Program-made: the position numbers and the translations under genes
Source: Balneola sp. EhC07
GTDB lineage: Bacteria > Bacteroidota > Rhodothermia > Balneolales > Balneolaceae
NCBI RefSeq assembly: GCF_001650905.1
Contig: NZ_LXYG01000014.1
Span: 62,001 to 126,000 of the forward strand
Length of the DNA: 64,000 nucleotides
Direction of reading: 5' to 3'
Part shown: piece by piece, positions 1 through 64,000 of the stretch
Layout: each line of letters starts with the position of its first letter
How positions within the stretch are numbered: position 1 is the first letter of the stretch
The notes under the pieces: generated by a model
Database searches by the model: none
Told to the model about the DNA's origin: nothing
Seen by the model: only the letters and a program-made list of their open reading frames with translations

Positions 1-2
1 GT

Positions 3-488
3 AAAGTTATCGGTGGCATTAAAAAGTCCTACTACAGCATTGAAACAAAGAACGGAAAGATCTTTGATTTAGAATTCGATCAAGAAGAACTGTTGTGGTC
101 TTTAGTACAAAATGATACCCAAAATAACGTGGTCATTGACCGGGTATTAGTACATATGAAAAGACACAAGCACCAACCTTCTGATGCTCATAGAATGACC
201 CCTATCCGTTTTGAAGTGTTTCCAAAAGAACTGATAGAAAGAACTACTCCCATAGAGTTTGCACTAATTGAAAGATTACGTCCTTACCGCTTTAAAAGAA
301 GTAAACATGGTTCTATTCAGGTAAGTCAGATTGAGACGAATCATTTGGAGAATACTATGATCACCAAGCACCTTAATTATTTAGTGGAAGATACCGAGCA
401 ACGTTTCTATCATTTAGTCTATACCTTAGATCAGTTAGACTGGAGATTCATGCAAGAAGTGGATCGAGAATTTTTATTTGTACGATGA
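3..488 (+). CDS. 5'-truncated protein of unknown function
   Basis: The frame is open from the first bases of the window without a start codon, so the N-terminus lies outside; 161 residues are visible. The chain is charged and rich in Arg, His and aromatic residues, with no membrane segment or signal peptide. Recognisable stretches are MTPIRFEVFPKELIE in the middle and DQLDWRFMQEVDREFLFVR at the end. I do not recognise a family. It ends 16 bp before the ATG of the next gene on the same strand, so the two are probably co-transcribed. It probably belongs to the integrated element whose right end is near 18462. Confidence 0.5.
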   Translation, partial: KVIGGIKKSYYSIETKNGKIFDLEFDQEELLWSLVQNDTQNNVVIDRVLVHMKRHKHQPSDAHRMTPIRFEVFPKELIERTTPIEFALIERLRPYRFKRSKHGSIQVSQIETNHLENTMITKHLNYLVEDTEQRFYHLVYTLDQLDWRFMQEVDREFLFVR

Positions 489-504
489 ACTAACAAACAG
501 AATA

Positions 505-1008
505 ATGAGTAAAGAGCAAAATCTTACCTTTCGAGACTTGCTTTTAGTATTGGTCTCAGAAATTGAAACGATTAAAAGGCTTTTCTATCAACAGGAAAAA
601 TATAAAGCCCTCATACATAGGTTATCTCAATACAATATTCATGAAAGGAGTCCGCTCCCTTCACAAAAGGAATTACTTGAAATTTTGGATTTGAATAGAT
701 CAAAACTCATGGGTTTGATGCAAGACCTATATGATGAATTCAGAACAGAAATATCACATTGGTATCCTATAAAAAAGACGGATGTGCATATTGCCGGAAA
801 ACAAAGAAACGGAGACTTTTTCCAAGTTGCCCCGGACGAAATAAAGCATATTCCTTCCGAAGGTGATCACATCAGTGTACCCTTTATTCGCAATGAGTAT
901 GGGAATGGAGGGTATTTTCAGGTAAAAATGGTAAAACATACGATTGAGGAAAACACCCATTCGATTGTAGTGTTTGTTGATGAAGACTTCAGCTTAGATG
1001 ATCTTTAA
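505..1008 (+). CDS. Hypothetical protein with possible winged-helix segment
   Basis: This is a 167-residue soluble protein. The ATG at 505 is preferred; an in-frame TTG at 478 would overlap the upstream gene and add only nine residues. Residues about 45-80 (SPLPSQKELLEILDLNRSK onward) look like a helix-turn-helix of the kind that follows a short N-terminal helical region. The C-terminal half is predicted beta-rich and I do not recognise it. It overlaps the convergent SRAP gene by 4 bp at the 3' ends. A regulatory or DNA-binding role is only an inference from the HTH-like segment. Confidence 0.5.
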   Translation: MSKEQNLTFRDLLLVLVSEIETIKRLFYQQEKYKALIHRLSQYNIHERSPLPSQKELLEILDLNRSKLMGLMQDLYDEFRTEISHWYPIKKTDVHIAGKQRNGDFFQVAPDEIKHIPSEGDHISVPFIRNEYGNGGYFQVKMVKHTIEENTHSIVVFVDEDFSLDDL

Positions 1009-1745
1009 CCAACATTCTTATTCATCGAACTTGCACCAAATAGAGTAGAAGGCTCTAATAGTTCAGGACCATTATTCCTTGAATTACTGACTTTATCAGA
1101 TGCTATATAGGTTTCCATGTCATCTACCGGATAGGGCTTCAACATATCTAACAAATATTCAGCAGAATGCTCAGGGTTTAGCCAATCTTCAAATTCACTT
1201 GGATGTAAAAAAGCAGGCATTCGATCATGTGCTTTTTCTACCATTGAATTAGGATCAGTAGTTATAATTGAAAAAGAACTCATTCCATCATTTGGGCTCA
1301 CCTTAGAATAAATACCTGCTGCACCCCAAAAGTTTGTACTCTTTGGATAGAAGTAATGGGCAGATTTACTTCCCTTCGCCCCGGTAAATTCATAGAATCC
1401 ATTCATAGGAACAATGCATCGGATCTGTTTCTCTTTAAAGTCTTTCCCCCACATTTTACTGTCTAAAATACGGTCGTCTCTTGTATTAAAGGTAGAATAC
1501 TTGTAGTTCGGCTTACCATCCTTAGGCAACCATTTCATGTACCACCAGTACATAGAATCCAGTACTCTTTTGCCTTCATCATTTACTCTACAAACAGGCA
1601 TCACAGATGTAGGTGCTACATTGTAGTTAGCAAATTCAAGCTCACCTTGCTTTCCGGGAGCTCGGTAATCCCCTCTATCCACAATGGCTAAAAATTCATC
1701 TATTTCTAACCGCTTTTTATATGAAAGATGATATCGTCCGCACAT
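1005..1745 (-). CDS. SOS response-associated peptidase (SRAP/YedK/HMCES family)
   Basis: SRAP proteins form a covalent thiazolidine link to abasic sites in single-stranded DNA through the N-terminal cysteine. The start at 1745 is chosen because it gives MCGRYHL, placing the catalytic Cys at position 2 after Met removal; an upstream in-frame start would bury it. Further family motifs are visible in order: YNVAPTSVMPV, a WWYMKWLP segment, TFNTRDD, the GFYEF segment with the active-site Glu, and AHDRMPAFL with the active-site His. Length (246 aa) is usual for the family. It lies between the WYL regulator (71 bp upstream) and a convergent gene. SRAP genes are frequent on mobile elements, which fits this region. 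Confidence 0.92.
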   Translation of the reverse strand: MCGRYHLSYKKRLEIDEFLAIVDRGDYRAPGKQGELEFANYNVAPTSVMPVCRVNDEGKRVLDSMYWWYMKWLPKDGKPNYKYSTFNTRDDRILDSKMWGKDFKEKQIRCIVPMNGFYEFTGAKGSKSAHYFYPKSTNFWGAAGIYSKVSPNDGMSSFSIITTDPNSMVEKAHDRMPAFLHPSEFEDWLNPEHSAEYLLDMLKPYPVDDMETYIASDKVSNSRNNGPELLEPSTLFGASSMNKNVG

Positions 1746-1816
1746 AATTACAAATGTTTTTAGGTTATAGAAAGGTATAAAATTTATAAAAATCTCAACA
1801 GGTTTTGACGCGAAAG

Positions 1817-2887
1817 TCAACTTTTATAACGAGGTCGGTCTTCAATAACTACTCCATGGTCCAAACTTTTTTCTTGAAAAGATATATAACTAGATGTAGC
1901 GCCGGAAATTCTATTGTAAATTTTCTCACTTAGATTTTCAGGTTTTATAACCTTTACCTTCTCCCCAAAAGATAATATTAAAGTTTCTAATTCATAATTT
2001 GGTATAACTTGAATCTCAACGATCAGGTATTCCTCTACCCATTGGGTTTTTTGGGTTGGATGAAGGGGTTTTGTAATAATATAAGGAGCCTGTTCCTTAG
2101 TGAATTCCAAAACTATCTTTTCAACTTTTCCCTCAGAAGGTCGGGTTACTCCAATGATATCGAAAAAGTGTTCATTCCAATCAATTTTAGATAGGCGATA
2201 GTCTCCCTGAATTTGTTCAATTTTTTGTATACGATCTAAAGCTAAGTTCCAAGTTGGTATTTCTAACTCTTTATTCAATCCAAATACAAACCAACGGTTA
2301 TTATATTGCTTCAGGAAATGTGGGTGAAAGGTGAGTTCGAAACTCTCTTCAGATTTAAAATCTTTGTATTCTACTTTTAAAACTAATTCATTCACAATAG
2401 CATCGTATAAATTTCTTAAATGTTCTAGGCCAATTAGATCGATATTAGACTCAAGACCAATGACTTCTTTAGATTGTTGTTTGAGTCCCAATCTATCTTG
2501 AATTACAGGTATTAATTCTTGAACCCATTCAAATTGTGGTGCTCCGGAAAACCTAGACAGTACAGAAATGGCAGAATCTATCTGACTTTTTTCATCTTCA
2601 TTTAGCGGTTGATTTGAAATAGAGAAGTCTTTTTCAGCGTATCGGTAATACACCTTTCTTCCGTCTTTGTGCCTTTCTAATGGAATTGACCAGCCCTGAT
2701 CACTTTCCATAAACTTAATATCATCATATAGCTGACGACGTTTTATTTCTGACTCTTTACCATTATACTCTTCGAGCGCTTTGTTGATTTCATTTAGTAA
2801 ATCTTGCCAGTAAAAATTTCGCCCGGTATTACTAAAGCAACGATCCAAAACTTGATAACGAAGTAAGGCATTTTTGTTAATAGACAT
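1817..2887 (-). CDS. WYL-domain transcriptional regulator
   Basis: This is a 356-residue regulator with an N-terminal winged-helix region (about 1-100, including RRQLYDDIKFMESDQGW) and a central WYL domain (about 160-240, NRWFVFGLNKELEIPTWNLALDR). A C-terminal WCX-like extension follows (about 255-330). WYL regulators commonly sit beside phage-defence loci and repress them until a ligand binds (BrxR/CapW type). Here it is divergent from a type I restriction-modification operon, with 72 bp between the two start codons. That gap holds a palindrome overlapping the operon promoter. I infer that it represses the 2960-14674 operon and perhaps itself; the ligand is unknown. Confidence 0.88.
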   Translation of the reverse strand: MSINKNALLRYQVLDRCFSNTGRNFYWQDLLNEINKALEEYNGKESEIKRRQLYDDIKFMESDQGWSIPLERHKDGRKVYYRYAEKDFSISNQPLNEDEKSQIDSAISVLSRFSGAPQFEWVQELIPVIQDRLGLKQQSKEVIGLESNIDLIGLEHLRNLYDAIVNELVLKVEYKDFKSEESFELTFHPHFLKQYNNRWFVFGLNKELEIPTWNLALDRIQKIEQIQGDYRLSKIDWNEHFFDIIGVTRPSEGKVEKIVLEFTKEQAPYIITKPLHPTQKTQWVEEYLIVEIQVIPNYELETLILSFGEKVKVIKPENLSEKIYNRISGATSSYISFQEKSLDHGVVIEDRPRYKS

Positions 2888-2900
2888 AAGAAGAATTTAA

Positions 2901-2921
2901 CTGTGCAGATTGAGTGCATAG
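2901..2921. promoter_or_regulatory. Candidate operator palindrome for the WYL regulator
   Basis: The arms CTGTGCA (2901-2907) and TGCATAG (2915-2921) are inverted copies matching at six of seven positions, with a 7-bp centre. The centre contains the TTG of the putative -33 element, so a dimer bound here would block RNA polymerase at the operon promoter. Assignment to the WYL protein is inferred from position alone. Confidence 0.45.
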
Positions 2922-2937
2922 TATAGTTATATTTTTG
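2910..2937 (+). promoter_or_regulatory. Bacteroidota-type promoter of the restriction operon
   Basis: TTG at 2910-2912 is followed after 17 bp by TATTTTTG at 2930-2937, which matches the Bacteroidota -7 consensus TAnnTTTG with the usual spacing to -33. Transcription would begin about 2944, leaving a leader of roughly 16 nt before the ATG at 2960. No Shine-Dalgarno sequence is visible in it. Confidence 0.55.
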
Positions 2938-2959
2938 AATCGAATTAAAAATTTCAGAT

Positions 2960-5536
2960 ATGAAAAGAGAATTAACCAAGATTTATAACTATTTAAGAGA
3001 AGTAAAGTCGAGTGGACTAGACAGCTTATTTGACTCCGAATTAGAATGGCGAATTGTATATTTGTTCTTGAGACGCTACAAAGCTTTGATGAATGAATTT
3101 ACTTTAGTTGACTTTGGTTTTAAAGTCGAAAAATATTTATCAGTAAATTCGAATGATCTAGATCCTTATAATGATTTATTTGAGCCTTTTTTCTCGTTTC
3201 TAAAAGAAAAGAATCCTAAGACTTTAAAGTCAATTGATTTACAAGCTTATATAAAAAAGGATTTGTATCAGTTAGCAGAAAGTGAAGTAATTCAGTTTGA
3301 AAATAAACTTAAAGAGTTTGAGGTCAATGATTTTTCTATAAAATCATTTTCAGTAGAAGAGTTTGATGAATTTTTCATTTCTGTTATAGAATTAACAAAA
3401 TCAAGAGATCGACATTCGTATTGGGAAAGATCTATCCCTAAAGAACTCTCTAAAATTATAAACAAAACAATAGCTGACACAAAGGTTGAGCTTTATGTTG
3501 GTGACCATACTGGGCAAATAGCATTTGATGGGAAAGAGGATAACAGCAAGAAAATAATATCAGGTGATGATGATACAATTCTATGGTATTATTTGAGGGT
3601 TATTCTTTCCGGAAATGTAAGTCTTGAATTCAAAATTTCAGAGTTTTCTGCACTTTTGAATGAAGAAGCTGACTTCAAATTTGTTTACCCACCTATTGGT
3701 AAAATTGATCTTACTAAATTGATTGGTAGGGATAAACCAAATTCAGGGAGAATGGTAGATTTTGAACTATTTTATGCAAACCAAGCAATCGATACTTCTA
3801 AAAGCAAAAGTAGGATATTGCTGTTAATGCCAATACATACATTATATAGCAATACAAAAGATTTTAAGGCATTCAGGAAAAAGGTCATTGATAATAAGTA
3901 TTTGAAGACTGTTATTTTGTTTCCTCAAGGTACTTTTAGTCCAGGGTCTTCTATTAGCTATTGCCTATTAGAGTTAGATACAAACAAAGAGAACCAAAAT
4001 ATAGTATTTATAAATGGACCAGAGATAGAGCCATATATCACCCCAAGTCAAACTGATAAGTATCAAAACTTCTTTAATGAAATAGGATCAAATTGGATCG
4101 ATAAATTTGGATTCTATCCCTACGTAACAAATGCTTCAATAAATGAAATAAAGCATAATAATTACTCATTAGCATTTTCCTACTATATTAATGCTTCTAA
4201 AAATGAGGTAATAAATACAAGAAACAGGGATGAAGAACTTGTTTCTTTGACTGATGTACTTGATGAGATAAAAACAGACTTAGTTAATGTAGTTAATGAG
4301 CCATTTATCGGAATGTCTCAGTTAGGTACTAATAGCACGGATTACAAACTCTCTGATAGCCAGCTACCTAAATATTCAGGTAAAGAAAAACTTAGACCAT
4401 TAAATCGGTCAGCCGTATTACTTGGAACAATTATTGGAAGTATTAAACCTTCAATATTTAAATACACAGGGCAAACTGTTTATACAAAATCAAATGTCAA
4501 AGTGTATGAAATACCTGAACTATTTGATGTGGACTATCTAATGTTGGAGTTGAGGTCTGAATTTGTTTCTAAACAGTTTCTAAAAATTCAAAGTGGTACA
4601 ACTATACCGAGTATTAGAACATCAGAACTAAAAAATATCTATTTGAGACTGCCGCCTCTTGAAACACAAAAAGAGATTGTACGTGAGTCGTACCAAGAGT
4701 TTGCTCAAGAAAAGTTAGAAGAGATAAAAAGTCTTAATAAAGATCTGGAATATATTGAGAAAGATGTGTTTTCATCTTTTGCTCATGATTTTGGAAAAAT
4801 ATTAGCTAATGCCCGAGCATCCATAGAAGTAATTGAGGGATATATTCAAGAATTAGCAAAAAGAAACATCATTTCTATGCAGGATTCTATCTTTTTTGAT
4901 GAAAAACCAACCGATGGGGAACGAGTTATTGATTTATTAAAAATCATGATTCAGAACCATGATCGTATCCAGGAGTCCCTACAGGAAGAAGTTAAATTCT
5001 TTACCTCAAGTAAAGTTGACCAAGTTGAAGAAATAGAATTGATTCCGATTATTTTAGATTGGAGTAGTAGACAGGTTCAAAAAAATTATAAAATATTTTT
5101 TCATGATGCCTTAGGGCTAAACTTTATCGAGCATAGTGGAAGATTACCATTATATAAAATAGAAGGTAATAAAGAGTATCTACTATCAGTATTAAATAAT
5201 TTTCTTGATAACGCCATAGAACATGGATTTAAAAAAGGATCATCCGATAATCAATTTATTATAATATTAGATGGTATTACTAATAGAGAAAGAGGAATCC
5301 TTAAAGTTCATGTAGGTAATAATGGACTCCCTTTCCCTTCGGATTTTACCTGTGAAGATTTCTTTAAGTTGAATCACAAAGGACCTCAAAGTTCAGGCCA
5401 AGGAAAAGGAGGAAATAGTATTAAAAGAAAACTAAATAAAATGGGGGCTTCTATCGATTGTAGTTCAAGTATATTAGATAAAAAGACTTTTCCAGTTCAA
5501 TTTGAAATTAAATTTAAAGCAGTAGAAATAGAATGA
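2960..5536 (+). CDS. Degenerate HsdM/HsdS-like protein fused to a histidine kinase
   Basis: This 858-residue chain has four readable parts. Residues 1-170 are helical and unassigned. Residues about 175-355 resemble the HsdM core: YPPIGKID (243-250) sits where NPPF would be, and RILLLMPIHTLYS to VIFINGPE (about 285-354) tracks the HsdM region of the neighbour at 6466. The SAM motif DPxxGSG is absent and NPPF is degraded, so methylation is unlikely. Residues about 405-575 look like an HsdS target-recognition half ending in LRLPPLETQKEIV. Residues 600-858 form a kinase module: H-box FAHDFGKIL (His609), N-box NFLDNAIEHG (Asn751), VGNNGLPFP and the G-box GQGKGGNS (813-820). It is followed with a 4-bp overlap by a receiver protein. 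I infer a sensor kinase that reads DNA or the Hsd complex. The gene looks more AT-rich than hsdM and hsdR. Confidence 0.8.
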   Translation: MKRELTKIYNYLREVKSSGLDSLFDSELEWRIVYLFLRRYKALMNEFTLVDFGFKVEKYLSVNSNDLDPYNDLFEPFFSFLKEKNPKTLKSIDLQAYIKKDLYQLAESEVIQFENKLKEFEVNDFSIKSFSVEEFDEFFISVIELTKSRDRHSYWERSIPKELSKIINKTIADTKVELYVGDHTGQIAFDGKEDNSKKIISGDDDTILWYYLRVILSGNVSLEFKISEFSALLNEEADFKFVYPPIGKIDLTKLIGRDKPNSGRMVDFELFYANQAIDTSKSKSRILLLMPIHTLYSNTKDFKAFRKKVIDNKYLKTVILFPQGTFSPGSSISYCLLELDTNKENQNIVFINGPEIEPYITPSQTDKYQNFFNEIGSNWIDKFGFYPYVTNASINEIKHNNYSLAFSYYINASKNEVINTRNRDEELVSLTDVLDEIKTDLVNVVNEPFIGMSQLGTNSTDYKLSDSQLPKYSGKEKLRPLNRSAVLLGTIIGSIKPSIFKYTGQTVYTKSNVKVYEIPELFDVDYLMLELRSEFVSKQFLKIQSGTTIPSIRTSELKNIYLRLPPLETQKEIVRESYQEFAQEKLEEIKSLNKDLEYIEKDVFSSFAHDFGKILANARASIEVIEGYIQELAKRNIISMQDSIFFDEKPTDGERVIDLLKIMIQNHDRIQESLQEEVKFFTSSKVDQVEEIELIPIILDWSSRQVQKNYKIFFHDALGLNFIEHSGRLPLYKIEGNKEYLLSVLNNFLDNAIEHGFKKGSSDNQFIIILDGITNRERGILKVHVGNNGLPFPSDFTCEDFFKLNHKGPQSSGQGKGGNSIKRKLNKMGASIDCSSSILDKKTFPVQFEIKFKAVEIE

Positions 5537-6462
5537 ATAGACCTATAAAAATACTCTTTCTAGATGACGAAGTTGATGATTTACTACCAGATATAACCTT
5601 AGTAGCTAAGCAAAACCGTGTCATTATAAAAAAAGCGATCAGTAACTTTGAAGAAGGGAATAAATATATAAGAAAACATTACAAAGACATTGATGCAATA
5701 ATTTTAGATGGCTTTTTTCACGTAAAACAGGATTCATCGGATAAAAAAGATATAAGAGCTTTAAAGGAAACTGTAGACGAATTAACTAAGCTTCTTTATA
5801 GGGAAAAAATTAGAATTCCCTTTTGTGTTCTTACCGGATACTTGGAAGATCTTAGTAAAGATTCATTACTATCTAATATTAAAGTCTTTAAAAAGGGTGG
5901 TTCATTTAAAGAGATGTTCGATTACCTAAAAAAGCAGGTAGCCAACAACGAAGATTATCAGATAAAAAGTGAGTACAATGAAATTTTTGAGCTTTTTGAT
6001 AAGGGATTATTACCTGATGACAAAGAAGAAGACCTAGTTGAAATTCTGAAAAAAGTAAATAGTAAGGCAAAGTATAATGACGATGCTGCTTTCACACCAA
6101 TCCGAAAAATGTATGAAGCAATGGTCAATGAAATGCATGATCAAGCTTACAACAGAAATAAAAATCAAGATATAGTACCGGCAGGGCTATATGATAGAGC
6201 AGATAAATTGAGCATCAGTTGGTCTTGGTTTTATTTGTCAGGTTACGATGTAAAGCAAGGAAACGAGGTTGTTATAAATGCTCGTAGTGAAGCAGTTTGG
6301 CCATCTCATATTGCAAACTTGTCGAAAATGATGATTGAGATTACACAAGAAGGTTCGCATGATTATCCAGAAGATGTCCATCACTATGCATATAAAAGTA
6401 CAGTATTTGCTCTGCTAGAATTATTACTTTGGTATAAAGAATTCATGCAAAACTATTCATAA
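5533..6462 (+). CDS. Response-regulator receiver protein with unknown C-terminal domain
   Basis: The protein has 309 residues. The N-terminal receiver domain (about 5-135) has every phosphotransfer residue: the acidic pair in FLDDE (Asp11, Asp12), the phospho-acceptor in AIILDGFF (Asp59), the Thr in CVLTGY (Thr101) and the Lys in KVFKKGG (120/121). The segment between Asp59 and Thr101 is longer than usual. Residues about 140-309 are alpha-helical and aromatic-rich, with no DNA-binding HTH I can recognise, so output may be by protein contact. It starts within the stop codon of the kinase gene (ATGA overlap) and ends 3 bp before hsdM, so it is almost certainly co-translated with both. It is the natural phosphoryl acceptor for the kinase fusion. 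Confidence 0.82.
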   Translation: MNRPIKILFLDDEVDDLLPDITLVAKQNRVIIKKAISNFEEGNKYIRKHYKDIDAIILDGFFHVKQDSSDKKDIRALKETVDELTKLLYREKIRIPFCVLTGYLEDLSKDSLLSNIKVFKKGGSFKEMFDYLKKQVANNEDYQIKSEYNEIFELFDKGLLPDDKEEDLVEILKKVNSKAKYNDDAAFTPIRKMYEAMVNEMHDQAYNRNKNQDIVPAGLYDRADKLSISWSWFYLSGYDVKQGNEVVINARSEAVWPSHIANLSKMMIEITQEGSHDYPEDVHHYAYKSTVFALLELLLWYKEFMQNYS

Positions 6463-6465
6463 CCC

Positions 6466-8880
6466 ATGCCCATAAAAAAATCAGATCTTTACGCCTCCAT
6501 TTGGAAATCCTGTGACGAACTTCGTGGAGGAATGGATGCTTCGCAGTACAAGGATTATGTGCTCTCTATTCTCTTTATAAAATATGTGTCTGATAAGTAT
6601 GCTGATGCCGGAGAATATGCTCCTATTGTAATCCCGGATGGTTCCTCTTTTCAAGATATGATAAAGTTGAAGGGACAAGTGGATATTGGAGATCAAATCA
6701 ATAAAAAGATCATAGCTCCTTTGGCAGAAGCGAATGACTTGCGTGGGGTGATTGACCAAACGGATTTCAATGATGATGAAAAGCTGGGCTCCGGCAAAGA
6801 AAAAGTAAACCGCCTCAGTAATCTGATTGGAATTTTTCAGGATGCAAATCTGGATTTTGGTGGAAACAACGCCGGGGACGATGACCTGCTTGGTGACGCT
6901 TACGAATATCTGATGCGCAATTTTGCTACCGAGTCTGGTAAGAGCAAAGGACAGTTTTATACACCGGCAGAGGTATCCCGGATATTAGCGAATGTTATTG
7001 GAGTGGAAAAAGCAGACAATCCGTCTTTAACCGCTTATGATCCTACGGCGGGATCAGGTTCGCTGATTCTTAAAGTTGCCGATGAAGCACCTGTTGATAT
7101 TACTATTTACGGGCAAGAAATGGATGTAGCCACGACCGCACTTGCAAAGATGAATATGGTACTGCATAATCGTCCTGAGGCCGTTCATGACATTATGAGA
7201 GGCAATACTTTAGCCGATCCGAAATTCTCAGAGAATGGTGAGTTGAAACGCTTTGACTATGTAGTAGCCAATCCGCCTTTTTCTTATAAATCATGGACCA
7301 ACGGACTCGATCCTAAAAACGATCTATACAATCGATTTGAAGGCTTTGGAATTCCGCCAACTAAGAACGGCGATTATGCTTTTTTGCTCCATATTGTAAA
7401 GTCGTTGAAAAATACCGGAACAGCGGCTGTTATTCTTCCCCATGGAGTTTTGTTCAGAGGAAATGCTGAAGGAAAGATCAGACAGAACTTGATTGAAAGA
7501 GGATATATAAAAGGGATTATTGGCTTACCTGCCAACCTGTTTTATGGAACGGGTATTCCCGCTTGTATTTTGGTGCTGGATAAAGAACAATCCGGCTCTC
7601 GTGATGGAATTTTTATGATTGATGGAAGTGAAGGCTATATCAAGGACGGAAATAAAAACCGACTTCGGGAACGGGATATTCACAAAATAGTGGATGTGTT
7701 CCGGGAGCAGAAAGCCGAGGGTGGGTTTTCACGCTTTGTGCCCAATGATGAAATCCAAAAGAACGAGTTCAACCTGAATATCCCACGCTATATTGATAAC
7801 AGCACCGAAGAAGATATTCAGGATATTGAAGGACATTTGAAAGGCGGGATTCCGATGCGGGATGTGGAAGGTATGAACCAATTTTGGGACGTATATCCTG
7901 GATTGAAAGACGAATTGTTTTCCCCACTTCGGGAAGGTTACCTGAAATTGAAAACAGAAAAGGATGTCATCAACGAAGTGATTTTCAGCTATCCGGCATT
8001 TGTGAGCTACAGCAAGGAATTGGCTAAACTCTTTACTGAATGGAAGCAGGCACATTACGATTCTATGAAGTCCATTGATGAAGACGTTCGCCCTAAAGCG
8101 CTTATAGCAGAAATTGCTGAAGACCTGCTAAAACGCTACCGGGATAAAGCATTGATCGATCCATACGATATTTACCAGCACCTGATGAATTACTGGTCTG
8201 AAACCATGCGCGATGACGTGTATATAATTGTTGAAGATGGATGGACTGCCACGCTGGAGCCTGTTCGCAACAGTAAGGGGAATATCAAAAAGGGAGAATT
8301 TACCTGCGAGCTAATTCCTAAAGAATTGGTGATTAACCGCTACTTTCCAAAAGAACACCAAGAGATTGAACAACTAAAGCAGCAGCAGGAAGAGGCGGCT
8401 CAGGTTCAGGAAGAGTTAGAGCAGGAACATGCGGTAGAAGGTGGATTGCTGGAAGAAGCGCTCAGCGACGCCGGCAACGTGACGAAAGGAGAACTCACCA
8501 AACGCATGAAGGAAATTAAAGGCGATGAAGATTTTTCAGATGAATTTGAGGTGATGAAAAGCTACAAAACCGCCTACGATAACGAACGCAAAGCCAAGAG
8601 TTCAGTTAAAAAGGCGGAGAAAGAATTAGACAAGCAGGTAATAGACAAATACAAAGAACTCACCGAAGATGAAGTGCAAACTTTGGTAGTAGATGACAAG
8701 TGGCTGCCCACCATTAAATTCCACATCGATGGCGAAGTAGATGCCATTTCTCGAAGCCTTACCCAGCGGGTGAACGAGTTGGCCGGGCGGTACGACAAAG
8801 CCGTTGTGGAAATTGATAAAGAAGCGGATGAGCTGGAAACCCGTGTTCAGTCTCACCTGGAAGCGATGGGGGTTGTATAG
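6466..8880 (+). CDS. hsdM: Type I restriction-modification DNA methyltransferase subunit
   Basis: HsdM transfers a methyl group from S-adenosylmethionine to N6 of adenine as part of the M2S complex. The N-terminal helical domain begins SDLYASIWKSCDELRGG. The SAM-binding motif I is YDPTAGSGSL (191-200) and the catalytic motif IV is ANPPF (268-272). GQFYTPAEV (162-170) is also typical. At 804 residues the protein is about 300 longer than a classical HsdM. The extra C-terminal part (about 500-804) carries a Gln/Glu-rich coiled-coil stretch near 620-660 and a second helical stretch near 700-800. It follows the receiver gene by 3 bp and precedes hsdS by 5 bp. Confidence 0.96.
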   Translation: MPIKKSDLYASIWKSCDELRGGMDASQYKDYVLSILFIKYVSDKYADAGEYAPIVIPDGSSFQDMIKLKGQVDIGDQINKKIIAPLAEANDLRGVIDQTDFNDDEKLGSGKEKVNRLSNLIGIFQDANLDFGGNNAGDDDLLGDAYEYLMRNFATESGKSKGQFYTPAEVSRILANVIGVEKADNPSLTAYDPTAGSGSLILKVADEAPVDITIYGQEMDVATTALAKMNMVLHNRPEAVHDIMRGNTLADPKFSENGELKRFDYVVANPPFSYKSWTNGLDPKNDLYNRFEGFGIPPTKNGDYAFLLHIVKSLKNTGTAAVILPHGVLFRGNAEGKIRQNLIERGYIKGIIGLPANLFYGTGIPACILVLDKEQSGSRDGIFMIDGSEGYIKDGNKNRLRERDIHKIVDVFREQKAEGGFSRFVPNDEIQKNEFNLNIPRYIDNSTEEDIQDIEGHLKGGIPMRDVEGMNQFWDVYPGLKDELFSPLREGYLKLKTEKDVINEVIFSYPAFVSYSKELAKLFTEWKQAHYDSMKSIDEDVRPKALIAEIAEDLLKRYRDKALIDPYDIYQHLMNYWSETMRDDVYIIVEDGWTATLEPVRNSKGNIKKGEFTCELIPKELVINRYFPKEHQEIEQLKQQQEEAAQVQEELEQEHAVEGGLLEEALSDAGNVTKGELTKRMKEIKGDEDFSDEFEVMKSYKTAYDNERKAKSSVKKAEKELDKQVIDKYKELTEDEVQTLVVDDKWLPTIKFHIDGEVDAISRSLTQRVNELAGRYDKAVVEIDKEADELETRVQSHLEAMGVV

Positions 8881-8885
8881 AATTG

Positions 8886-10028
8886 ATGACCGAAGAGAAG
8901 AAGGATTATAGACAAACCGAGATTGGGTTGATTCCAGAGGATTGGGAAGTTGAAACAGTGGGTGAAGCATTTGAAATAAAAAACAATTTAAGATTACCCA
9001 TTAGTAGAAATGTCCGAAAGTCAATGCAGGGAAAATATCCTTACTATGGGCCAACAGGAATCCAAGATTACATTGATGAATATAGGGTTGAAGGTAAACA
9101 TGCTTTAATAGGTGAAGATGGTGACCACTTTCTCAAATGGGATAGTATGTCAATGACACTTTTGGTGGAGGGGAAGTTTAATGTTAATAACCATGCTCAT
9201 ATCGTTAAGGGTGTAAAAAATTTAACCGAGTGGTTTTATTACTTCTTTGGTCATCGAGATCTTACATCTCATCTGAAGAGGCAAGGAGCAGGACGTTATA
9301 AATTAAATAAGAGTACTTTAATAGAGTTGCCTTGTGCTGTTCCGCCACTTACCGAACAGGAAGCCATAACCAATGCCCTCAGCGATGTGGACGACCTGAT
9401 CCGCTCCTTAGACCTGCTCATACAAAAGAAAGAAGCCATCAAAAAAGGCTCCATGCAGCTGCTCCTTACCGGCAAAACACGCCTGCCCGGGTTTGATGGG
9501 GAGTGGGAGGTGAAGACGTTAGAGGATGTTCTAAATTATGAGCAACCTCCAAAGTATATTGTGAAAGCTGATATTGAAGATCAAGAGGTTGGTGTGCCTG
9601 TTCTTACGGCTAATAAATCCTTTATTTTGGGTTATACAACTGAAACTTTCGGGGTTTATACTGATACACCTGTTGTAGTCTTTGATGATTTTACAACCCT
9701 ATCAAAATATGTCGATTTTAATTTCAAGATAAAGTCTTCTGCTATTAAACTATTAAAACCAAAGTCATCTGCAGTTAACTTGAGGTTTATATATGAATTG
9801 ATACAGATTTTGAAGTTTTCTACAGGTGATCATAAGCGATATTATATTTCAGAATACCAGCACATTGAAATTGAGCTACCTCCAAAGGGAGAGCAAGATG
9901 CAATAGTAGAAATCTTGTCCGACATGGACCTGGAACTCCAAACTCTCCGCCAAAAGCGGGAAAAGTACAAGCAGGTTAAACAGGGAATGATGCAGGAATT
10001 GCTAACCGGAAAGACGAGGTTGGTATGA
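8886..10028 (+). CDS. hsdS: Type I restriction-modification specificity subunit
   Basis: HsdS carries two target-recognition domains (TRDs) that each read half of a bipartite DNA site. TRD1 covers about 20-155 and TRD2 about 205-335. Each is followed by the conserved spacer helix: PPLTEQEAITNALSDVDDL and PPKGEQDAIVEILSDMDLE. Both helices end in near-identical LLTGKTRL repeats. The ATG at 8886 is preferred over the TTG immediately before it. TRD-coding DNA looks more AT-rich than the spacer-coding DNA, as expected from TRD exchange. The 3' end overlaps the accessory nuclease gene by 4 bp. Specificity cannot be predicted from sequence. Confidence 0.95.
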   Translation: MTEEKKDYRQTEIGLIPEDWEVETVGEAFEIKNNLRLPISRNVRKSMQGKYPYYGPTGIQDYIDEYRVEGKHALIGEDGDHFLKWDSMSMTLLVEGKFNVNNHAHIVKGVKNLTEWFYYFFGHRDLTSHLKRQGAGRYKLNKSTLIELPCAVPPLTEQEAITNALSDVDDLIRSLDLLIQKKEAIKKGSMQLLLTGKTRLPGFDGEWEVKTLEDVLNYEQPPKYIVKADIEDQEVGVPVLTANKSFILGYTTETFGVYTDTPVVVFDDFTTLSKYVDFNFKIKSSAIKLLKPKSSAVNLRFIYELIQILKFSTGDHKRYYISEYQHIEIELPPKGEQDAIVEILSDMDLELQTLRQKREKYKQVKQGMMQELLTGKTRLV

Positions 10029-10921
10029 ACATTTGGCGACTTAACATTAAAACAGACTCGGTTGATATTAATCCAAGACAGTTTTGTTTTAATCAAAGCA
10101 TTATGGGGTTAGGTTGGTCAGTGGAATCAAAATCCAAGCATTTAGAATGGGATGAATATTATGAAAAGGCACATAAGAATTATAAAGAAGAAAGGAATGA
10201 TAAAGGCTGGTGGCGAGCTTTAAATGCCATTAAAAATCGGGTTAAAATTAATGATTTGTGCTGGTCTAGGGATTTAAATGGAATTTACTATCTAGGAAGG
10301 ATCACAGGAGAATGGCAATATATTAATGAGGAAATAAACCGAAAGGCAGATATAGTAAATGTTAGACCTATTGAATGGGTAAGAGTAGGGGAAAATGATT
10401 CAGTACCAGGTACTATCGTAAATAGATTCATAAGAGGCGGTACGCTAGAAAAGGTGAATGGTGCAACTACTTGTGAATTTTCTAAGTTTTTATATAATCA
10501 GCTTACTGATGATGAATTTTACGAATTCAAACATATAGAAGCGGATTTCTTTTCCTTAATACATTCAGATGATTGTGAAGATATTATAGGATTACTTCTT
10601 CAAGATATGGGATACCAACTTATTCCAAGTTCGTGCAAGAAAAGCACAGTGAACTATGAATTTGTTTTGAAGCATAAAAAAGATGGGCATAAAGCAGTTG
10701 CTCAAGTTAAAAAGGGGAAAGAAGATTTAATTATTGAGAATTATAAAAATCTTGACTGTAAGGTATATTTATTTACAACTAAAGGGCGATATATAGGCAA
10801 GTCTTTATCGAATGTATTTATAATCGATATTGAAAAAGTAGAAAGGTTTATTCGGAGTAACTGGAAAGTTTTACCTGATAAAGTCCAAACTTGGATAAAT
10901 ATTAGAGAATCATTGAATTAA
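10025..10921 (+). CDS. Accessory protein: PUA/EVE-like N-domain plus Mrr-like nuclease domain
   Basis: The protein has 298 residues. The N-terminal half (about 1-150) has features seen in PUA/EVE-like folds: an initial WRLNI strand, the DLCWSRDLNGIYYLGRI block and a VNVRPIEW strand. Such domains often bind modified bases; this is a weak fold guess. The C-terminal half (about 170-275) resembles Mrr-type restriction endonucleases: a helix EDIIGLLLQDMGY, then VNYEFVLKHKK and AVAQVKKGK. These could supply an E..QxK active site (Glu212, Gln227, Lys229) instead of D..ExK. It overlaps hsdS by 4 bp and ends 14 bp before hsdR, so it is an operon member, though it is not a standard type I subunit. It looks AT-rich compared with hsdR. 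Confidence 0.6.
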   Translation: MNIWRLNIKTDSVDINPRQFCFNQSIMGLGWSVESKSKHLEWDEYYEKAHKNYKEERNDKGWWRALNAIKNRVKINDLCWSRDLNGIYYLGRITGEWQYINEEINRKADIVNVRPIEWVRVGENDSVPGTIVNRFIRGGTLEKVNGATTCEFSKFLYNQLTDDEFYEFKHIEADFFSLIHSDDCEDIIGLLLQDMGYQLIPSSCKKSTVNYEFVLKHKKDGHKAVAQVKKGKEDLIIENYKNLDCKVYLFTTKGRYIGKSLSNVFIIDIEKVERFIRSNWKVLPDKVQTWINIRESLN

Positions 10922-10935
10922 AACACGAAATATAA

Positions 10936-13900
10936 ATGACCGACATTGGCCAAATAGAACGCAGCTCCCAGAATCGAATCGTACAACTATTCAGAGACCA
11001 ATTAGGTTACGAATATCTCGGTGACTTTCAGGATCGCTCAGGGAACGCCAATGTTGAGGAAGAATATCTGAGACCGTTTTTAAAGCAACAAGGTCATTCC
11101 CAAGCTAAAATTGATAAAGCATGCTTTGAGCTAAATAAAGCTACGGTTATACAAACCGAAGATTTATACGACAGTAATAAAGAGGTCTATAACTTACTTC
11201 GGTATGGAGTAGATGTACGAGAACAACAAGGAGAGCATAAAGAAACGGTAAAACTGATAGATTGGGAACATCAGGAGAACAATCATTTTGCCATTGCCGA
11301 GGAAGTAACGGTAGAGGGCAAAAACACCAAAAGACCGGATATTGTACTTTATATCAATGGAATTGCCGTTGGCGTGATTGAATTAAAGCGTTCAAAAGTA
11401 TCTATTGCAGAAGGAATTCGGCAAAATCTGGACAATCAATCAGAGAATTTTATCAAGCCTTTCTTCAACACCATGCAGTTGATAATGGCAGGCAACGATT
11501 CCGAGGGTCTCCGTTACGGTACTACCAAAACACCGGAGAAATACTATCTGAAATGGAAAGAGCCTTTTGACGGTGAAGCAGATTATGTGCTCGACAAGCA
11601 TATCCTTCAGCTGTGCAACAAAGAACGCTTGCTGGAACTGATCCATGATTTTATCCTGTTTGATGGTGGTACTAAAATTATTTCTCGTCCCCATCAATAT
11701 TTCGGAGTAAAAGCCAGTCGGGAAAATATTCGAAAGCGGGAAGATGGAATTATCTGGCACACTCAGGGAAGTGGTAAAAGCTTAACCATGGTTTGGTTGG
11801 CGCAATGGATTCGTGAGCAGGTGGAAGATTCAAGAGTGGTGGTAATCACGGATCGTACCGAATTGGACAAGCAAATTACTCGGGTATTTAATGATGCGGA
11901 AGAGCCCATGATCAGAGCAAAAAGTGGTTCCGATTTGCTGGATAAACTGAACAGCCATGAGTATCCGCTTATATCATCATTAGTACATAAGTTTGGTGGA
12001 GGAGAAGACGGAGATGTGGATCAGTTTCTAAACGATATTCAAAAACATCTTCCGGCAAATTTTAAAGCGAAGGGAGATATCTATGTATTTGTGGATGAAT
12101 GTCATCGTACACAATCCGGGAAACTCCACCGGGCAATGAAAGCCATTCTTCCCGATGCTATGTTCATTGGTTTTACCGGAACGCCTTTGTTAAAGCGAGA
12201 TAAGAAAACAAGTCTGGAAGTCTTTGGTCCATATATCCACACGTACAAGTTTGATGAAGCGGTGGAAGATAAAGTAGTGCTAGATTTGAGATACGAAGCC
12301 AGAGATATCGATCAAAGAATAACCGATCAGGACAGTATTGACGAGTGGTTTGATGCCGAGACGCGCGGACTCAACGATTACGCAAAAATGCAGCTCAAAA
12401 AACGCTGGGGTACGCTCAGGCAAGTATTGAGCTCAAAAGAACGACTGGCGAAAGTAACACAAGATATTTTTAAGGATTTCAGAGTACGACCAAGGTTAAA
12501 ATCCGGCGAAGGGAACGCTATGTTAGTGGCATCATCAGTGTTAGAAGCGTGTAAGTATTATGAGCTGTTCCAACAAACCGACTTGAAAGATCATTGTGCG
12601 GTTGTTACTTCCTTTGAGCCGAATATCAATGACATCAAAGGAGAAGAAACCGGCGAAGGTGAAACCGAGGAGCAACTAAAGTATCGGATTTACATGGATA
12701 TGCTGGGCGGAATGAAAACCGAAGAGTTTGAAGAGGCTGTCAAAAAACAATTTATCGAAGAGCCGGCGCGAATGAAGCTACTAATAGTGGTGGAGAAACT
12801 GCTAACGGGTTTTGATGCTCCACCGGCTTCCTATCTGTATATCGATAAATCCATGCAGGATCATGGTTTGTTTCAGGCAATTTGTCGTGTAAACCGATTA
12901 GACGATGACAGCAAGGAATACGGATACATCATTGACTACAAAGATTTGTTCAAAAGTCTGGAAGAATCCATCGAAGCTTATACAAGCGGTGCTTTTGAAG
13001 GCTATGACAAAGATGATGTAGAAGGATTATTAAAAGACCGCTATAAACAAGCAAAAGAACATCTTGACGATACACTGGATCAGGTTGAGGCGTTGTGTGA
13101 GCCTGTTCATCCACAAACTCAGAAAACTTTTTATGAATTCTTTGGGTGTGATTTTGAGGGTAAAACGGATGAAGAGATTAAAGAGGACGAAGAAAAAAGA
13201 ATTAAACTCTACAAGATAGTTTCCAGTTTAGTAAGAGCGTATGCTGATATCGCCAATGAAATGAGCCGGGCAGGATACACCGATCGGCAAGCTGCTCGCA
13301 TCAAACAAAGAGTGAAGTTTTTCTCAGACCTGAAAGAAGAAATAAAACTAGCCAGCGGAGATTACATTGACTTGAAGATGTATGAACCCGGTATGCGTAA
13401 TCTCATTGACATGTATATTGATGCAGATCATAGCAAGAAAGTGAGTAAACTGGATGATTTCACCTTGGTAGACCTTATTGTGAATGAAGGTTTGGAAGGA
13501 GTAGATGAGGCTACCGGAGGAGAAAGTAAAAAAAATCCGGAAGGTGTATCAGAGAAGATTGAGAATAATATGAGGAAAGTAATTATTCAGGAGCGACCGG
13601 GAAATCCGAAATACTATGACCGAATGTCGGCTTTGCTTCAAGATCTGATTGAACAGAGAAAGCAGGAAGCAATAGCTTATGCCAAGTATCTTGAAAAACT
13701 TGCTGAACTAGCCCGAAAAGTTAAAAGAGTGGATGGCCAGGAAGCGTACCCGACTTCAATTAATACAGATGGAAAAAAAGCTATTTATGACACTCTTGAT
13801 GGTGATCTGGAACTTTCTGTTACGGTAGATGAAACCGTTAAATATAATAGTAAAGACGGCTGGAGAAGTAATTCAATTAAAGAGCGTCAACTTCAAGGAG

Positions 13901-13977
13901 CGCTTTATAAGGTGCTTCCTGAAAATATTGAGTTAGATATGGTGATGGATGTAATACGGAATCAAGATGAATACTAG
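10936..13977 (+). CDS. hsdR: Type I restriction endonuclease motor subunit
   Basis: HsdR translocates DNA with ATP and cleaves away from unmethylated sites. The N-terminal nuclease core is visible as KRPDIVLYI (Asp135) followed by GVIELKRSK (Glu149, Lys151), a PD-ExK pattern. Superfamily 2 helicase motifs follow: P-loop HTQGSGKS (275-282), VFVDECH (384-390), GFTGTPLL, and QAICRVNRLD as motif VI. The C-terminal helical part (about 700-1013) would contact HsdM. At 1013 residues it has the usual length and all key residues, so it should be active. It overlaps the downstream metallopeptidase gene by 11 bp. Confidence 0.97.
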   Translation: MTDIGQIERSSQNRIVQLFRDQLGYEYLGDFQDRSGNANVEEEYLRPFLKQQGHSQAKIDKACFELNKATVIQTEDLYDSNKEVYNLLRYGVDVREQQGEHKETVKLIDWEHQENNHFAIAEEVTVEGKNTKRPDIVLYINGIAVGVIELKRSKVSIAEGIRQNLDNQSENFIKPFFNTMQLIMAGNDSEGLRYGTTKTPEKYYLKWKEPFDGEADYVLDKHILQLCNKERLLELIHDFILFDGGTKIISRPHQYFGVKASRENIRKREDGIIWHTQGSGKSLTMVWLAQWIREQVEDSRVVVITDRTELDKQITRVFNDAEEPMIRAKSGSDLLDKLNSHEYPLISSLVHKFGGGEDGDVDQFLNDIQKHLPANFKAKGDIYVFVDECHRTQSGKLHRAMKAILPDAMFIGFTGTPLLKRDKKTSLEVFGPYIHTYKFDEAVEDKVVLDLRYEARDIDQRITDQDSIDEWFDAETRGLNDYAKMQLKKRWGTLRQVLSSKERLAKVTQDIFKDFRVRPRLKSGEGNAMLVASSVLEACKYYELFQQTDLKDHCAVVTSFEPNINDIKGEETGEGETEEQLKYRIYMDMLGGMKTEEFEEAVKKQFIEEPARMKLLIVVEKLLTGFDAPPASYLYIDKSMQDHGLFQAICRVNRLDDDSKEYGYIIDYKDLFKSLEESIEAYTSGAFEGYDKDDVEGLLKDRYKQAKEHLDDTLDQVEALCEPVHPQTQKTFYEFFGCDFEGKTDEEIKEDEEKRIKLYKIVSSLVRAYADIANEMSRAGYTDRQAARIKQRVKFFSDLKEEIKLASGDYIDLKMYEPGMRNLIDMYIDADHSKKVSKLDDFTLVDLIVNEGLEGVDEATGGESKKNPEGVSEKIENNMRKVIIQERPGNPKYYDRMSALLQDLIEQRKQEAIAYAKYLEKLAELARKVKRVDGQEAYPTSINTDGKKAIYDTLDGDLELSVTVDETVKYNSKDGWRSNSIKERQLQGALYKVLPENIELDMVMDVIRNQDEY

Positions 13978-14674
13978 AAACTATCAGTTCACAGTATCCG
14001 ATATTCTTGTAGATGTAGTTCAAAAAGATATTGGGAATATGCATCTGGCGGTTTATCCACCAACGGGCAGAGTGCGAGTGTCTTCTCCATTGACTTATAG
14101 CAAAGAAAACATACGCTTATTTGTAGTATCGAAATTGACTTGGATCAAGAAGCATATCCGCGCTATGAAAAATCAGGTTCGGGAGCCGAGAAGAGAATTT
14201 ATTCAAGGAGAAAGTCACTGGGTAGAAGGAAAGCGATACCTGCTGAATATCATTGAAAAGGATGAAAAGCCCTGCGTCCATATTCGAAATAAGCAATATC
14301 TGGATTTGCAGATTCGCCCGGGAACAGAACGAGATAAGCGGGAAGAGATAATCCAGGAATGGTACCGGGAAAGACTTAAACGCAAAATACCTGAGCTAAT
14401 TGCAAAGTGGGAAAATCGCTTAAAAGTTGAAATTAGTGATTGGGGTATAAAACTGATGAAAACAAAGTGGGGTTCTTGCACGGTTGAAAACAAAAGAATC
14501 TGGATTAACCTTGAATTAGCTAAAAAGGAGTATGAACTGCTGGACTATGTAGTACTCCATGAAATGGCTCACTTGATTGAGAGAACACACAATGACCGAT
14601 TTAAAGCAGTACTGGATAATCATATGCCATCATGGAAAGGTAAAAGAGAGCTATTAAATGAGGTTGTGTATTAG
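13967..14674 (+). CDS. YgjP-type (DUF45) zinc metallopeptidase
   Basis: This is a 235-residue soluble protein. The zinc-binding motif is VLHEMAHLIERTHNDRF near residues 194-210, giving HExxH plus a downstream His, and KWGSCTVENKRIW precedes it as in this family. Its ATG lies inside the 3' end of hsdR, so it is translationally coupled. YgjP-like proteases frequently follow hsdR in type I loci, and I infer a role in controlling or recycling the restriction complex. Only 28 bp separate its stop from the stop of the convergent gene at 14703. Confidence 0.85.
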   Translation: MNTRNYQFTVSDILVDVVQKDIGNMHLAVYPPTGRVRVSSPLTYSKENIRLFVVSKLTWIKKHIRAMKNQVREPRREFIQGESHWVEGKRYLLNIIEKDEKPCVHIRNKQYLDLQIRPGTERDKREEIIQEWYRERLKRKIPELIAKWENRLKVEISDWGIKLMKTKWGSCTVENKRIWINLELAKKEYELLDYVVLHEMAHLIERTHNDRFKAVLDNHMPSWKGKRELLNEVVY

Positions 14675-14702
14675 CTTTTAACTCACCTTATCTTAACATG
14701 GG

Positions 14703-15191
14703 TTAAACACTCTTTATATGATCATATATTGATTTTATGTAATTATTAGTATGCATGCTGGGTTTTTGAACTTCTTCATGTTTAAGATCTGTTAACCCCG
14801 CTTTATCTAGGATGATCTTAATAGCTTTTATTTTTTCACTAATTAATGACTTCTCACCATTATCTAGAGAAGTTACATTTGGCATCAATGCAATCTCCAA
14901 AAGTTCCTCGACAGCAGAATCTAGATGACGTAGTAGTTTAGCTTGGGCAAGCTCTATTCTTTCTCGTCTGTTTTCTAGGATTCTTACTCCTATACTTTCG
15001 TCATAATCAGAAGCTCTAGTAATCCAGTTGTATTTAGAGCTCCATCTCTTTAATTGTGATACATAACTCTCAGGTTTGGTATACATTTGGCATACTTTCA
15101 GCATACTTCTAGAAGGACCTAGTTCTAAATAAGTAACAAAGAATTTATAAGCTAAGGATGACTCACTAGGGTATTTATTCCATGAATTCAT
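14703..15191 (-). CDS. Phage terminase small subunit-like protein
   Basis: The protein has 162 residues. The N-terminal 55 residues (SSLAYKFFVTYLELGPSRS, then a W-rich SQLKRWSSKYNWITRASDYD) match the pattern of terminase small subunits and related HTH proteins, in which a Trp-rich helix precedes a conserved RAxxYD. The remainder is helical. Phage satellites often encode a small terminase to redirect packaging, and it is the last gene of a leftward set that begins with the integrase at 18285. An alternative is a general HTH protein of mobile elements. Confidence 0.5.
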   Translation of the reverse strand: MNSWNKYPSESSLAYKFFVTYLELGPSRSMLKVCQMYTKPESYVSQLKRWSSKYNWITRASDYDESIGVRILENRRERIELAQAKLLRHLDSAVEELLEIALMPNVTSLDNGEKSLISEKIKAIKIILDKAGLTDLKHEEVQKPSMHTNNYIKSIYDHIKSV

Positions 15192-15196
15192 TTTAG

Positions 15197-15937
15197 TTAG
15201 GGTTGGTTGTTAAAGTTTTCATCAAGTATTTTTATGAACTTATTCCAATCGTGTGTTTCCCAATCAATATTTAAAACTAATTCACATCCTACTGTTACAA
15301 ATTGATCAATCTGTATTCTATTTTTTTTCCTAATCTTTTCTAATTCGGCAATCAATACATGCTCAGGATATTTTGCAATATGTTTTGGTATTCCTTTTAA
15401 TACCTTTTCCATAGCTGAGCTAATGCTATTGTTATCGGTATTGTTAGTGTTATTGGAAATGTTATTGTTAATGCCCCCTGACCTGGGCCTGGTCTGGGGC
15501 AGAGGAAGACCCGAGTAACCTTTCTTTTCTTCTTTGATAGCTTTATAAAAGGAAGGAATATTGATATGATTAGGATACGTTTCTATAAACTCTTCGAGTA
15601 AATTATGATATACGAGCAATTTATAACATGAGAGACCTAGATTGTTATTACCAGCTATTGTTGTCCAAGTGACTTTAATAAAATCCTTTATCCAGATACT
15701 ATTGTTATTCAGACTCCTTATTCTTTCTTTATCACAATTAATTTTATCTAAAAAGTTATTAATATCGATAACTGAATTACAATGAAATTCAGACAGTTTT
15801 GGACTATGCTCATATACTCCAGCGTTGTCACAATGGCAATTAATAAACCAATAGAATAGCTTTTCTGAAGCATCTAGTTCATTAAAATATCTGTAATCCC
15901 ATACTTTGATCTCAATCATTCTTCGTTTGGTATCCAT
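15197..15937 (-). CDS. Mobile-element replication protein (phage replisome-organiser-like)
   Basis: The protein has 246 residues. The N-terminus (IEIKVWDYRYFNELDASEK, then LFYWFINCHCDNAGVYEH) follows the pattern of phage replication initiators of the replisome-organiser type, where an early strand and winged helix are followed by an L.W..CDNxG motif. A low-complexity Asn/Thr linker (about residues 153-170) separates this from a C-terminal helical domain resembling a DnaD-type tail. It lies 5 bp upstream of the terminase-like gene and overlaps the preceding gene by 1 bp (TAATG). A role in excision-linked replication of the element is inferred. Confidence 0.5.
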   Translation of the reverse strand: MDTKRRMIEIKVWDYRYFNELDASEKLFYWFINCHCDNAGVYEHSPKLSEFHCNSVIDINNFLDKINCDKERIRSLNNNSIWIKDFIKVTWTTIAGNNNLGLSCYKLLVYHNLLEEFIETYPNHINIPSFYKAIKEEKKGYSGLPLPQTRPRSGGINNNISNNTNNTDNNSISSAMEKVLKGIPKHIAKYPEHVLIAELEKIRKKNRIQIDQFVTVGCELVLNIDWETHDWNKFIKILDENFNNQP

Positions 15938-16206
15938 TACTCGACCTCTCTAAATTTAAAATAGGCTTCATAAAAGCAATAGATGTCGATATAAGTGAGA
16001 TTTGGAGGTAAACCAGTAACAATTAGTCGAATAATTTCATCACTAATCATTAATTTATTCTCTAATTCAGCTATACTTTTGCCTAGATTATATAGATTGA
16101 AGAGTGAGTTAGAATTAGCTATTTTTAAAGCTTTATTAAATGATTTTTTTCGATTACTAAGAGGTTGTACTTTTGCGGGCGCAACCTCTTTTTTTATTGG
16201 CTCCAT
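15937..16206 (-). CDS. Small hypothetical protein of the integrated element
   Basis: The product has 89 residues: a basic N-terminus (MEPIKKEVAPAKVQ) followed by predicted helices and a C-terminal aromatic stretch (DIYCFYEAYFKFREVE). I recognise no family. Its stop shares one base with the ATG of the replication gene, and its start is 1 bp after the stop of the excisionase-like gene. It therefore belongs to the same leftward operon. Confidence 0.55.
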   Translation of the reverse strand: MEPIKKEVAPAKVQPLSNRKKSFNKALKIANSNSLFNLYNLGKSIAELENKLMISDEIIRLIVTGLPPNLTYIDIYCFYEAYFKFREVE

Positions 16207-16207
16207 T

Positions 16208-16504
16208 TTATTCTCCCATTTTATTTTTTGATTTAACTTTATGGGAGTTGAGAAAATTTTCTACTTCCTCAATATCATATCTAATAGTCCTTCCTGACTG
16301 AGAAAAAGTAATAAGCTCTTCATCTCTTAGGTATTGAATATGGCGTCTTGAGCACTGAAGTAATTCCATTACTTCTTCCGTGTTAAGCCATTTTTTACGT
16401 GTAGCTTTTCGTATAGCTTCTGGTAGAGATTTGGTTACAGTATGTTTAACAGCTTTTTCTATGATCTGTTCAAGATCTTCTTTTGTGGGTATGTAGGCAT
16501 TCAT
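16208..16504 (-). CDS. Excisionase-like helix-turn-helix protein
   Basis: The 98-residue protein has a C-terminal MerR/excisionase-type HTH: WLNTEEVMELLQCSRRHIQYL followed by the wing ITFSQSGRTIRYDIEEVENFL. This arrangement is typical of HTH_17 proteins on Bacteroidota integrative elements, where they act as recombination directionality factors or element repressors. It opens the 16504-14703 leftward operon. About 95 bp without a gene lie before it. Confidence 0.8.
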   Translation of the reverse strand: MNAYIPTKEDLEQIIEKAVKHTVTKSLPEAIRKATRKKWLNTEEVMELLQCSRRHIQYLRDEELITFSQSGRTIRYDIEEVENFLNSHKVKSKNKMGE

Positions 16505-16598
16505 TGCTTATATATTTGTTTCGAGTTATCGAATACAAATTCATAAATTGAATGCATCAAAAACAGACAATAAGTATTACAAAATCAGTAATACAATG

Positions 16599-17036
16599 TT
16601 ACTTTTTTGTATTATTCATATGATCGGTAGCGTTTTTTGCATTTTTAAAAGATTGAAAAGAGGAATATTTCTTATCCAAGCCTAATTCATTCATTCTTGT
16701 TGTAACGAAGTTGTATACCTTTTCCCAAGTATTATAAGACACCTTGTCTGAGTTGTATAAAGATTGACAAGTATTCCAGTAATTTTTGTTATTAAAACTC
16801 TGAATCTCATTTATCAACGCGTTTTGTTCTGAACTTAATAATGATCTTAAATATTCAACTTCAGCATCAACACATTCATCAAAATTTGGTGTATCATTTA
16901 AATATTTTAAATGCTGAGAAAGAAATTCAGATTTCTTTTTTAGCCAATAATTGATCTTATTTTCGACAGAATCTATTTTTTTGACTTCATCTCTATGTAA
17001 ATCAAAGTTAAATAGGGAATTGTTTTTAATATTCAT
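16599..17036 (-). CDS. Hypothetical protein upstream of the excisionase gene
   Basis: The 145-residue soluble, helical protein has no motif I recognise. It is rich in Asn, Lys and Ser and carries several Tyr and Trp residues, as often in proteins of AT-rich elements. It begins 13 bp after the integrase stop codon on the same strand, so it is probably co-transcribed with the integrase. Confidence 0.55.
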   Translation of the reverse strand: MNIKNNSLFNFDLHRDEVKKIDSVENKINYWLKKKSEFLSQHLKYLNDTPNFDECVDAEVEYLRSLLSSEQNALINEIQSFNNKNYWNTCQSLYNSDKVSYNTWEKVYNFVTTRMNELGLDKKYSSFQSFKNAKNATDHMNNTKK

Positions 17037-17049
17037 ATCAACTAATTGA

Positions 17050-18285
17050 TTAAAAAATTTTCTTCATTGCTTTATCCGCAAGTTCTTCATTTAGGCTTTT
17101 AAGATATTTTTGAGTTGTTTCAAGTTTACTATGTCTTAATGTTTGCATTAGCTCGTAAATACTTAGTCCGGATTGAACAGCATGTTGTGCAAAAGAATGT
17201 CTTGATACGTGAAATGAAACATTAGCATTTATTTTAGGTGCGCTAATATTACCCTTATCAATTTCATCATTTAATTTTATAACTATCTTTTTTAGGCTTT
17301 TATTAACCATCATATTTTTGGAGCTGATATCTTTCCGAAGTTTGATGGGATCTGAATAGTCTTTATGATTATTCAAAAAGGGAAAGATGAATGAATCGTC
17401 TTGTCCAGAGTACTTGCCTAATACTTCTTTCTGATAATCATTCAATTCTGTACTAAATGCTTTTTCATTCTTGTTCATTTGATAGTTTAGACGACCATCT
17501 TTAACGTTTTCCCATTTAAGGCAGCAAATATCACCAAATCTAATTCCGGCTGAGTAAAAGCTAAATAGAAATGCATTTTTTGTGTTCCAAAGCCATGTAT
17601 TTTTTTCTAGTTCTAATGCTTTAATACCCTCAATTTGTTCAATAGATAGTTTTATTTTTGAAGGAGGGTTACTATTAGTTACCATTTCAAAATTGAGAAA
17701 GGGGTCTATGTGAAGGAGGTGTTCACTAATAGCTCTTTTTATAACTTTTTTAATAGGTTGAAAAGTTTTCTTTACTGTAGATGCTTTATTCTTATGATCA
17801 TTGATTAAAAAATCTTGGAAACTTTTAAGGTATTCAGAATCAATCTGATTAAATCTTAGTAGTCTTTCTCCCTCAAACTCTTCAATTTTGTTAAATGCTA
17901 CTACACCTTGTACGTACTGAGAGTGCTTACCATTTCTCTGTTTTAATTTGAGGTAATCTTCAGCAAATGAAAAGAAGTCAGTTTCATCAATAACCTTCAA
18001 ACGGGCTTTTATTGATTTAGCATTATCCTTTCCATAGGTAATTAATTCGGCTTGGGCATTCTTAGCTTCGGATAATTTTATACTTAATGTTTTATTAAGA
18101 GCTTTATAGCTAGGATGAGTTTTTCGTATTACTTCTTTATCTGAGTTCCAATGTTTTTGAAAAACTGAAATACCTGTACTTAAATATTTATGTTTCCTGT
18201 TAGAAGTAATTCTAAGGTAAATTGGATACTCACCATTCTTTCTAGGCGAGTCGCTTCTAAGGTATAAATGAAAGGAGGTAGACAA
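17050..18285 (-). CDS. Tyrosine-type site-specific integrase
   Basis: The 411-residue phage/transposon-type recombinase has an N-terminal arm-binding domain (about 1-90, YLRSDSPRKNGEYPIYLRITS), a SAM-like core-binding domain (about 105-200) and a catalytic domain (about 215-411). The catalytic set is visible: Arg in AGIRFGDIC, HxxR in VSRHSFAQHAV, His in LRHSKLETT, and nucleophile Tyr in QKYLKS. The start is a TTG; I find no in-frame ATG nearby. Its 5' end lies about 160 bp from the tRNA-derived attachment sequence at 18444, the usual arrangement for an element integrated at a tRNA gene. Confidence 0.93.
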   Translation of the reverse strand: MSTSFHLYLRSDSPRKNGEYPIYLRITSNRKHKYLSTGISVFQKHWNSDKEVIRKTHPSYKALNKTLSIKLSEAKNAQAELITYGKDNAKSIKARLKVIDETDFFSFAEDYLKLKQRNGKHSQYVQGVVAFNKIEEFEGERLLRFNQIDSEYLKSFQDFLINDHKNKASTVKKTFQPIKKVIKRAISEHLLHIDPFLNFEMVTNSNPPSKIKLSIEQIEGIKALELEKNTWLWNTKNAFLFSFYSAGIRFGDICCLKWENVKDGRLNYQMNKNEKAFSTELNDYQKEVLGKYSGQDDSFIFPFLNNHKDYSDPIKLRKDISSKNMMVNKSLKKIVIKLNDEIDKGNISAPKINANVSFHVSRHSFAQHAVQSGLSIYELMQTLRHSKLETTQKYLKSLNEELADKAMKKIF

Positions 18286-18443
18286 ATGAAAAGATCGAAT
18301 TTATTTTTACTGTGTAACAAATGTAAAACAAATTTCAGATATAGTCACTTAAATTTGATAATCTAATATATACATTATTGATCAAATAGAGCATATATTG
18401 ATATTGTATCACACTTAATGAGCAATCATATGAATGTTGTTGT

Positions 18444-18462
18444 AATCCTACCCGGGGAGCCA
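18444..18462 (+). other. Attachment-site remnant: 3' end of a tRNA (probably tRNA-Asn)
   Basis: AATCCTACCCGGGGAGCCA is the end of a tRNA: part of the T loop, the 3' strand of the T stem (CCTAC), the acceptor strand (CCGGGGA), the discriminator G and CCA. The expected 5' T-stem partner GTAGG is missing; unrelated AT-rich DNA lies directly upstream. A terminator follows. This is what remains on the host side when an element integrates into a tRNA 3' end. The Asn identity rests on the discriminator G and the acceptor sequence and is an inference. Confidence 0.72.
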
Positions 18463-18476
18463 AGCGCAAGCGAAGT

Positions 18477-18515
18477 GCGAACTTTGAATCTTTTTTCAGA
18501 GTTCGCCTTTTTTTT
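18477..18515 (+). terminator. Intrinsic terminator of the former tRNA gene
   Basis: GCGAACTTTGAA (18477-18488) and TTCAGAGTTCGC (18495-18506) form a 12-bp stem with one G-U pair and a 6-nt loop, followed by eight Ts (18508-18515). It reads on the plus strand directly after the tRNA 3' fragment, so it probably ended the tRNA transcript before integration. Confidence 0.75.
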
Positions 18516-19085
18516 AAGCCCCTGCTTTATGTCTTCCCATTCTGAAATAAGGTAGTGATCACATATATAGTCGATCCTAAATTCACCACTTCCATTATTA
18601 AAGGATGAAATTTTCGACTCAGCTTCCCGTATAAGTGTTCGGATTAGGTCCTGTTGGACATTTTTTGGCTTGTCTTCAAGAATCTGATTGAATTCAGTAA
18701 GGATTTTATGATACTGGTCACCATTTAGTTGTTTTGAATTTTCTAAGGAGACTAACTCTTCCAGTTTTTCTTTAATTACTTCGTCTATTTCAGTAATCTG
18801 ATTCAATAGGGTTTCTAATTCCTCTTCCCAATGTTTTTTGAGAGCTGGATTCCTATTTTTTATTAAATCTTGACTAATAGCATCCTTACTTCTTATTAAT
18901 TGAAGTCTATTATTTCTAATCTGTTTTAATAGCTCTTTAGTTTGTTTTATTCGATGGCTCTTGGTTAAATGTAATATTACAGATTCATAGTACTGAATTG
19001 TTTGGTATTCATTATGTAGCTCCATTTTCATATTGGAAGCTGGAGCGTCCTTGACTCGGAAACATTAGATAGTGATTGAATGACT

Positions 19086-20414
19086 TTAGTTCATGAGTCG
19101 AATAAGGCGTTCAAATCGAGAATTGAGATCATTTGCAATGTCAGCAGTATGAATTCCAAGCATTTTGCCATTTCTTTTTACAGGTGTACCATCCACATAT
19201 ACGGAATCGATGTCACTGGGATTTGCCGTATTGGTTAGTGCCCTGACAGAATCTTTTGCTGGAGCCATTGCAAGAGAATCAGTTTTAACTAACATAAAGT
19301 CGGCTTGTTTTCCAGGCGTAATAGTACCTACATCATCAGAAATTCCAAGTACTCCTGCTCCGTTTTTTGTAACTAATGAAAGCAGCTTTGAATCTGATAT
19401 TTTTTTCTTTCCTAATTGCTGGTTGATACGAGCCGCAGCCATCATCTTAAACATATTAGGTCCTCCTGATCCGGCATAGTTATCAAATGAAAGACCGCAT
19501 TGAACCCCGTTTTTTTGGGCAGAAGTCAAAGGTATTATTTTTCGCATTCCATTTGCTGTAGAAGGAGAAAAACTGACTGGCGTTTGATGGTCAGCCAGCA
19601 CTTTCCAGTCTGCATCATCCCAGTGATAGCCATGGATGATCAAATTGTCTGAATTTAGGTAACCGGCTTTTGCATAATATTCTGCATTACCTTCATTGAG
19701 TACGTGCATACTGATCGGAAGCCTGGCCTCACGTGCCATTGCAATTTCTTTTTTAAGTAACGCAGGCGCTACATTAAGAAATTTAAAGAATGGGAAATTG
19801 GGATCAGGAGTTACATCGTTTCTTAATCCAAGCCTAAACGTCATTCGTTTGCTGGCAGAAGAATCTCTTAACCGAATAGCATCCGCAACATTCATAGGTT
19901 CCTCAGGTGACAACTCGTAATGGTAGCCGTAAGTGAATTGCCCCCTGAGCCCGGCATCTTCCATAGCCTGTAGTTCAGCATCTGCGTGTTCGGGGCTTGG
20001 CAGGTTATGCGCCCAGTTATTCATAGTTGTTACACCCGCTGACAACGCCTCAAGACTAGCTGCATACACCGCGGCATAAGAATCTTCAGGGGTGAAAAGT
20101 GGTCCCATTTTTCTGCAAAGTGCTTCATAACTCAATCCTGTAGCCGTTCCAAGGAAAGATTTCCATGGTGAATTCCACATGTGGGTATGTGTATCTACAA
20201 AACCAGGCATGGCAATATAGCCTTTGCCGTCTATTTGTGGGAGATCTGAATCAAGCTGATCCGGGATTTCATTTTCGGAGTATACCTTTGAAATAACCCC
20301 CTCATGTACTGAAAAAGATGCTTTAACAAGATAGCCAACATCCTGATCCATGCTTATCAGTCGAATGTTTGTGAGTATGAAATTCTTAGTAATTTGGTCA
20401 GTAGTTTTCATCAT
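19086..20414 (-). CDS. Amidohydrolase family protein (cytosine deaminase/TRZ-ATZ-like)
   Basis: The 442-residue metal-dependent hydrolase has the signature MPGFVDTHTHMWNSP (HxH metal ligands), followed by ISMHVLNEG and IIHGYHWDD with further His ligands. FSPSTANGM and GLSFDNYAGSGGPN occupy the places of the later ligands, including the Asp. The C-terminal beta-sandwich ends with GTITPGKQADFMLVK, typical of this superfamily. No signal peptide is seen, so it should be cytoplasmic. The substrate cannot be named. It follows the DJ-1/PfpI gene by 49 bp on the same strand. Confidence 0.88.
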   Translation of the reverse strand: MMKTTDQITKNFILTNIRLISMDQDVGYLVKASFSVHEGVISKVYSENEIPDQLDSDLPQIDGKGYIAMPGFVDTHTHMWNSPWKSFLGTATGLSYEALCRKMGPLFTPEDSYAAVYAASLEALSAGVTTMNNWAHNLPSPEHADAELQAMEDAGLRGQFTYGYHYELSPEEPMNVADAIRLRDSSASKRMTFRLGLRNDVTPDPNFPFFKFLNVAPALLKKEIAMAREARLPISMHVLNEGNAEYYAKAGYLNSDNLIIHGYHWDDADWKVLADHQTPVSFSPSTANGMRKIIPLTSAQKNGVQCGLSFDNYAGSGGPNMFKMMAAARINQQLGKKKISDSKLLSLVTKNGAGVLGISDDVGTITPGKQADFMLVKTDSLAMAPAKDSVRALTNTANPSDIDSVYVDGTPVKRNGKMLGIHTADIANDLNSRFERLIRLMN

Positions 20415-20463
20415 TTTCTACGTCTATTGTTTGAAGTTGTACCACGATTATCACCGGAGAGAT

Positions 20464-21600
20464 TTATTGCTCCATTTCATTTTTAAGTTCATTCGCAGTT
20501 TCTGAATCCGGGTCGATCTGTAAACTTTCTGACAGGTACTGTTCGGCTTGTTTTATATCACCATTCTTATAATGAATTCTTGCCAATTCCTCTAAGATTT
20601 GAGGATTGTTCGGTATCAATTCTGAAGCGATTTCAAGCAATGGAATTCCCTTGTTTTGGACTTCCTTACCCATGTAGCCACGGCTACCATAAATACTTAG
20701 TTCCGCGAGTAATCGCTCATCTAACAGCGAATCAGAGTCATGAGAATCAATGAATTGATACGTCTTTGTTTTGCCGTGCTGAACGGCATTTTGCACAACA
20801 CTGACAGTAAAGCTTAGTTGATCCCAAGGTCGTTGAGGTGGTGTTTTTCCCATTAATACTATCATATCTTCTGCTACTGAATAGGTGGAAAGAGGGTTTT
20901 GACCGGTAACCAAACGTCCATCAACAACAGACTGGTCAAATAGAGGCGGTGCTTCCTGATACGTTGCTCCTAACCGTGTCAATTCATCCTGCAACATAAA
21001 TGGATAAAACTCTGCGGCCTTCGAAAATAACTGCTCTTCCAAATTCGTAAATGAGCTTATATTTTTACCTTCGATTAAGCGATCCCCATTGGATAGTGTA
21101 ACGTTTAAAAGCGCACCTGGTCCATGACAAATGGCACCAACCACTCCACCTTGTTCATAAATAGAAGCAGTGAGTGAAGCGAGCTCGTTATTATTAGGAA
21201 AATCCCAGAGTGTTTTTCCTCCGGCGAAATAAATAGCATTGTACTCACTGGCATTAATCTGCTTAGGAGACAGAGTATTCTTTAGCTGAGCCATGATTTC
21301 AGGATTATTAATGAATGCTTTGTCAAGGTCACTAAGCTTTTCTTCAGGTTCATATTGAGTCATTCCACCATGTGGGCTCATGAAGTCCACAGTAAATCCA
21401 CTTTTAATGAACACATCAAAGGCTTGAGTTACTTCTGAAAGGGTGTATCCACCGGCAATCGTAGAATCTTTGCCGTCGATAGTAGCCTGAACCACTGTGT
21501 TATTGGTTACTACGATTAAGATCTGTTCCTGAGCTGCAACCGGAGAACTGTATAGAAGTGAAGTGATAAATAAGATGAATGGAAAAACGTACTGTTTCAT
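20464..21600 (-). CDS. Exported DJ-1/PfpI family protein with C-terminal TPR
   Basis: The start at 21600 is chosen because it yields a signal peptide (MKQYVFPFILFITSLLYS, cleavage near VAAQ); a frame open further upstream has no such feature. The DJ-1/PfpI domain (about 25-260) has the nucleophile-elbow Cys in GAICHGPGALL and the upstream FAGGKTLWDF loop, like Hsp31-type proteins. The C-terminal part (about 315-378) holds one to two tetratricopeptide repeats (NPQILEELARIHYKNGDIKQ). Periplasmic location and a stress-related hydrolase or chaperone role are inferred. It lies 49 bp upstream of the amidohydrolase and is divergent from the regulator at 21800. Confidence 0.82.
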   Translation of the reverse strand: MKQYVFPFILFITSLLYSSPVAAQEQILIVVTNNTVVQATIDGKDSTIAGGYTLSEVTQAFDVFIKSGFTVDFMSPHGGMTQYEPEEKLSDLDKAFINNPEIMAQLKNTLSPKQINASEYNAIYFAGGKTLWDFPNNNELASLTASIYEQGGVVGAICHGPGALLNVTLSNGDRLIEGKNISSFTNLEEQLFSKAAEFYPFMLQDELTRLGATYQEAPPLFDQSVVDGRLVTGQNPLSTYSVAEDMIVLMGKTPPQRPWDQLSFTVSVVQNAVQHGKTKTYQFIDSHDSDSLLDERLLAELSIYGSRGYMGKEVQNKGIPLLEIASELIPNNPQILEELARIHYKNGDIKQAEQYLSESLQIDPDSETANELKNEMEQ

Positions 21601-21799
21601 GAGATTTTCTGTTTGATTTAAGATTTCATTTGAAATATGTGAACTGAAAATGCTTACATCGTCCGAATGTATAGATTCGGACTCATGCCCATTCATCCCA
21701 TCTTAAATCCTGACTCAATCAATTTCTGTCATTGGATAGTTAATACCTGATTACCTATTATCATTTCTCTTGTAATCTCAAATTGTGTCTAAAGTTCTG

Positions 21800-23554
21800 A
21801 TGACCGACAAATCCGTTGCCATATTACCCTTTATCAATTTAAGTCCGGATAAGGATAATGAATATTTCAGTGATGGAATTACCGAGGAAATCATTCTGGC
21901 TTTGTCAAAAACAAAAGGACTGAAGGTGATAGCACGAACATCAAGCTTTATGTTTAAAGACAAGCATACAGATGTTCGGGCGATAGGGAAGCAACTTGGA
22001 GTAGCCACCATTCTGGAGGGAAGTGTCCGGAAATCAGGGATGAATGTGAGGATATCAGTTCGATTGGTTCGAACGATTGATGGATTTCAGATTTGGAGCA
22101 CGAAATTCGATCGCCAGCTTGATGATATCTTTAAGCTTCAGGATGAGATTAGTTTACTGGTGGCAGATAAAATCAGAGAAAATTTTGGTCACATTGAATT
22201 TCAGTCATCCTTAGTTTCTGTAGACTCCAGTAACTTTGATGCCTATGACTACTATCTGAAAGGTCGGTATGAGCAACTTAAATGGACAAATGATGCCTTA
22301 GTAAAAGCCATAGAGCACTATCAAAAGGCCATTCAGTTAGATCCTGAATTATTCAGGGCCTACTATGGGATTGTTCTCTGCTATACTTATATGCTTTTCT
22401 GGAGTTCAGGAGAAGAAGCCAGATCTGAAGTCTATGAGTATCTGGAAAAAGCTATGGAAGTGAACAGAGACTCCTTAGATTATCATTTAGCAAAGGCATC
22501 AACAGAAATGATGATTGAGTGGGACCACAGCAGTGCCATTGATCATTTTAAACATTCGCTGGAGCTTAACCCAAATAATGCCGAAGCTATTGAGGCCATT
22601 GCCGGGATGTATATCATGGTAGGGCAATTTGATGAAGCCATGATTCACATTGAGCACGCGTTGGAGATCAATCCTCTATCCCTTAATCATACCTTTATGA
22701 AGGGGAACATCTTATACTTCTCCGGGGAGTATGAGAAAGCCATTCAACAGATGAATAAGGTGTTGAAACAAGATCCTAAATGGATATTTGCTGTACAATT
22801 GAAAGCTGCTGCTTTGATTTTGACAGATAACAAGGCAGAGCTTGAAGAGATATTGGAAGAGTTTAGCGAGTTACCATTTATGGGGTACTATACTACTCTT
22901 AATCACTTGTACCATGATCAACCAATTTCAGAATATGAGCAGCCTTTCCTGGCTGATGAGAATATCCATCCCTGGCGGTTATATTTTCTTACACTGGAAG
23001 AAAATTATGATCAGGCTTTTAAAATGTTAGAAGAGGGACTGAATCAAAAGCATGGAAAATATATCTGCTTTAACTACGATCCTTTTTTAGTAAAATTAAA
23101 GACTTGTGAAGAGTATAATAACCTTCAAGAATTTCTTCCCAAAAAATTCCCTTTACTTAGCGATATCTACGAAGATACGAGTGATTCCAAACCACTCATT
23201 ACGGATGAGGAAGAACATAAGGAACTGATTGAAGCTCTTGATAAAAGCATGGTGGAAGAACAACTTTATCTTGATCCAAAACTTTCGCTCACCAATCTGG
23301 CGGATCATATAAATACGAGTTCCAATAAGCTATCCTGGCTAATCAATCAGGATAAAAAATCAAACTTCTATCACTACATCAACTCTTACCGATTGGAGCA
23401 TTTTAAGAAGATGGCTGTGCTGCCGGAAAATCAAAATCTGACCTTACTGGGCATTGCCTACGAATGTGGGTTCAATTCAAAAAGCACGTTTAACGATTAT
23501 TTCAAAAAAAGCACCGGCCTTACTCCCTTTCGTTGGTTGAAAGAACAGAAGTAA
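21800..23554 (+). CDS. TolB-like/TPR/AraC-type transcriptional regulator (copy 1)
   Basis: The protein has 584 residues in three parts. An N-terminal FlgO/TolB-like domain (about 1-135, KSVAILPFINLSPDKDNEYF) is followed by a run of TPR motifs (about 150-350, for example AIQLDPELFRAYYGI and ALEINPLSLNH). The C-terminal AraC-type HTH (about 485-584) ends GFNSKSTFNDYFKKSTGLTP. The ATG at 21800 is chosen over a GTG at 21785 because it matches the start of the paralogue at 33320. No membrane segment is evident. It is divergent from the DJ-1/PfpI gene and upstream of an acetyltransferase/oxidoreductase set it may control. Confidence 0.85.
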   Translation: MTDKSVAILPFINLSPDKDNEYFSDGITEEIILALSKTKGLKVIARTSSFMFKDKHTDVRAIGKQLGVATILEGSVRKSGMNVRISVRLVRTIDGFQIWSTKFDRQLDDIFKLQDEISLLVADKIRENFGHIEFQSSLVSVDSSNFDAYDYYLKGRYEQLKWTNDALVKAIEHYQKAIQLDPELFRAYYGIVLCYTYMLFWSSGEEARSEVYEYLEKAMEVNRDSLDYHLAKASTEMMIEWDHSSAIDHFKHSLELNPNNAEAIEAIAGMYIMVGQFDEAMIHIEHALEINPLSLNHTFMKGNILYFSGEYEKAIQQMNKVLKQDPKWIFAVQLKAAALILTDNKAELEEILEEFSELPFMGYYTTLNHLYHDQPISEYEQPFLADENIHPWRLYFLTLEENYDQAFKMLEEGLNQKHGKYICFNYDPFLVKLKTCEEYNNLQEFLPKKFPLLSDIYEDTSDSKPLITDEEEHKELIEALDKSMVEEQLYLDPKLSLTNLADHINTSSNKLSWLINQDKKSNFYHYINSYRLEHFKKMAVLPENQNLTLLGIAYECGFNSKSTFNDYFKKSTGLTPFRWLKEQK

Positions 23555-23747
23555 CTGCCTGATCTAAGGAACCTGGATTTTACTAGCCCAATTATTCTTC
23601 CCTCATTAAAGCAATGGTGACTGTATTTAACACCTGATCCACAAGTTCGGTTGCACAAATAAAGTCCGACTAGGTACATCCGAACGATTGGTGGAAGTAA
23701 AGACTCCATCTTATCACCGTAGATAAACTGAAATTAACTCTCTCGGT

Positions 23748-24380
23748 ATGTATGGTCCTGATAATGACACTTTATTTCCTTTAGCACATCATAAAAAGCT
23801 GTGTTTTCTGAAGAACCTTATTAATACTCCCGGTATTGAAGTAGGCGATTACACGTACTATGATGATCTGGAAGATGTTCAGAACTTCATGAAAAACGTG
23901 AAATATCATTTCGATTTCACTGGAGATACATTAAAGATCGGCAAGTTTTGCATGATCGCTTCAGGAGTCTCATTCATTATGAATGGAGCCAATCATCTCA
24001 CCGATGCTATATCAACGTATCCCTTTGCCATTTTCGGTAATGGATGGGAAGATGCTATGGAGAACAAGGCCTATCCAAATAAAGGCGATACGGTGATCGG
24101 TAATGATGTTTGGATTGGACATAATGCTACAATAATGGCCGGGGTAGAAATTGGGGATGGAGCGATCATAGCTACGAATGCTACTGTAGTTAGCGATGTG
24201 GAACCCTATAGCATAGTGGGTGGTAATCCCGCTCGTCTAATCAGATATCGATTCCCGGAAGAAAAAATCGCTGAGTTACTCAAGATAAGATGGTGGGATT
24301 GGGAAATATCTAAGATCACACAGAATCTGACCTATTTGACCGGTAATGACTTTACAAAGATCTCATCGATATCCGAATAA
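23748..24380 (+). CDS. CatB-related (Vat-type) O-acetyltransferase
   Basis: The 210-residue left-handed beta-helix acyltransferase carries hexapeptide repeats (VIGNDVWIGHNATIMAGVEI, then GDGAIIATNATVVSDV) and the family ending YSIVGGNPARLIRYRF. The N-terminal GIEVGDYTYYDD and the loop His in NGANHL are as in xenobiotic acetyltransferases of the streptogramin/chloramphenicol type. The true substrate is unknown and a resistance role should not be assumed. It lies 193 bp after the regulator at 21800 and 37 bp before the oxidoreductase start. Confidence 0.9.
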   Translation: MYGPDNDTLFPLAHHKKLCFLKNLINTPGIEVGDYTYYDDLEDVQNFMKNVKYHFDFTGDTLKIGKFCMIASGVSFIMNGANHLTDAISTYPFAIFGNGWEDAMENKAYPNKGDTVIGNDVWIGHNATIMAGVEIGDGAIIATNATVVSDVEPYSIVGGNPARLIRYRFPEEKIAELLKIRWWDWEISKITQNLTYLTGNDFTKISSISE

Positions 24381-24417
24381 GCCATCATTATATACTAATC
24401 CGATAATAAGAAACACT

Positions 24418-25392
24418 ATGAAATCTATAATATATGACACCTACGGTAGTCCGGATGTTTTGAAGCTGATCAAGACTAGCATCCCTAAACCCGACCGAAA
24501 TGAACTGTTAATAAAGGTTATAAGTAGTTCAGTTACTGCAGCTGATTGGCACTTGAGAAAAGCTGATCCCATTATGGTTCGATTTATGAATGGTCTATTG
24601 ACTCCAAAAAAGAAGGTTTTGGGTCAGGAATTTTATGGGGAGATCGTTGAAACAGGAAGGAGTGTAACCCGATTTAAGCCGGGAGATAAAATTTTTGGAA
24701 GTACCGGACTGAAGACCGGAGCTCACTCCGAATATATAGTAATGAGTGAGGATAGTGTGATCTCCAAGGCTGACGGAAATATTGAAAATGAATCACTGGC
24801 AGCTATTCCGATCGGGGGGATGACATCATTGTTCTTTCTGAAACAGGGGGGACTGAAAAAGGGGGATCGGGTATTAATAAACGGGGCATCAGGAAGCGTG
24901 GGTAGTTATGCTGTCCAGATAGCCAAAGCATATGGTGCTTCTGTTACCGGAGTTTGCAGCACCCGGAATGTGAAATTAGTGCGCGAGATCGGTGCAGATC
25001 AGGTTATTGATTACAAAAAAGAGAGGCTCGACAACCATCCCCATAGTTATGATATCGTTTTTGATACCGTAGGTAATCTAAGTTATAAAAGTGTTAAGCC
25101 GTTACTAAGCTCCGATGGGCACTTCATATCAACTGCATTTAATCTTGGATTGATGCAGGCAATGATGATGAACACTTTTCGGAAAGGTCATAAAGTGTAT
25201 ACAGGTGTCACAAAAGAATCCCGGGAACTTTTGGATGAGATCAAGAACCTGCTCAAATCAAAAAAGCTCAAGGCGGTCATTGAAAGAACATACAGCATGG
25301 AAGAAATAAAGGAGGCTCATATACATGCAGAATCAGGTCATAAACAGGGAAATATCATACTGGCAATTCAAGGAGGAACCACTCATGTATAA
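24418..25392 (+). CDS. NAD(P)-dependent medium-chain dehydrogenase/quinone oxidoreductase
   Basis: The start at 24418 (MKSIIYDTYGS) fits the family and avoids overlap with the acetyltransferase gene. The 324-residue protein has an N-terminal GroES-like fold (VLGQEFYGEIVETG) and a Rossmann domain with INGASGSVGSYAVQIAKA and GADQVIDYKKE. The structural zinc-binding Cys cluster is absent, as in quinone-reductase type members. It overlaps the next gene by 8 bp, so it is operonic with the DUF4386 and protease-like genes. Confidence 0.9.
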   Translation: MKSIIYDTYGSPDVLKLIKTSIPKPDRNELLIKVISSSVTAADWHLRKADPIMVRFMNGLLTPKKKVLGQEFYGEIVETGRSVTRFKPGDKIFGSTGLKTGAHSEYIVMSEDSVISKADGNIENESLAAIPIGGMTSLFFLKQGGLKKGDRVLINGASGSVGSYAVQIAKAYGASVTGVCSTRNVKLVREIGADQVIDYKKERLDNHPHSYDIVFDTVGNLSYKSVKPLLSSDGHFISTAFNLGLMQAMMMNTFRKGHKVYTGVTKESRELLDEIKNLLKSKKLKAVIERTYSMEEIKEAHIHAESGHKQGNIILAIQGGTTHV

Positions 25393-26065
25393 TGAAAAGA
25401 AAATCGGCCGAATTACCGGAGTGCTCTATCTGATCGTAATATGTTGTGCGGGATTCGCTCAGGGTGTGGCAAGAGAAACCGTATTTATTGCCGACGATGC
25501 GATCGCCACTGCCAATAATATTCTGGCTAATTCAGCATTGTTCAAATGGGGATTGGTTACTGACCTGATCGCTTTTTCTACAGATATTGCAATCTCAGTA
25601 TTGCTATACATGTTGTTGAAGTCGGTGAATAAACCGCTCGCATTGATCATGGCATGTTTCAGGTTGATAGCGCATCCGGGAGTAGCAACTGCAAATTTAC
25701 TTAATCATGCGGCGGCTCTTAACGTTTTGGAAAGTGATGGACTTGCCAGTCAATTTTCTCAGATTCAGCTAAGTGAATTATCCCTGTTTTTTATGGAAGC
25801 CCATCATTTGGGATATATTCTGGCGGGAGTAGCGTTCGGAATTCACTGTTTCCTGGTCGGCTATTTACTGATGAAATCAGTTCACTTCCCAACAGTTCTG
25901 GGCATACTCATGATCGGCGCCTCATTCGGTTACCTAATCGAAAGCTTTGGATTTATTTTATATCCTGAACACAAGGTTATTTTTGGGTGGGTCGTTGGGT
26001 TATCGGCAGCGCTGGGCGAAGTGACACTTTGTATTTGGTTGATGATCAAAGGGAGAAAAGTATGA
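25385..26065 (+). CDS. DUF4386 integral membrane protein (copy 1)
   Basis: The start at 25385 (MYNEKKIGRITGVLYLIVI) lies inside the end of the dehydrogenase gene. The 226-residue protein has about six hydrophobic helices and the family hallmarks: RITG before the first helix, a charged loop, and a central ALIMACFRLI segment. The function of DUF4386 is unknown. A related protein is encoded at 28863-29537. It overlaps the next gene by 4 bp. Confidence 0.85.
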   Translation: MYNEKKIGRITGVLYLIVICCAGFAQGVARETVFIADDAIATANNILANSALFKWGLVTDLIAFSTDIAISVLLYMLLKSVNKPLALIMACFRLIAHPGVATANLLNHAAALNVLESDGLASQFSQIQLSELSLFFMEAHHLGYILAGVAFGIHCFLVGYLLMKSVHFPTVLGILMIGASFGYLIESFGFILYPEHKVIFGWVVGLSAALGEVTLCIWLMIKGRKV

Positions 26066-26835
26066 GCATTCCAGTGAATAGTTTACATCATACATCCTGG
26101 TTTGTAATAATCATCTTAGCGATCATGACTTTTACAACCTGCCCGGTTTTAAGTCAGTCGAAGCAGCCAAACTTAGAAATCAAGGTTCATTTTGATGAAA
26201 GTGGGGATGACCTCACATATGCAGAAAAAACGGTCATTCAACAAGTTATTAGCTCTCAGGCAAAAGAGGCTGCTGCAATCCTTGAGAAATTACCGGCTAG
26301 TGTGATAATTAGAGTGCAAATTATTGACCGTGACCTACAGACAGTAGATGGAGTTACAGGCTGGACCAATGAACATGATCCTATTGGGAGAATAGTCGTT
26401 TTAATTTCGAAGGTTTATCCAGGTGGACCATTACAAGCTGCTAAAGATGGAATGAAAACCCTGATCTTTCATGAATTTCATCATCTTACAAGAGGATGGA
26501 GCATTAAACAAAACGAGTATGCCCAGGGGATTGACAATGCGCTCATAAACGAAGGATTGGCCGTGGTTTTTGCAGAAGAATACACAGGAATCCATCATGA
26601 AGTAAATGCTTATCCTGAAGAAGCACAGGAATGGGTAGAGGAAATTCTGGAACTACCCAAAGATGCGAATTATAGTCATTGGGTTTCCGGGGAGCACCCG
26701 GACGGAAGGAAATTTATAGGTTACCGTACTGGTAATTACGTGATCCGAAAAGCCATGAAGAGATCGGGCAAAAGTGTATTGGAATTAAGTGAACTGAGTC
26801 CGTCTGAGATCTTTGAAATGGCTGGATACAGTTAG
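26062..26835 (+). CDS. Secreted DUF2268-like putative zinc protease
   Basis: The protein has 257 residues. An N-terminal hydrophobic segment (about 12-32) ending near VLSQS serves as signal peptide. The zinc motif is LIFHEFHHLTRGW (HExxH), and the downstream ALINEGLAVVFAEEY supplies a Glu as in gluzincin-like DUF2268 proteins. The start at 26062 overlaps the DUF4386 stop (ATGA) and gives the signal peptide directly. Substrate unknown; location periplasmic by inference. Confidence 0.75.
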   Translation: MSIPVNSLHHTSWFVIIILAIMTFTTCPVLSQSKQPNLEIKVHFDESGDDLTYAEKTVIQQVISSQAKEAAAILEKLPASVIIRVQIIDRDLQTVDGVTGWTNEHDPIGRIVVLISKVYPGGPLQAAKDGMKTLIFHEFHHLTRGWSIKQNEYAQGIDNALINEGLAVVFAEEYTGIHHEVNAYPEEAQEWVEEILELPKDANYSHWVSGEHPDGRKFIGYRTGNYVIRKAMKRSGKSVLELSELSPSEIFEMAGYS

Positions 26836-26891
26836 GAGGTTTCTGGTTATCAGAAAAGCGTGGTTTTTCGCCAGCCGGCGGATCGCATGAT

Positions 26892-27025
26892 TCAAAAAGG
26901 GTAGATTTCGAGCAATTTTAGCCAATCAATTTCGAGTAAAAAACCAAAGCGACCTCTGAATATATCTTTAATAGGCTATTTTATCTCAAAATGAATTAGC
27001 AAGTTTGCAACTGCTGGGGACCTTT
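26892..27025 (-). pseudogene. Decayed duplicate of the neighbouring HTH-protein segment
   Basis: Read on the minus strand, this encodes PAVANLLIHFEIK, a stop (TAG where the other copy has TGG), then PIKDIFRGRFGFLLEIDWLKL and another stop. It aligns with PAVANLRIYFEIKWPINAL onward in the frame at 27109-27510. It is a diverged tandem copy with at least two nonsense changes. A degraded piece of the 34-bp palindrome family (CGCCAGCCGGCGGATCG) sits just left of it, at about 26869-26890. Confidence 0.6.
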
Positions 27026-27108
27026 AAGAGCATTTGTCAGCGGCTTGAGGAATCATTATTATCATCATCTACCCGATGAAGAAGCCTTGGATTATGCTGC
27101 TCAGATTA

Positions 27109-27510
27109 TTATGCATTCAAAACCATAGTAACCCATGCCCGGCTCACTCCAAACTTTCGAGCTAGCTCGGCACGACTTTTCACTTTCCCAGAAGCCAGTA
27201 ATTTTCTATACAACTTAGCCTGCTCAGCAGGGGAGAGCTTCTTCTTTTTAGGCGGTTTTGAGTTAACAGAATTAACCGGTTTACAAAAGTTCACATTAGC
27301 TAAAAAAGGGTGGATTTCTTTGAATTTTAGCCAGTCAATTTCGAGAGAGTATCCATGAGAACCCTTATTTAACGCATTAATAGGCCATTTTATCTCGAAA
27401 TAAATTCGCAAGTTTGCTACTGCCGGGGAGCACTTAAAAAGCTCTAATACTTTGATAAATAAAGTGTTAGAGCTTTTTTTATTTATTCGAGTAAAACAGT
27501 TGTGAAACAA
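27109..27510 (-). pseudogene. Degenerate HTH-containing protein of a mobile-type family
   Basis: The open frame (133 codons) begins with TTG and has no ATG. Its first 25 codons run through an intrinsic terminator hairpin (27436-27478), so that end is unlikely to be coding. The C-terminal part is intact: a KPPKKKKLSPAEQAKLYRKL linker and the HTH SRAELARKFGVSRAWVTMVL. The middle matches the decayed copy at 26892-27025. I read it as the 3' remnant of a DNA-binding, perhaps recombinase-linked, gene. It could instead be expressed from a start inside the frame. Confidence 0.45.
27436..27478 (-). terminator. Bidirectional intrinsic terminator
   Basis: AAAAAGCTCTAATACTTT (27436-27453) and AAAGTGTTAGAGCTTTTT (27461-27478) form an 18-bp stem with one G-U pair and a 7-nt loop, with A and T runs at its ends. 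It lies about 60 bp beyond the stop of the cyclase gene at 27541, which it probably terminates. Confidence 0.7.
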
Positions 27511-27540
27511 ATGATGCTTTTACTAAAAAATCTATCAAGT

Positions 27541-28659
27541 TTATCTGTTAGAGTCTAAACTATTTTCGATAGTATAAATAGTAGTTGTGTTGGATTTTCC
27601 CTGTAACAATATCTTGCCTAATGGTTTAATGGGGTTTTCATTTTGCTTATAAATTAGCCCATTAATATCTTCCGAAAATATTAAATCAGCGGAATATTCT
27701 TTGCACAGGTTTTGTAATCGTGCAGCAGTGTTTAGCACATCTCCGGTGTAAACTATTTCTTTTTTTAAGGCACCAATTTCTCCAGTAGTAACTTCTCCCA
27801 CATGAACACCTGCTCTAAAATCAGGTGTAACCCCGAACTCTTTTTCAAAAGAAGATCTAAGCGCGTTTAGGTTTTTTTTCAGTTCAAAATAGCATCTCAA
27901 CCAATGGTTGTTCTGTACTCCTTTTTTAAGTTCCCAGGTAAGCACAATTTCGTCTCCTACATACTGATACACTTCCCCCAAATGGTTAATAATTGAATCT
28001 GAATGTGATTCATAATATTTCCTTAGAAACTGAAAATAAGTTACATGCCCAAGTTTCTCGGCAATAGCAGTTGAGTTTTTCATATCTAAAAACATGAAAA
28101 TTCTTTTTTCTACTTTTGGGGTGTGATACCGACCGGTAAAAAAGTTTTTAAGAATGTTGTGTCCTAGATTTTCACTAATAGCGGCATAGATTAAGCTCAA
28201 AAATAATTCAAAGGAAAGCTGTAATGCCGTATTCAAAAAAACAAGACTACTTAAAAAGCGCCCCATCTTACTTAATACTATTGGATGGAAAGGAGGTAAC
28301 CCTTGTTCAATGCTTCCGGCAATAGGAAAGGTGATAAGAATTATCATTAATAAAATGGTAGAGTAAATCAGGAATTTAGCTGCAATTTTTGATGGTAAAC
28401 TATAGTTAGTGAAACGTTTTTCAAATACGATCATCTCCATTGTGCCGATTATTAAACCCACCAAAAAAACTGCGAGACTCGCAAAAATAAATATGGGTAC
28501 CGAGATAGTTATCGCAGAATCTGAATTCACATCTTGGTTACCGATCAATGATAAATCGTTTATTAAAAAAATCCAGCCAAGAAATAACCAGATCAAACCA
28601 AATGGAATGATGCGGGATATATTACGCCTAGTTTTTGGTGAGAGTTTAGATAAGATCAT
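27541..28659 (-). CDS. Membrane-bound class III adenylate/guanylate cyclase
   Basis: The ATG at 28659 is preferred; a TTG 36 bp upstream would add 12 residues. The 372-residue protein has four hydrophobic helices in residues about 15-175, then a class III cyclase domain (about 185-360). Catalytic features are visible: metal-binding Asp in FMFLDMKNST, second Asp in YQYVGDEIVLTW, and the transition-state region YTGDVLNTAARLQ with Asn and Arg. It probably makes cAMP, because Asp in YTGD occupies the purine-selecting region, but this is inference. It is monocistronic, with a terminator downstream. Confidence 0.88.
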   Translation of the reverse strand: MILSKLSPKTRRNISRIIPFGLIWLFLGWIFLINDLSLIGNQDVNSDSAITISVPIFIFASLAVFLVGLIIGTMEMIVFEKRFTNYSLPSKIAAKFLIYSTILLMIILITFPIAGSIEQGLPPFHPIVLSKMGRFLSSLVFLNTALQLSFELFLSLIYAAISENLGHNILKNFFTGRYHTPKVEKRIFMFLDMKNSTAIAEKLGHVTYFQFLRKYYESHSDSIINHLGEVYQYVGDEIVLTWELKKGVQNNHWLRCYFELKKNLNALRSSFEKEFGVTPDFRAGVHVGEVTTGEIGALKKEIVYTGDVLNTAARLQNLCKEYSADLIFSEDINGLIYKQNENPIKPLGKILLQGKSNTTTIYTIENSLDSNR

Positions 28660-28862
28660 ATTTCTTGATTGAATAGAAGAATTATTCGACCCCAATTATA
28701 GTCTGATCTTATAAAGTATGGCCGGATTTGGTAAAGATTAATATCAATTTTTGAGGCGTGGCATGAGGGTGTTTGATTAGTTGTTGAATTCCAGATGTAC
28801 ATATTGAATAAATGCTTGTTGTAAATTGTCTGAATTTAGAAACTATCAAAGGTTTGAATACT

Positions 28863-29537
28863 TTATTCTTTGGGCCGTATTCCAAAAATGAGCAAATACC
28901 CGATCATCCAGAATTCGCCGACAGTAGCAGGAATGGTTAGGTATTCAGTGAAAGAAGACTCTATTCCCGAATAATTGAAAAAAGTACTCAGCATATAACC
29001 AAAGCCACCGATGATAAGGGTATATCCTAACCAAACAGGCATTCTGCGTGAATGGGTAACGATATATCCCATTGGAATAAGCCATAGTCCAAAAAACAGA
29101 CTTCCAACAGCCCAGGCATTACTTATTACGTTGTGAAAAACTGAAATTAACAGGATCTGTTCATCAGTCACCAGAGAAGAAGAAGCAACATTAATCATCG
29201 ACCCCATAGCTATAGCACTGATCATAATAGCTACTGCATTAACGGTACCCCAGATAGCCAAAGACCAGGCTGCCCATTCATTTATGTTCCTAAATAATTT
29301 ATAAAACCAAACAGCAGCCAGAACTTGTGATAAAACTATCGCTAATTCCAGCAACAGACGGGTTCGGATAATCGATTCATTTTCAATGATATTTTGAAGG
29401 GTCGCAGCAGGGTCGCCGGTGATAAACACTTTGGGATGAAAAACAAGAAATCCTAGTACTCCGAAAACTGCCAATGACAAATACCAGATACCCGTAATTC
29501 TGGCATCTTTTTTAAGTGACTGATGTGATGAAGTCAT
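28863..29537 (-). CDS. DUF4386 integral membrane protein (copy 2)
   Basis: The protein has 224 residues with six hydrophobic helices. It starts TSSHQSLKKDARITGIWYLS, matching the ARITG-before-helix signature of DUF4386, and contains the family's RTRLLLELAIVLSQVLAAV segment. It is related to, though clearly diverged from, the protein at 25385. The function is unknown. About 110 bp separate it from the CAAX-type protease gene upstream on the same strand. Confidence 0.85.
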   Translation of the reverse strand: MTSSHQSLKKDARITGIWYLSLAVFGVLGFLVFHPKVFITGDPAATLQNIIENESIIRTRLLLELAIVLSQVLAAVWFYKLFRNINEWAAWSLAIWGTVNAVAIMISAIAMGSMINVASSSLVTDEQILLISVFHNVISNAWAVGSLFFGLWLIPMGYIVTHSRRMPVWLGYTLIIGGFGYMLSTFFNYSGIESSFTEYLTIPATVGEFWMIGYLLIFGIRPKE

Positions 29538-29650
29538 TATTAATTATTATGGTTTTGAATATTTGATTAATTCTTCTACGTATAGAAAAAAACCTTGATT
29601 TTGAGTGAGTTTTATGAAATTTCTTACAGAAGGAGTGTAAACCATTTGAT

Positions 29651-30391
29651 TTAAGCAAGAATATTCCATCCTGCAAAACCTACAATAGCGTAAAACAAGT
29701 TGCTAAGAATATGAATAAGGACTGCCATTTTTAAAGAACCAGTACGTAATAAGATCCAACCCCAGGTAACACTATACAAAAAATACATGGGCCATAATAT
29801 CATGGGACTATGGCCAATGGTGAAAACAATCGAAGTTATCAATATAGCAGCCCATGCAGGTATTTTCTTTGCTAATGAAGACTGCAAATACCCTCTAAAT
29901 ACAACCTCTTCCATAATAGGTCCGACGAGGAGTGCCAGCAGTAAAAAACCAGACATTTCTAATGCTTCTCCATTTGTTTGTATGAAGCTAAACATTTTGG
30001 AGCCGCCCCCAATGATTCCTTCGTGACCTAAGGCAGGTAACATCACCGATCTATATATCCACGCTAAAAAGTGTGTTGATGCTAATGCACCTATAACCAA
30101 TAAAAGACCTTTGCTCTTTTTAATCTTACTTGGTTGAAGTCCTATCTCAGGATAAAAAGGTTGGCCTGATCTATGGATATCCCACCAGAAGAAAGTCAAT
30201 ATCATAATTCCACCGAGCAAAGCAGAAGTGAGCCCCAAGATCTCGAGAGGAACTTTATCAGTAGGTGAAAAGAATTTGAAACCATAAGAGATAGCAATTC
30301 CAGCTAGGAGTTGACATGCATACATGATCACAATGGCCAGAATACCCCTCTTTATTGTTAATGACTTGTGTTTAGTTTCCATTTCTATCAT
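29651..30391 (-). CDS. CPBP/CAAX-type intramembrane metalloprotease
   Basis: The 246-residue protein has about seven hydrophobic helices. The family's active-site motifs are visible: EEVVFRGYLQ (EExxxR), ITSIVFTIGHSP with a metal-binding His, and the late HILSNLFYA with His and Asn. An alternative start at METKHK (30382) is three codons downstream. In bacteria these proteins process peptides or maturation factors; the target is unknown here. The next upstream gene on the strand is the lipoprotein at 30496. Confidence 0.88.
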   Translation of the reverse strand: MIEMETKHKSLTIKRGILAIVIMYACQLLAGIAISYGFKFFSPTDKVPLEILGLTSALLGGIMILTFFWWDIHRSGQPFYPEIGLQPSKIKKSKGLLLVIGALASTHFLAWIYRSVMLPALGHEGIIGGGSKMFSFIQTNGEALEMSGFLLLALLVGPIMEEVVFRGYLQSSLAKKIPAWAAILITSIVFTIGHSPMILWPMYFLYSVTWGWILLRTGSLKMAVLIHILSNLFYAIVGFAGWNILA

Positions 30392-30495
30392 TCAATTTTA
30401 AATATTTTCATCTTTTTAATTAGCGCTAATAACTATTTATGCGCTGTGTGAACCATAGCGGTATAGTCACTTACATGGGTATTGGCATTTGTTCC

Positions 30496-31089
30496 TTATT
30501 TTGGTTTCGAATATTCGATCAGCTCCTCCACATACAAAAAATCACCTTGAGACTGAGTCAGTTTAATAAAGGTTTTTACTTCCGGAGCATATAACCAAAT
30601 TTCCTCTTCATCCGCATTGTATCCTCTGGAGTTAGTAGTTTTACCGGTATATTTGATGGTATAAGCCATGAATGTGCCGGCTTCTACTGTTTCCTCCTGA
30701 TAAGACAAAACTTCCGCATCTTGATTTTGAGCCCCCGTAGTACCATCCTGACTGGTCCAATTATTTTCGTATTTCCACTTTTTACCTACTTCTAATGGCC
30801 AGTCATATTTAGGTGTTTCGCTTTCATCCAGCTTAACAATTTCGGCGAGCGGAATGGTGTCATTGCCTATGGTCATGCCCAAACCCTCATCCATGCGCAC
30901 TATCGTTCTTGTATCTGTATCGTCTGAGCGTACTTCTCCTTCCGTAGTTACCCCTTTATACTTCCAAACCCATTGTTCGCCAAGTTGATAATCCTCAAGA
31001 ATCGGTTGTTGAGTAAGGTTAGATTTTTTTGGGCTATCACAAGCACTAAATATGATTACAGATAAAAGTATTGTGAATTGAAATTTCAT
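30496..31089 (-). CDS. Putative lipoprotein
   Basis: The 197-residue protein has a lipoprotein signal, MKFQFTILLSVIIFSACDS, in which FSAC is the lipobox. The mature part is beta-rich with several Trp residues (EQWVWKYKG, VGKKWKYENNW), as in small periplasmic or outer-membrane-linked lipoproteins of Bacteroidota. I cannot assign a function. Confidence 0.7.
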   Translation of the reverse strand: MKFQFTILLSVIIFSACDSPKKSNLTQQPILEDYQLGEQWVWKYKGVTTEGEVRSDDTDTRTIVRMDEGLGMTIGNDTIPLAEIVKLDESETPKYDWPLEVGKKWKYENNWTSQDGTTGAQNQDAEVLSYQEETVEAGTFMAYTIKYTGKTTNSRGYNADEEEIWLYAPEVKTFIKLTQSQGDFLYVEELIEYSKPK

Positions 31090-31240
31090 ATTTTTTTAAT
31101 GGTTAAAGCTGTCAGGGTTTTAGTTTTTTTAATCAAGTCAGAGAGCCAATACGTCTTCTTTTAAGTATCATGGACAGTGACCATAACGGTCATTGTATAT
31201 AAAGGTTACACCGTTTTGAAGACTATGGACTTAGCACGCC

Positions 31241-32086
31241 TTATCTCATGATCTCTTGTTCAATCTGTTCATTTTGTTCTTTGTTTTGAACATGTTTCGA
31301 ATGTTCAAGAAGTGTGCTTTTTTTAAGCGATGGAAATATCTTTGCTGCCCGTTTTATCATTTTATTTCCGGGAAACAGAATGTCGTTTTGAGCTGCGAAA
31401 ATGGTAATGGGTGTTGTGATTTCATTGGCTGCCTTAGCATCTATGAAGGGAACCGGGGTAAAGTCCATTTCAAATTCTAAAAAGACTTTGGAAAGAAATT
31501 TGATAGCAAACTCATCCCGATCGGTGAACAAGTGGGACAGAAACTTCTCGACATACTTTATTTTTTTAGTCTTCATATACCTCTTCATTGGGATGAAAAC
31601 TTTGAAAATGGCTTTCAATGGATTTCCATTTACGATATAAGCCGGCGCTGATAAATATACTTCTTTGATTCTGCTCTCATTATATTCCAGTGTTTTCAGA
31701 ATGATTAATCCGCCAAAAGAGAATCCTGCCATCGTTACTGATTCAATCTTTAGGTCAGCGATGATTTCATTCATCCATTTTCCATAGGAATTATCTTTCA
31801 TACTTAAGCGCGTATCGGCACTTTTATTGGGTTGAGCCAGTACATCCACCGCAAAAACTCGAAAGGTTTTATGCAGATTGGCATAGGTCTCAAGAGCAAT
31901 AGGGGCACATCCATTTGAACCATGAACAATTATTATCGGCGGGTTCGCTGGATCTCCCGTAGCTATGATGTTGGTCTTTCCAAAACTGGTTTGTACTGTT
32001 AAGTACTCAAAATCGAGATTGAGACTTTCCAATTTTTTGTCGTAGAGCCGGAGTATTTCGCTTTTTCCTTTTTTTGATTTAAACAT
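31241..32086 (-). CDS. Alpha/beta hydrolase
   Basis: The 281-residue protein has the alpha/beta hydrolase fold: oxyanion region IIIVHGSNGCAP, nucleophile elbow TMAGFSFGGL (G-x-S-x-G), catalytic Asp in FAAQNDILFPG and His in LEHSKHVQN. There is no signal peptide. The substrate is unknown. It is followed (upstream on the strand, starting 10 bp beyond) by a tiny membrane-protein gene. Confidence 0.88.
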   Translation of the reverse strand: MFKSKKGKSEILRLYDKKLESLNLDFEYLTVQTSFGKTNIIATGDPANPPIIIVHGSNGCAPIALETYANLHKTFRVFAVDVLAQPNKSADTRLSMKDNSYGKWMNEIIADLKIESVTMAGFSFGGLIILKTLEYNESRIKEVYLSAPAYIVNGNPLKAIFKVFIPMKRYMKTKKIKYVEKFLSHLFTDRDEFAIKFLSKVFLEFEMDFTPVPFIDAKAANEITTPITIFAAQNDILFPGNKMIKRAAKIFPSLKKSTLLEHSKHVQNKEQNEQIEQEIMR

Positions 32087-32095
32087 AGTATCAGA

Positions 32096-32272
32096 TCAAG
32101 AGTCTTTCTTAGTAGGATTATTTTTTTGGGCGTAACCCATCGCTGCACCAATGGCCGTTCCAAGGCTTATCCATAATCCAAGATTGTCCATGGCAATACC
32201 TATTGCTGCGCCAATTGAGGTTCCAATTGCAATTCCTACGGCTATATAATTAGTTTGCTTCTTATTCTTCAT
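32096..32272 (-). CDS. Small glycine-zipper-type membrane protein
   Basis: The 58-residue product has the start MKNKKQTNYIAVGIAIGTS. Two nearly identical hydrophobic blocks with glycine spacing (GIAIGTSIGAAIGIAM and SLGTAIGAAMGYA) are separated by DNLGLWI, and a charged tail follows. This is a helix-pair, glycine-zipper pattern found in small inner-membrane proteins. It ends 10 bp before the hydrolase start and is probably co-transcribed with it. Confidence 0.65.
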   Translation of the reverse strand: MKNKKQTNYIAVGIAIGTSIGAAIGIAMDNLGLWISLGTAIGAAMGYAQKNNPTKKDS

Positions 32273-32384
32273 TTTTGTTGAATTTATCTTGATTATATAA
32301 TGGGTTTTAAAACTGCATTCCTTTATTAAGACCAGTATCTGTGTATTTATGGGCTTCTGTCAATTGCAGCGAGGCAACTTTACT

Positions 32385-33032
32385 TTAAAATTTCCACCCT
32401 AAATAAATATTTGGCTCAAACCAAAAGACGTTTCCATATTTATCATCGAACTCTTTAAATCCTGCAGGCGAGTTGTTATCAAACATCCACTGGTTGATAT
32501 GAACCTGAGGTTCTATGAAAAATCGTTTTTTCTTCCCAACTGTGAAATGGTAGCCCAAATGAACGGAGTTATAAAGCTTAAATCCATTTTTGATTTTTTT
32601 ACCGTCCAGATCGGTATAGGTTTGAATTTGCGGCAGCACTTCAATGGATGCAAAAAGCCCTTTCCATAACATACGTTGATAAGAAATACCAATACCTGTT
32701 TCTCTTAAATATCCATCGTAATAGTCACTCCCGGACTCTATCTTATCGACTACGCCATCCCACCAGGTGATTCCCATGGGTTGAAATAATCGCCAGGTGG
32801 CAAACTTCACTCCAATGATGTTCTTATCATCAAGGTTACGTTTTACATGCAATTCTACCATTTGAATACTTGTACGCTTGTCATAACCATAGATAATCTC
32901 ATCTGGAACTATATAAGGCATACTTACTCGCCATTTTTGGGTGACTTCAGTTTCTTTACCTTCTGGTGATTTAATTTGAGCAAAAGCACTAATTGAGAAA
33001 AGTGTAAAGACAATAATAAGTAGGTTTTTCAT
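32385..33032 (-). CDS. Predicted outer-membrane beta-barrel protein
   Basis: The 215-residue protein has a signal peptide (MKNLLIIVFTLFSISAFAQ) and alternating aromatic/polar strands such as FKLYNSVHLGYHFTVGKKKRF and NVFWFEPNIYLGWKF. It ends in Phe (GWKF), as expected for outer-membrane barrel insertion. No enzyme motif is visible. It is divergent from the regulator at 33320 across 287 bp, in which I see no further gene. Confidence 0.65.
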   Translation of the reverse strand: MKNLLIIVFTLFSISAFAQIKSPEGKETEVTQKWRVSMPYIVPDEIIYGYDKRTSIQMVELHVKRNLDDKNIIGVKFATWRLFQPMGITWWDGVVDKIESGSDYYDGYLRETGIGISYQRMLWKGLFASIEVLPQIQTYTDLDGKKIKNGFKLYNSVHLGYHFTVGKKKRFFIEPQVHINQWMFDNNSPAGFKEFDDKYGNVFWFEPNIYLGWKF

Positions 33033-33319
33033 TGTTCTGAATTTTAAATGGTTAAATGAATGGTTTGATGTTTGTCGATAGATTCAGTCTTAAAAATCAA
33101 CTTTATCGAATCGACAGATCAATGATCGTGAGAAATAGTGGGTCAAACGTCCTGAAATGAAAATGCGGACGTATTTGTGAGATTTTGGACTTTAAAGTGC
33201 TTATGGAGAAAAGATCTGATCAGAGACTTTATTTTATTTCTGTTCCTTTATTCCCATGATTTTATATCTTCTTTCTGTATAAATGAATAACGGGTAGTAC
33301 TGAAACACCTACTTTATTT

Positions 33320-35125
33320 TTGATCGATAATAAATCTATAGCTATTCTGCCATTTCTGAACCTCAGTTCAGATCCTGAAAATGAATATTTCAGTGATGGA
33401 ATTACCGAAGATATCATAAATGCTTTGACCCGGATTCAGGGTTTAAAGGTGACTGCGAGAACTTCTTCGTTCTCGTTCAAAGAGCGGCAAATGGATGTGC
33501 GTCATATTGGTAATCAGTTGGGTGTATCTACGGTATTGGAGGGGAGCGTACGTAAGTCAAAGAAGAGAGTCCGGATCTCAACTCAGCTGATACAAACGAC
33601 CGATGGATTTCAAATTTGGTCGGGGCGTTTTGATCGTGAAATCGAGGATATTTTTGAGCTACAGGATGAGATTAGCTTAGCTATCGCTGAACAGATCAGA
33701 GAAAATTTTGGTCACTTGGAGATCGGTGAACGCCTAGTGGATGTACCCACTCAGAATATTCAGGCATATAATCTCTATTTAAAGGCACGATATAATCACT
33801 TGCGCTGGGATAGTGAAGGGATCGAAAATGCGATGAAGTTTTATCAACAATGTATAGAGATGGATCCAGATTTTTCCTGGCCATATTTTGGAGCGGGTTA
33901 CTGTCATTCAATGTTTGGATCGTGGACCCCGAATTTTGCTTCCCTTGATATTGCAGCGGATTATATTAATCGGGGATTTGAGGTTGACGACCAGTCATTT
34001 CTGGGATACTATAGCAAAGCAACGCTTGAGTTTTGGGGGCATTGGAATTACAGGGAAGCAGAAAAGCTGTATCTAAGGTCGATGGCATTAAATCCATCTT
34101 ATACGGAAGCCGAGGAAGGGTTAGCTGAATTATATACAGCTATTGGTTGGTTCGATGAAGCTATGGATCATACCAGACATATCCTTCAATTAGATCCACT
34201 TTCGCCCAACCATCATTTTACCAAAGCAAACATTCATTATTTGCAGGAAGATTATGAATCAGCCCTTGTAAGTACAGAAGCCGCTCTCCGAATCGATCCG
34301 AATTTCACGCATGCCATCACTATGAAGCAACTTAGCCTGATCAAGTTAAAGTATAAGGAAGCCTTGGAGGCCTATTTAGGAAATACGCCATTGGCTCAAT
34401 CTCCGAAATCATGTAGCATGCTGTATACATTGACTAATCAACCTGTCGATCACGGTATCAAACTTGAAGAGATTGATCAGCTTGTACAAGAGGAGGTTTT
34501 TACACTGACTCCTTGGCCCGCTTTTTTATATGCTCAGTATGGAACAAAGGATAAAGCGCTTAAACTTCTTGAGGAAGCTGTTGCAGATAAAAGAGGTCAG
34601 TTTGCAAACTTCCTGAGCCGTCCATTTCTTGACAAAATTCGAGAAACAGATGGTTTTAAAGAGTTGGTCAAAAAGACATTTGAACCATCCCGATTACCCA
34701 ACAAACGATCAAGGCAGGAGCTGAGTAACGGAAGTGCTCATAGGAAAAATGAGGTTGATGCCAGATTATTGATGCAGCCTGAAGAGATCGAAATGGCTCA
34801 AAAAAAACTCGATCAGTTAATGCAACAAAATGAGCGCTATCTTGATACGGAATTAACTTTGAGGACCTTGGCTGCTGAAGTCGGACTTCACCCAAATAAA
34901 CTATCATGGATGCTGAACGATCAGGTTGGGGTAAGCTTCAACGATTATGTTAATAATTTCCGGCTGGAGTGTTTTAAGCAGAAGGCACTGGATCCCGCTA
35001 ATAAGAATTTCACCTTACTTGGTTTAGCTTTTGAAAGTGGGTTTAATTCTAAATCCACTTTCAATGATTACTTTAAAAAGAAAACAAGTATTACCCCACG
35101 CAAGTGGCTGAAGAAGCATCAGTAG
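33320..35125 (+). CDS. TolB-like/TPR/AraC-type transcriptional regulator (copy 2)
   Basis: The 601-residue protein is a paralogue of the protein at 21800 with the same order: FlgO/TolB-like domain (KSIAILPFLNLSSDPENEYF), TPR repeats (about 150-340) and a C-terminal AraC-type HTH (about 500-601, GFNSKSTFNDYFKKKTSITP). The start is TTG at 33320; there is no in-frame ATG before the conserved region and a stop lies 36 bp upstream. It faces a membrane barrel gene and precedes an NAD(P)-binding protein, mirroring the layout around copy 1. Confidence 0.83.
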   Translation: MIDNKSIAILPFLNLSSDPENEYFSDGITEDIINALTRIQGLKVTARTSSFSFKERQMDVRHIGNQLGVSTVLEGSVRKSKKRVRISTQLIQTTDGFQIWSGRFDREIEDIFELQDEISLAIAEQIRENFGHLEIGERLVDVPTQNIQAYNLYLKARYNHLRWDSEGIENAMKFYQQCIEMDPDFSWPYFGAGYCHSMFGSWTPNFASLDIAADYINRGFEVDDQSFLGYYSKATLEFWGHWNYREAEKLYLRSMALNPSYTEAEEGLAELYTAIGWFDEAMDHTRHILQLDPLSPNHHFTKANIHYLQEDYESALVSTEAALRIDPNFTHAITMKQLSLIKLKYKEALEAYLGNTPLAQSPKSCSMLYTLTNQPVDHGIKLEEIDQLVQEEVFTLTPWPAFLYAQYGTKDKALKLLEEAVADKRGQFANFLSRPFLDKIRETDGFKELVKKTFEPSRLPNKRSRQELSNGSAHRKNEVDARLLMQPEEIEMAQKKLDQLMQQNERYLDTELTLRTLAAEVGLHPNKLSWMLNDQVGVSFNDYVNNFRLECFKQKALDPANKNFTLLGLAFESGFNSKSTFNDYFKKKTSITPRKWLKKHQ

Positions 35126-35313
35126 GAGACTTGATTCTAAGCCTGCAACAGTATCTTCATTTACAATTCCTTGTTCTTCTCATTCTGTGCTACCAGCCCT
35201 TTCTCTTTTCTAAAAAGTCCGAGATTTCATAAAAACCGCCGAAAATGTCATTCCGCACGATTATTAGATGCTTCCTGCTGATCTTGGCTCTGGAATCAAA
35301 AAAGGAATGCACC

Positions 35314-36189
35314 ATGACAAAGATCTTAGTTGCCGGAGCCAGTGGTTATCTCGGTAAATATATACTTGAAGAACTGTATAAATGGAAGATACCAGCTGTA
35401 GCTCTGGTAAATGATCCGGAAAAGTTGGAAAATTTGAAAAACCGAAATATCAAGACAGTGCAAGCCGAAGTAACCCGGCCAAAAACACTGAGTGGTGTTT
35501 GTAAAGATGTCGAGACTGTGATATCAACCGTTGGTATCACCCGTCCAAAAGATGGACTCAGCTATATGGATGTCGATTACCATGCGAATTTAAACCTACT
35601 GAAAGAAGCAGAACGAGCCAGGGTTAGAAAATTTATATATGTGTCTGTCATAGACGGAGACAAGCTACATCATCCTAAGATCACCGAAGCTAAAGAACGA
35701 TTTGTGGATGCCCTCAAAGCTTCAGGATTAGAATATACCGTCATTCGACCCAATGGATTTTTTTCAGATCTACGGGAAGTACTTCTTAGGGCCGAAAAAA
35801 GAAGTGTTGTGTTATTTGGGAATGGAGAGTTAAAGCTAAACCCTATCCACGGTGCTGACCTTGCGGAAGTATGTGTACGAGCAATTGCTCAGAAAGATAA
35901 AGAGATATCGGTAGGCGGACCAGATATCCTCACTCAAAATGAGATAGCAGAAATGGCTTTATGCGCTTGGAATAAACCGGCTGATATTGTTCACCTTCCG
36001 GAATGGATCAGGTCATTAATACTAACTATAGCAAAGATTTTTCTTTCCAGGCAAAGGTTTGGACCACCTGAGTTCTTCCTCACACTTTTGGCGCGCGAAA
36101 GCATTGCAACCCGCTACGGCACTCATCGCTTACAGGATTTTTTTAATCAAGAAGTACAACAAATAAAACAACAATCAAACCAAAAATAA
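35314..36189 (+). CDS. NmrA-like SDR-family NAD(P)-binding oxidoreductase
   Basis: The start at 35314 gives MTKILVAGASGYLGKYI with the dinucleotide-binding GxxGxxG at residue 8, and AAAGGAA-type bases precede it. An upstream frame would add 23 residues that do not fit. The 291-residue protein continues with FIYVSVIDGDKL and EYTVIRPNGFFSDL, as in atypical SDR (NmrA/HSCARG) proteins. The YxxxK catalytic pair of classical SDRs is not evident, so it may be a redox sensor or isomerase-type protein. Confidence 0.85.
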   Translation: MTKILVAGASGYLGKYILEELYKWKIPAVALVNDPEKLENLKNRNIKTVQAEVTRPKTLSGVCKDVETVISTVGITRPKDGLSYMDVDYHANLNLLKEAERARVRKFIYVSVIDGDKLHHPKITEAKERFVDALKASGLEYTVIRPNGFFSDLREVLLRAEKRSVVLFGNGELKLNPIHGADLAEVCVRAIAQKDKEISVGGPDILTQNEIAEMALCAWNKPADIVHLPEWIRSLILTIAKIFLSRQRFGPPEFFLTLLARESIATRYGTHRLQDFFNQEVQQIKQQSNQK

Positions 36190-36199
36190 TCTTATCAAT

Positions 36200-36613
36200 A
36201 TGAAATCTTATACATTTATCATTCTTATGACCGTGGCATTTCTGCTTACCGGCTGTGGAAATGCAGGTATGTTTATGGCGTCTAATAGTACCGAGGTTCA
36301 GCTAAAAGAAGGGAACTATACTATTGTAGCTAAAAATGTGACAGGCACCTCAGAAATATCGTATTTATTTGGAGCTAGTTATTCATGGGGCGTTGCCACT
36401 AATTCTGTAGGCATAATTCCTCTTGAAGGAAAAAAAATGTTATATAAAGAAGCTCGTGAATCGCTTTGGGATAACTTCGAGAAAAAAGGGGAATCGATAG
36501 AAGGGAGAACACTAGCGCTTATTAACATTCAATATGACTCCAACACGACGAACTTTTTGGTTTTTACAAAAGCATCGGTTTCTATTACCGCTGATATCAT
36601 CGAGTTTGAATAA
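36200..36613 (+). CDS. Small lipoprotein, DUF6567-like
   Basis: The 137-residue protein has a lipobox signal, MKSYTFIILMTVAFLLTGC. The mature protein is beta-rich (LKEGNYTIVAKNVTGTSEIS, then SYLFGASYSW) and resembles a conserved Bacteroidota lipoprotein family of unknown function. It starts 10 bp after the oxidoreductase stop, so the two are probably co-transcribed, and a terminator follows. Confidence 0.7.
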   Translation: MKSYTFIILMTVAFLLTGCGNAGMFMASNSTEVQLKEGNYTIVAKNVTGTSEISYLFGASYSWGVATNSVGIIPLEGKKMLYKEARESLWDNFEKKGESIEGRTLALINIQYDSNTTNFLVFTKASVSITADIIEFE

Positions 36614-36642
36614 ACTAAGTAGATATAGTGCTATGAATAAAG

Positions 36643-36672
36643 GGTTCCGTTCAATTACGAATGGAACCTTTT
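36643..36672 (+). terminator. Intrinsic terminator after the lipoprotein gene
   Basis: GGTTCCGTTC (about 36643-36652) pairs with GAATGGAACC (36659-36668) over 10 bp with one G-U pair and a 6-nt loop. Four Ts follow. It lies 30 bp beyond the stop at 36613 and would end the 35314-36613 transcript. Confidence 0.6.
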
Positions 36673-36801
36673 CATTTACATAAAGTCATTTTTGAATCAA
36701 TAAAATGCTTGGTTTATCCGCGCTATTCAATCACTTTTATACCTGCCAGTCTTGTCAGTAGAGTTACAAAAAGAATCCCAGAAACCAAAACTAAGAGCTT
36801 C

Positions 36802-37719
36802 ATGAAAATTATCCATTTTTTAAAAAATACTATCCGCTCACTTTTTCTTGTGACATTATCCCTGTTATTAGTTTCCTGTTCACTAACGAGTACCAATGAA
36901 AATGATTCCTATTTAAATATCCCGGATCCAAACTTTGAAAAAATACTTATAGCATTGGATATCGACACGGAAGGATCTCTAGATGGACAAGTGTTGCGTG
37001 CTGATGTGGAAAAAGTGAGAGTCTTAGATTTAAATATTCCTGATGGCAATTTTGAAATTCAGGACATGACTGGTATTGAAGGGTTTGTAAACCTGTCAAC
37101 TCTTAAAGCAATTCAACATGAAATTGAGTTTATCGATTTACGATCAAATACTATGTTAGATTCCTTGTACTTACAGGGAAATCTTTTGCAAGAAATAGAT
37201 CTGAGTCTAAATACAAACTTAGTTAATGTAAACCTTAGTACCAATGAGATTTACACTATCGATGGACTTACTGAGCTTAATAAGCTTAAAGAACTGGACC
37301 TTTCCTGGAATTTTATGGAGACGTTTTCGATCTCAAATGCATCTTTAGAAATCTTATTTTTAAATCTGAATGAATTACAAACTTTGGATGTCAGTGAGGC
37401 TGAAAACCTAAAGGCGCTTAATCTCACAACCAATAATCTAACGGACCTTTCTGTTAGCTCTAACACTCAATTGGAAACACTGGTAATCTCAAATAACAAT
37501 TTGAAACAAATCGAACTAAGTCAAAATCCTGAGTTGAAATATCTATATGCCTCAACCAATGCTTTTACAAATTTAGATGTAAGCCAAAATCAGAAACTTG
37601 TGGATTTAAGGGTTGACAGGAACCCGAGTCTTAGCTGCATTAACATAGAAGAGGGGCAGGAAATATTAACGGTTAGAATATCTGACTACCAAGAAATTCG
37701 AAGTGATTGTGGGGTATAA
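36802..37719 (+). CDS. Leucine-rich-repeat lipoprotein
   Basis: The start at 36802 gives a lipoprotein signal (IRSLFLVTLSLLLVSCSL, lipobox LVSC). The upstream frame runs through the terminator and is not coding. The 305-residue protein contains about ten short leucine-rich repeats (for example LEILFLNLNELQTLDVSEA and LETLVISNNNLKQIELSQN), with the 21-residue spacing common in Bacteroidota surface proteins. It ends with a Cys-capped segment. A binding role at the cell surface is inferred. Confidence 0.82.
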   Translation: MKIIHFLKNTIRSLFLVTLSLLLVSCSLTSTNENDSYLNIPDPNFEKILIALDIDTEGSLDGQVLRADVEKVRVLDLNIPDGNFEIQDMTGIEGFVNLSTLKAIQHEIEFIDLRSNTMLDSLYLQGNLLQEIDLSLNTNLVNVNLSTNEIYTIDGLTELNKLKELDLSWNFMETFSISNASLEILFLNLNELQTLDVSEAENLKALNLTTNNLTDLSVSSNTQLETLVISNNNLKQIELSQNPELKYLYASTNAFTNLDVSQNQKLVDLRVDRNPSLSCINIEEGQEILTVRISDYQEIRSDCGV

Positions 37720-37987
37720 CTATAGATGGTGCTGCATTTATCTGGTTCATTTGAAACTTTACTATTTCTGAAACTGGTTTGGGTGTTATTGAATATAGAT
37801 TTTCATTCCTGGCAATAGCATACTTATTCTTCACTTTCCTTATTCCAATAATTTGCGATTAATTATGCAATAATTGTCAATTAATTGTGTAAAAGGCTAA
37901 CTCAATTGAAAACTGTCAACGAATTACTTAATATCTAAAATATCCTAAATCTCGAAACTGATGCTTGAACAAGGTTAAAAACTGATC

Positions 37988-38245
37988 ATGATTGAAAACT
38001 GGTTCGTATATATAATTCGCTGCTACGATAACAGCTTGTATACCGGTTCAACAAATAATGTGATACGTCGCTGGAATCAGCACAAGCGAGGGGAGGGTGC
38101 GAAATATTTAAAAGCGAATATGCCGAAAGAAATGGTTTATGTTGAACATTGTGACAGCCGATCATTTGCTTGTAAAAGGGAGTATGAGATCAAACAGTTT
38201 TCTAAGAAGAAGAAAGAAGCTTTGATCAGATTCAACAATGCTTAG
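37988..38245 (+). CDS. GIY-YIG nuclease superfamily protein
   Basis: The 85-residue protein has the GIY-YIG core with WFVYIIRCYDNSLYTGSTNN, where the two catalytic Tyr positions are present. RRWNQHKRGEGAKYL carries the catalytic Arg, and the C-terminal KREYEIKQFSKKKKEALI carries the Glu. It belongs to the small stand-alone UvrC-N-like (YhbQ-type) group. Substrate unknown. A palindromic repeat lies 66 bp downstream. Confidence 0.9.
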   Translation: MIENWFVYIIRCYDNSLYTGSTNNVIRRWNQHKRGEGAKYLKANMPKEMVYVEHCDSRSFACKREYEIKQFSKKKKEALIRFNNA

Positions 38246-38310
38246 GAAGGGTAAGGCTAGTCCCAGCGAGGCGCTTGAACTAGGGAGAGAAACACAGTAA
38301 AATTTATAGG

Positions 38311-38345
38311 GTCATCCCGTCCGCCAGCTGGCGGATCGGGATGAC
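38311..38345. repeat. Palindromic repeat, copy 1 (imperfect)
   Basis: GTCATCCCGTCCGCCAG is followed by its inverted copy, with one inserted T in the right arm (CTGGCGGATCGGGATGAC). The same palindrome occurs at 44176-44209. It is intergenic, between the GIY-YIG gene and a convergent membrane protein gene, and could act as a terminator or as a mobile repeat. Confidence 0.8.
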
Positions 38346-38399
38346 GGGTATATTTTTATATCAAAACTGTTATCGAATAATAAATCTGAACTTGAGCAG

Positions 38400-39401
38400 C
38401 TAATCCACCCGACCCAAGATCATATCTAAAAACTTCGTTCTGATTTCCGGACTGGCATCACGATAGGAATCAAATTTCACATGTTGACCTGTTTTTGTAG
38501 TGTCGATAGTGATACCCCATAATGGTGAAGTGGTAGTTGGAAGCATAGAATACCGAGCATCACCAAGTACATTTGGGTGATTGGGATGTCGAACTAATAA
38601 ACCATCTGATAATTCGGAAAACCGTTCTATATTATTATACATCACAGTACCCTTGAATGGTTTATATGTTGAGTTCCAATCAATTAAGACTGCACATTCA
38701 CCTTCATAAATAATGGGTGTTGAGAAAAGTCCCGCCCGAATTCCCAAGCTACATATTTCTCCGTCATCCACAAAGCGAACGCTCCATAGAATTTGGTTTC
38801 CAATAGTAGGTTTGATGATAAGTTCGGTATTGGAATCATTTTCAGCAAGTAGTACGTCAGTAGCAATATTTTCAACTCTGGATTTTTGAATCCCCGCAAA
38901 ACAAAGATACAGAAACAGCCATGCTACAAGACCGTAACTATAAGCTTTCTTTATATTGTAAAAAGCAATGGATGCAGCAATCAGTAAACCTCCTGTAAGC
39001 AAAGGGTCAAAAACAGAGACGATATTCAATGCGAAGCGTTCATTATCAAACGGCCAAAAGAGATATACACCATAACTGGTGATATAATCCATTAAACCAG
39101 CCGTTGAGTAACCCATCAGACTAAAAAAGTAAGTGTGCTTGAAGCTGATTCTCTTTTTAACAAAGAACCAGAGAATCAATGAGATAACTAGTGCACCAAA
39201 AGGAATAAATATAAATGCATGGGTAAACTGGCGATGTAGCTCAAGTGTAAGCAGGGGATTTGATTCCGAACCTAAGAATACATCCAGATCAGGAGCTAAG
39301 GCTGCAATGAAACCAATAAAAGAAGCTGTTCTAAACGTATCTTTATCTGAAAACAATTGAGCACTGGTGGCTCCCACTAATCCATGCGTTACCGGATCCA
39401 T
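38400..39401 (-). CDS. YdjM-like (DUF457) membrane-bound metal-dependent hydrolase
   Basis: The 333-residue protein starts MDPVTHGLVGATSAQLF and contains ALAPDLDVFLG and LHRQFTHAFIF. These His/Asp positions are the conserved metal-ligand pattern of DUF457. Four to five hydrophobic helices follow, then a C-terminal soluble beta-rich part (about 180-333). The physiological substrate is unknown. It is convergent with the GIY-YIG gene. Confidence 0.85.
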   Translation of the reverse strand: MDPVTHGLVGATSAQLFSDKDTFRTASFIGFIAALAPDLDVFLGSESNPLLTLELHRQFTHAFIFIPFGALVISLILWFFVKKRISFKHTYFFSLMGYSTAGLMDYITSYGVYLFWPFDNERFALNIVSVFDPLLTGGLLIAASIAFYNIKKAYSYGLVAWLFLYLCFAGIQKSRVENIATDVLLAENDSNTELIIKPTIGNQILWSVRFVDDGEICSLGIRAGLFSTPIIYEGECAVLIDWNSTYKPFKGTVMYNNIERFSELSDGLLVRHPNHPNVLGDARYSMLPTTTSPLWGITIDTTKTGQHVKFDSYRDASPEIRTKFLDMILGRVD

Positions 39402-39515
39402 ACATACTATTTTTGATTCACCAAAAGATAGTGATTACACTATTTCGAATTTGAAGTATTCGTGATGCAACTCCAATTACCGCAAGTAGAGAATAGATAG
39501 CAAAGTCGAAGAGAG

Positions 39516-39674
39516 ATGGTTACGCAACCGGAGCTACGTAACCAGATTTTTAATCTATCAGAAAGTTTAAATTCCCCTGATGATATTCAGCTTGAAAAAG
39601 GTTTCCCAAGAGATGTAAGACACATCGGACATTTAGGAACTGGTTATCTTGAAATAACAATTCGTTCAAAATAA
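39516..39674 (+). pseudogene. Short DUF5655-like remnant
   Basis: Within the 510-bp gap 39402-39912, a 52-codon frame ends KGFPRDVRHIGHLGTGYLEI, which resembles the C-terminal stretch of DUF5655 domains (RDVxxIGHxGxGDLE). The rest of that domain is absent and a stop lies 15 bp upstream of the ATG. It is probably the relic of a longer gene. I see no other feature in this gap. Confidence 0.4.
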
Positions 39675-39912
39675 GATCTTCGAAAAGCCGAAGATTTGAT
39701 CTTTCCAAGTTATAATATGAGCTAATTTGATTTAAATTAACCGCCTATTTTAATCATGGTATTGAAACGCAACTAACAAAACCATTAACATGGAAAAAAA
39801 TATCTATTATAAGTATTTGAATTAAATGTAGATAAATCAAAATCGGTTGCATAATGAAGCATAATATTATATAATTTGGAATCACTTCAATAAAAATGCT
39901 TAGATAACAGTT

Positions 39913-41406
39913 ATGCGCTTTTTTATCATTAGTTTTATGCTGACAGTATGTATTACAAATCATCTTATTGCTCAAACCTCTACTCAAGACAATTATAAAA
40001 AAGCGTTGAAAAATGCGGAGTTTATTGCCAATTTTTATAAAAATGCGGCGACTCACTTTCCGCAATTTGTAGAAGTAGAGCCATCGCAAGCAGAAGCTAC
40101 TTTTGGGAGAAAGTTAATGGATGAGGCTTTGAACTTAGCAAATAATGGAAACTATACAGCAGCAACTGAAAAGCTTGAGGAACAAATTAACAGATATTCT
40201 CAATTAATCGATTCACTTGCAGATGTCGTTTGGCCTTTTATCAAAAATAAGAACTCAAGCTCGGCATATCGGTATTTTACAGATTACCTTAGGGGCACTA
40301 AATATGCAAACGAAGCCTACGAAAAGGCAGAGGATATACTTTATAGAGTTGAAGGTGTCAAATACTACCCTGTTTGGGAACGTTCGGTAGAAATCGGTAA
40401 CGGTGACACTGCCGGAAAACCTATTGCTATGATGGATGGGGGGATCTTTGCTTTTGCATTCGGAAGCCCAAGTACTGAAAATTATAACCTACACCTGTTT
40501 GCAGTGAAATACGATGCTTATGGTAATCAGCGATATATGATTCCTTCATCAGCAAATAATAACACTCAACAAAATAAGAATGATGGCATTATACAATTAG
40601 ATGATAACACAGCGGTTGCTGCAAATACGATACATGGTGGAGCAAAAATAGAAACCATAAATCTGAAAACCGGCAAAAATGTCAAACAAAAAGAGCCACC
40701 TGTCAGTTTTACCGGTGACGTTGTAAAACAAACAGATGGTAAAGTTGGGTTTGTTTATGAATCATGGGGAACAATTAATTATTTCACTTATGATGTCGAA
40801 ACCAATCAAATCAACAATCGGGTAATTTTAGAAAATGCACCTTCCAGCCCTTCAGCAATTGCTATTGATCAAAAAGGTGTACTTTATTTCAGTATCAATA
40901 GTAAAGATGAATTTTGGAAGACAGAAATATATAAAGTGGGACAAGACGGAAAAGCGAAATTGCATAGATTGTTTAACAATGTAATGGCAAATTTTCTTAT
41001 TGTTACTTCTGATAATGACCTTGTAGTTGGTGGTAAGTCATTTAAGGAAGAAATGAAACATAGTTCACTTTCTTGGGTTGCTCGTATTGACCATGACTAT
41101 GAACATATAGTGTTTGATAATAGATATTCAGCAGATGGTACAGTTGAGGTTCATGATATTGTAGAATTAAGTGACGGTAGCTTTATTTTAGTACAAACCG
41201 TTATGCCCTTTGGAAATGTTTATCACACTGAAGTGATGAAAATTGGAGAGTATGGGCACTATGTATGGAAGACAAAAGTAGAAAACCTTTTAGAACCAAA
41301 AATTGCTATTTATGATGACGATTCCATTGCTCTAACCGGAAGTTTAGATGAATATGGGGAATCGGATGCCGCTTGGTTTGCTAAATATATTTTAAGTCCT
41401 AATTAG
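39913..41406 (+). CDS. Secreted protein of unknown function, predicted beta-propeller
   Basis: The 497-residue protein has a signal peptide (MRFFIISFMLTVCITNHLIAQ). The N-terminal 130 residues are helical, with a TPR-like segment (MDEALNLANNGNYTAATEKL). The rest repeats short strand units with Asp/Gly turns (for example YDAYGNQRYMI and DSIALTGSLDEYGESD), as in propeller-type proteins that report per-item values. I find no catalytic motif. Confidence 0.6.
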   Translation: MRFFIISFMLTVCITNHLIAQTSTQDNYKKALKNAEFIANFYKNAATHFPQFVEVEPSQAEATFGRKLMDEALNLANNGNYTAATEKLEEQINRYSQLIDSLADVVWPFIKNKNSSSAYRYFTDYLRGTKYANEAYEKAEDILYRVEGVKYYPVWERSVEIGNGDTAGKPIAMMDGGIFAFAFGSPSTENYNLHLFAVKYDAYGNQRYMIPSSANNNTQQNKNDGIIQLDDNTAVAANTIHGGAKIETINLKTGKNVKQKEPPVSFTGDVVKQTDGKVGFVYESWGTINYFTYDVETNQINNRVILENAPSSPSAIAIDQKGVLYFSINSKDEFWKTEIYKVGQDGKAKLHRLFNNVMANFLIVTSDNDLVVGGKSFKEEMKHSSLSWVARIDHDYEHIVFDNRYSADGTVEVHDIVELSDGSFILVQTVMPFGNVYHTEVMKIGEYGHYVWKTKVENLLEPKIAIYDDDSIALTGSLDEYGESDAAWFAKYILSPN

Positions 41407-41476
41407 TTGCCTCTGTTTAATTCTGAAAATTCTGTGGAATTTTCTCTTTTCACTCAGACTCGAACATTTTAAACAC

Positions 41477-42421
41477 TTACGGAGTAATTACTAATTTTCC
41501 GCGTGTATGCAGGGTTTGAACATCCTTGAGTGCTTGTTCAGCTTCTTCTAAATCATATGTTTTAGAAACGTGAACTTTGATCTTTCCTTTATCGGTTAAT
41601 TCCTGAATATGTTGTAATTGTGTGGAGTTGGGTTCCACAAACACATATTGAAAGTTAATATCATCGCTGATGTCCGGATTTCTGTTGGTAATGGAGATCA
41701 GATGTCCATTGTCTTTCAGTACTCCGGTTTCCATCACCTGATCAAGAGCGTCTCCACGAGAACAATGGAAGATCACATCAACGCCGTCGGGTTCAATAGC
41801 AGCTACCATTTCTCCAACATGATTGTCTTTATAATCAACAGTGGCATCCGCTCCAAGTTCTTTCATATAATTGTGGTTCTTCTCACTGGCCACCCCAATT
41901 ACTTTAATGCCATGAGCCTTAGCTAATTGAATAGCCAATGTGCCAACACCACCTGAAGCTCCCAGAATCAATAATGTTTGTCCTTCTTTCATTTGCGCAG
42001 CATCAAAAAGAGCTTGATAAGCAGTCAGTCCAACCAAAGGAATTCCTCCGGCTTCATCCATGGAGACTTTTTGAGGTCGCTTAGCTAAATAACTTTCCGG
42101 AAGAGAGATATACTCTGCGAAAGTTCCGTGTTGGATAACAGGTCGGCGTGCATAAGCATATACTTCATCGCCTTCACTAAATCTTCTGGCTGAATGTCCT
42201 CTTTTTTCTACAACCCCGGCTACGTCCCATCCCGGAACTGATGGAAATTCAGAAGGAATGGCATCTTTTAACATACCCTGAGTAGCAAAAGCATCGACAG
42301 GATTTACACCTGCTGCCTTAATGCGAACTAAAACTTCACCTTCGCCCGGTTCAGGAGTGTCCAGTTCTCCTGTTTCTATGTTATCTAATTCTCCGAACTT
42401 GTTATAATAAGCTGCTTTCAT
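41477..42421 (-). CDS. NADP-dependent quinone oxidoreductase (zeta-crystallin-like MDR)
   Basis: The 314-residue protein starts MKAAYYNKFGELDNIETGEL and has the GroES-like region VPGWDVAGVVEKRG. The cofactor loop is LILGASGGVGTLAIQLAKA and the following strand GADATVDYKD. Zinc ligands are absent, as in zeta-crystallin-like reductases. It is unrelated in operon terms to the similar protein at 24418. It is divergent from the MFS gene across 239 bp, where I see no feature. Confidence 0.92.
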   Translation of the reverse strand: MKAAYYNKFGELDNIETGELDTPEPGEGEVLVRIKAAGVNPVDAFATQGMLKDAIPSEFPSVPGWDVAGVVEKRGHSARRFSEGDEVYAYARRPVIQHGTFAEYISLPESYLAKRPQKVSMDEAGGIPLVGLTAYQALFDAAQMKEGQTLLILGASGGVGTLAIQLAKAHGIKVIGVASEKNHNYMKELGADATVDYKDNHVGEMVAAIEPDGVDVIFHCSRGDALDQVMETGVLKDNGHLISITNRNPDISDDINFQYVFVEPNSTQLQHIQELTDKGKIKVHVSKTYDLEEAEQALKDVQTLHTRGKLVITP

Positions 42422-42660
42422 AAAGTATTCTATTAGGATTGAAATTATTTGTGTTTCAGTAGATCAACAGGTGAGAATTGACTGACGTTCGTATGATAAT
42501 CGAAACAGCTATCGATAAAAGCTATAAGTGGCATTCCCGGAATTGATTACAGGTTTATCCTTGAGAAATGTGGTGTATAACAATCACGCTAATATCCACA
42601 CATTGCAACTCAGTTTGCCGTACTTTATGCAGATGAATTTTCATCAGATATAAGATTGAA

Positions 42661-43845
42661 TTGACTTCCTATTCAGATCGCCCCAGAAGAGATCAGGTTT
42701 TATTAATTGCAGGAATTATACTTATCGGCTTCAATCTGAGACCGGCTTTATCAGGAGTAGGACCGTTGATTGCAATGATACGTGTGTCAACAGGTCTGTC
42801 TAATTCGATGTTGGGTTTGTTGACCACACTTCCTCTGGTTGCATTCGGAATATTGTCTACTTTAACGCCACTTTTTACCAGACGATTTGGCATCGAAAAG
42901 ACACTATCAGGAGCTTTGCTCTTGTTGACATTAGGTATTGCACTCAGAGCTTTTGGATATATTCCTTTATTGTTTCTGGGAACCATACTTTTGGGAATAG
43001 CCATCGCTTTTGGAAATGTGCTTTTACCCGCACTTGTTAAACGGGATTTCGATAAAAGATCCGGATTTATGACGAGCTTGTATTCCGGAATGATGGGAGT
43101 AGGAGCTGCTCTGGCAGCCGGACTTAGTGTACCAATAGCTGAATCTTTTCCGGGTTCTTGGAAAACTTCACTGGGAGTTTGGGGGGTGTTTTCATTTGTG
43201 GCATTTCTGGTCTGGATAAGTCAAAATAAATTCAGCGTTCCTACCAATTCGAAAAGAAGTTTTAAAAAGGCCATGAAGGATCTAGGATCAAATTCATTGG
43301 CGTGGAATGTGGCCCTGTTTCTGGGATTGCAGTCGATAGCTTTTTACGTAATACTTGCATGGTTACCTGATATCCTGATCTCGAAAGGATTCAGCAGTTC
43401 CGAAGCGGGTTGGTATTTATCGCTGTCACAAGTAACGGGTGTGCTTGGCTCTGTGCTTGTTCCGGTAATTGCTGCCAAAAAGGATGATCAAAGAAAGTAT
43501 ATATCAGCTTTAATTCTTCTGGAAGCCATTAGTTTAATAGGTTTATGGTTGGGGACTAATGCCACCGTATTTTTATGGGTTTCCGGAATAGGATTTTCAC
43601 TAGGCGGAAGTTTCGGGCTGGCTTTGTTATTTATCGTATTAAGATCCTCGGATTCAGAAACGGCAACAGAACTTTCCGGGATGTCACAGTCTATCGGATA
43701 TTTGTTAGCAGCAACGGGGCCAATATTGATCGGAGCTGTTTTTGATTTAACCGGAGACTGGGATACAGCTCTTTATATCTTATTTATGATCTTATTTTTT
43801 AAGCTTTATACCGGTTTAAAGGCAGGGAAAGCTCGGGCAATCTAA
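42661..43845 (+). CDS. MFS transporter, CynX/NimT-like
   Basis: The 394-residue protein has about twelve hydrophobic helices. IILIGFNLRPALSGVGPLI is the first-helix signature of the CynX/NimT branch of the major facilitator superfamily. The start is TTG at 42661; no in-frame ATG precedes the first helix. The substrate cannot be inferred: this branch includes cyanate and nitroimidazole transporters. Confidence 0.88.
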   Translation: MTSYSDRPRRDQVLLIAGIILIGFNLRPALSGVGPLIAMIRVSTGLSNSMLGLLTTLPLVAFGILSTLTPLFTRRFGIEKTLSGALLLLTLGIALRAFGYIPLLFLGTILLGIAIAFGNVLLPALVKRDFDKRSGFMTSLYSGMMGVGAALAAGLSVPIAESFPGSWKTSLGVWGVFSFVAFLVWISQNKFSVPTNSKRSFKKAMKDLGSNSLAWNVALFLGLQSIAFYVILAWLPDILISKGFSSSEAGWYLSLSQVTGVLGSVLVPVIAAKKDDQRKYISALILLEAISLIGLWLGTNATVFLWVSGIGFSLGGSFGLALLFIVLRSSDSETATELSGMSQSIGYLLAATGPILIGAVFDLTGDWDTALYILFMILFFKLYTGLKAGKARAI

Positions 43846-44175
43846 ATAACCTATTTGTTTACAATCATTCTGATTAAAAACCTTAAACAAGTAGAGCCTT
43901 CAGGCTAGGAGAAAGGGCTCACATTTTATTTTCAAAGTTACATATCAATACCCTTATTCATGTACTTTTGTACCGCTACTGAGCTTCCTCAGCACAGGCT
44001 CCAGTACCAAAAGCTCCCGACACGAAATATTGGTGCGAACTCCGAGGTTGTTTCTATTTCAGCAAGTAAAGTCCGTCAGCCGTGCAAAGCCCGACAGACG
44101 TTGAAGTAGCTATCCGTTATTTCTGTAGACGTTAGGTAAATAGATGACAGTTTATGAACAGTAAAACATATAAGG
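43846..44175. other. Intergenic region with inverted repeats, no gene seen
   Basis: No credible gene is visible in these 330 bases. The segment around 43970-44035 has imperfect inverted repeats (CTGAG/CTCAG, and CTTTTGTAC against GTACCAAAAG). It lies directly left of the perfect palindrome at 44176. The arrangement suggests a dispersed noncoding element, but I cannot name it. Confidence 0.4.
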
Positions 44176-44209
44176 GTCATCCCGTCCGCCAGCTGGCGGA
44201 CGGGATGAC
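44176..44209. repeat. Palindromic repeat, copy 2 (perfect, 34 bp)
   Basis: GTCATCCCGTCCGCCAG (44176-44192) is followed without a loop by its exact inverse (44193-44209). Copy 1 is at 38311-38345 and a decayed piece lies at 26869-26890. A hairpin of 15 or more pairs is expected. It sits just downstream of the NlpC/P60 gene end. Confidence 0.85.
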
Positions 44210-44254
44210 CTGCTTGCAATATTGAGATTGGTATAAAGAAATTTTGTCATCGAA

Positions 44255-45457
44255 TTATCTAACTTCTACCAAAGTGGTGTACATTTTATTTGTTGGAATG
44301 ATATTACCATCCCAGTTATCAATATAGCGCCTTGCTTCAAGATACCTGCCTGTATTAAAACCGTCATAAATATCAGAGTCCGGATCAACGCTGCTGATAT
44401 GTACATTACTGGCGGAATGAATAAACTTGTTATCACCAATCCACATGCCCACATGTGTTACAGCTCTGGAACGGGAATCTGTAGCTTCACGTCCAAAAAA
44501 TAGTAGATCACCCACTTCCAGTTTATCCCAATCTTTGTTGCTGTCGATCAGTTTACCTGCTTTAACCTGTTGACTTGCATCACGAGGAATGATCTGTCCA
44601 TTCATGAAATAGATAGTTTTTGTGAAACCACTGCAATCCATGCCTTTAGTGGAAGTTCCTCCCCATAAATAAGGAGCTCCGATCATAGTTTTTGCAGTTT
44701 CAATAAGTGATTCATGAGTAGCTGAAATACTACTTTCCCAATCGTTAAGTAATCGAGCTTCAGATTTATGGACGAAGCCACTTCGTCCATCCGGATATTC
44801 TACATTGTAATATGAGCCATTACCGGATCTAAGCTTTAGAATACTTCCGGCAACTAAATCCGAAACTTTTTCAGAATTCCGGTTCGCATTACTGTAAGAG
44901 AAACCATAGGTCTCGAGGTAAATAATTTTTTCAGATGCAGCCCAACCGGAATATGATTCTTCAGTCATACGTTCAATTCCGCCGCCATCTACCCATGAAA
45001 GGTAATCTTCCGGTGTTTGCACAAGATACCAACCACCTTGCTTTTTCAGAACTTTTAAAGGCATTCCCATTATTGCCTGAGTAGCTAATTGAGCAGAATG
45101 CTTTGGTTCTGAACGTAAGTTCGCTGCAGAATTATTAACCAGAGCAAAGTAGTTTTCTCCTACAGACACATCAGGAAGTACATCGATACTGTCCGCAAAA
45201 ATGATCTCTTTACTTCTTAAAGAATCGAGTAAAGCCTGCTTAGCTTCCGGTAGAGTGGTTTCTCCTTTTAAAACAACAGAATTAGAGTTTGCCTCAGCTG
45301 AAATATCAAAAATTGCCACCCTTGAATCGGGAACAAAATCATTTTTTACATTCGATATGAGTGTATTTACAGTATCAGAATGTTTAGAATTGTTACATCC
45401 TGTGAATAAGATCAAAGGCAATAAAATAATGAGGAGAGAATATCTAAATGATTGCAT
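44255..45457 (-). CDS. NlpC/P60 peptidoglycan endopeptidase lipoprotein with SH3 domains
   Basis: The 400-residue protein has a lipoprotein signal (LLIILLPLILFTGCNNS). Two bacterial SH3 segments lie at about 105-165 and 175-230. The NlpC/P60 domain follows, with catalytic Cys in STKGMDCSGFTKTI and His in AVTHVGMWIG. The order is that of YkfC-type gamma-D-glutamyl-diamino acid endopeptidases, which trim cell-wall muropeptides outside the cytoplasm. Together with the VanX-type and beta-lactamase-like genes near 50-52 kb it suggests murein turnover. Confidence 0.9.
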   Translation of the reverse strand: MQSFRYSLLIILLPLILFTGCNNSKHSDTVNTLISNVKNDFVPDSRVAIFDISAEANSNSVVLKGETTLPEAKQALLDSLRSKEIIFADSIDVLPDVSVGENYFALVNNSAANLRSEPKHSAQLATQAIMGMPLKVLKKQGGWYLVQTPEDYLSWVDGGGIERMTEESYSGWAASEKIIYLETYGFSYSNANRNSEKVSDLVAGSILKLRSGNGSYYNVEYPDGRSGFVHKSEARLLNDWESSISATHESLIETAKTMIGAPYLWGGTSTKGMDCSGFTKTIYFMNGQIIPRDASQQVKAGKLIDSNKDWDKLEVGDLLFFGREATDSRSRAVTHVGMWIGDNKFIHSASNVHISSVDPDSDIYDGFNTGRYLEARRYIDNWDGNIIPTNKMYTTLVEVR

Positions 45458-45647
45458 TGCAGATAGTTATAATTAGTTCAAATTTTTTTATGAATTAAAT
45501 GATTGACTGATAGCCGGGAAAATTTTACATGGCTACTTAAACATATGAAAACTCATAGTATGAACAACTACTTTATTATTTGCATTTTCATACATTAACA
45601 TTTAACTGTAGATTATTAAAAAATAGTTTTCCAGGGTAGGTGTAAGC

Positions 45648-48600
45648 TTGAATAAGATCTCTAAAAAGTATTTTTCTCCGGCGGTTTCGGGGTTGATAGT
45701 TGGGGCACTGATTATTTCAGTAGGGTGCCTTATTGCGTCCTTACGGTATCAGGTTTTAGTACAGCATCAGGAAAGAGAATCGCAGGAAGTTCTTGAGCTG
45801 ATCGAACAGAACATTGAACGCACTATTCAGGAATCCTACAGTGCGGCATTGACTCTGGCACTTACGGTAAGTGACGACGGAGAAGTTAAGAATTTCGAAA
45901 AAGTTGCTGAACAAATATTGAAAAATAGTAGTGTAGTTGATGTTCTGGAACTGGTTCCCGGTGGCGTAATAGAATATGTATATCCATTAGAAGGGAATGA
46001 GTCAGTTCTTGGATATGATATTAAAAACCATCCGGAAGTTGGTGCTGAAGTAGTTAAAGCTGCAGAGTTAGGAACTATGTACTTTGCGGGGCCAATTGAG
46101 CTGAAGCAAGGAGGCCAGGCGGTAATAGGAAGATTGCCTATAACAATTGAGGGAGAGTTATGGGGCTTTTCGGCTATTCTTGTGTATATGGAAACTTTAA
46201 TTGAAAATTCGGGAATTGATGGTTTTTCAAAAGACAGATATTACTTTCAACTTTCTAAGGTGAATCCGAATACCGGAGAGGAAGAATTCTTTCTTCCCAT
46301 AAATGAAAAAGTTGAGCTCGATTCATTCTCATCAGTAAAATTTCCGGAAGGAGATTGGAGGCTTTATGCAAAACGATTAGATACCCAAGTTGCGGAATCT
46401 AGTTTTTGGTTGATTTTCGCTTTTTCAATTTTCGGTGGTTTTTTAGGCGGCTTTCTGGCTACCAAGTTTTTGAGAAGGCCGGAAGAATTACAAGAATTAT
46501 TACATCAAAAGTCAGAGCAATTACTCACGAGTAGAGAGAAATTCAAAAAGAATTCGGAGCTTTTGCAATCTATCCTTGAAAGCCCTCAGGATATGATAAT
46601 TTTTTCTTTGGATACCGATTATAACTATTTGGCTTTCACAACATCCCACAAAAAAACGATGAAAAAGCTTTGGGGACAAGATATAGAGGTGGGTAAGAAT
46701 GTATTAGATTATGTTCCCGATCCGGAAATAAAAAAACAACTTAAAGATGATTTTGATAAAGCTTTGAGAGGCGATCATTTTGAATATATAAGAAAATACG
46801 GAAATGAAAATTTACCGGATCAATACTGGGAAAACAGGTTTGCTCCGATCATTAACAAAGACAATTCTGTAGCTGGTTTAACGGCATATGTTACCAATAT
46901 AACAAGAAGGGTTGAAGTTGAAAAGGAAATCACTTTGGAAAAGCAGATTTCGGATTCAATTATAAATAGTTTGCCGGGTGTTTTCTATTTGTATAACAAA
47001 GAGGGTAAATTTTACAGGTGGAATAAGAATTTTGAGGAGGTTACGGGTTATACTGCACTAGAAATGGAAGAAGCTCATCCGTTACATTTCTTTAGTGATG
47101 ATGAAAAAGAACTGGTCTCTGAAAGAATTGGAAATGTTTTTGTAACCGGGGAAGATAGTGTAGAAGCTAACTTTGTTAGTAAAGACGGATCCAAGACACC
47201 TTACTATTTTACAGGTGCTGCAATAAATTTTAAAGGGGAAGAATGTTTACTAGGTGTAGGAATTGACATCAGTGAACAGAAGAAAATTGAAAAAGAGATA
47301 ATTTTTGAGAAACAACTATCGGATTCGATCATAAACAGCTTGCCGGGAGTCTTCTATCTGTTTAATAAAGAAGGAGAATATTTACGATGGAATAAAAATC
47401 TTGAAGAGATTGCCAATTATACATCAGATGAAATAAAAAATGCCCATCCGTTAAACTTTTTCCATGAAGATGAAAAAGAACTGGTCTCTGAAAGAATTGG
47501 AAATGTTTTTGTAACGGGAGAAGATAATGTTGAAGCAGATCTGCTGACTAAAGAAGGAGACAGAATCCCGTATTTTTTTACGGGAGTTTCCATGAATTAT
47601 AAAGGTGAAGATTGTTTACTTGGTGTTGGAATTGATATCAGTGAACAGAAGAAAGCAGAGCAAAAACATGCAGAAGTTCTTCAGCAGCTTCAGAATCATT
47701 TATATAACTCTCCATTGGGTGTAGTGGAGTATGACAGTGATCTGAATATTATAAGCTGGTCTAAAAGATGTGAGGATATATTTGGATGGACCGAACAAGA
47801 AATGTTACAAAAAAATGCATTTGATCTTATTTATGAGCAGGATAAACCCAAAACAGAGGTGATTGCTAATGAGTTGAAGAGGGGTAGTGTTGATTCCAAT
47901 ATTTCGCACAATAGAAATCACACCCGGTCCGGCAAAATTATCGATTGTGTTTGGTACAATACCGTTGTTAAAAATTCTTCAGGAGAAATAAAAACTGTTA
48001 TGTCTCTGGTGGAGGATATAACTGAGAAGAAAAAAGCCGAACAAAAAATTAAAGAAAATGAAAAGAGATACCGGGCATTAATTGAGAACTCCCCGTATTG
48101 CATTCATGAATTAGATAAAAATGGAGTGCTTCTTTCCATCAATAGATCGGGATTGGAAATGATGGGTGTGGAAAACGAGGAGGATTTCTTAGGAATAACC
48201 TATGACAAACTCGTGGATCCAACGCAGAGCAAAAGGATACTTGAGTTATTTTCAAAATCCTTAAAAGGGGAGTCCATTCAGTTTGAGTTTACTAAAGATG
48301 AAAAGCACTTTTTATCGTCATTTATTCCAATCACCGGCGGAAAAAGCGAGGTACAGAAAGTAATGGGGATCACTCAGGATATCACTGAAAGAAAAAAGTC
48401 GGAAGAGATCATTGAAAACTCACTCAAAGAGAAAACAACATTACTTTCAGAGATCCATCACAGAGTAAAGAATAATCTGGCCATTGTATCAGGTCTTCTG
48501 CAATTACAGAAGAACGAAGTTAAAGACGAGAAAGTAACTGCAGCGTTTGAACAAAGCATCAACAGGATTATTTCTATTGCGATGGTTCATGAATTGATGT

Positions 48601-49052
48601 ATAAATCTCCTGAACTCTCCTCGATCAATATTCAGACCTATCTGGATATGTTAGTACCTGCAATTTCTGCAGCGATGAATGACCATAACAGAAACATAGA
48701 ATTTGATATCGAGATTGATGAGTATAAACTGAATATCAATCAGGCTATTCCAATTGGACTTCTGTTGAATGAATTAATTACAAATTCGTTTAAATATGCC
48801 TTTCAGGATCAAGAGGAAGGGATGATCAAAATTAAGTTGGATGCAGACGGAGAAAAAGTAACTGTATTATATGAAGATAATGGATCAGGGTTTGGGGATA
48901 ACAGCAACTTTGACAAACCCAAGAATCTGGGACTGAATTTAATTCATACACAGCTTCAGCAGCTGGATGCAATCTATACAGTTGATACCCAAGATAAGTT
49001 TAAACTGGAATTTACTTTTGAGAGCGAATCTATTGAGCTTATAATTGCTTAA
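45648..49052 (+). CDS. CHASE-domain multi-PAS sensor histidine kinase
   Basis: The protein has 1134 residues and starts at TTG. Two membrane helices (about 12-32 and 248-270) flank an external CHASE-like domain. Five PAS domains follow (about 300-920). The phosphoacceptor region is of the HisKA_2/HWE-related type, LSEIHHRVKNNLAIVSGLLQ (His near 937), and the ATP-binding domain has LLNELITNSFKYAF and VLYEDNGSGFG. PAS2 and PAS3 are a recent tandem duplication. It lacks its own receiver, and no response regulator lies beside it, so the partner must be elsewhere. Confidence 0.92.
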   Translation: MNKISKKYFSPAVSGLIVGALIISVGCLIASLRYQVLVQHQERESQEVLELIEQNIERTIQESYSAALTLALTVSDDGEVKNFEKVAEQILKNSSVVDVLELVPGGVIEYVYPLEGNESVLGYDIKNHPEVGAEVVKAAELGTMYFAGPIELKQGGQAVIGRLPITIEGELWGFSAILVYMETLIENSGIDGFSKDRYYFQLSKVNPNTGEEEFFLPINEKVELDSFSSVKFPEGDWRLYAKRLDTQVAESSFWLIFAFSIFGGFLGGFLATKFLRRPEELQELLHQKSEQLLTSREKFKKNSELLQSILESPQDMIIFSLDTDYNYLAFTTSHKKTMKKLWGQDIEVGKNVLDYVPDPEIKKQLKDDFDKALRGDHFEYIRKYGNENLPDQYWENRFAPIINKDNSVAGLTAYVTNITRRVEVEKEITLEKQISDSIINSLPGVFYLYNKEGKFYRWNKNFEEVTGYTALEMEEAHPLHFFSDDEKELVSERIGNVFVTGEDSVEANFVSKDGSKTPYYFTGAAINFKGEECLLGVGIDISEQKKIEKEIIFEKQLSDSIINSLPGVFYLFNKEGEYLRWNKNLEEIANYTSDEIKNAHPLNFFHEDEKELVSERIGNVFVTGEDNVEADLLTKEGDRIPYFFTGVSMNYKGEDCLLGVGIDISEQKKAEQKHAEVLQQLQNHLYNSPLGVVEYDSDLNIISWSKRCEDIFGWTEQEMLQKNAFDLIYEQDKPKTEVIANELKRGSVDSNISHNRNHTRSGKIIDCVWYNTVVKNSSGEIKTVMSLVEDITEKKKAEQKIKENEKRYRALIENSPYCIHELDKNGVLLSINRSGLEMMGVENEEDFLGITYDKLVDPTQSKRILELFSKSLKGESIQFEFTKDEKHFLSSFIPITGGKSEVQKVMGITQDITERKKSEEIIENSLKEKTTLLSEIHHRVKNNLAIVSGLLQLQKNEVKDEKVTAAFEQSINRIISIAMVHELMYKSPELSSINIQTYLDMLVPAISAAMNDHNRNIEFDIEIDEYKLNINQAIPIGLLLNELITNSFKYAFQDQEEGMIKIKLDADGEKVTVLYEDNGSGFGDNSNFDKPKNLGLNLIHTQLQQLDAIYTVDTQDKFKLEFTFESESIELIIA

Positions 49053-49132
49053 TACCCCTTTTTGTGATTTACATCTTTGAACAACAGTAATTCTATTATT
49101 TATGTAAATACCTGCAACTAAATTATATATCT

Positions 49133-49615
49133 ATGAAGAACAGATTTATTAAATTTACAGCAGGCATTTTTATTATGTCATTGCTGCTCAGTTATACAGT
49201 AAATGCTCAAAAGAATGACAGAGAAATGATCTTATCACAGATCGAAACCCTATTTGATGGAATGAGAGCAGGAGATAGTTCAGCTGTTTCCAAAGTTTTT
49301 AGCTCAGATGCCACCATGCAGTCGATATCAAAAGACAGGGAAGGAAACACAAGAATTAGTCAAGGTTCTCTGTCAGGATTTAAAAATGCAGTTGCTACCC
49401 CTCGTAATGATATTCTAGATGAACGAGTAGGTAAAATTCAGATCAATATAGACGATAATTTAGCAACAGCCTGGGTTCCTTATTCATTTTATGTAGGAGA
49501 TAATTTCTCACATTGTGGAGTTAACTCCTTCCAGTTTGCAAAAACCAGTGAAGGATGGATGGCTATTTCTATAGTGGATACCAGACGAAGAACCGAATGT
49601 ATAGAAGAACTTTAA
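49133..49615 (+). CDS. Secreted NTF2/SnoaL-like protein 1
   Basis: The 160-residue protein has a signal peptide (MKNRFIKFTAGIFIMSLLLS, then VNAQ). The mature part has the NTF2-like pattern: an initial helix with ILSQIETLFDGMRAGD, then VFSSDATMQ, and strands ending WMAISIVDTRRR. It starts 81 bp after the kinase and 10 bp before a related gene. Enzymatic function is unproven for such proteins. Confidence 0.75.
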   Translation: MKNRFIKFTAGIFIMSLLLSYTVNAQKNDREMILSQIETLFDGMRAGDSSAVSKVFSSDATMQSISKDREGNTRISQGSLSGFKNAVATPRNDILDERVGKIQINIDDNLATAWVPYSFYVGDNFSHCGVNSFQFAKTSEGWMAISIVDTRRRTECIEEL

Positions 49616-49625
49616 TAACAAATTT

Positions 49626-50141
49626 ATGAAATCATTACTTACCGTTTTACTAATTTTACTATGTTCATCACCTTCTTTTTCACAATCAGAATATGATAAA
49701 GATGTAGAATCTATAGACTCAATTATCGAAGCTTTATATGCCTCTATTTCGGGCGAAAAAGGAGAGGAAAGAGATTGGGACAGGTTCAGAAATCTCTTTA
49801 TTCCTGAAGCGAAACTGATTCCCACAGGAGTAAACAACCAAGGCGTTGCAGGATACTCAGCCTGGGGAGTTGAGGAATACATACCCAGAGTAAAACCATT
49901 TTTTTTAGAAAACGGGTTTATAGAAACTGAAGTCACAAAAGAAGTACAGCGTTTTAGAAACGTAGTTCACGTATTCAGTACCTATCAATCAAAGAATACT
50001 AAGGAAGGAGAAATTATTGCCAGAGGCATTAACAGCATTCAACTATATGATGACGGCAACAGGTGGTGGGTAGTTTCTGTATTCTGGGCATCTGAAAATG
50101 AGGAAAATCCTATTCCTGCAAAATATGATCAGGAGAAATAA
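49626..50141 (+). CDS. Secreted NTF2/SnoaL-like protein 2
   Basis: The 171-residue protein has a signal peptide (MKSLLTVLLILLCSSPSFSQ) and an NTF2-like body (SIDSIIEALYASISGEKGEE, DRFRNLFIPEAKLIPTG, ending WWVVSVFWASE). It is the second gene of a tandem pair with the protein at 49133 and may have arisen by duplication, although identity is low. Confidence 0.75.
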   Translation: MKSLLTVLLILLCSSPSFSQSEYDKDVESIDSIIEALYASISGEKGEERDWDRFRNLFIPEAKLIPTGVNNQGVAGYSAWGVEEYIPRVKPFFLENGFIETEVTKEVQRFRNVVHVFSTYQSKNTKEGEIIARGINSIQLYDDGNRWWVVSVFWASENEENPIPAKYDQEK

Positions 50142-50172
50142 GCACCATTAACTTCTGATTTAGAGCTTAGAA

Positions 50173-50862
50173 TTACTCTACGATCTTGAATCTGGATTTG
50201 GTTTCTTCTCTTGAGAAGGCGTCGAAATGCCACCATTCACTTCTGACAGGAATAAATCCCGCTTGGGTCATGGCCGATCTCAGAATGGCCCGGTTTTGAA
50301 CCTGAAGTTCGGTTAAGATTCCTTTCTCAATTAATTCGGTTTCATTATCAATGTTTGCTGTTACCGAAAAATCATCATAATCGGTACCCATATCCAAAGG
50401 ATTTCCGGCGCTGTCAGCAAGTGTGAGATCAATAGCGCATCCATAATTATGAATGGAGCCTGACTCCGGATTAGCAACATACTGAGATCGTTCGGGCAAT
50501 GGAATATCTGCCTTATCCCACAGCACTTGTTGAATTCTACGAGGTCTGGCGGCGTCCCAGATCAGTAACTTCAACTCCGGGTGTGATTTACTCAACAACT
50601 CAGAAGCTTTATAAAGTTTAGAAAGTGCTTCAGGCTGTAAATAAGCTTCTTCAAGATTTCCGTACACATCTTTACCCAAAAAATTATTTGAGGTCGAGTA
50701 TCTTAAGTGAACCTTTATATTTGCGCTATCAGCTTCTACAACCTTCAGACCCTGCTTGGTGTAGACTTCATGCCATACCGGTTCTTTTTTTGATTCAGAA
50801 CAGTTAACGAGCAATAACAGAGAAAAACCGATCAGAACTGAGTAGAAGATTTTAGTTTTCAT
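50173..50862 (-). CDS. VanX/DdpX-type D-alanyl-D-alanine dipeptidase lipoprotein
   Basis: The 229-residue protein has a lipobox signal (LIGFSLLLLVNCSES). The zinc site is visible as SIHNYGCAIDL (His and Asp) and EWWHFD (Glu and His), the VanX-type arrangement. Being exported suggests peptide scavenging from cell wall rather than vancomycin resistance; no vanH or vanA-type genes are nearby. It overlaps the beta-lactamase-like gene by 11 bp and should be co-translated with it. Confidence 0.9.
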   Translation of the reverse strand: MKTKIFYSVLIGFSLLLLVNCSESKKEPVWHEVYTKQGLKVVEADSANIKVHLRYSTSNNFLGKDVYGNLEEAYLQPEALSKLYKASELLSKSHPELKLLIWDAARPRRIQQVLWDKADIPLPERSQYVANPESGSIHNYGCAIDLTLADSAGNPLDMGTDYDDFSVTANIDNETELIEKGILTELQVQNRAILRSAMTQAGFIPVRSEWWHFDAFSREETKSRFKIVE

Positions 50863-51757
50863 ATCCGGAAACAGTGTAGTTATAGATCATTGACGAGATA
50901 TTTGCAGCTGCTTCCAAAACTGCTGCACGATCCGGCGCGTTTTTAGAGAGAAAGATCAAAATATATCCTTCATCTTTGCCCGTAAATACTATTCCTGAAT
51001 CATGATGAACATTTGTGATCCAGCCGGTTTTGTGAGCCACTTCGGTTCCTTCAGGAAGCTTTGCTGAGATCATATCATTATAAACCTGATCCTTTAGAAT
51101 ACCCAGCATTTCTTTATTTGCTTCTTCACTGATCAAAGTATCTGAACTCAAATGCTCAAAAATGACCAACAGATCTCTGGCTGTAGTCGTGTTACTTAAA
51201 CCCTGCCGATAAGCTTTCAGGTCTTCCACTCCGCGTAATACATTGATGCTGTCAGCTCCAAGGTCTCGCATCGTAGAAGTGACTTTTTCAGCATCTAAAT
51301 AATCGATCAGAATATTGGTTGCCAGATTACTACTTCTTGTGATCATCTCATAAGCGAGCTTATAGAAAGTAGTATTCTTATTAAGATTACGATACAGGTC
51401 TTTTTCGCTGTCTTCATTTACTTCCATGGAAAAAGGAGAACCGTCAACAATACTTTTGAATTCAGTTTTGATCAGAATAGAATCCTGAAGATCCAGATCG
51501 GTATTCTCTGCTCTTTTATATAGCTCTATAAGAACAGGAGTTTTCATGGTACTGGCGGCGTGGAATCGTTCATCCACATTGATGAGTATCTGCTGTTCCG
51601 GATGATTAATATCCCGGTAAGCTATTGCAAAATCTCCTTCCAGTGTGGAGAGCTCAAGGTCTATTTTTTCCTTTAATTCATTCAACTGCAATGATCTATT
51701 TGTATCCGAGCACGCCAAGAACAGACACAGTACTAACGTGAAATATTGAAATTTCAT
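50852..51757 (-). CDS. Class A beta-lactamase-like serine hydrolase lipoprotein
   Basis: The 301-residue protein has a lipobox signal (FTLVLCLFLACSDT). Active-site motifs are ASTMKTP (SxxK), TRSSNLATNIL (S-x-N type) and VAHKTGW (KTG). The omega-loop Glu of true class A enzymes is not obvious, so it may be a penicillin-binding or peptidase-type relative rather than a lactamase. Operonic with the downstream D,D-dipeptidase gene, it more likely has a role in murein metabolism. Confidence 0.8.
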   Translation of the reverse strand: MKFQYFTLVLCLFLACSDTNRSLQLNELKEKIDLELSTLEGDFAIAYRDINHPEQQILINVDERFHAASTMKTPVLIELYKRAENTDLDLQDSILIKTEFKSIVDGSPFSMEVNEDSEKDLYRNLNKNTTFYKLAYEMITRSSNLATNILIDYLDAEKVTSTMRDLGADSINVLRGVEDLKAYRQGLSNTTTARDLLVIFEHLSSDTLISEEANKEMLGILKDQVYNDMISAKLPEGTEVAHKTGWITNVHHDSGIVFTGKDEGYILIFLSKNAPDRAAVLEAAANISSMIYNYTVSGYEN

Positions 51758-51783
51758 GATTCCGGTTTTAAAATGATGGATGT

Positions 51784-52080
51784 TTAGCCTTTCTTGAGCA
51801 AGCGGTCAATAAGCTTTGCTTTATTGGGATCAGAATACATTCCGAAGCCCAGAACTAAAGTACCTTTTACTCCATCTTTCGATTCGATACTATAAACCGT
51901 AGATTCGCTCCCCGGATCTGTGCCACTGTCATGAGAATAAGAGTCAACAATTGAAAGATTTTCAATATCGAATTCTCTTTCCAGTTCTTGGCATGTTATA
52001 GCGTTTTCAGAAATTTTGTAAGTATGAGTAAAACCTTTCTCTTTCATAGATTCTACTGCATCAGCCATATCTTTATACAT
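51784..52080 (-). CDS. Small conserved hypothetical protein
   Basis: The 98-residue acidic soluble protein (MADAVESMKEKGFTHTYKIS, then STVYSIESKDGVKGTLVLGF) belongs to a small Bacteroidota family often mislabelled phosphoribosylpyrophosphate synthetase. It lacks any PRPP-synthetase motif. It precedes the beta-lactamase-like gene by 27 bp on the same strand. Confidence 0.65.
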   Translation of the reverse strand: MYKDMADAVESMKEKGFTHTYKISENAITCQELEREFDIENLSIVDSYSHDSGTDPGSESTVYSIESKDGVKGTLVLGFGMYSDPNKAKLIDRLLKKG

Positions 52081-52141
52081 ATCGATTGGTTTAGGTTTTA
52101 AATGTGATTAAAATAGTTCAACATTTACAGGTGGAGTAAAT

Positions 52142-52771
52142 TTACATACCACCCAATTCTTTTCTTAGTTCCTCTTCAGTTTTCTCTTCGTAGTCAGAAG
52201 GGATGATCATTTTAATAGGTTCTAAATTCTTTTGTTCGATATTCGTTGCTTTATGGATCACTGTATAGAGCTCATTTGTAGCCTTTACCTCGAGAGGAGT
52301 TCCCGGAATTTGAAATCCAAAATTAGCATCAGAAAATGTCTTTATTTCTTCTGTATAGTACACTTCGTAAGAAATGTCATCTTCTTCTAAAATTGCTTTT
52401 TTACATATATACCCAAGTATATCCTTCTTTCCTTCTGTGTATTGTATTTTTGGCGTCTCAGTATTTTCAATATCAAAGTTAGATCTTACTCCATATTTCA
52501 TTCCCATCAGATCTAAAAGGGTAATTACTTTACCGGTACTATTCTGAGTCAGAATTATGGTTTTACCTGCCATATTAGGCATAGTGGTTCTTGAAATCCC
52601 ATTTTTATACTCAATTAGAGTATAAGTGGGTTGCATTGCGATCGCTGATTCATACTGTGCATCATAATTTGAATAAACTATTTCGTACTCAATGATGCCT
52701 TCAAAACTATTCTGGGCATTCAAAGTAATGCCACTGAATATAAAAATTACTAACAGGTATAATTTTCTCAT
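52142..52771 (-). CDS. Secreted DUF4412-like protein
   Basis: The 209-residue protein has a signal peptide (MRKLYLLVIFIFSGITLNAQ) and a body starting FEGIIEYEIVY, as in exported Bacteroidota proteins of the DUF4412/GLPGLI type. It ends GGM. No catalytic motif is visible. It is separated from the histone-like gene upstream by a bidirectional terminator. Confidence 0.65.
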   Translation of the reverse strand: MRKLYLLVIFIFSGITLNAQNSFEGIIEYEIVYSNYDAQYESAIAMQPTYTLIEYKNGISRTTMPNMAGKTIILTQNSTGKVITLLDLMGMKYGVRSNFDIENTETPKIQYTEGKKDILGYICKKAILEEDDISYEVYYTEEIKTFSDANFGFQIPGTPLEVKATNELYTVIHKATNIEQKNLEPIKMIIPSDYEEKTEEELRKELGGM

Positions 52772-52797
52772 AAGACTAAATTTAAAATACAGGTAAA

Positions 52798-52830
52798 AAA
52801 AAAGCCTTTCAAATATTGAAAGGCTTTTTT
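52798..52830 (-). terminator. Intrinsic terminator of the histone-like gene
   Basis: AAAAAAGCCTTTC (52798-52810) and GAAAGGCTTTTTT (52818-52830) form a perfect 13-bp stem with a 7-nt loop, with further As at 52795-52797. On the minus strand it lies 18 bp beyond the stop of the histone-like gene and before the next gene. Confidence 0.85.
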
Positions 52831-52847
52831 AGAAAAACAGTAGAAAC

Positions 52848-53024
52848 TTACTCAGCGTTTTTCTTAGCTTGAATTTCTAAACGAATTTCTTGCGATAGTT
52901 TTTTAAGATCTTGTAATCCCTTACGAGCTCTTGTTCCTGCAGCTTTGTTGCCCTTCTCATAGAATTTTTCCATTTCCATTTTTGTGTCGTCAACCAAGCT
53001 TTGTAGTTCTGATACTCTACTCAT
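52848..53024 (-). CDS. Histone H1-like (Hc1-type) small DNA-binding protein
   Basis: The 58-residue protein begins MSRVSELQSLVDDTKMEMEK and continues FYEKGNKAAGTRARKGLQDL. This is the hallmark of the small histone H1-like proteins of Bacteroidota and Chlamydiota, in which the basic GTRARKGL stretch is conserved. It is too short for many gene callers. It has its own terminator and is likely abundant and monocistronic. A nucleoid-associated role is inferred. Confidence 0.85.
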   Translation of the reverse strand: MSRVSELQSLVDDTKMEMEKFYEKGNKAAGTRARKGLQDLKKLSQEIRLEIQAKKNAE

Positions 53025-53150
53025 TATGTATCTCCGTTTGTTTGTTAAAATTATTTTCCATTTTGGAACTCGTTGAAGCTATATAATAAGGGCTATTCAG
53101 TCAAATTAAAATGTGCTTTTTTTGCTAAATAGTGCGTTTTTTTTTGAGTT

Positions 53151-53795
53151 TCACCTGATTTTCGTGGCTTTTTCAGGTTCCGGCCATCCCGAAAATGAAA
53201 TTCCGGTGGTTAAAATGGTTGGAATAGTAATTTGAAGTTGTTCCTCCGAGAGATTTTTTCCTCTAAACTCTTCTGATAATTCACTCCATTTTACTTCTTT
53301 TTCATTGGTGCTTTGAGTAAAAATATCCGAATCATGATCCTGAGAAAAGAGAACTAACTCATGATCTTCCAATTCTTCTGCTAAAAATTCAGCCAATTCC
53401 ACCGGAGGAATATAAGTTCTTTCGTCTCCATCATTGATCAGGCTGGAGATCAAAAGCATAGGGGAATCCGGAAGTCCATCAAATACTTTTTTGTTTAGCT
53501 GTAATCCGGAATCGGTTTTTTGAATAAGTTCTTTTTGAAATCCCTGTAACCCAATTGTCGAAACTCCGTGATCTGCAAAAAGTGCTACCAACCGGTGGTT
53601 CAGATCCATGATCGCTCTTTCTCTGGCGTCTTCTCTCATCATTCCGGTTTGCATCAATCTGTTGGTATACTCGCTGTCTCCATGAACGAGAATTCCTTTT
53701 CTGGTTTTATGAGCAGATAACGACTGTGCCAGAGATTTTAGAAATACAGGATGATCCAGATGGTCAAAATCTATAAGTGCTACGTAATAAGACAA
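53151..53795 (-). CDS. Hypothetical protein, weakly amino-acid-kinase-like
   Basis: The 214-residue protein has a TTG start 2 bp after the cytidine deaminase stop. KGILVHGDSEYTNRLMQTG followed by VALFADHGVSTIGLQG is reminiscent of N-acetylglutamate-kinase-type folds, where the first loop is VVHGGG. The glycine-rich loop is not conserved, however, so kinase activity is doubtful. The C-terminal half is acidic. Tight linkage suggests co-expression with the deaminase. Confidence 0.5.
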   Translation of the reverse strand: MSYYVALIDFDHLDHPVFLKSLAQSLSAHKTRKGILVHGDSEYTNRLMQTGMMREDARERAIMDLNHRLVALFADHGVSTIGLQGFQKELIQKTDSGLQLNKKVFDGLPDSPMLLISSLINDGDERTYIPPVELAEFLAEELEDHELVLFSQDHDSDIFTQSTNEKEVKWSELSEEFRGKNLSEEQLQITIPTILTTGISFSGWPEPEKATKIR

Positions 53796-53797
53796 AA

Positions 53798-54502
53798 TTA
53801 TTTGGTTAATGAAGTTGAAGAAAAACTAAGAGGGAGAAGGTCGCTCGTATAATGAACTGAAAGTGTGCCGTCAGCATGGAAAAAGTTGATCTCATTGTCA
53901 GGTAAATGTTCATGGATCACTTGACGACAAGCCCCGCATGGACTGCTGAATTCACCTTTAAGAGTATGAAGGCTCATTGATTCCAAATTTTCGACTCCAT
54001 ATGAAATTGTTTTTGCGATAGCCAATCGTTCAGCACAAAGCCCGAACGTCCAGTCACTCACTTCTACATTTACGCCGGAAACATATCCCGCCGGAGTCAT
54101 AAGCAGAGCGGAAACAGGAAAGTCAGAGTGAATAGTTATTGCATCCTTCAAAAGGTCGATCAGCTTGTTCTTAACCAGAGAAGGTTCAATGCTGATGGCT
54201 GCATCGCCAAATTGTACATTTTCGATGTTTGAAACCACTTCCTTTTTCAGATCAAATTCTTTAACCCAGAAGTCGAGCTGTTCCGGATAAGTTTCGTCTT
54301 TCAGAAGTACAGATTCGGGCGTATCTCCATCAGCCAGACAAAAACAACAAGCAGCTTGTATGGCAGGGATGGTAAGCGGGAATGAAATATTTTCAACCCG
54401 AACTCCGGGATAATAATTACCGGACTTCCCTACAACAATACAGGCTTTAGGTGTATTTGAATAGGGGGTATAACTTCTTTGTTCTAATATTTTCCAATTC
54501 AT
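53798..54502 (-). CDS. Cytidine deaminase with degenerate N-terminal domain
   Basis: The 234-residue protein carries the catalytic half in the C-terminal domain (about 110-220): FGLCAERLAIAKT supplies the CAE zinc/acid motif and SSPCGACRQVI the PCxxC motif. The N-terminal domain (about 1-100) has the same fold outline but lacks both motifs, so only one site should be active, as in two-domain cytidine deaminases. It probably converts cytidine or deoxycytidine to uridine derivatives in pyrimidine salvage. Confidence 0.88.
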   Translation of the reverse strand: MNWKILEQRSYTPYSNTPKACIVVGKSGNYYPGVRVENISFPLTIPAIQAACCFCLADGDTPESVLLKDETYPEQLDFWVKEFDLKKEVVSNIENVQFGDAAISIEPSLVKNKLIDLLKDAITIHSDFPVSALLMTPAGYVSGVNVEVSDWTFGLCAERLAIAKTISYGVENLESMSLHTLKGEFSSPCGACRQVIHEHLPDNEINFFHADGTLSVHYTSDLLPLSFSSTSLTK

Positions 54503-54536
54503 AGGTAATGATAACAGAGTTTTTCAGCTATTCAAA

Positions 54537-57014
54537 TCAATTCTTAGCCGGAATTAGTTTCATAGATCTGATATCTGAACTGTTAAATAGAGTACTGTCC
54601 TGATAAAGTATTCTGTATTGTCCGTTTAACCACATCTCGGTTTGGTCTCCGAAATGCTCAGAAAAAGGACTTTCTGATTGACCGGTTGGCGTAATGGATC
54701 TCACATTACTCAAATTCGAAAGGTCAACTATTCTGCGAATAGACGGACCCAATACCATATTATAAGGTTTCAGCCAACTGTACTGTGCGTTATCAACGCT
54801 CATTCCATGACCATCCAGTTCGTAAGGACCTTTACTGAGTAAATTATTTACAATTAATTTTAGTGCTCCGGAAGCATCGGGGTCATCAGCTGCTTGGGAA
54901 AATAGAGGAGGTCGCAGCGTTAATGTATGAAGTTGTTCCCAACGCCAGTCTTCAGATTGCGAACCCAGAGAATCACTCAAAAACAATATAGCATCCTGCA
55001 TACTTTTAAGAACAATATCAGATTTAGTCTCGATCTCAGTGGTATTGATATTATCAAAGAATGAAAACGTATTTGTATCTACAGTCGCGGGTGTTTGCAT
55101 CAGCAATTCATCCATGGTTCTGACCGGTACATTTTCATGATGGAGAAAGTTCTGATATACTTCATCGCCAAAATCGTCATGCAAAGTGTTTTTAGTAAGA
55201 TGAACTAAGAAAACATCAAAAATAGAAGCAGCAGTAGCATTCTTGGTATATTTATAATCCCAATTCTCCAGATATGAAACAGCATTATCAAAATTATACA
55301 CATTCTGGTTTTTGATAATATCCAGTATTACCGGAGTTAATTTGGCGGCATGTTTTGAGTAACTGTCGTTCTGAAGGCTGATGAAGAGTTCAGGAGTTAA
55401 TATCTCGTTTGCTTCAAGTACTTCAACGATGCGCTCAATTCTCGAAGGCGGTTCCCAGAATGTTGCCAGATAGTGATCATAACTGTCCGTCGTGATCTTA
55501 TTATTGGCATTGGCGATCCATCCGTTTTCCGGATTTATAACAGATGGCATTTCATCATGGGGAATATAACCGAGCCAGTCTTGGGAAGGATCCCAGCCTT
55601 TTCTTAGCGAGATCTTATCTCCGGTTCTGATAGGAAGCCTTGCCGTTGAAAACATAGCAATGTTTCCTTCTCTGTCACCATACATAAAATTCTGCCCGGG
55701 CACGCCAAAATGTGGAAGTGCATCTTTGAAATCCTGAAAAGTGGATGCCCAGTTAATTTCATACAAAGCTCTAAATTCGTTGCTGAGATCGTGTCCGGTC
55801 CAACGCATAGCTATCACTTTTCCATCCGTTAACCCTTTTTCAGGATAGACATCGGAAATAACAGGACCGTGCTTGGTATACCTGATCTCCAACGAAACGT
55901 CATCAGCATCTTTTACTTTAATAACTTCTCTGATCTTCTCAAAAGACAAGTAAGACGCTGTACTGTCAGATAACGAATCTGCTACATATCTACCTCTGTC
56001 GTTCGGGTCAACTTGTTCGAGAAAGAAATCCGTATCATCAGCCATAATATTGGTAAGCGACCAAGCCATTTCATTATTTTGACCGATAATGATACCGGGA
56101 ACTCCCGCAAGTGTTGCTCCGGATACATTTTTGCCATTTAGATTCAGGTGCATCTCATACCACTTTCCGGGCATTCCCAAACCCAGATGAGGATCTCCGC
56201 CCAACAATGGATAACCGGTATTTGTTTTGGAACCGTCCACAACCCAGGCATTGCTTCCAACATGAGTTCCTTCCATTTCCAGCAATTCCCGCTTTTTAAT
56301 TTCCTGCTGAAGCATAGGCATTAAAGAAGCTGTAAACTTTCCGGATTGCTCGTCATTCAAAGTCGTAGGAGCATCAGCCGGAAAACTAAGACGAAGTTGC
56401 TCAAATTGATCAGCAGGTAATCCTGATTTAAGATATCCATACATCACTTCGGTCCACCAACTCATGTTGAGTTCCCATGCCATTAATCGGGTCAAGGCAA
56501 CAGAACGAGCGGGGCTCCATCTGATAGGCTGAATTCCGGTTAGTGCAAATTCCACCGGTAGTTTATTGAGATTGTTTTCGATGTATTCGTTCACTCCATC
56601 CGAATAAGCCTGAAGAATTTCCCGTTCGGCTTCACTTAATTCATTCTGTTCGATCTGCTTCGAGATCTTCCAGATTCCCAATGTTCTTTGATGTTTGTCA
56701 AGATCAACAAGGTCGGTACCAAAAAATTCAGCAAAACGTCCTTCTGCCGCAATTTGAGAGAGCGTCATTTGCCACAGACGATCCTGAGCATGCGCATATC
56801 CTATTGCTTTATACAAGTCTAACTCATTATTAGAATAGATATGCGGTACTCCAAACTCATCCCAGTGGATATCAACTTCACTTTGAAGGCTGTTCAATTC
56901 AACGGTAGCTTCATAATCAGGCAAAGGTTTATAGAACGTCCAATAGAAAGCTAATCCTGCAAAACCTAAGATCAGAATAAGAAAGAAGATGAGAAGTTTC
57001 AGAAACGTGTTCAT
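54537..57014 (-). CDS. Penicillin-acylase family (Ntn hydrolase) protein
   Basis: The 825-residue protein has an N-terminal membrane or signal helix (LLIFFLILILGFAGLAFYW). The alpha-subunit region has VDIHWDEFGVPHIYSNNELD. The autocatalytic cleavage point is expected at HVGSNAWVV (Ser nucleophile about residue 255). The beta region has LLGGDPHLGLG, ITPTGQSESPFSEHFGDQ and NANNK. Such enzymes cleave amides, including acyl-homoserine lactones; the substrate here is unknown. Confidence 0.9.
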   Translation of the reverse strand: MNTFLKLLIFFLILILGFAGLAFYWTFYKPLPDYEATVELNSLQSEVDIHWDEFGVPHIYSNNELDLYKAIGYAHAQDRLWQMTLSQIAAEGRFAEFFGTDLVDLDKHQRTLGIWKISKQIEQNELSEAEREILQAYSDGVNEYIENNLNKLPVEFALTGIQPIRWSPARSVALTRLMAWELNMSWWTEVMYGYLKSGLPADQFEQLRLSFPADAPTTLNDEQSGKFTASLMPMLQQEIKKRELLEMEGTHVGSNAWVVDGSKTNTGYPLLGGDPHLGLGMPGKWYEMHLNLNGKNVSGATLAGVPGIIIGQNNEMAWSLTNIMADDTDFFLEQVDPNDRGRYVADSLSDSTASYLSFEKIREVIKVKDADDVSLEIRYTKHGPVISDVYPEKGLTDGKVIAMRWTGHDLSNEFRALYEINWASTFQDFKDALPHFGVPGQNFMYGDREGNIAMFSTARLPIRTGDKISLRKGWDPSQDWLGYIPHDEMPSVINPENGWIANANNKITTDSYDHYLATFWEPPSRIERIVEVLEANEILTPELFISLQNDSYSKHAAKLTPVILDIIKNQNVYNFDNAVSYLENWDYKYTKNATAASIFDVFLVHLTKNTLHDDFGDEVYQNFLHHENVPVRTMDELLMQTPATVDTNTFSFFDNINTTEIETKSDIVLKSMQDAILFLSDSLGSQSEDWRWEQLHTLTLRPPLFSQAADDPDASGALKLIVNNLLSKGPYELDGHGMSVDNAQYSWLKPYNMVLGPSIRRIVDLSNLSNVRSITPTGQSESPFSEHFGDQTEMWLNGQYRILYQDSTLFNSSDIRSMKLIPAKN

Positions 57015-57113
57015 GGAAAAATCTGTTAAATGATTGAACGAGAAACTACTGAATTTATCGGAAGAAGAATAGAGATGGGTGAAGAGTTACAGAATATAGA
57101 ATACAGAATGTGA

Positions 57114-57157
57114 GAATACAGGAGTTCAGAATTCTCACATTCTGAACTCCTGTATTC
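57114..57157. repeat. Perfect 19-bp inverted repeat
   Basis: GAATACAGGAGTTCAGAAT (57114-57132) is followed after the 6-nt loop TCTCAC by its exact inverse (57139-57157). It is upstream of the penicillin-acylase gene start and adjacent to an AGAATA-type low-complexity run at 57091-57118. No T run follows, so it is not a standard terminator. Confidence 0.75.
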
Positions 57158-57205
57158 TGACTACTATTTAGAGGGATTATTGATTTCAGGAACCTTAAAG
57201 CCGTT

Positions 57206-57701
57206 CGGACTAAAGTCCTCACTTGTAAACTTGATTCTGAATGTTGGTGGTGACGCAGATTTGGTTAGGTACACTAGCGTGGGATTTATCCCGCAGCGAT
57301 ATGAAAGTCGAACGAGAATATTTTTAAGCTTTGGGGTTGTTCGGACTAAAGTCCTCTCTGGTGAACTTGATTGGGAATGTTGGTGATGATGCAGATTTGG
57401 TTAGGTACACTAGCGTGGGATTTATCCCGCAGCGATATGAAAGTCGATTGAGAATGCTTTTAAGGTTTGGGGTTGTTCGGACTAAAGTCCTCTCTGGTGA
57501 ACTTGATGATGAATGTTGGTGGTGATGCAGATTTGGTTAGGTACACCAGCGAGGATTTTAATCCGCTGCGCTTTGAGTATCGATAGAGAATATTTTTAAG
57601 GTTTGGGGTCATTCGGACTAAAGTCCTCACTGGTGAACTTGATTGGGAATGTTGGTGGTGATGTAGATTTGGTCAGGTACATTAGCTAGGGATTTATCCC
57701 G
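57206..57701. repeat. REPIN-like tandem array, four units (left block)
   Basis: Each 88-bp unit starts with hairpin A, GGACTAAAGTCC, and ends with hairpin B, which reads GGGATTTATCCC or GGATTTTAATCC. A begins at 57207, 57343, 57479 and 57615, and B at 57281, 57417, 57553 and 57689. The period is 136 bp and the A-to-B distance is 74 bp in every unit. B read on the other strand matches A, including the downstream CTGGTG-type bases, so each unit is two inverted copies of one REP-like sequence. Open frames crossing the array are not genes. Confidence 0.88.
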
Positions 57702-57715
57702 CAGCGTAATAAAGG

Positions 57716-58096
57716 TTAATTTCGGGAATGACGTTTTTCCTGATTGAAAATATACTGACGTGTTTCATTGACCTGATTCTCACTTATAGAGTAAACTGCA
57801 TAACCGTTTTGCCAGGAAAATTTTGGTTCCCAATTGTATTTCTTATTCAGGTAATAAGACGATGATCCTTTGATCCACTTTACAACTTCTGAGACGGATT
57901 GTTTGGTTTTCAGCTTTACCAATACATGTAAATGATTATCCACTCCATTTACTATATCAATAAGGATTTCATTTTTGAATGCTTCTTCTTTTAACCATGA
58001 ACAGACGTCATGTCGAACATTCCATGACAAATAGGGAATCCTGTTTTTAGTGCTGAATATAATATGTATCCAAAGTGAGCTTATTGAGAATGCCAT
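57716..58096 (-). mobile_element. IS200/RAYT-type Y1 transposase, probably C-terminally shortened
   Basis: The 126-residue Y1 (HUH) transposase has SSLWIHIIFSTKNRIPYLSW at the start, the HUH motif in VDNHLHVLVKL, and the catalytic Tyr in RQYIFNQEKRH. Relatives usually run about 20-25 residues further. Here the frame stops at HSRN, only 15 bp from the last B hairpin of the left array, which may have cut off the C-terminus. It is embedded between four and two REPIN-like units and is the likely enzyme that spread them. Confidence 0.85.
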
Positions 58097-58164
58097 AATT
58101 TTTTATCAGGTAAGACATTTTGAAAGCTTATCCCTTACAAAAATATTTTTTTCTCACTTAAGGT

Positions 58165-58388
58165 CGGACTAAAGTCCTCTCTGGTAAACTTGATTCTGAA
58201 TGTTGGTGATGACGCAGAATTGGTTAGGTACACTAGCGAGGGATTGATCCCGCAGCGATATGAATAATGATAGAGGAAGTTTTTAAGGTTTGGGGTTGTT
58301 CGGACTAAAGTCCTCTCTGGTAAACTTGATGATGAATGTTGATGGTGGCGCAGATTTGATTAGGTACACTAGCGAGGATTTTAATCCG
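58165..58388. repeat. REPIN-like tandem array, two units (right block)
   Basis: Hairpin A starts at 58166 and 58302, and hairpin B at 58240 (GGGATTGATCCC) and 58376 (GGATTTTAATCC). The A-to-B distance is 74 bp and the period 136 bp, identical to the left block, so the transposase gene divides one original array. The second unit ends 114 bp before the dehydrogenase start at 58502. Confidence 0.88.
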
Positions 58389-58501
58389 CCGTGCTATGAA
58401 TATCGATTGAGAATATTACCCCTTCAAAAAGTTTGAAAAGCGCTTTCAAAACTTTGTACCTTAAACAAACAGAAATCAGAAACAGAACAAAAACTTCAGA
58501 A

Positions 58502-59356
58502 ATGGATATTAAGAAAGTAGCAGTAATAGGCGGTGGTACCATGGGTAATGGAATTGCACACGTTTTTGCAATGAACAGAATACCTGTAAACCTAATCGAG
58601 ACCAAGCAGGAATTTGCCGACAAAGCCATGGCAACCATCGACAAAAACCTCGAAAGAATGGTCAGCAAGGAAAAGATCAGTGCTGAAGACAAGGTTACAA
58701 CGCTGGATAGTATTAATGCCACACTTAGTATTGCAGAAGGAGTTAAAGATGTTGATCTGATCGTGGAAGCAGTGCCTGAAAATTTTGACATCAAGAAAAG
58801 TGTATGGGAAGCGGTTGAAGCCAACGCTCAGGATCACGCTATTTTTGCAAGCAACACCTCTTCGATCTCCATTACGAAATTAGCAGCGCTCACCGGCCGA
58901 CCAGAAAAATTCATTGGAATGCACTTCTTTAATCCGGTTCCGGTAATGAAGTTGGTTGAGATCGTTCGTGGTTTAGAAACAGATGACGAAACCTACAACG
59001 TTGTTGAAAAGACTTCCAAGTTATTGGCCAAAGTTCCCGTTCCGGTAAACGACTTCCCCGGATTTGTGAGCAACCGTGTGTTGATGCCGATGATCAACGA
59101 AGCAATATTTTGTGTACATGAAGGTGTAGCCACTCCGGAAAACGTAGATGAAGTAATGAAACTAGGAATGGCACATCCAATGGGACCTTTACGTTTGGCA
59201 GATTTCATCGGGCTTGATGTATGCCTGGATATTCTGAATGTGTTGTATGAAGGATTCAAAGATCCGAAATACCGTCCGGCACCACTGCTCGTAAAAATGG
59301 TAGATGCCGGAAAACTCGGTAATAAAACCGGTGAAGGCTTTTACAACTACAAATAA
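58502..59356 (+). CDS. 3-hydroxybutyryl-CoA dehydrogenase
   Basis: The start at 58502 (MDIKKVAVIGGGTMGNGIAH) places the NAD-binding GxGxxG at residue 9; the frame further upstream is not conserved in character. The 284-residue protein has the family motifs ASNTSSISITKLA and GMHFFNPVPVMKLVE with the catalytic His, and DFPGFVSNRVLMPMINEA. It oxidises 3-hydroxyacyl-CoA with NAD(P) in fatty-acid or butyrate metabolism. It stands alone between repeat units. Confidence 0.95.
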   Translation: MDIKKVAVIGGGTMGNGIAHVFAMNRIPVNLIETKQEFADKAMATIDKNLERMVSKEKISAEDKVTTLDSINATLSIAEGVKDVDLIVEAVPENFDIKKSVWEAVEANAQDHAIFASNTSSISITKLAALTGRPEKFIGMHFFNPVPVMKLVEIVRGLETDDETYNVVEKTSKLLAKVPVPVNDFPGFVSNRVLMPMINEAIFCVHEGVATPENVDEVMKLGMAHPMGPLRLADFIGLDVCLDILNVLYEGFKDPKYRPAPLLVKMVDAGKLGNKTGEGFYNYK

Positions 59357-59511
59357 ATTTAAAGAAAATTCATCTGATGGATGCCCCGTCTGATGAATGG
59401 TGGTTCTGATTTAAGATCCCTCTGTATGATCCACGTTCCATTGCTGAACTACAGATTAATGTTGGACGCAGATTAAGCGGGTGAGGCAGATACTCACTGA
59501 TATATTTATCT

Positions 59512-59544
59512 GGTTCCGATGCTCTGCGTCGGAACCTTTTTTTT
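59512..59544 (+). terminator. Intrinsic terminator, cassette copy 1
   Basis: GGTTCCGA (59512-59519) pairs with TCGGAACC (59529-59536) around a 9-nt loop, followed by eight Ts. It lies 155 bp after the dehydrogenase stop. The surrounding 85 bp recur at about 63803-63890, so the terminator is part of a duplicated cassette. Confidence 0.8.
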
Positions 59545-59622
59545 GTTTAGAATCTCCGGTTGTAGTCGTTCGGACCTCCCCGGTTCATTACCACATTTTC
59601 TGTACGGAGCTTTGTAGCCGTT

Positions 59623-59710
59623 CGGACTGAAGTCCTCACTGGTGAACTTGATTGGGAATGTTGGTGATGATTTAGATTTACTCAGGTACACTAGCGAGGG
59701 ATTTATCCCG
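59623..59710. repeat. Single REPIN-like unit
   Basis: Hairpin A reads GGACTGAAGTCC (59624-59635) and hairpin B GGGATTTATCCC (59698-59709). The spacing is again 74 bp. A degraded partial copy (GTTCGGACCT) lies at about 59569-59577. Confidence 0.85.
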
Positions 59711-60049
59711 CCGCGAATTAGGCAGGTAATTACATAAACCGCAGAACCTGAAGGATCTGCTTGTTTAAAATCACTCAACGAAAATTAAGCTAGAAGGGCT
59801 TCAGCTTTGCGGTTGTGTGAATGAGGAATTTTTTTCAACTATCAATAAATGCTTTGTCATTTCGAAGGAGCTTGTCGACTGAGAAATCTAAAGATCGATT
59901 TAAAGTAGATTTTTAGATTTCTCACATCGCTCTAAATAACATAAAAGAAACAAATCTCCCTAGTTCATCACCACATTTCGGAGTGAGCGCCCCTCCCTAA
60001 AATTAGGGAGGGGACGGGGTGGGTCAGCACACGGAGCTCTGTTATTGAT

Positions 60050-60137
60050 CGGACTAAAGTCCTCACTGATAAACTTGATTCTGAACATTGAATGTGATTT
60101 AGATTTACTCAGGTACACCAGCCAGGGATCTATCCCG
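60050..60137. repeat. Single REPIN-like unit
   Basis: Hairpin A is GGACTAAAGTCC (60051-60062) and hairpin B GGGATCTATCCC (60125-60136), 74 bp apart. It shares about 90 bp of downstream sequence with the unit at 59623. Confidence 0.85.
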
Positions 60138-60689
60138 CAGCGGTTGAAGGCAGGTAATTACATAAACCGCAAAACCTGAAGATCTGCTGGTTTAAAATCA
60201 CGCAACGAAATTTATGCTAGTAGGGCGTTCACGCCCGGCGGCAGGCAATAAATCAACATCCAATGTCCATTGTCGCTCATGTAACGTTCGTAACTGGATG
60301 TTGGGTATTCCTTGTTCAACGTTGGATATTGGGTTAATTAATTTCAAGAGAGTCCTCTCGCGGCGTTTGCCCTAGTTTTATAAACTATTGAGGTGTTCCT
60401 AAGGAGCACCCCTCCCTAAAATTTGTTTTTTGTGAACAGTCCGGCTTCTGTGAGGAGCGTCTGATCCCTAAGATCAAAGCACCCAATACATTACATGTAT
60501 TATAATTTCCCTGAGTAATTCAAAATAAACTAAACCGCTTCAGATTTCATACAATAGGTACTTGTAAAACGGCATCGTTTTTTTTATTTAGGAAATCCTA
60601 ATAGTTTGTTAACACTACAAACTTGAAGTACTACGAAGGTTTTGTTAACCTTTCTCAACTTTAAAACTATTTATTCATAGGACATTTTT

Positions 60690-63479
60690 ATGAAACATTT
60701 TTTACTAACAATAGGGCTTTGCTTGTGCACACTTGGTGTAGCAGTGGGGCAGGTCAACGAAAATTTTTCTGGAGTAACTTCTGCTACAGGAGGTAGTGCA
60801 GGTTCATATACCACCAAATCTTTTACTGGTGTAGATGGTGGTACTTGGGTTGCAACTGATGCTAGAACAGATCAAACTATTGACGGTCCTGCTATACTTC
60901 TTAGAAATGGAACATTAACATCACCAAGTATATCTGGTGGTATTGGAAGTTTAACATTAACTACTCAAAGAGCTTTCAGTGGAGGGTCAGGAAATTTAAC
61001 CGTAACTGTTAATGGAGATACCGTTGGCACAATAGCTTATGATGGTACAGAAATGACTTCATCAATAAATGGAATAAATGTTACTGGTGACGTTGTAGTA
61101 GTTATTGATGCTAGAAATAGTGCTTCTGATAGGCCTGTACTTGATGATTTAATTTGGACCGCTTATTCGGGTTCTATAAAAGACGAACCAACAAATCATG
61201 CAACTTCTTTTACAGCTACTGAAAGTGGTAGCAATGCAATTAATCTGACTTGGACTGATGCTGTTACTGGTTCTCAAGCTCCCGATGGTTATGTGATATA
61301 TGGTAATACTGACAGTGGTTCGTTACCAACACCAGTTGACGAAACATCTCCAACTTCTGATACAGATTTATCAGATGGATCAGGTATAATTTTTGTTGCT
61401 CATGGAAGTGAATCAGCATCTTTTTCAGGATTGTCTGAGAATACTCAATACTTTTTCCAAATTTGGTCTTATACAAATAGCGGCTCAGATATTGATTTTA
61501 AAACATCACCTGTTGGACCAACTGCAAATGCTACTACAGAAGATGCTCCGGATATCGTGATTAATGAAATTCATGCAGACCCGGGAACAGGAACTGATGC
61601 AAATGGAGATGGTGGAACTAGTTCAACCAATGACGAATTTGTAGAGATAGTGAATACAGGAACTACAGAATTGGATATATCCAGTTGGTCAATTGAAGAT
61701 GGTGTTGGCAACAGACATACGTTTGCGGCTTCCACCACATTGCAACCCGGTCAGGCTATCGTAGTATTTGGTGGAGGAACACCCGATGGAGAATTTGGTG
61801 GTTCATTGGTAGTCACAGCGTCTTCAGGAGGCTTAGGTTTAAATAATAGTGGCGATGATGTTATTCTAAAAAATAATGGAGGATCAACCATTGCAAGTTA
61901 TACATATGGATCTGAAGGTGGTGATAATCAATCAATCACAAGAAGTCCGGATTTAACTGGAGCATTTGCAAAGCATGAAACTGCTGATACTGATGATGCA
62001 TCAAGTTTCTCACCAGGAACAAAAATTGATGGTAGTTCATTTGGTGATGCATTAACAATTTCAGGTACCGAAGGCTGGAGAATGTTATCTACTCCAACTT
62101 CAGATAATACATACGATGATCTGTTAGGAGATATCTGGACGCAAGGTATTGGAACCGGCGCAGACGTAACCACAGGAACAGCCAATGTTCAATTGTATAA
62201 CACCAGTACAGATAATTTCGCTGCTGCTACCGATCTTGGTGCAACAATGACTGCCGGAACCGGGTTTATCACCTTTGTGTACAGCGATGATGATTTCACG
62301 AATTCCGGAGCAGATGCCGGTTTCCCGAAAAATTTATTTTTATTTGGTAATGAAAACAGCGGAGATGTTTCCCCAACGTTAAATACAGAAGGCGATGCGT
62401 TTACCTTAGTGGGTAACCCATATGCTTCTACTATAGATTGGGATTTATTAACTCGCAGCGATGTTACCGGAACGGTGTATGTGTACGATAATGCAGATTC
62501 CGGCTATGACACCTGGAATGGAACAACGGGTGATCTTACCGATGGTTTGATCGCAACTTATCAGGGATTTTGGGTGCAAAATACGTCAGGCTCTCCAACG
62601 CCATCATTAACCATTCAAGAAGCAGATAAGAGTACAGGAGGAACCTTCCGTAAGGATGTTAATCCTTCAACTATCAAGTTGACTACAGAAATGGAAGAGT
62701 TGTCTGCAAATGCGCATTTCTCATTTACGAGCACAGGCGAGTTAGGAAAAGACAACTTCGACGGATTACGTTTAGATCCATTAGATTTCAAAGAGTTTTT
62801 ATCTATCAGTACATTGGTTGGTGATGAGCAATTAAGCATTAACAATTTACCGGCTGATCTGAATGAGGAAGTTACTATTCCTATGGATGTGGAAGCATTT
62901 ACAACAGCCGAAGAAGGCTGGATTCCAAAAGGCGGTGAGATCACACTAACCTGGCCGGAATTGAAGAATCTGCCGGAGCATTGGGAGATTACGCTAACAG
63001 ATTACAAAACCGGAACCACGACAAATATACTTACAGAAAGTTCATACACGTTTATAGCGGAAGAAGCTAAAGGAAAAGTGAAGCCTAAAACGATGTTCTC
63101 TGTGCTTTCACCGGTATCAGCGGTTAAATCAAAGTCAACAAATGAGACGTCTCGTTTCGGAATCACGATCGCTCCGGGTACATCAGTAAGTATTGATGAT
63201 GAAATTGATGCTCCAACAGAATTTGTGTTAGGTCAGAACTATCCGAATCCGTTTAACCCAAATACGAATATCAATTATTCCGTGGGCGAAGCCGGTCCTG
63301 TAAACATTACCGTGTATAACGTAATGGGACAGAAGGTAGCTGAACTTCTAAATACGACGAAGAATGCAGGAAACTATCAGATAACCTGGAATGCAACGGG
63401 CGTAGCCAGTGGAATTTACTACTACCGCTTAACGGCTCCGGGCCAAGTTCTAACCAGACAAATGACATTAATTAAGTAA
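60690..63479 (+). CDS. Large secreted lamin-tail-domain protein with T9SS-type sorting tail
   Basis: The 929-residue protein has a signal peptide (MKHFLLTIGLCLCTLGVAVG). A beta-sandwich region (about 20-160) precedes a fibronectin-type-III-like region (about 170-285). A lamin-tail domain follows (about 290-410), with IVINEIHADPGTGTD, FVEIVNTGTTELDISSWSIE and an Asp/Gly-rich calcium-like loop. After a long Thr/Asn/Gly-rich stretch the tail reads LGQNYPNPFNPNTNINYSV and ends GIYYYRLTAPG. This C-terminal domain is the sorting signal used by Balneolota/Rhodothermota and related phyla for type IX-like export. Surface adhesion is inferred. Confidence 0.88.
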   Translation: MKHFLLTIGLCLCTLGVAVGQVNENFSGVTSATGGSAGSYTTKSFTGVDGGTWVATDARTDQTIDGPAILLRNGTLTSPSISGGIGSLTLTTQRAFSGGSGNLTVTVNGDTVGTIAYDGTEMTSSINGINVTGDVVVVIDARNSASDRPVLDDLIWTAYSGSIKDEPTNHATSFTATESGSNAINLTWTDAVTGSQAPDGYVIYGNTDSGSLPTPVDETSPTSDTDLSDGSGIIFVAHGSESASFSGLSENTQYFFQIWSYTNSGSDIDFKTSPVGPTANATTEDAPDIVINEIHADPGTGTDANGDGGTSSTNDEFVEIVNTGTTELDISSWSIEDGVGNRHTFAASTTLQPGQAIVVFGGGTPDGEFGGSLVVTASSGGLGLNNSGDDVILKNNGGSTIASYTYGSEGGDNQSITRSPDLTGAFAKHETADTDDASSFSPGTKIDGSSFGDALTISGTEGWRMLSTPTSDNTYDDLLGDIWTQGIGTGADVTTGTANVQLYNTSTDNFAAATDLGATMTAGTGFITFVYSDDDFTNSGADAGFPKNLFLFGNENSGDVSPTLNTEGDAFTLVGNPYASTIDWDLLTRSDVTGTVYVYDNADSGYDTWNGTTGDLTDGLIATYQGFWVQNTSGSPTPSLTIQEADKSTGGTFRKDVNPSTIKLTTEMEELSANAHFSFTSTGELGKDNFDGLRLDPLDFKEFLSISTLVGDEQLSINNLPADLNEEVTIPMDVEAFTTAEEGWIPKGGEITLTWPELKNLPEHWEITLTDYKTGTTTNILTESSYTFIAEEAKGKVKPKTMFSVLSPVSAVKSKSTNETSRFGITIAPGTSVSIDDEIDAPTEFVLGQNYPNPFNPNTNINYSVGEAGPVNITVYNVMGQKVAELLNTTKNAGNYQITWNATGVASGIYYYRLTAPGQVLTRQMTLIK

Positions 63480-63500
63480 TTAGCTGTTAGCGCACAGCGG

Positions 63501-63535
63501 TTAGCTTTTAGTGTTGTTAGAATACTAAAAGCTAA
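63501..63535. repeat. Inverted repeat between the secreted-protein genes
   Basis: TTAGCTTTTAGT (63501-63512) and ACTAAAAGCTAA (63524-63535) are perfect inverted copies with an 11-nt loop. Flanking bases (AGCTGTTAGC and GCTGACAGCT) extend the stem imperfectly. It may end the upstream transcript, though no T run follows. Confidence 0.6.
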
Positions 63536-63570
63536 TGGCTGACAGCTGATAGCCTCAAAGCTATATCACT

Positions 63571-63768
63571 ATGAAAAATTTATTACTCGTTTTACTTACA
63601 CTCACTATCGCTTTAATATTAACGTCACTAGCTATGGCACAACCGGGCTTACCGGGCAATCCTGCTCAGGCTCCGATTGACGGCGGTCTAGGCTTACTTG
63701 CTGCTGCAGGCGGAGCATATGCTTACAAAAAGCTTAAAGGCCGTAACAGCGAAAGCGAAGACGTATAA
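63571..63768 (+). CDS. Small exported protein with PID-CTERM-type sorting tail
   Basis: The 65-residue precursor has a signal peptide (MKNLLLVLLTLTIALILTSL, cleavage after AMAQ) and a very short mature part. It then has the tail APIDGGLGLLAAAGGAYAYK, a PID motif, a glycine/alanine hydrophobic stretch and a basic cluster (KKLKGR). This matches the tripartite PID-CTERM sorting pattern of Bacteroidota. Almost the whole mature protein is the tail, so the function is obscure. Confidence 0.8.
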   Translation: MKNLLLVLLTLTIALILTSLAMAQPGLPGNPAQAPIDGGLGLLAAAGGAYAYKKLKGRNSESEDV

Positions 63769-63857
63769 ACAAGATTCGCCGGTCTGATCTCTGTGTTCTG
63801 TTATTGAACGCAGATCACACGGATGTGGCAGATACTGACTGATGTATAATTATATCT

Positions 63858-63890
63858 GGTTCCGATGTTCTGCGTTGGAACCTTTTTTTT
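63858..63890 (+). terminator. Intrinsic terminator, cassette copy 2
   Basis: GGTTCCGA (63858-63865) pairs with TTGGAACC (63875-63882), with one G-U pair, and eight Ts follow (63883-63890). It is the second copy of the cassette seen at 59461-59545 and lies about 90 bp after the PID-tail gene. Confidence 0.8.
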
Positions 63891-63935
63891 GTTTGGGAAT
63901 CTGCACAATCCGGATTAAGAATCCTTACATCCGTT

Positions 63936-64000
63936 CGGACTGAAGTCCTCTCTGGTGAACTTGACTGGGAATGTTGATGGTGATTTAGATTTACTCATGT
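63936..64000. repeat. REPIN-like unit cut by the window end
   Basis: Hairpin A is GGACTGAAGTCC (63937-63948). With the constant 74-bp spacing its hairpin B should begin at 64011, just outside the window. The following bases (TCTCTGGTGAAC) match the other units. Confidence 0.75.

What the first reader, a model, noticed from the sequence alone, without database searches (positions are those of the whole stretch)
2960..6462. Histidine kinase fused to HsdM/HsdS-like domains, coupled to a receiver protein, at the head of a type I restriction operon
Seen directly: one 858-residue chain carries a degenerate HsdM-like core (YPPI where NPPF is expected, no DPxxGSG), an HsdS-like segment ending LPPLETQKEIV, and a full kinase module with H, N and G boxes. 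The next gene overlaps by 4 bp and encodes a receiver with Asp11/12, Asp59, Thr101 and Lys120/121. Its stop is 3 bp before hsdM. Known: type I systems need only M, S and R, and two-component-like defence has been described only in other architectures (for example Detocs). Inference: the pair may sense DNA methylation state or Hsd assembly through the dead M/S-like part and gate restriction by phosphorylation. This is the best candidate in the window for an undescribed system.
Basis: partly seen in the sequence, partly recalled or inferred. Interest (0 to 1): 0.92.

Follow-up and report, generated by a model that had tools for sequence, protein, structure and literature searches.

The report
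Kinase built on dead restriction methylase
At the head of a bacterial DNA-restriction operon sits a recurring two-gene signalling unit, a kinase whose sensor is a catalytically dead copy of the restriction methylase with its DNA-reading arm plus a partner that should accept its phosphate, and it may let cells sense the state of their DNA or restriction system and adjust the defence.

Summary
I found 18 further loci in Bacteroidota with the same adjacent pair (19 in all, about 17 independent). Protein 1 is a whole HsdM with a dead methylase, joined to half an HsdS and a histidine kinase. Protein 2 is a receiver plus a helical, possibly HEPN-like domain. Phosphotransfer residues (His609, N box, Asp59, Thr/Ser101, Lys121) are kept in 19/19; no member keeps both methylase motifs I and IV. 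In 14/19 loci the operon continues into hsdM; in one into McrBC. The pair co-evolves with itself but not with neighbouring hsdM, and is AT-richer than hsdM in 14/14 loci: a module re-used by different restriction operons. New here: a TGTGCA-N7-TGCAYA palindrome before the kinase gene, unique in the 3.6 Mb genome; its core recurs in all 12 loci that have the WYL regulator, while three others carry a CARF/sigma-54 activator instead. No paper found describes this module. The mechanism (sensing DNA-modification state or M/S assembly and signalling to the restriction unit) is inference; a PrrC-like guard role remains open.

The parts
1817..2887 (-). WYL/WCX-domain regulator, divergent from the pair; same family stands next to the pair in 12 of 19 loci
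   Evidence: Pfam WYL 9.9e-9, WCX 2.3e-9; neighbourhoods
2902..2920 (.). Palindromic operator candidate TGTGCA-GATTGAG-TGCATA, 39 bp before the kinase start; only exact match of TGTGCAN7TGCAYA in the genome
2960..5536 (+). Fusion kinase, 858 aa: HsdM-like (residues about 1-480), half HsdS (about 425-590), kinase hairpin (about 600-682), ATP-binding domain (about 690-855)
3410..4219 (+). Dead N6-adenine methylase part (residues about 151-420), no motif I, YPPI in place of motif IV
4232..4729 (+). Half HsdS: recognition arm plus conserved helix (residues about 425-590)
   Evidence: Pfam Methylase_S 443-575 6.7e-10; HsdS chains in PDB
4784..4786 (+). Codon of His609, predicted phosphorylated histidine, invariant in 19/19 loci
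5027..5524 (+). Kinase ATP-binding domain with N and G boxes (residues about 690-855)
   Evidence: HATPase_c; Foldseek and VIA matches to kinases
5533..6462 (+). Receiver protein, 309 aa: receiver (residues about 1-133) plus helical, possibly HEPN-like domain (about 140-309)
5707..5709 (+). Codon of Asp59, predicted phosphate acceptor, invariant in 19/19 loci
6466..8880 (+). hsdM, intact motifs DPTAGSG and NPPF
8883..10028 (+). hsdS
   Evidence: Pfam Methylase_S 6.1e-29, two stretches
10025..10921 (+). PADLOC candidate defence gene PDC-S02 inside the hsd operon
   Evidence: PDLC04816 1.2e-110
10936..13977 (+). hsdR
   Evidence: TIGR00348 1.5e-165
13967..14674 (+). YgjP-like metallopeptidase, last gene of the operon, also follows hsdR in L028
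   Evidence: Pfam 7.9e-57

Best explanation
The pair is a two-component module of restriction operons. The kinase, acting as a dimer like other kinases of its type, would carry two dead HsdM units and two half-HsdS arms, so it should resemble an M2S complex that can hold DNA (or bind M/S subunits, or anti-restriction DNA mimics) but cannot methylate. Occupancy of this clamp is passed down the HsdS helix, which runs almost directly into the kinase hairpin, and changes His609 autophosphorylation and transfer to Asp59 of the partner. The phosphorylated partner, through its helical C-terminal domain, then adjusts the restriction unit encoded 3 bp downstream, acting on the Hsd complex or its mRNA rather than as a classical DNA-binding regulator. 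Transcription of the unit is set by the WYL regulator at the palindrome. Shown by sequence: architecture, kept phosphotransfer residues, lost catalysis, recurrence, modularity, conserved palindrome. Inferred: dimer geometry, ligand, direction of the signal, target of the partner.
For: Fusion of whole HsdM, half HsdS and kinase. His609, N box, Asp59, Thr/Ser101, Lys121 kept in 19/19 loci, while no member keeps both methylase motifs. Kinase and receiver genes adjacent in all loci, at most 12 bp apart, and co-evolving (r 0.56, Mantel p 0.0005). hsdM follows on the same strand in 14/19, as the very next gene in 11; McrBC in L095. Helix 567-595 of the HsdS part followed by helix 600-634 holding His609 in the model. 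Receiver protein has no recognisable DNA-binding domain.
Against: No ligand, phosphotransfer or phenotype was tested. The recognition arm does not track the cognate HsdS, and kinase and HsdM trees are uncorrelated, which argues against reading the operon's own site or a private contact with its own HsdM. Three to five loci lack type I genes next to the pair. Structure models are weak (pLDDT 52 and 57).
Confidence: 0.45

Rival explanations
1. Guard and effector: the kinase is a decoy of the Hsd complex that notices failed restriction (unmodified DNA surviving, or an anti-restriction DNA mimic held by the dead M/S part), and the HEPN-like domain of the receiver protein is the effector that arrests the cell, as PrrC guards the EcoprrI type I system.
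For: The receiver's C-terminal part aligns to a helical region of Csm6' (8pe3_B, Z 7.7, 114 residues) and keeps R191 and E195 (18/19) and H276 (19/19). HEPN nucleases are known to sit in type I operons (PrrC; PMC3710099). The pair also stands with non-type-I defence units.
Against: The nuclease motif Rx4-6H is absent; the model is low confidence and Z under 8 for a helical bundle can be chance.
Confidence: 0.27
2. Transcriptional loop: the phosphorylated receiver acts on the neighbouring transcription regulator (WYL in most loci, CARF/sigma-54 activator in three) and so controls expression of the operon, in the manner of CapK/CapS.
For: A regulator gene stands directly upstream or divergent in 15 of 19 loci, with a conserved palindrome in the WYL loci and a different regulator class in three others. 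CapK/CapS shows that kinase pairs control defence operons (PMC13373217).
Against: The same WYL and palindrome control an operon without the pair (L110); L027 has separate palindromes before the pair and before the next operon, so the pair may be a target of WYL rather than its controller. Two unrelated regulator classes would have to be recognised.
Confidence: 0.18
3. Unrelated passenger: a signalling pair with its own role that merely accumulates in defence islands.
For: L079 and L027 have no type I genes next to the pair.
Against: The sensor is made of HsdM and HsdS parts; hsdM follows in 14/19 loci, often within 15 bp; McrBC in another.
Confidence: 0.06

Closest known systems
CapK/CapS (PMC13373217)
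   Same: GHKL-family kinase and substrate encoded upstream of immune operons, restriction systems among them; shown to control expression
   Different: CapK/CapS are HTH-STAS-GHKL kinase and STAS-wHTH repressor with serine phosphorylation, activated by ssDNA; here a histidine kinase with HsdM/HsdS sensor and an aspartate receiver without recognisable wHTH
PrrC in the EcoprrI type I operon (PMC3710099)
   Same: An extra component in an hsd operon that may watch over the Hsd complex; HEPN-type output is possible here
   Different: PrrC is an ABC ATPase fused to a HEPN nuclease with Rx4-6H; here two proteins, a phosphorelay and no Rx4-6H
Detocs (from own knowledge; no primary paper held)
   Same: Two-component chemistry used in defence
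   Different: Detocs has a separate effector that degrades ATP; none of the operon proteins matches such a domain and the kinase sensor differs
Type I HsdM and HsdS
   Same: Whole HsdM and half HsdS are recognisable by profile
   Different: Catalytic motifs lost, fused to a kinase
BrxR/CapW-type WYL regulators (PMC9122601, PMC9122588)
   Same: WYL regulator with an inverted-repeat site beside defence genes
   Different: Here TGCA-N7-TGCA site and a kinase-receiver pair under it
MORC/paraMORC GHKL ATPases in restriction operons (PMC2292703)
   Same: GHKL fold encoded in restriction operons
   Different: Those carry an S5 domain and no phosphorylated histidine or receiver partner is described

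Membership tests
Two-component histidine kinase | Invariant histidine in a hairpin, N and G boxes, kinase fold | tested here: met
   19/19 loci; PDB kinases by profile and fold (Z up to 14.6)
Two-component histidine kinase | Autophosphorylation and transfer to the partner | not testable with these tools
   needs purified proteins
Response regulator (receiver) | Acidic pair, phosphorylated Asp, Thr/Ser, Lys on a receiver fold | tested here: met
   D59, T/S101 and K121 in 19/19, acidic pair with E or N changes in L076 and L080; receiver fold (weak model)
Active type I methylase (HsdM) | Motif I DPxxGxG and motif IV NPP[FYW] | tested here: not met
   neither in the window protein; no family member has both
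Type I restriction-modification system (operon 6466-13977) | hsdM, hsdS, hsdR with intact motifs | tested here: met
HEPN RNase | Rx4-6H motif | tested here: not met
   H276 kept, motif arginine absent
HEPN fold | Helical HEPN bundle | tested here: inconclusive
   one Csm6' match Z 7.7 with a pLDDT-57 model
CapK/CapS | STAS domain partner with wHTH | tested here: not met
   no STAS or wHTH family in the partner
Detocs | Separate ATP-degrading phosphorylase effector | tested here: not met
   no such domain in the operon; definition from own knowledge
MADS (methylation-associated defence system) | MAD subunits above curated cut-offs | tested here: not met
   MAD5 18.5 bits against a 400-bit cut-off
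WYL defence regulator | WYL and WCX domains and an inverted-repeat site at the defence operon | tested here: met
   binding itself not testable

The most novel reading that the evidence does not exclude
A phosphorelay in which a dimeric mimic of the M2S complex (two dead HsdM and two half-HsdS on a kinase hairpin) reads DNA-modification state or anti-restriction proteins and signals through a receiver to control or back up restriction: a way for restriction operons to know whether they are working.
Probability: 0.35. Interest if true: 0.87.

Novelty: new variant of a known kind. Interest (0 to 1): 0.74.

Why it matters
How restriction systems avoid self-damage and respond when phages evade them is a long-standing question. 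A kinase whose sensor is a dead copy of the enzyme it sits beside gives a concrete, testable answer: restriction could be under phosphorelay control that senses modification state or enzyme integrity. The module recurs in many Bacteroidota with different restriction units, has a candidate operator, and can be moved as two genes.

Tried and rejected
Idea that the recognition arm copies the cognate HsdS: own HsdS ranks first in only 1 of 12 loci. Idea that the kinase came from the cognate hsdM: kinase and HsdM distances are uncorrelated and the own HsdM is rarely the closest. Idea that WYL gene and pair are one inseparable unit: WYL plus palindrome occurs without the pair (L110), and the pair occurs with a CARF/sigma-54 regulator instead. 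Genome-contig scan with the whole kinase found nothing; with the close receiver alignment it found four loci already known. Viral contigs and phage records gave no relatives; a profile search of viral contigs with the 14-member kinase alignment could not be run. Plasmids gave only three Myroides records. Structure models used only 5 sequences and are weak; the HsdS part is unresolved in the model. The sigma-70 promoter scan gave fewer hits than shuffles. The second WYL of the genome (contig 16) lies among genes unrelated to the pair.

Full report
WHAT IS THERE. The window lies in a 3.62 Mb Bacteroidota genome, of the family Balneolaceae judging by its nearest named relatives. The reported ORFs exist as described: 858 aa at 2960-5536, 309 aa at 5533-6462 (4-bp overlap), hsdM from 6466. 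The operon continues with hsdS 8883-10028, the PADLOC candidate defence gene PDC-S02 10025-10921, hsdR 10936-13977 and a YgjP metallopeptidase 13967-14674. HsdM and HsdR have intact motifs, so this is a complete type I system. Divergent from the pair stands a WYL/WCX regulator, 1817-2887.

ARCHITECTURE. In the 858-aa chain Pfam finds the C-terminal half of N6_Mtase, Methylase_S and HATPase_c. The family profile reaches EcoR124I HsdM at 1.1e-35, HsdS at about 4e-10 and CovS/VicK-type kinases at 6.5e-9. Profile-profile alignment to the operons' HsdM covers residues 1-481 with 100% probability, so the N-terminus is a whole HsdM including its N-terminal domain. The AlphaFold2 model is weak (pLDDT 52), but Foldseek still picks kinases (ZraS 8.6e-9) and type I M subunits (7eew 2.5e-7, 7bto 6e-7). 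The HsdS helix 567-595 leads almost directly to helix 600-634, which carries His609. The methylase is dead: no motif I or IV.

THE PARTNER. The 309-aa protein has no significant Pfam family. Its N-terminal part is a receiver (3jte E 0.005; receivers Z up to 8.4). The helical C-terminal part aligns to a helical region of Csm6' (8pe3_B, Z 7.7, 114 residues), suggesting a HEPN-like bundle, from a pLDDT-57 model only. Three residues there are kept almost everywhere (R191 and E195 in 18/19, H276 in 19/19), but the HEPN nuclease motif Rx4-6H is missing (motif definition in PMC3710099). Many relatives are about 70-90 residues longer, with an end that looks by eye like a cold-shock/OB domain (Pfam silent).

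IT RECURS. Searches of Bacteroidota genomes and of plasmids gave 18 further loci with both genes adjacent: Balneolaceae (among them records named Gracilimonas and Aliifodinibius), other Bacteroidota families, and a Myroides plasmid. Two pairs of loci are near-duplicates, so about 17 are independent. Kinase identity to the window falls to 16-20% in distant members, yet His609, the N box, Asp59, Thr/Ser101 and Lys121 are kept in 19/19, and no member has both methylase motifs. Fourteen loci continue on the same strand into hsdM, in 11 as the very next gene. L095 continues into McrB-McrC, L027 into AAA/PLD/radical SAM/UvrD genes, L092 into NERD/UvrD helicase pieces. In L076 hsdM-like pieces lie some 8 kb on, beyond a recombinase gene, and hsdR stands upstream. 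L079 has a NACHT gene upstream and nothing restriction-like after the pair.

IT IS A MODULE. With near-duplicates removed, kinase and receiver distances correlate (r 0.56, Mantel p 0.0005), kinase and HsdM do not (r 0.08, p 0.23), while HsdM and HsdS do (r 0.83). The pair is AT-richer than its neighbouring hsdM in 14/14 loci (31-32% against 44% GC in the window). The recognition arm of the kinase is closer to other kinases' arms than to any HsdS, and the cognate HsdS is not preferred. So the pair is moved between restriction units and probably does not read the same site as the neighbouring HsdS.

REGULATION. Between the WYL gene and the kinase lies TGTGCAGATTGAGTGCATA (2902-2920). TGTGCA-N7-TGCAYA occurs once in the whole genome. 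The palindrome (core TGCA-N7-TGCA) lies near the WYL/kinase junction in all 12 loci with a WYL gene; 11 are within two mismatches of TGTGCA-N7-TGCACA, L091 has three; most lie 39-61 bp before the kinase start, even where kinases share only 20% identity. Five Balneolaceae copies align over the whole site, and by eye a TAnnTTTG promoter element follows in the window, L030 and L031. L078 has the site but no WYL gene in the stretch read. L028, L029 and L080 lack WYL and site and have a divergent CARF-AAA-HTH activator (PADLOC RtcR_PspF2 4.3e-134 for L028; sigma-54 interaction domain in L028 and L080; L029 by its matching sequence). The WYL and its site also front an AAA/PLD operon without the pair (L110), and L027 has a second site before its AAA operon. 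Hence the WYL protein is probably a general regulator of defence units, known in kind from BrxR and CapW (PMC9122601, PMC9122588), and the pair is one of the units it controls.

MECHANISM. Shown by sequence: architecture, lost catalysis, kept phosphotransfer residues, recurrence, modularity, conserved palindrome. Inference: since kinases of this type act as dimers, two dead M and two half-S units could sit as in an M2S complex, and DNA binding, M/S binding or an Ocr-like mimic would shift the kinase. I rate 'sensor that adjusts the restriction unit' at 0.45, 'guard that arrests the cell' at 0.27 and 'acts through the transcription regulator' at 0.18.

COMPARISON. CapK/CapS (PMC13373217) is nearest in role, PrrC-EcoprrI nearest in logic if the guard reading is right, Detocs nearest by chemistry (from own knowledge). 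All fail defining features here. MORC-type GHKL ATPases in restriction operons (PMC2292703) are a different GHKL branch with an S5 domain and no receiver. Full-text searches found no description of this module; the library lacks most subscription papers and preprints, so an unseen description is possible.

LIMITS. No wet evidence; weak models; prevalence measured only in Bacteroidota samples (8 of 92 family genomes by the kinase; 9 of 394 phylum genomes by the receiver's C-terminal profile; 8 of 396 in a second order); the residue counts rest on automatic alignments.

Noticed in passing
window 1005-1820 and 478-1008: SRAP/YedK-type gene (Pfam 3e-46) and a 176-aa gene without Pfam match beyond the WYL gene; relatives of the 176-aa gene also follow WYL in L026 and L031.
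   Followed up: partly
window 10025-10921: PADLOC candidate defence gene PDC-S02 (1.2e-110) sits between hsdS and hsdR; its GC (32%) is far below that of hsdM and hsdR (44% and 41%), so it looks like a separate insertion.
   Followed up: partly
L028, L029, L080 (483-aa divergent gene): CARF-AAA-HTH sigma-54 activator of RtcR type takes the place of the WYL regulator beside the same kinase-receiver pair; a sigma-54-like promoter is visible by eye in L080 (TTGGTCTGAGAATTGCA).
   Followed up: partly
L110 14597-15631 and genes 86-14038: Close WYL relative (80% identical) with the same palindrome fronts a large AAA/PLD/SNF2-helicase defence operon without the kinase-receiver pair.
   Followed up: partly
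L076 9901, 10157, 10421: Three palindrome-like sites at steps of about 260 bp in a stretch between genes, downstream of the pair and on the other side of a gene of opposite strand; unexplained.
   Followed up: no
L095 298-9080: The pair is followed directly by McrB and McrC and then a reverse transcriptase gene; this kinase keeps DPVAGSGG (motif I) but not motif IV.
   Followed up: partly
L079 4694-7507: Kinase with an N-terminal HARE-HTH domain (Pfam 4e-5, just under cut-off), a domain proposed to link to DNA modification; similar N-terminal extensions are seen by eye in L027, L028, L029 and L080.
   Followed up: partly

Follow-up and report, generated by a model that had tools for sequence, protein, structure and literature searches.

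The window analysed here, a stretch of 64,000 nt (G000:C14:62001-126000, from a source genome of 3.62 Mb), carries a type I restriction operon, a tyrosine integrase gene and, upstream of the integrase, a tRNA 3′-end separated from the rest of its gene. A sequence-only reading of the window had taken this tRNA end as the attR of an integrated element extending to the left, and had suggested that the restriction operon may be cargo of that element. The features on the left side, assigned below to an element termed E1, are the following:

C14:60474-61814, just left of the window: Y-family polymerase of IMS/UmuC type (IMS domain), E1
1-18443, no strand: window part of E1, which begins 2,843 bases left of the window at C14:59158 and has tRNA-Asn(GTT) as attL
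1005-1820, minus strand: SRAP gene of E1
1817-2887, minus strand: WYL-domain regulator of E1
2960-14674, plus strand: defence operon of E1, type I restriction cargo
14703-15191, minus strand: terminase-small-subunit-like (TerS-like) gene of E1 (phrog_6299, E 3e-17)
16208-16504, minus strand: excisionase-like HTH_17 gene of E1
17050-18285, minus strand: tyrosine integrase of E1, 411 aa (Arm-DNA-bind_5, Phage_int_SAM_5, Phage_integrase)
18444-18460, plus strand: att core of 17 nt common with tRNA-Asn, at which E1 ends on the right and a second element, E2, has its left end (the seam)

The 19-nt tRNA end (AATCCTACCCGGGGAGCCA) stands at 18444-18462 as had been reported, and it has one exact match in the whole 3.62 Mb genome, with 0 matches for the reversed 19-nt control sequence in the same exact search. 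Its T-stem 5′ partner is indeed missing, TTGTTGT standing before the core, and the core lies upstream of the integrase ORF at about the 160 bp previously given. The first 17 nt are the 3′-end of an intact tRNA-Asn(GTT) at C14:59085-59157, which ends with AATCCTACCCGGGGAGC and is the single tRNA-Asn among the tRNAs named by ARAGORN, while the last two bases (CA) of the 19-nt match belong to E2 and not to the old tRNA gene. The proposed leftward search for an intact tRNA with the same end thus succeeded 2.8 kb left of the window, bounding the element on that side, and therefore the integrase, the SOS genes and the restriction operon constitute one element, E1 (C14:59158-80443), of 21.3 kb between the intact tRNA and the seam core, with the type I operon wholly inside it. 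No left att copy, which would place the operon outside the element, was found near 14.7 kb, and no related genome with the operon but without the integrase region was seen: the only homologues of the first operon gene among the 296 phylum genomes searched had 29-32% identity and belonged to other genera. That the defence genes are carried by an insertion in a tRNA gene is confirmed.

With an intact tRNA at one end, a direct repeat of the tRNA 3′-end at the other, an intact tyrosine integrase beside the att and an excisionase-like gene, E1 is, as judged from its sequence, a tRNA-integrating tyrosine-integrase island and presumably a mobile one. Its layout, with the intact tRNA at attL and the tRNA end by the integrase gene at attR, is that of known islands of this kind, from which it differs in nothing essential, being an ordinary member. 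The geometry of integrase and core is supported because homologous integrases adjoin two other tRNA ends: in G001, whose homologue is 42% identical, 15 nt of a tRNA-Leu(CAA) end precede the integrase gene by about 140 bp. For a second copy in the source genome (contig C16, 37%), the end is that of tRNA-Arg(TCG) and lies about 450 bp upstream; the intact tRNA-Arg(TCG) is about 6.2 kb off, and the common core of 21 nt extends into the terminator.

The E1 operon encodes an N6-methylase/TRD/GHKL fusion, a 309-aa protein, HsdM, HsdS, PDC-S02, HsdR and a YgjP-like peptidase; SOS-type genes (SRAP and the Y-family polymerase) share the element with it, and besides the polymerase, SRAP and WYL genes there are two further genes plus one of 246 aa. 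Of the gene set of PICI-like phage satellites (integrase, AlpA/xis-like HTH, replication gene and TerS), integrase, HTH and TerS-like genes were seen in E1 and no gene was assigned to replication; the viral contigs searched held no relatives of P0001, P0002 or the recombinase tail described below. Additionally, the methylase/TRD/GHKL-ATPase fusion and the orphan protein of about 310 aa (2960-6462) are kept as a pair in G031, accompanied by HsdM, HsdS, two GmrSD-type genes, HsdR and YgjP, and in G042, with a WYL regulator and then AAA, PLD-like, radical SAM and UvrD genes; the pair seems to be a portable sensor module whose effectors can be exchanged.

On the right side, G007, a genome of the same genus with about 95-96% identity in this region, has the tRNA, the native terminator and then the sequence of window 27423 onward, with 96% identity over 9.3 kb. 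This empty site means that E2 is inserted too and that the composite island measures about 30.3 kb. The features of this part are the following:

18426-19031, minus strand: remnant of a large serine recombinase (LSR), coiled-coil end up to the att core, without the catalytic domain
18461-27422, no strand: element remnant E2, about 9.0 kb, not present in G007 at the empty site
18472-18514, plus strand: terminator hairpin formed by E2 LSR codons
26834-27020, minus strand: second LSR tail copy, frame-broken, inside E2
27112-27429, minus strand: far-end HTH tail of the E2 LSR, within ORF 27109-27510 (minus strand)
27423-27508, plus strand: far att (CCGGGGAGC) with the native tRNA-Asn terminator, where the chromosome resumes

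Three att copies can thus be read at the tRNA-Asn site, at the tRNA, at the seam and at the far end. Because of the third copy at 27423 and the empty site in G007, the position taken earlier for attR, the right edge of the island, is the seam between the stacked insertions E1 and E2. The simple model of one element ending at 18460 with ordinary chromosome to its right, to which the resemblance of core and terminator to an old tRNA end had pointed, is therefore highly improbable: in G007 the chromosome resumes only at 27423, and 18444-20500 is missing from the seven same-genus genomes, save for a weak match of 55 nt that G003 has in its tRNA region. The 'orphan terminator' noted after the core is also real as a hairpin with a T-run, but it is not part of the old tRNA gene, being LSR coding sequence of E2.

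E2 is the remnant of an LSR element family of Balneolaceae that uses tRNA-Asn. ORF 18426-19031 (minus strand) reads into the core, and the tail ORF emerges from the far core with the reading frame kept; E2 itself holds no catalytic domain, the coiled-coil end and the tail alone remaining, and the frame-broken second tail is the trace of an older stacked element. In the relatives G054, G028, G017, G098 and G100, LSR ORFs of 556-572 aa end antisense inside tRNA-Asn (for example, ..GSPGRIRTYDRSVNSRLLCH), and the corresponding tails lie on the same strand 22-45 kb from the LSR in all of these save G100. G130 has an LSR of 566 aa that ends at a second tRNA end just past the tRNA, and two tails, 30 and 49 kb from it and on its strand; degenerate LSR and tail copies lie about 3 kb apart in G047 and G040. 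Resolvase, Recombinase and Zn-ribbon domains were found by Pfam in both LSRs checked (G028, fused, and G054). When the LSR and tail ends are joined, ORFs of 647-652 aa result in five genomes, and the tails of close pairs are under purifying selection (dN/dS 0.05-0.15).

The gene also contains the putative attP, a dyad of fixed spacing (TTCGCA-15-GCTCC..TGCGAA). TTCGCA, 15 nt and GCTCC make up the left half in nine of nine cases, and GCTCC precedes TGCGAA or TGCGGA by exactly 21 nt in 15 of 16 right halves, so that the dyad centre falls within GCTCC, common to all half-sites but one. The crossover of an LSR is expected at the dyad centre, as with GCTCC here. Read along the tRNA strand, the LSR codons at the break give a terminator hairpin in each of the eight LSR-bearing sites examined, with z from about -6 to -9, and in the window the hairpin at 18472-18514 with its T-run reaches -19.9 kcal/mol (z -6.4), no shuffle being as good. 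It was found by single-sequence folding, whereas an RNAalifold alignment missed it because loop lengths vary among the tRNA-downstream sequences. The eight LSR-bearing sites all have CCA after the tRNA body, and the native-terminator sites that were read have none. The codons at the break could therefore form a terminator for the tRNA, which would presumably be used in vivo.

Based on these findings, we propose, and consider quite probable, that tRNA-Asn(GTT) received two stacked insertions, E2 from an LSR element with an in-gene attP and E1 from a tyrosine-integrase element. First, the LSR element of E2 would have recombined at GCTCC, the antisense of GGAGC in the tRNA end, leaving an LSR of about 560 aa that runs antisense into the tRNA and a conserved HTH tail of about 100 aa tens of kb off, and LSR codons would have given the tRNA its CCA and terminator. 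E2 would then have lost the catalytic half, and E1 would have gone into this tRNA end too, next to E2 on the near side, bringing its own copy of the tRNA end and a terminator. In the excised circle, LSR and tail would be joined in frame at GGCTCCCCG. The empty site, the single frame of LSR and tail and the dyad can be read directly from the alignments and ORFs; the order of insertion, the mobility of E1 and the whole LSR gene in the circle are what we infer from them.

Past the acceptor stem, the tRNA and the far end of the composite island share the same 63 nt, which speaks for a single 30 kb element, with the core at 18444 as the internal scar of an older event, and in G130, too, the tRNA with its native terminator is followed by a second tRNA end and the LSR. 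However, homologous integrases show this arrangement of integrase and core at two other tRNAs, and the seam retains 17 nt of the tRNA, more than the LSR core, making one element improbable. With two stacked insertions, a copy of the native terminator must have come with E1, and the common 63 nt are best read as the terminator copy carried by the attP of E1.

Judged from the sequence, insertion of the element appears to divide the LSR gene: the attP lies inside the reading frame and the gene is split when integrated, as with 'suicidal' integrases. The common frame of LSR and tail is not fully independent evidence, because the attP also forces fixed spacing. Alternatively, the tail may be a small gene of its own that starts at the att edge and encodes a DNA-binding protein, such as a directionality factor, with an LSR that always ends near the att. 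All tail copies begin with an NTG codon, which in most is a good start codon (ATG, TTG or GTG), and the HTH tail seems able to fold by itself, the AlphaFold model of an unsplit C-terminus having a pLDDT of 54 overall and about 88 over the HTH tail. However, two copies begin with CTG, the LSR frames have no stop ahead of the core, unsplit in-frame copies of C-terminus and tail, without the catalytic half, occur in G100 and G013, and plasmid genes annotated as recombinases hold similar HTH stretches (weak, E 0.3), so that we regard a separate tail gene as unlikely. A complete unsplit gene of LSR plus tail was found nowhere searched, and the LSR matches listed in the plasmid search covered only the N-terminal half. 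In other Bacteroidota families (L204-L208), genomes encode several small orphan proteins similar to the LSR tail, and the surrounding stretches that were retrieved contain neither a tRNA nor an LSR body; possibly these are solo tails at other sites. A Chloroflexi match (L167) was rejected as a relative, being a different recombinase with an ordinary HTH.

Therefore, we favour the split gene and think it likely that the Balneolaceae LSR elements are bacterial serine 'suicidal integrases', in which the HTH tail would be joined to the enzyme only in the circle or in tandem arrays, integration would switch the form of the enzyme, the same codons would serve as protein, attP half-site and replacement tRNA terminator, and defence islands would be moved at tRNA-Asn. 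A 2021 review describes 'suicidal' integrases as exclusively archaeal. The archaeal tyrosine integrases of SSV1, pTN3 and pT26-2 likewise have the att inside the integrase gene, which integration splits, and related elements could supply the complete enzyme (PMC8371274), whereas the Balneolaceae enzyme is a bacterial serine recombinase rather than a tyrosine recombinase of the SSV/pTN3/pT26-2 superfamily, keeps the catalytic domain whole and loses only the C-terminal HTH tail, and has an att half that doubles as tRNA terminator. It resembles the phiC31/Bxb1-type LSRs in the Resolvase, Recombinase and Zn-ribbon domains, the coiled coil and an attP dyad of about 50 bp, but its attP lies within the coding sequence and a tRNA 3′-end serves as its attB. 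Partial precedents are the integration-dependent immunity of mycobacteriophage BPs (PMC4557955) and phiRSS0 ORF13 (PMC3816273), wherein an in-gene attP also lets integration alter a protein C-terminus, though that of a repressor or regulator and not of the recombinase itself; phiRSM was ruled out, its attP lying between genes. A literature search, with most subscription papers outside its scope and hence weak evidence, returned no bacterial serine self-splitting integrase.

The tRNA-Asn LSR islands of G017, G098 and G028 (L199-L203) represent a defence hotspot of Balneolaceae, with PADLOC matches to pAgo, IetA, Dsr1, type IIG restriction and Thoeris-like systems in the three. A 16 kb island of G001 (L096:1061-17138) at the same tRNA-Asn, with the same LSR tail at its end and without its own integrase, appears, from a reading of its sequence, to carry metal-efflux genes.

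If the split gene is true, it would be a self-splitting recombinase outside archaea, of the serine class, with a direction switch built into a class of enzymes on which genome engineering widely relies, and whether loss of the C-terminal HTH locks integration or enables excision would become testable. The LSR family also suggests a way in which defence genes (matches to pAgo, type IIG restriction, Iet and Dsr1, and here type I restriction) may gather at one tRNA site.
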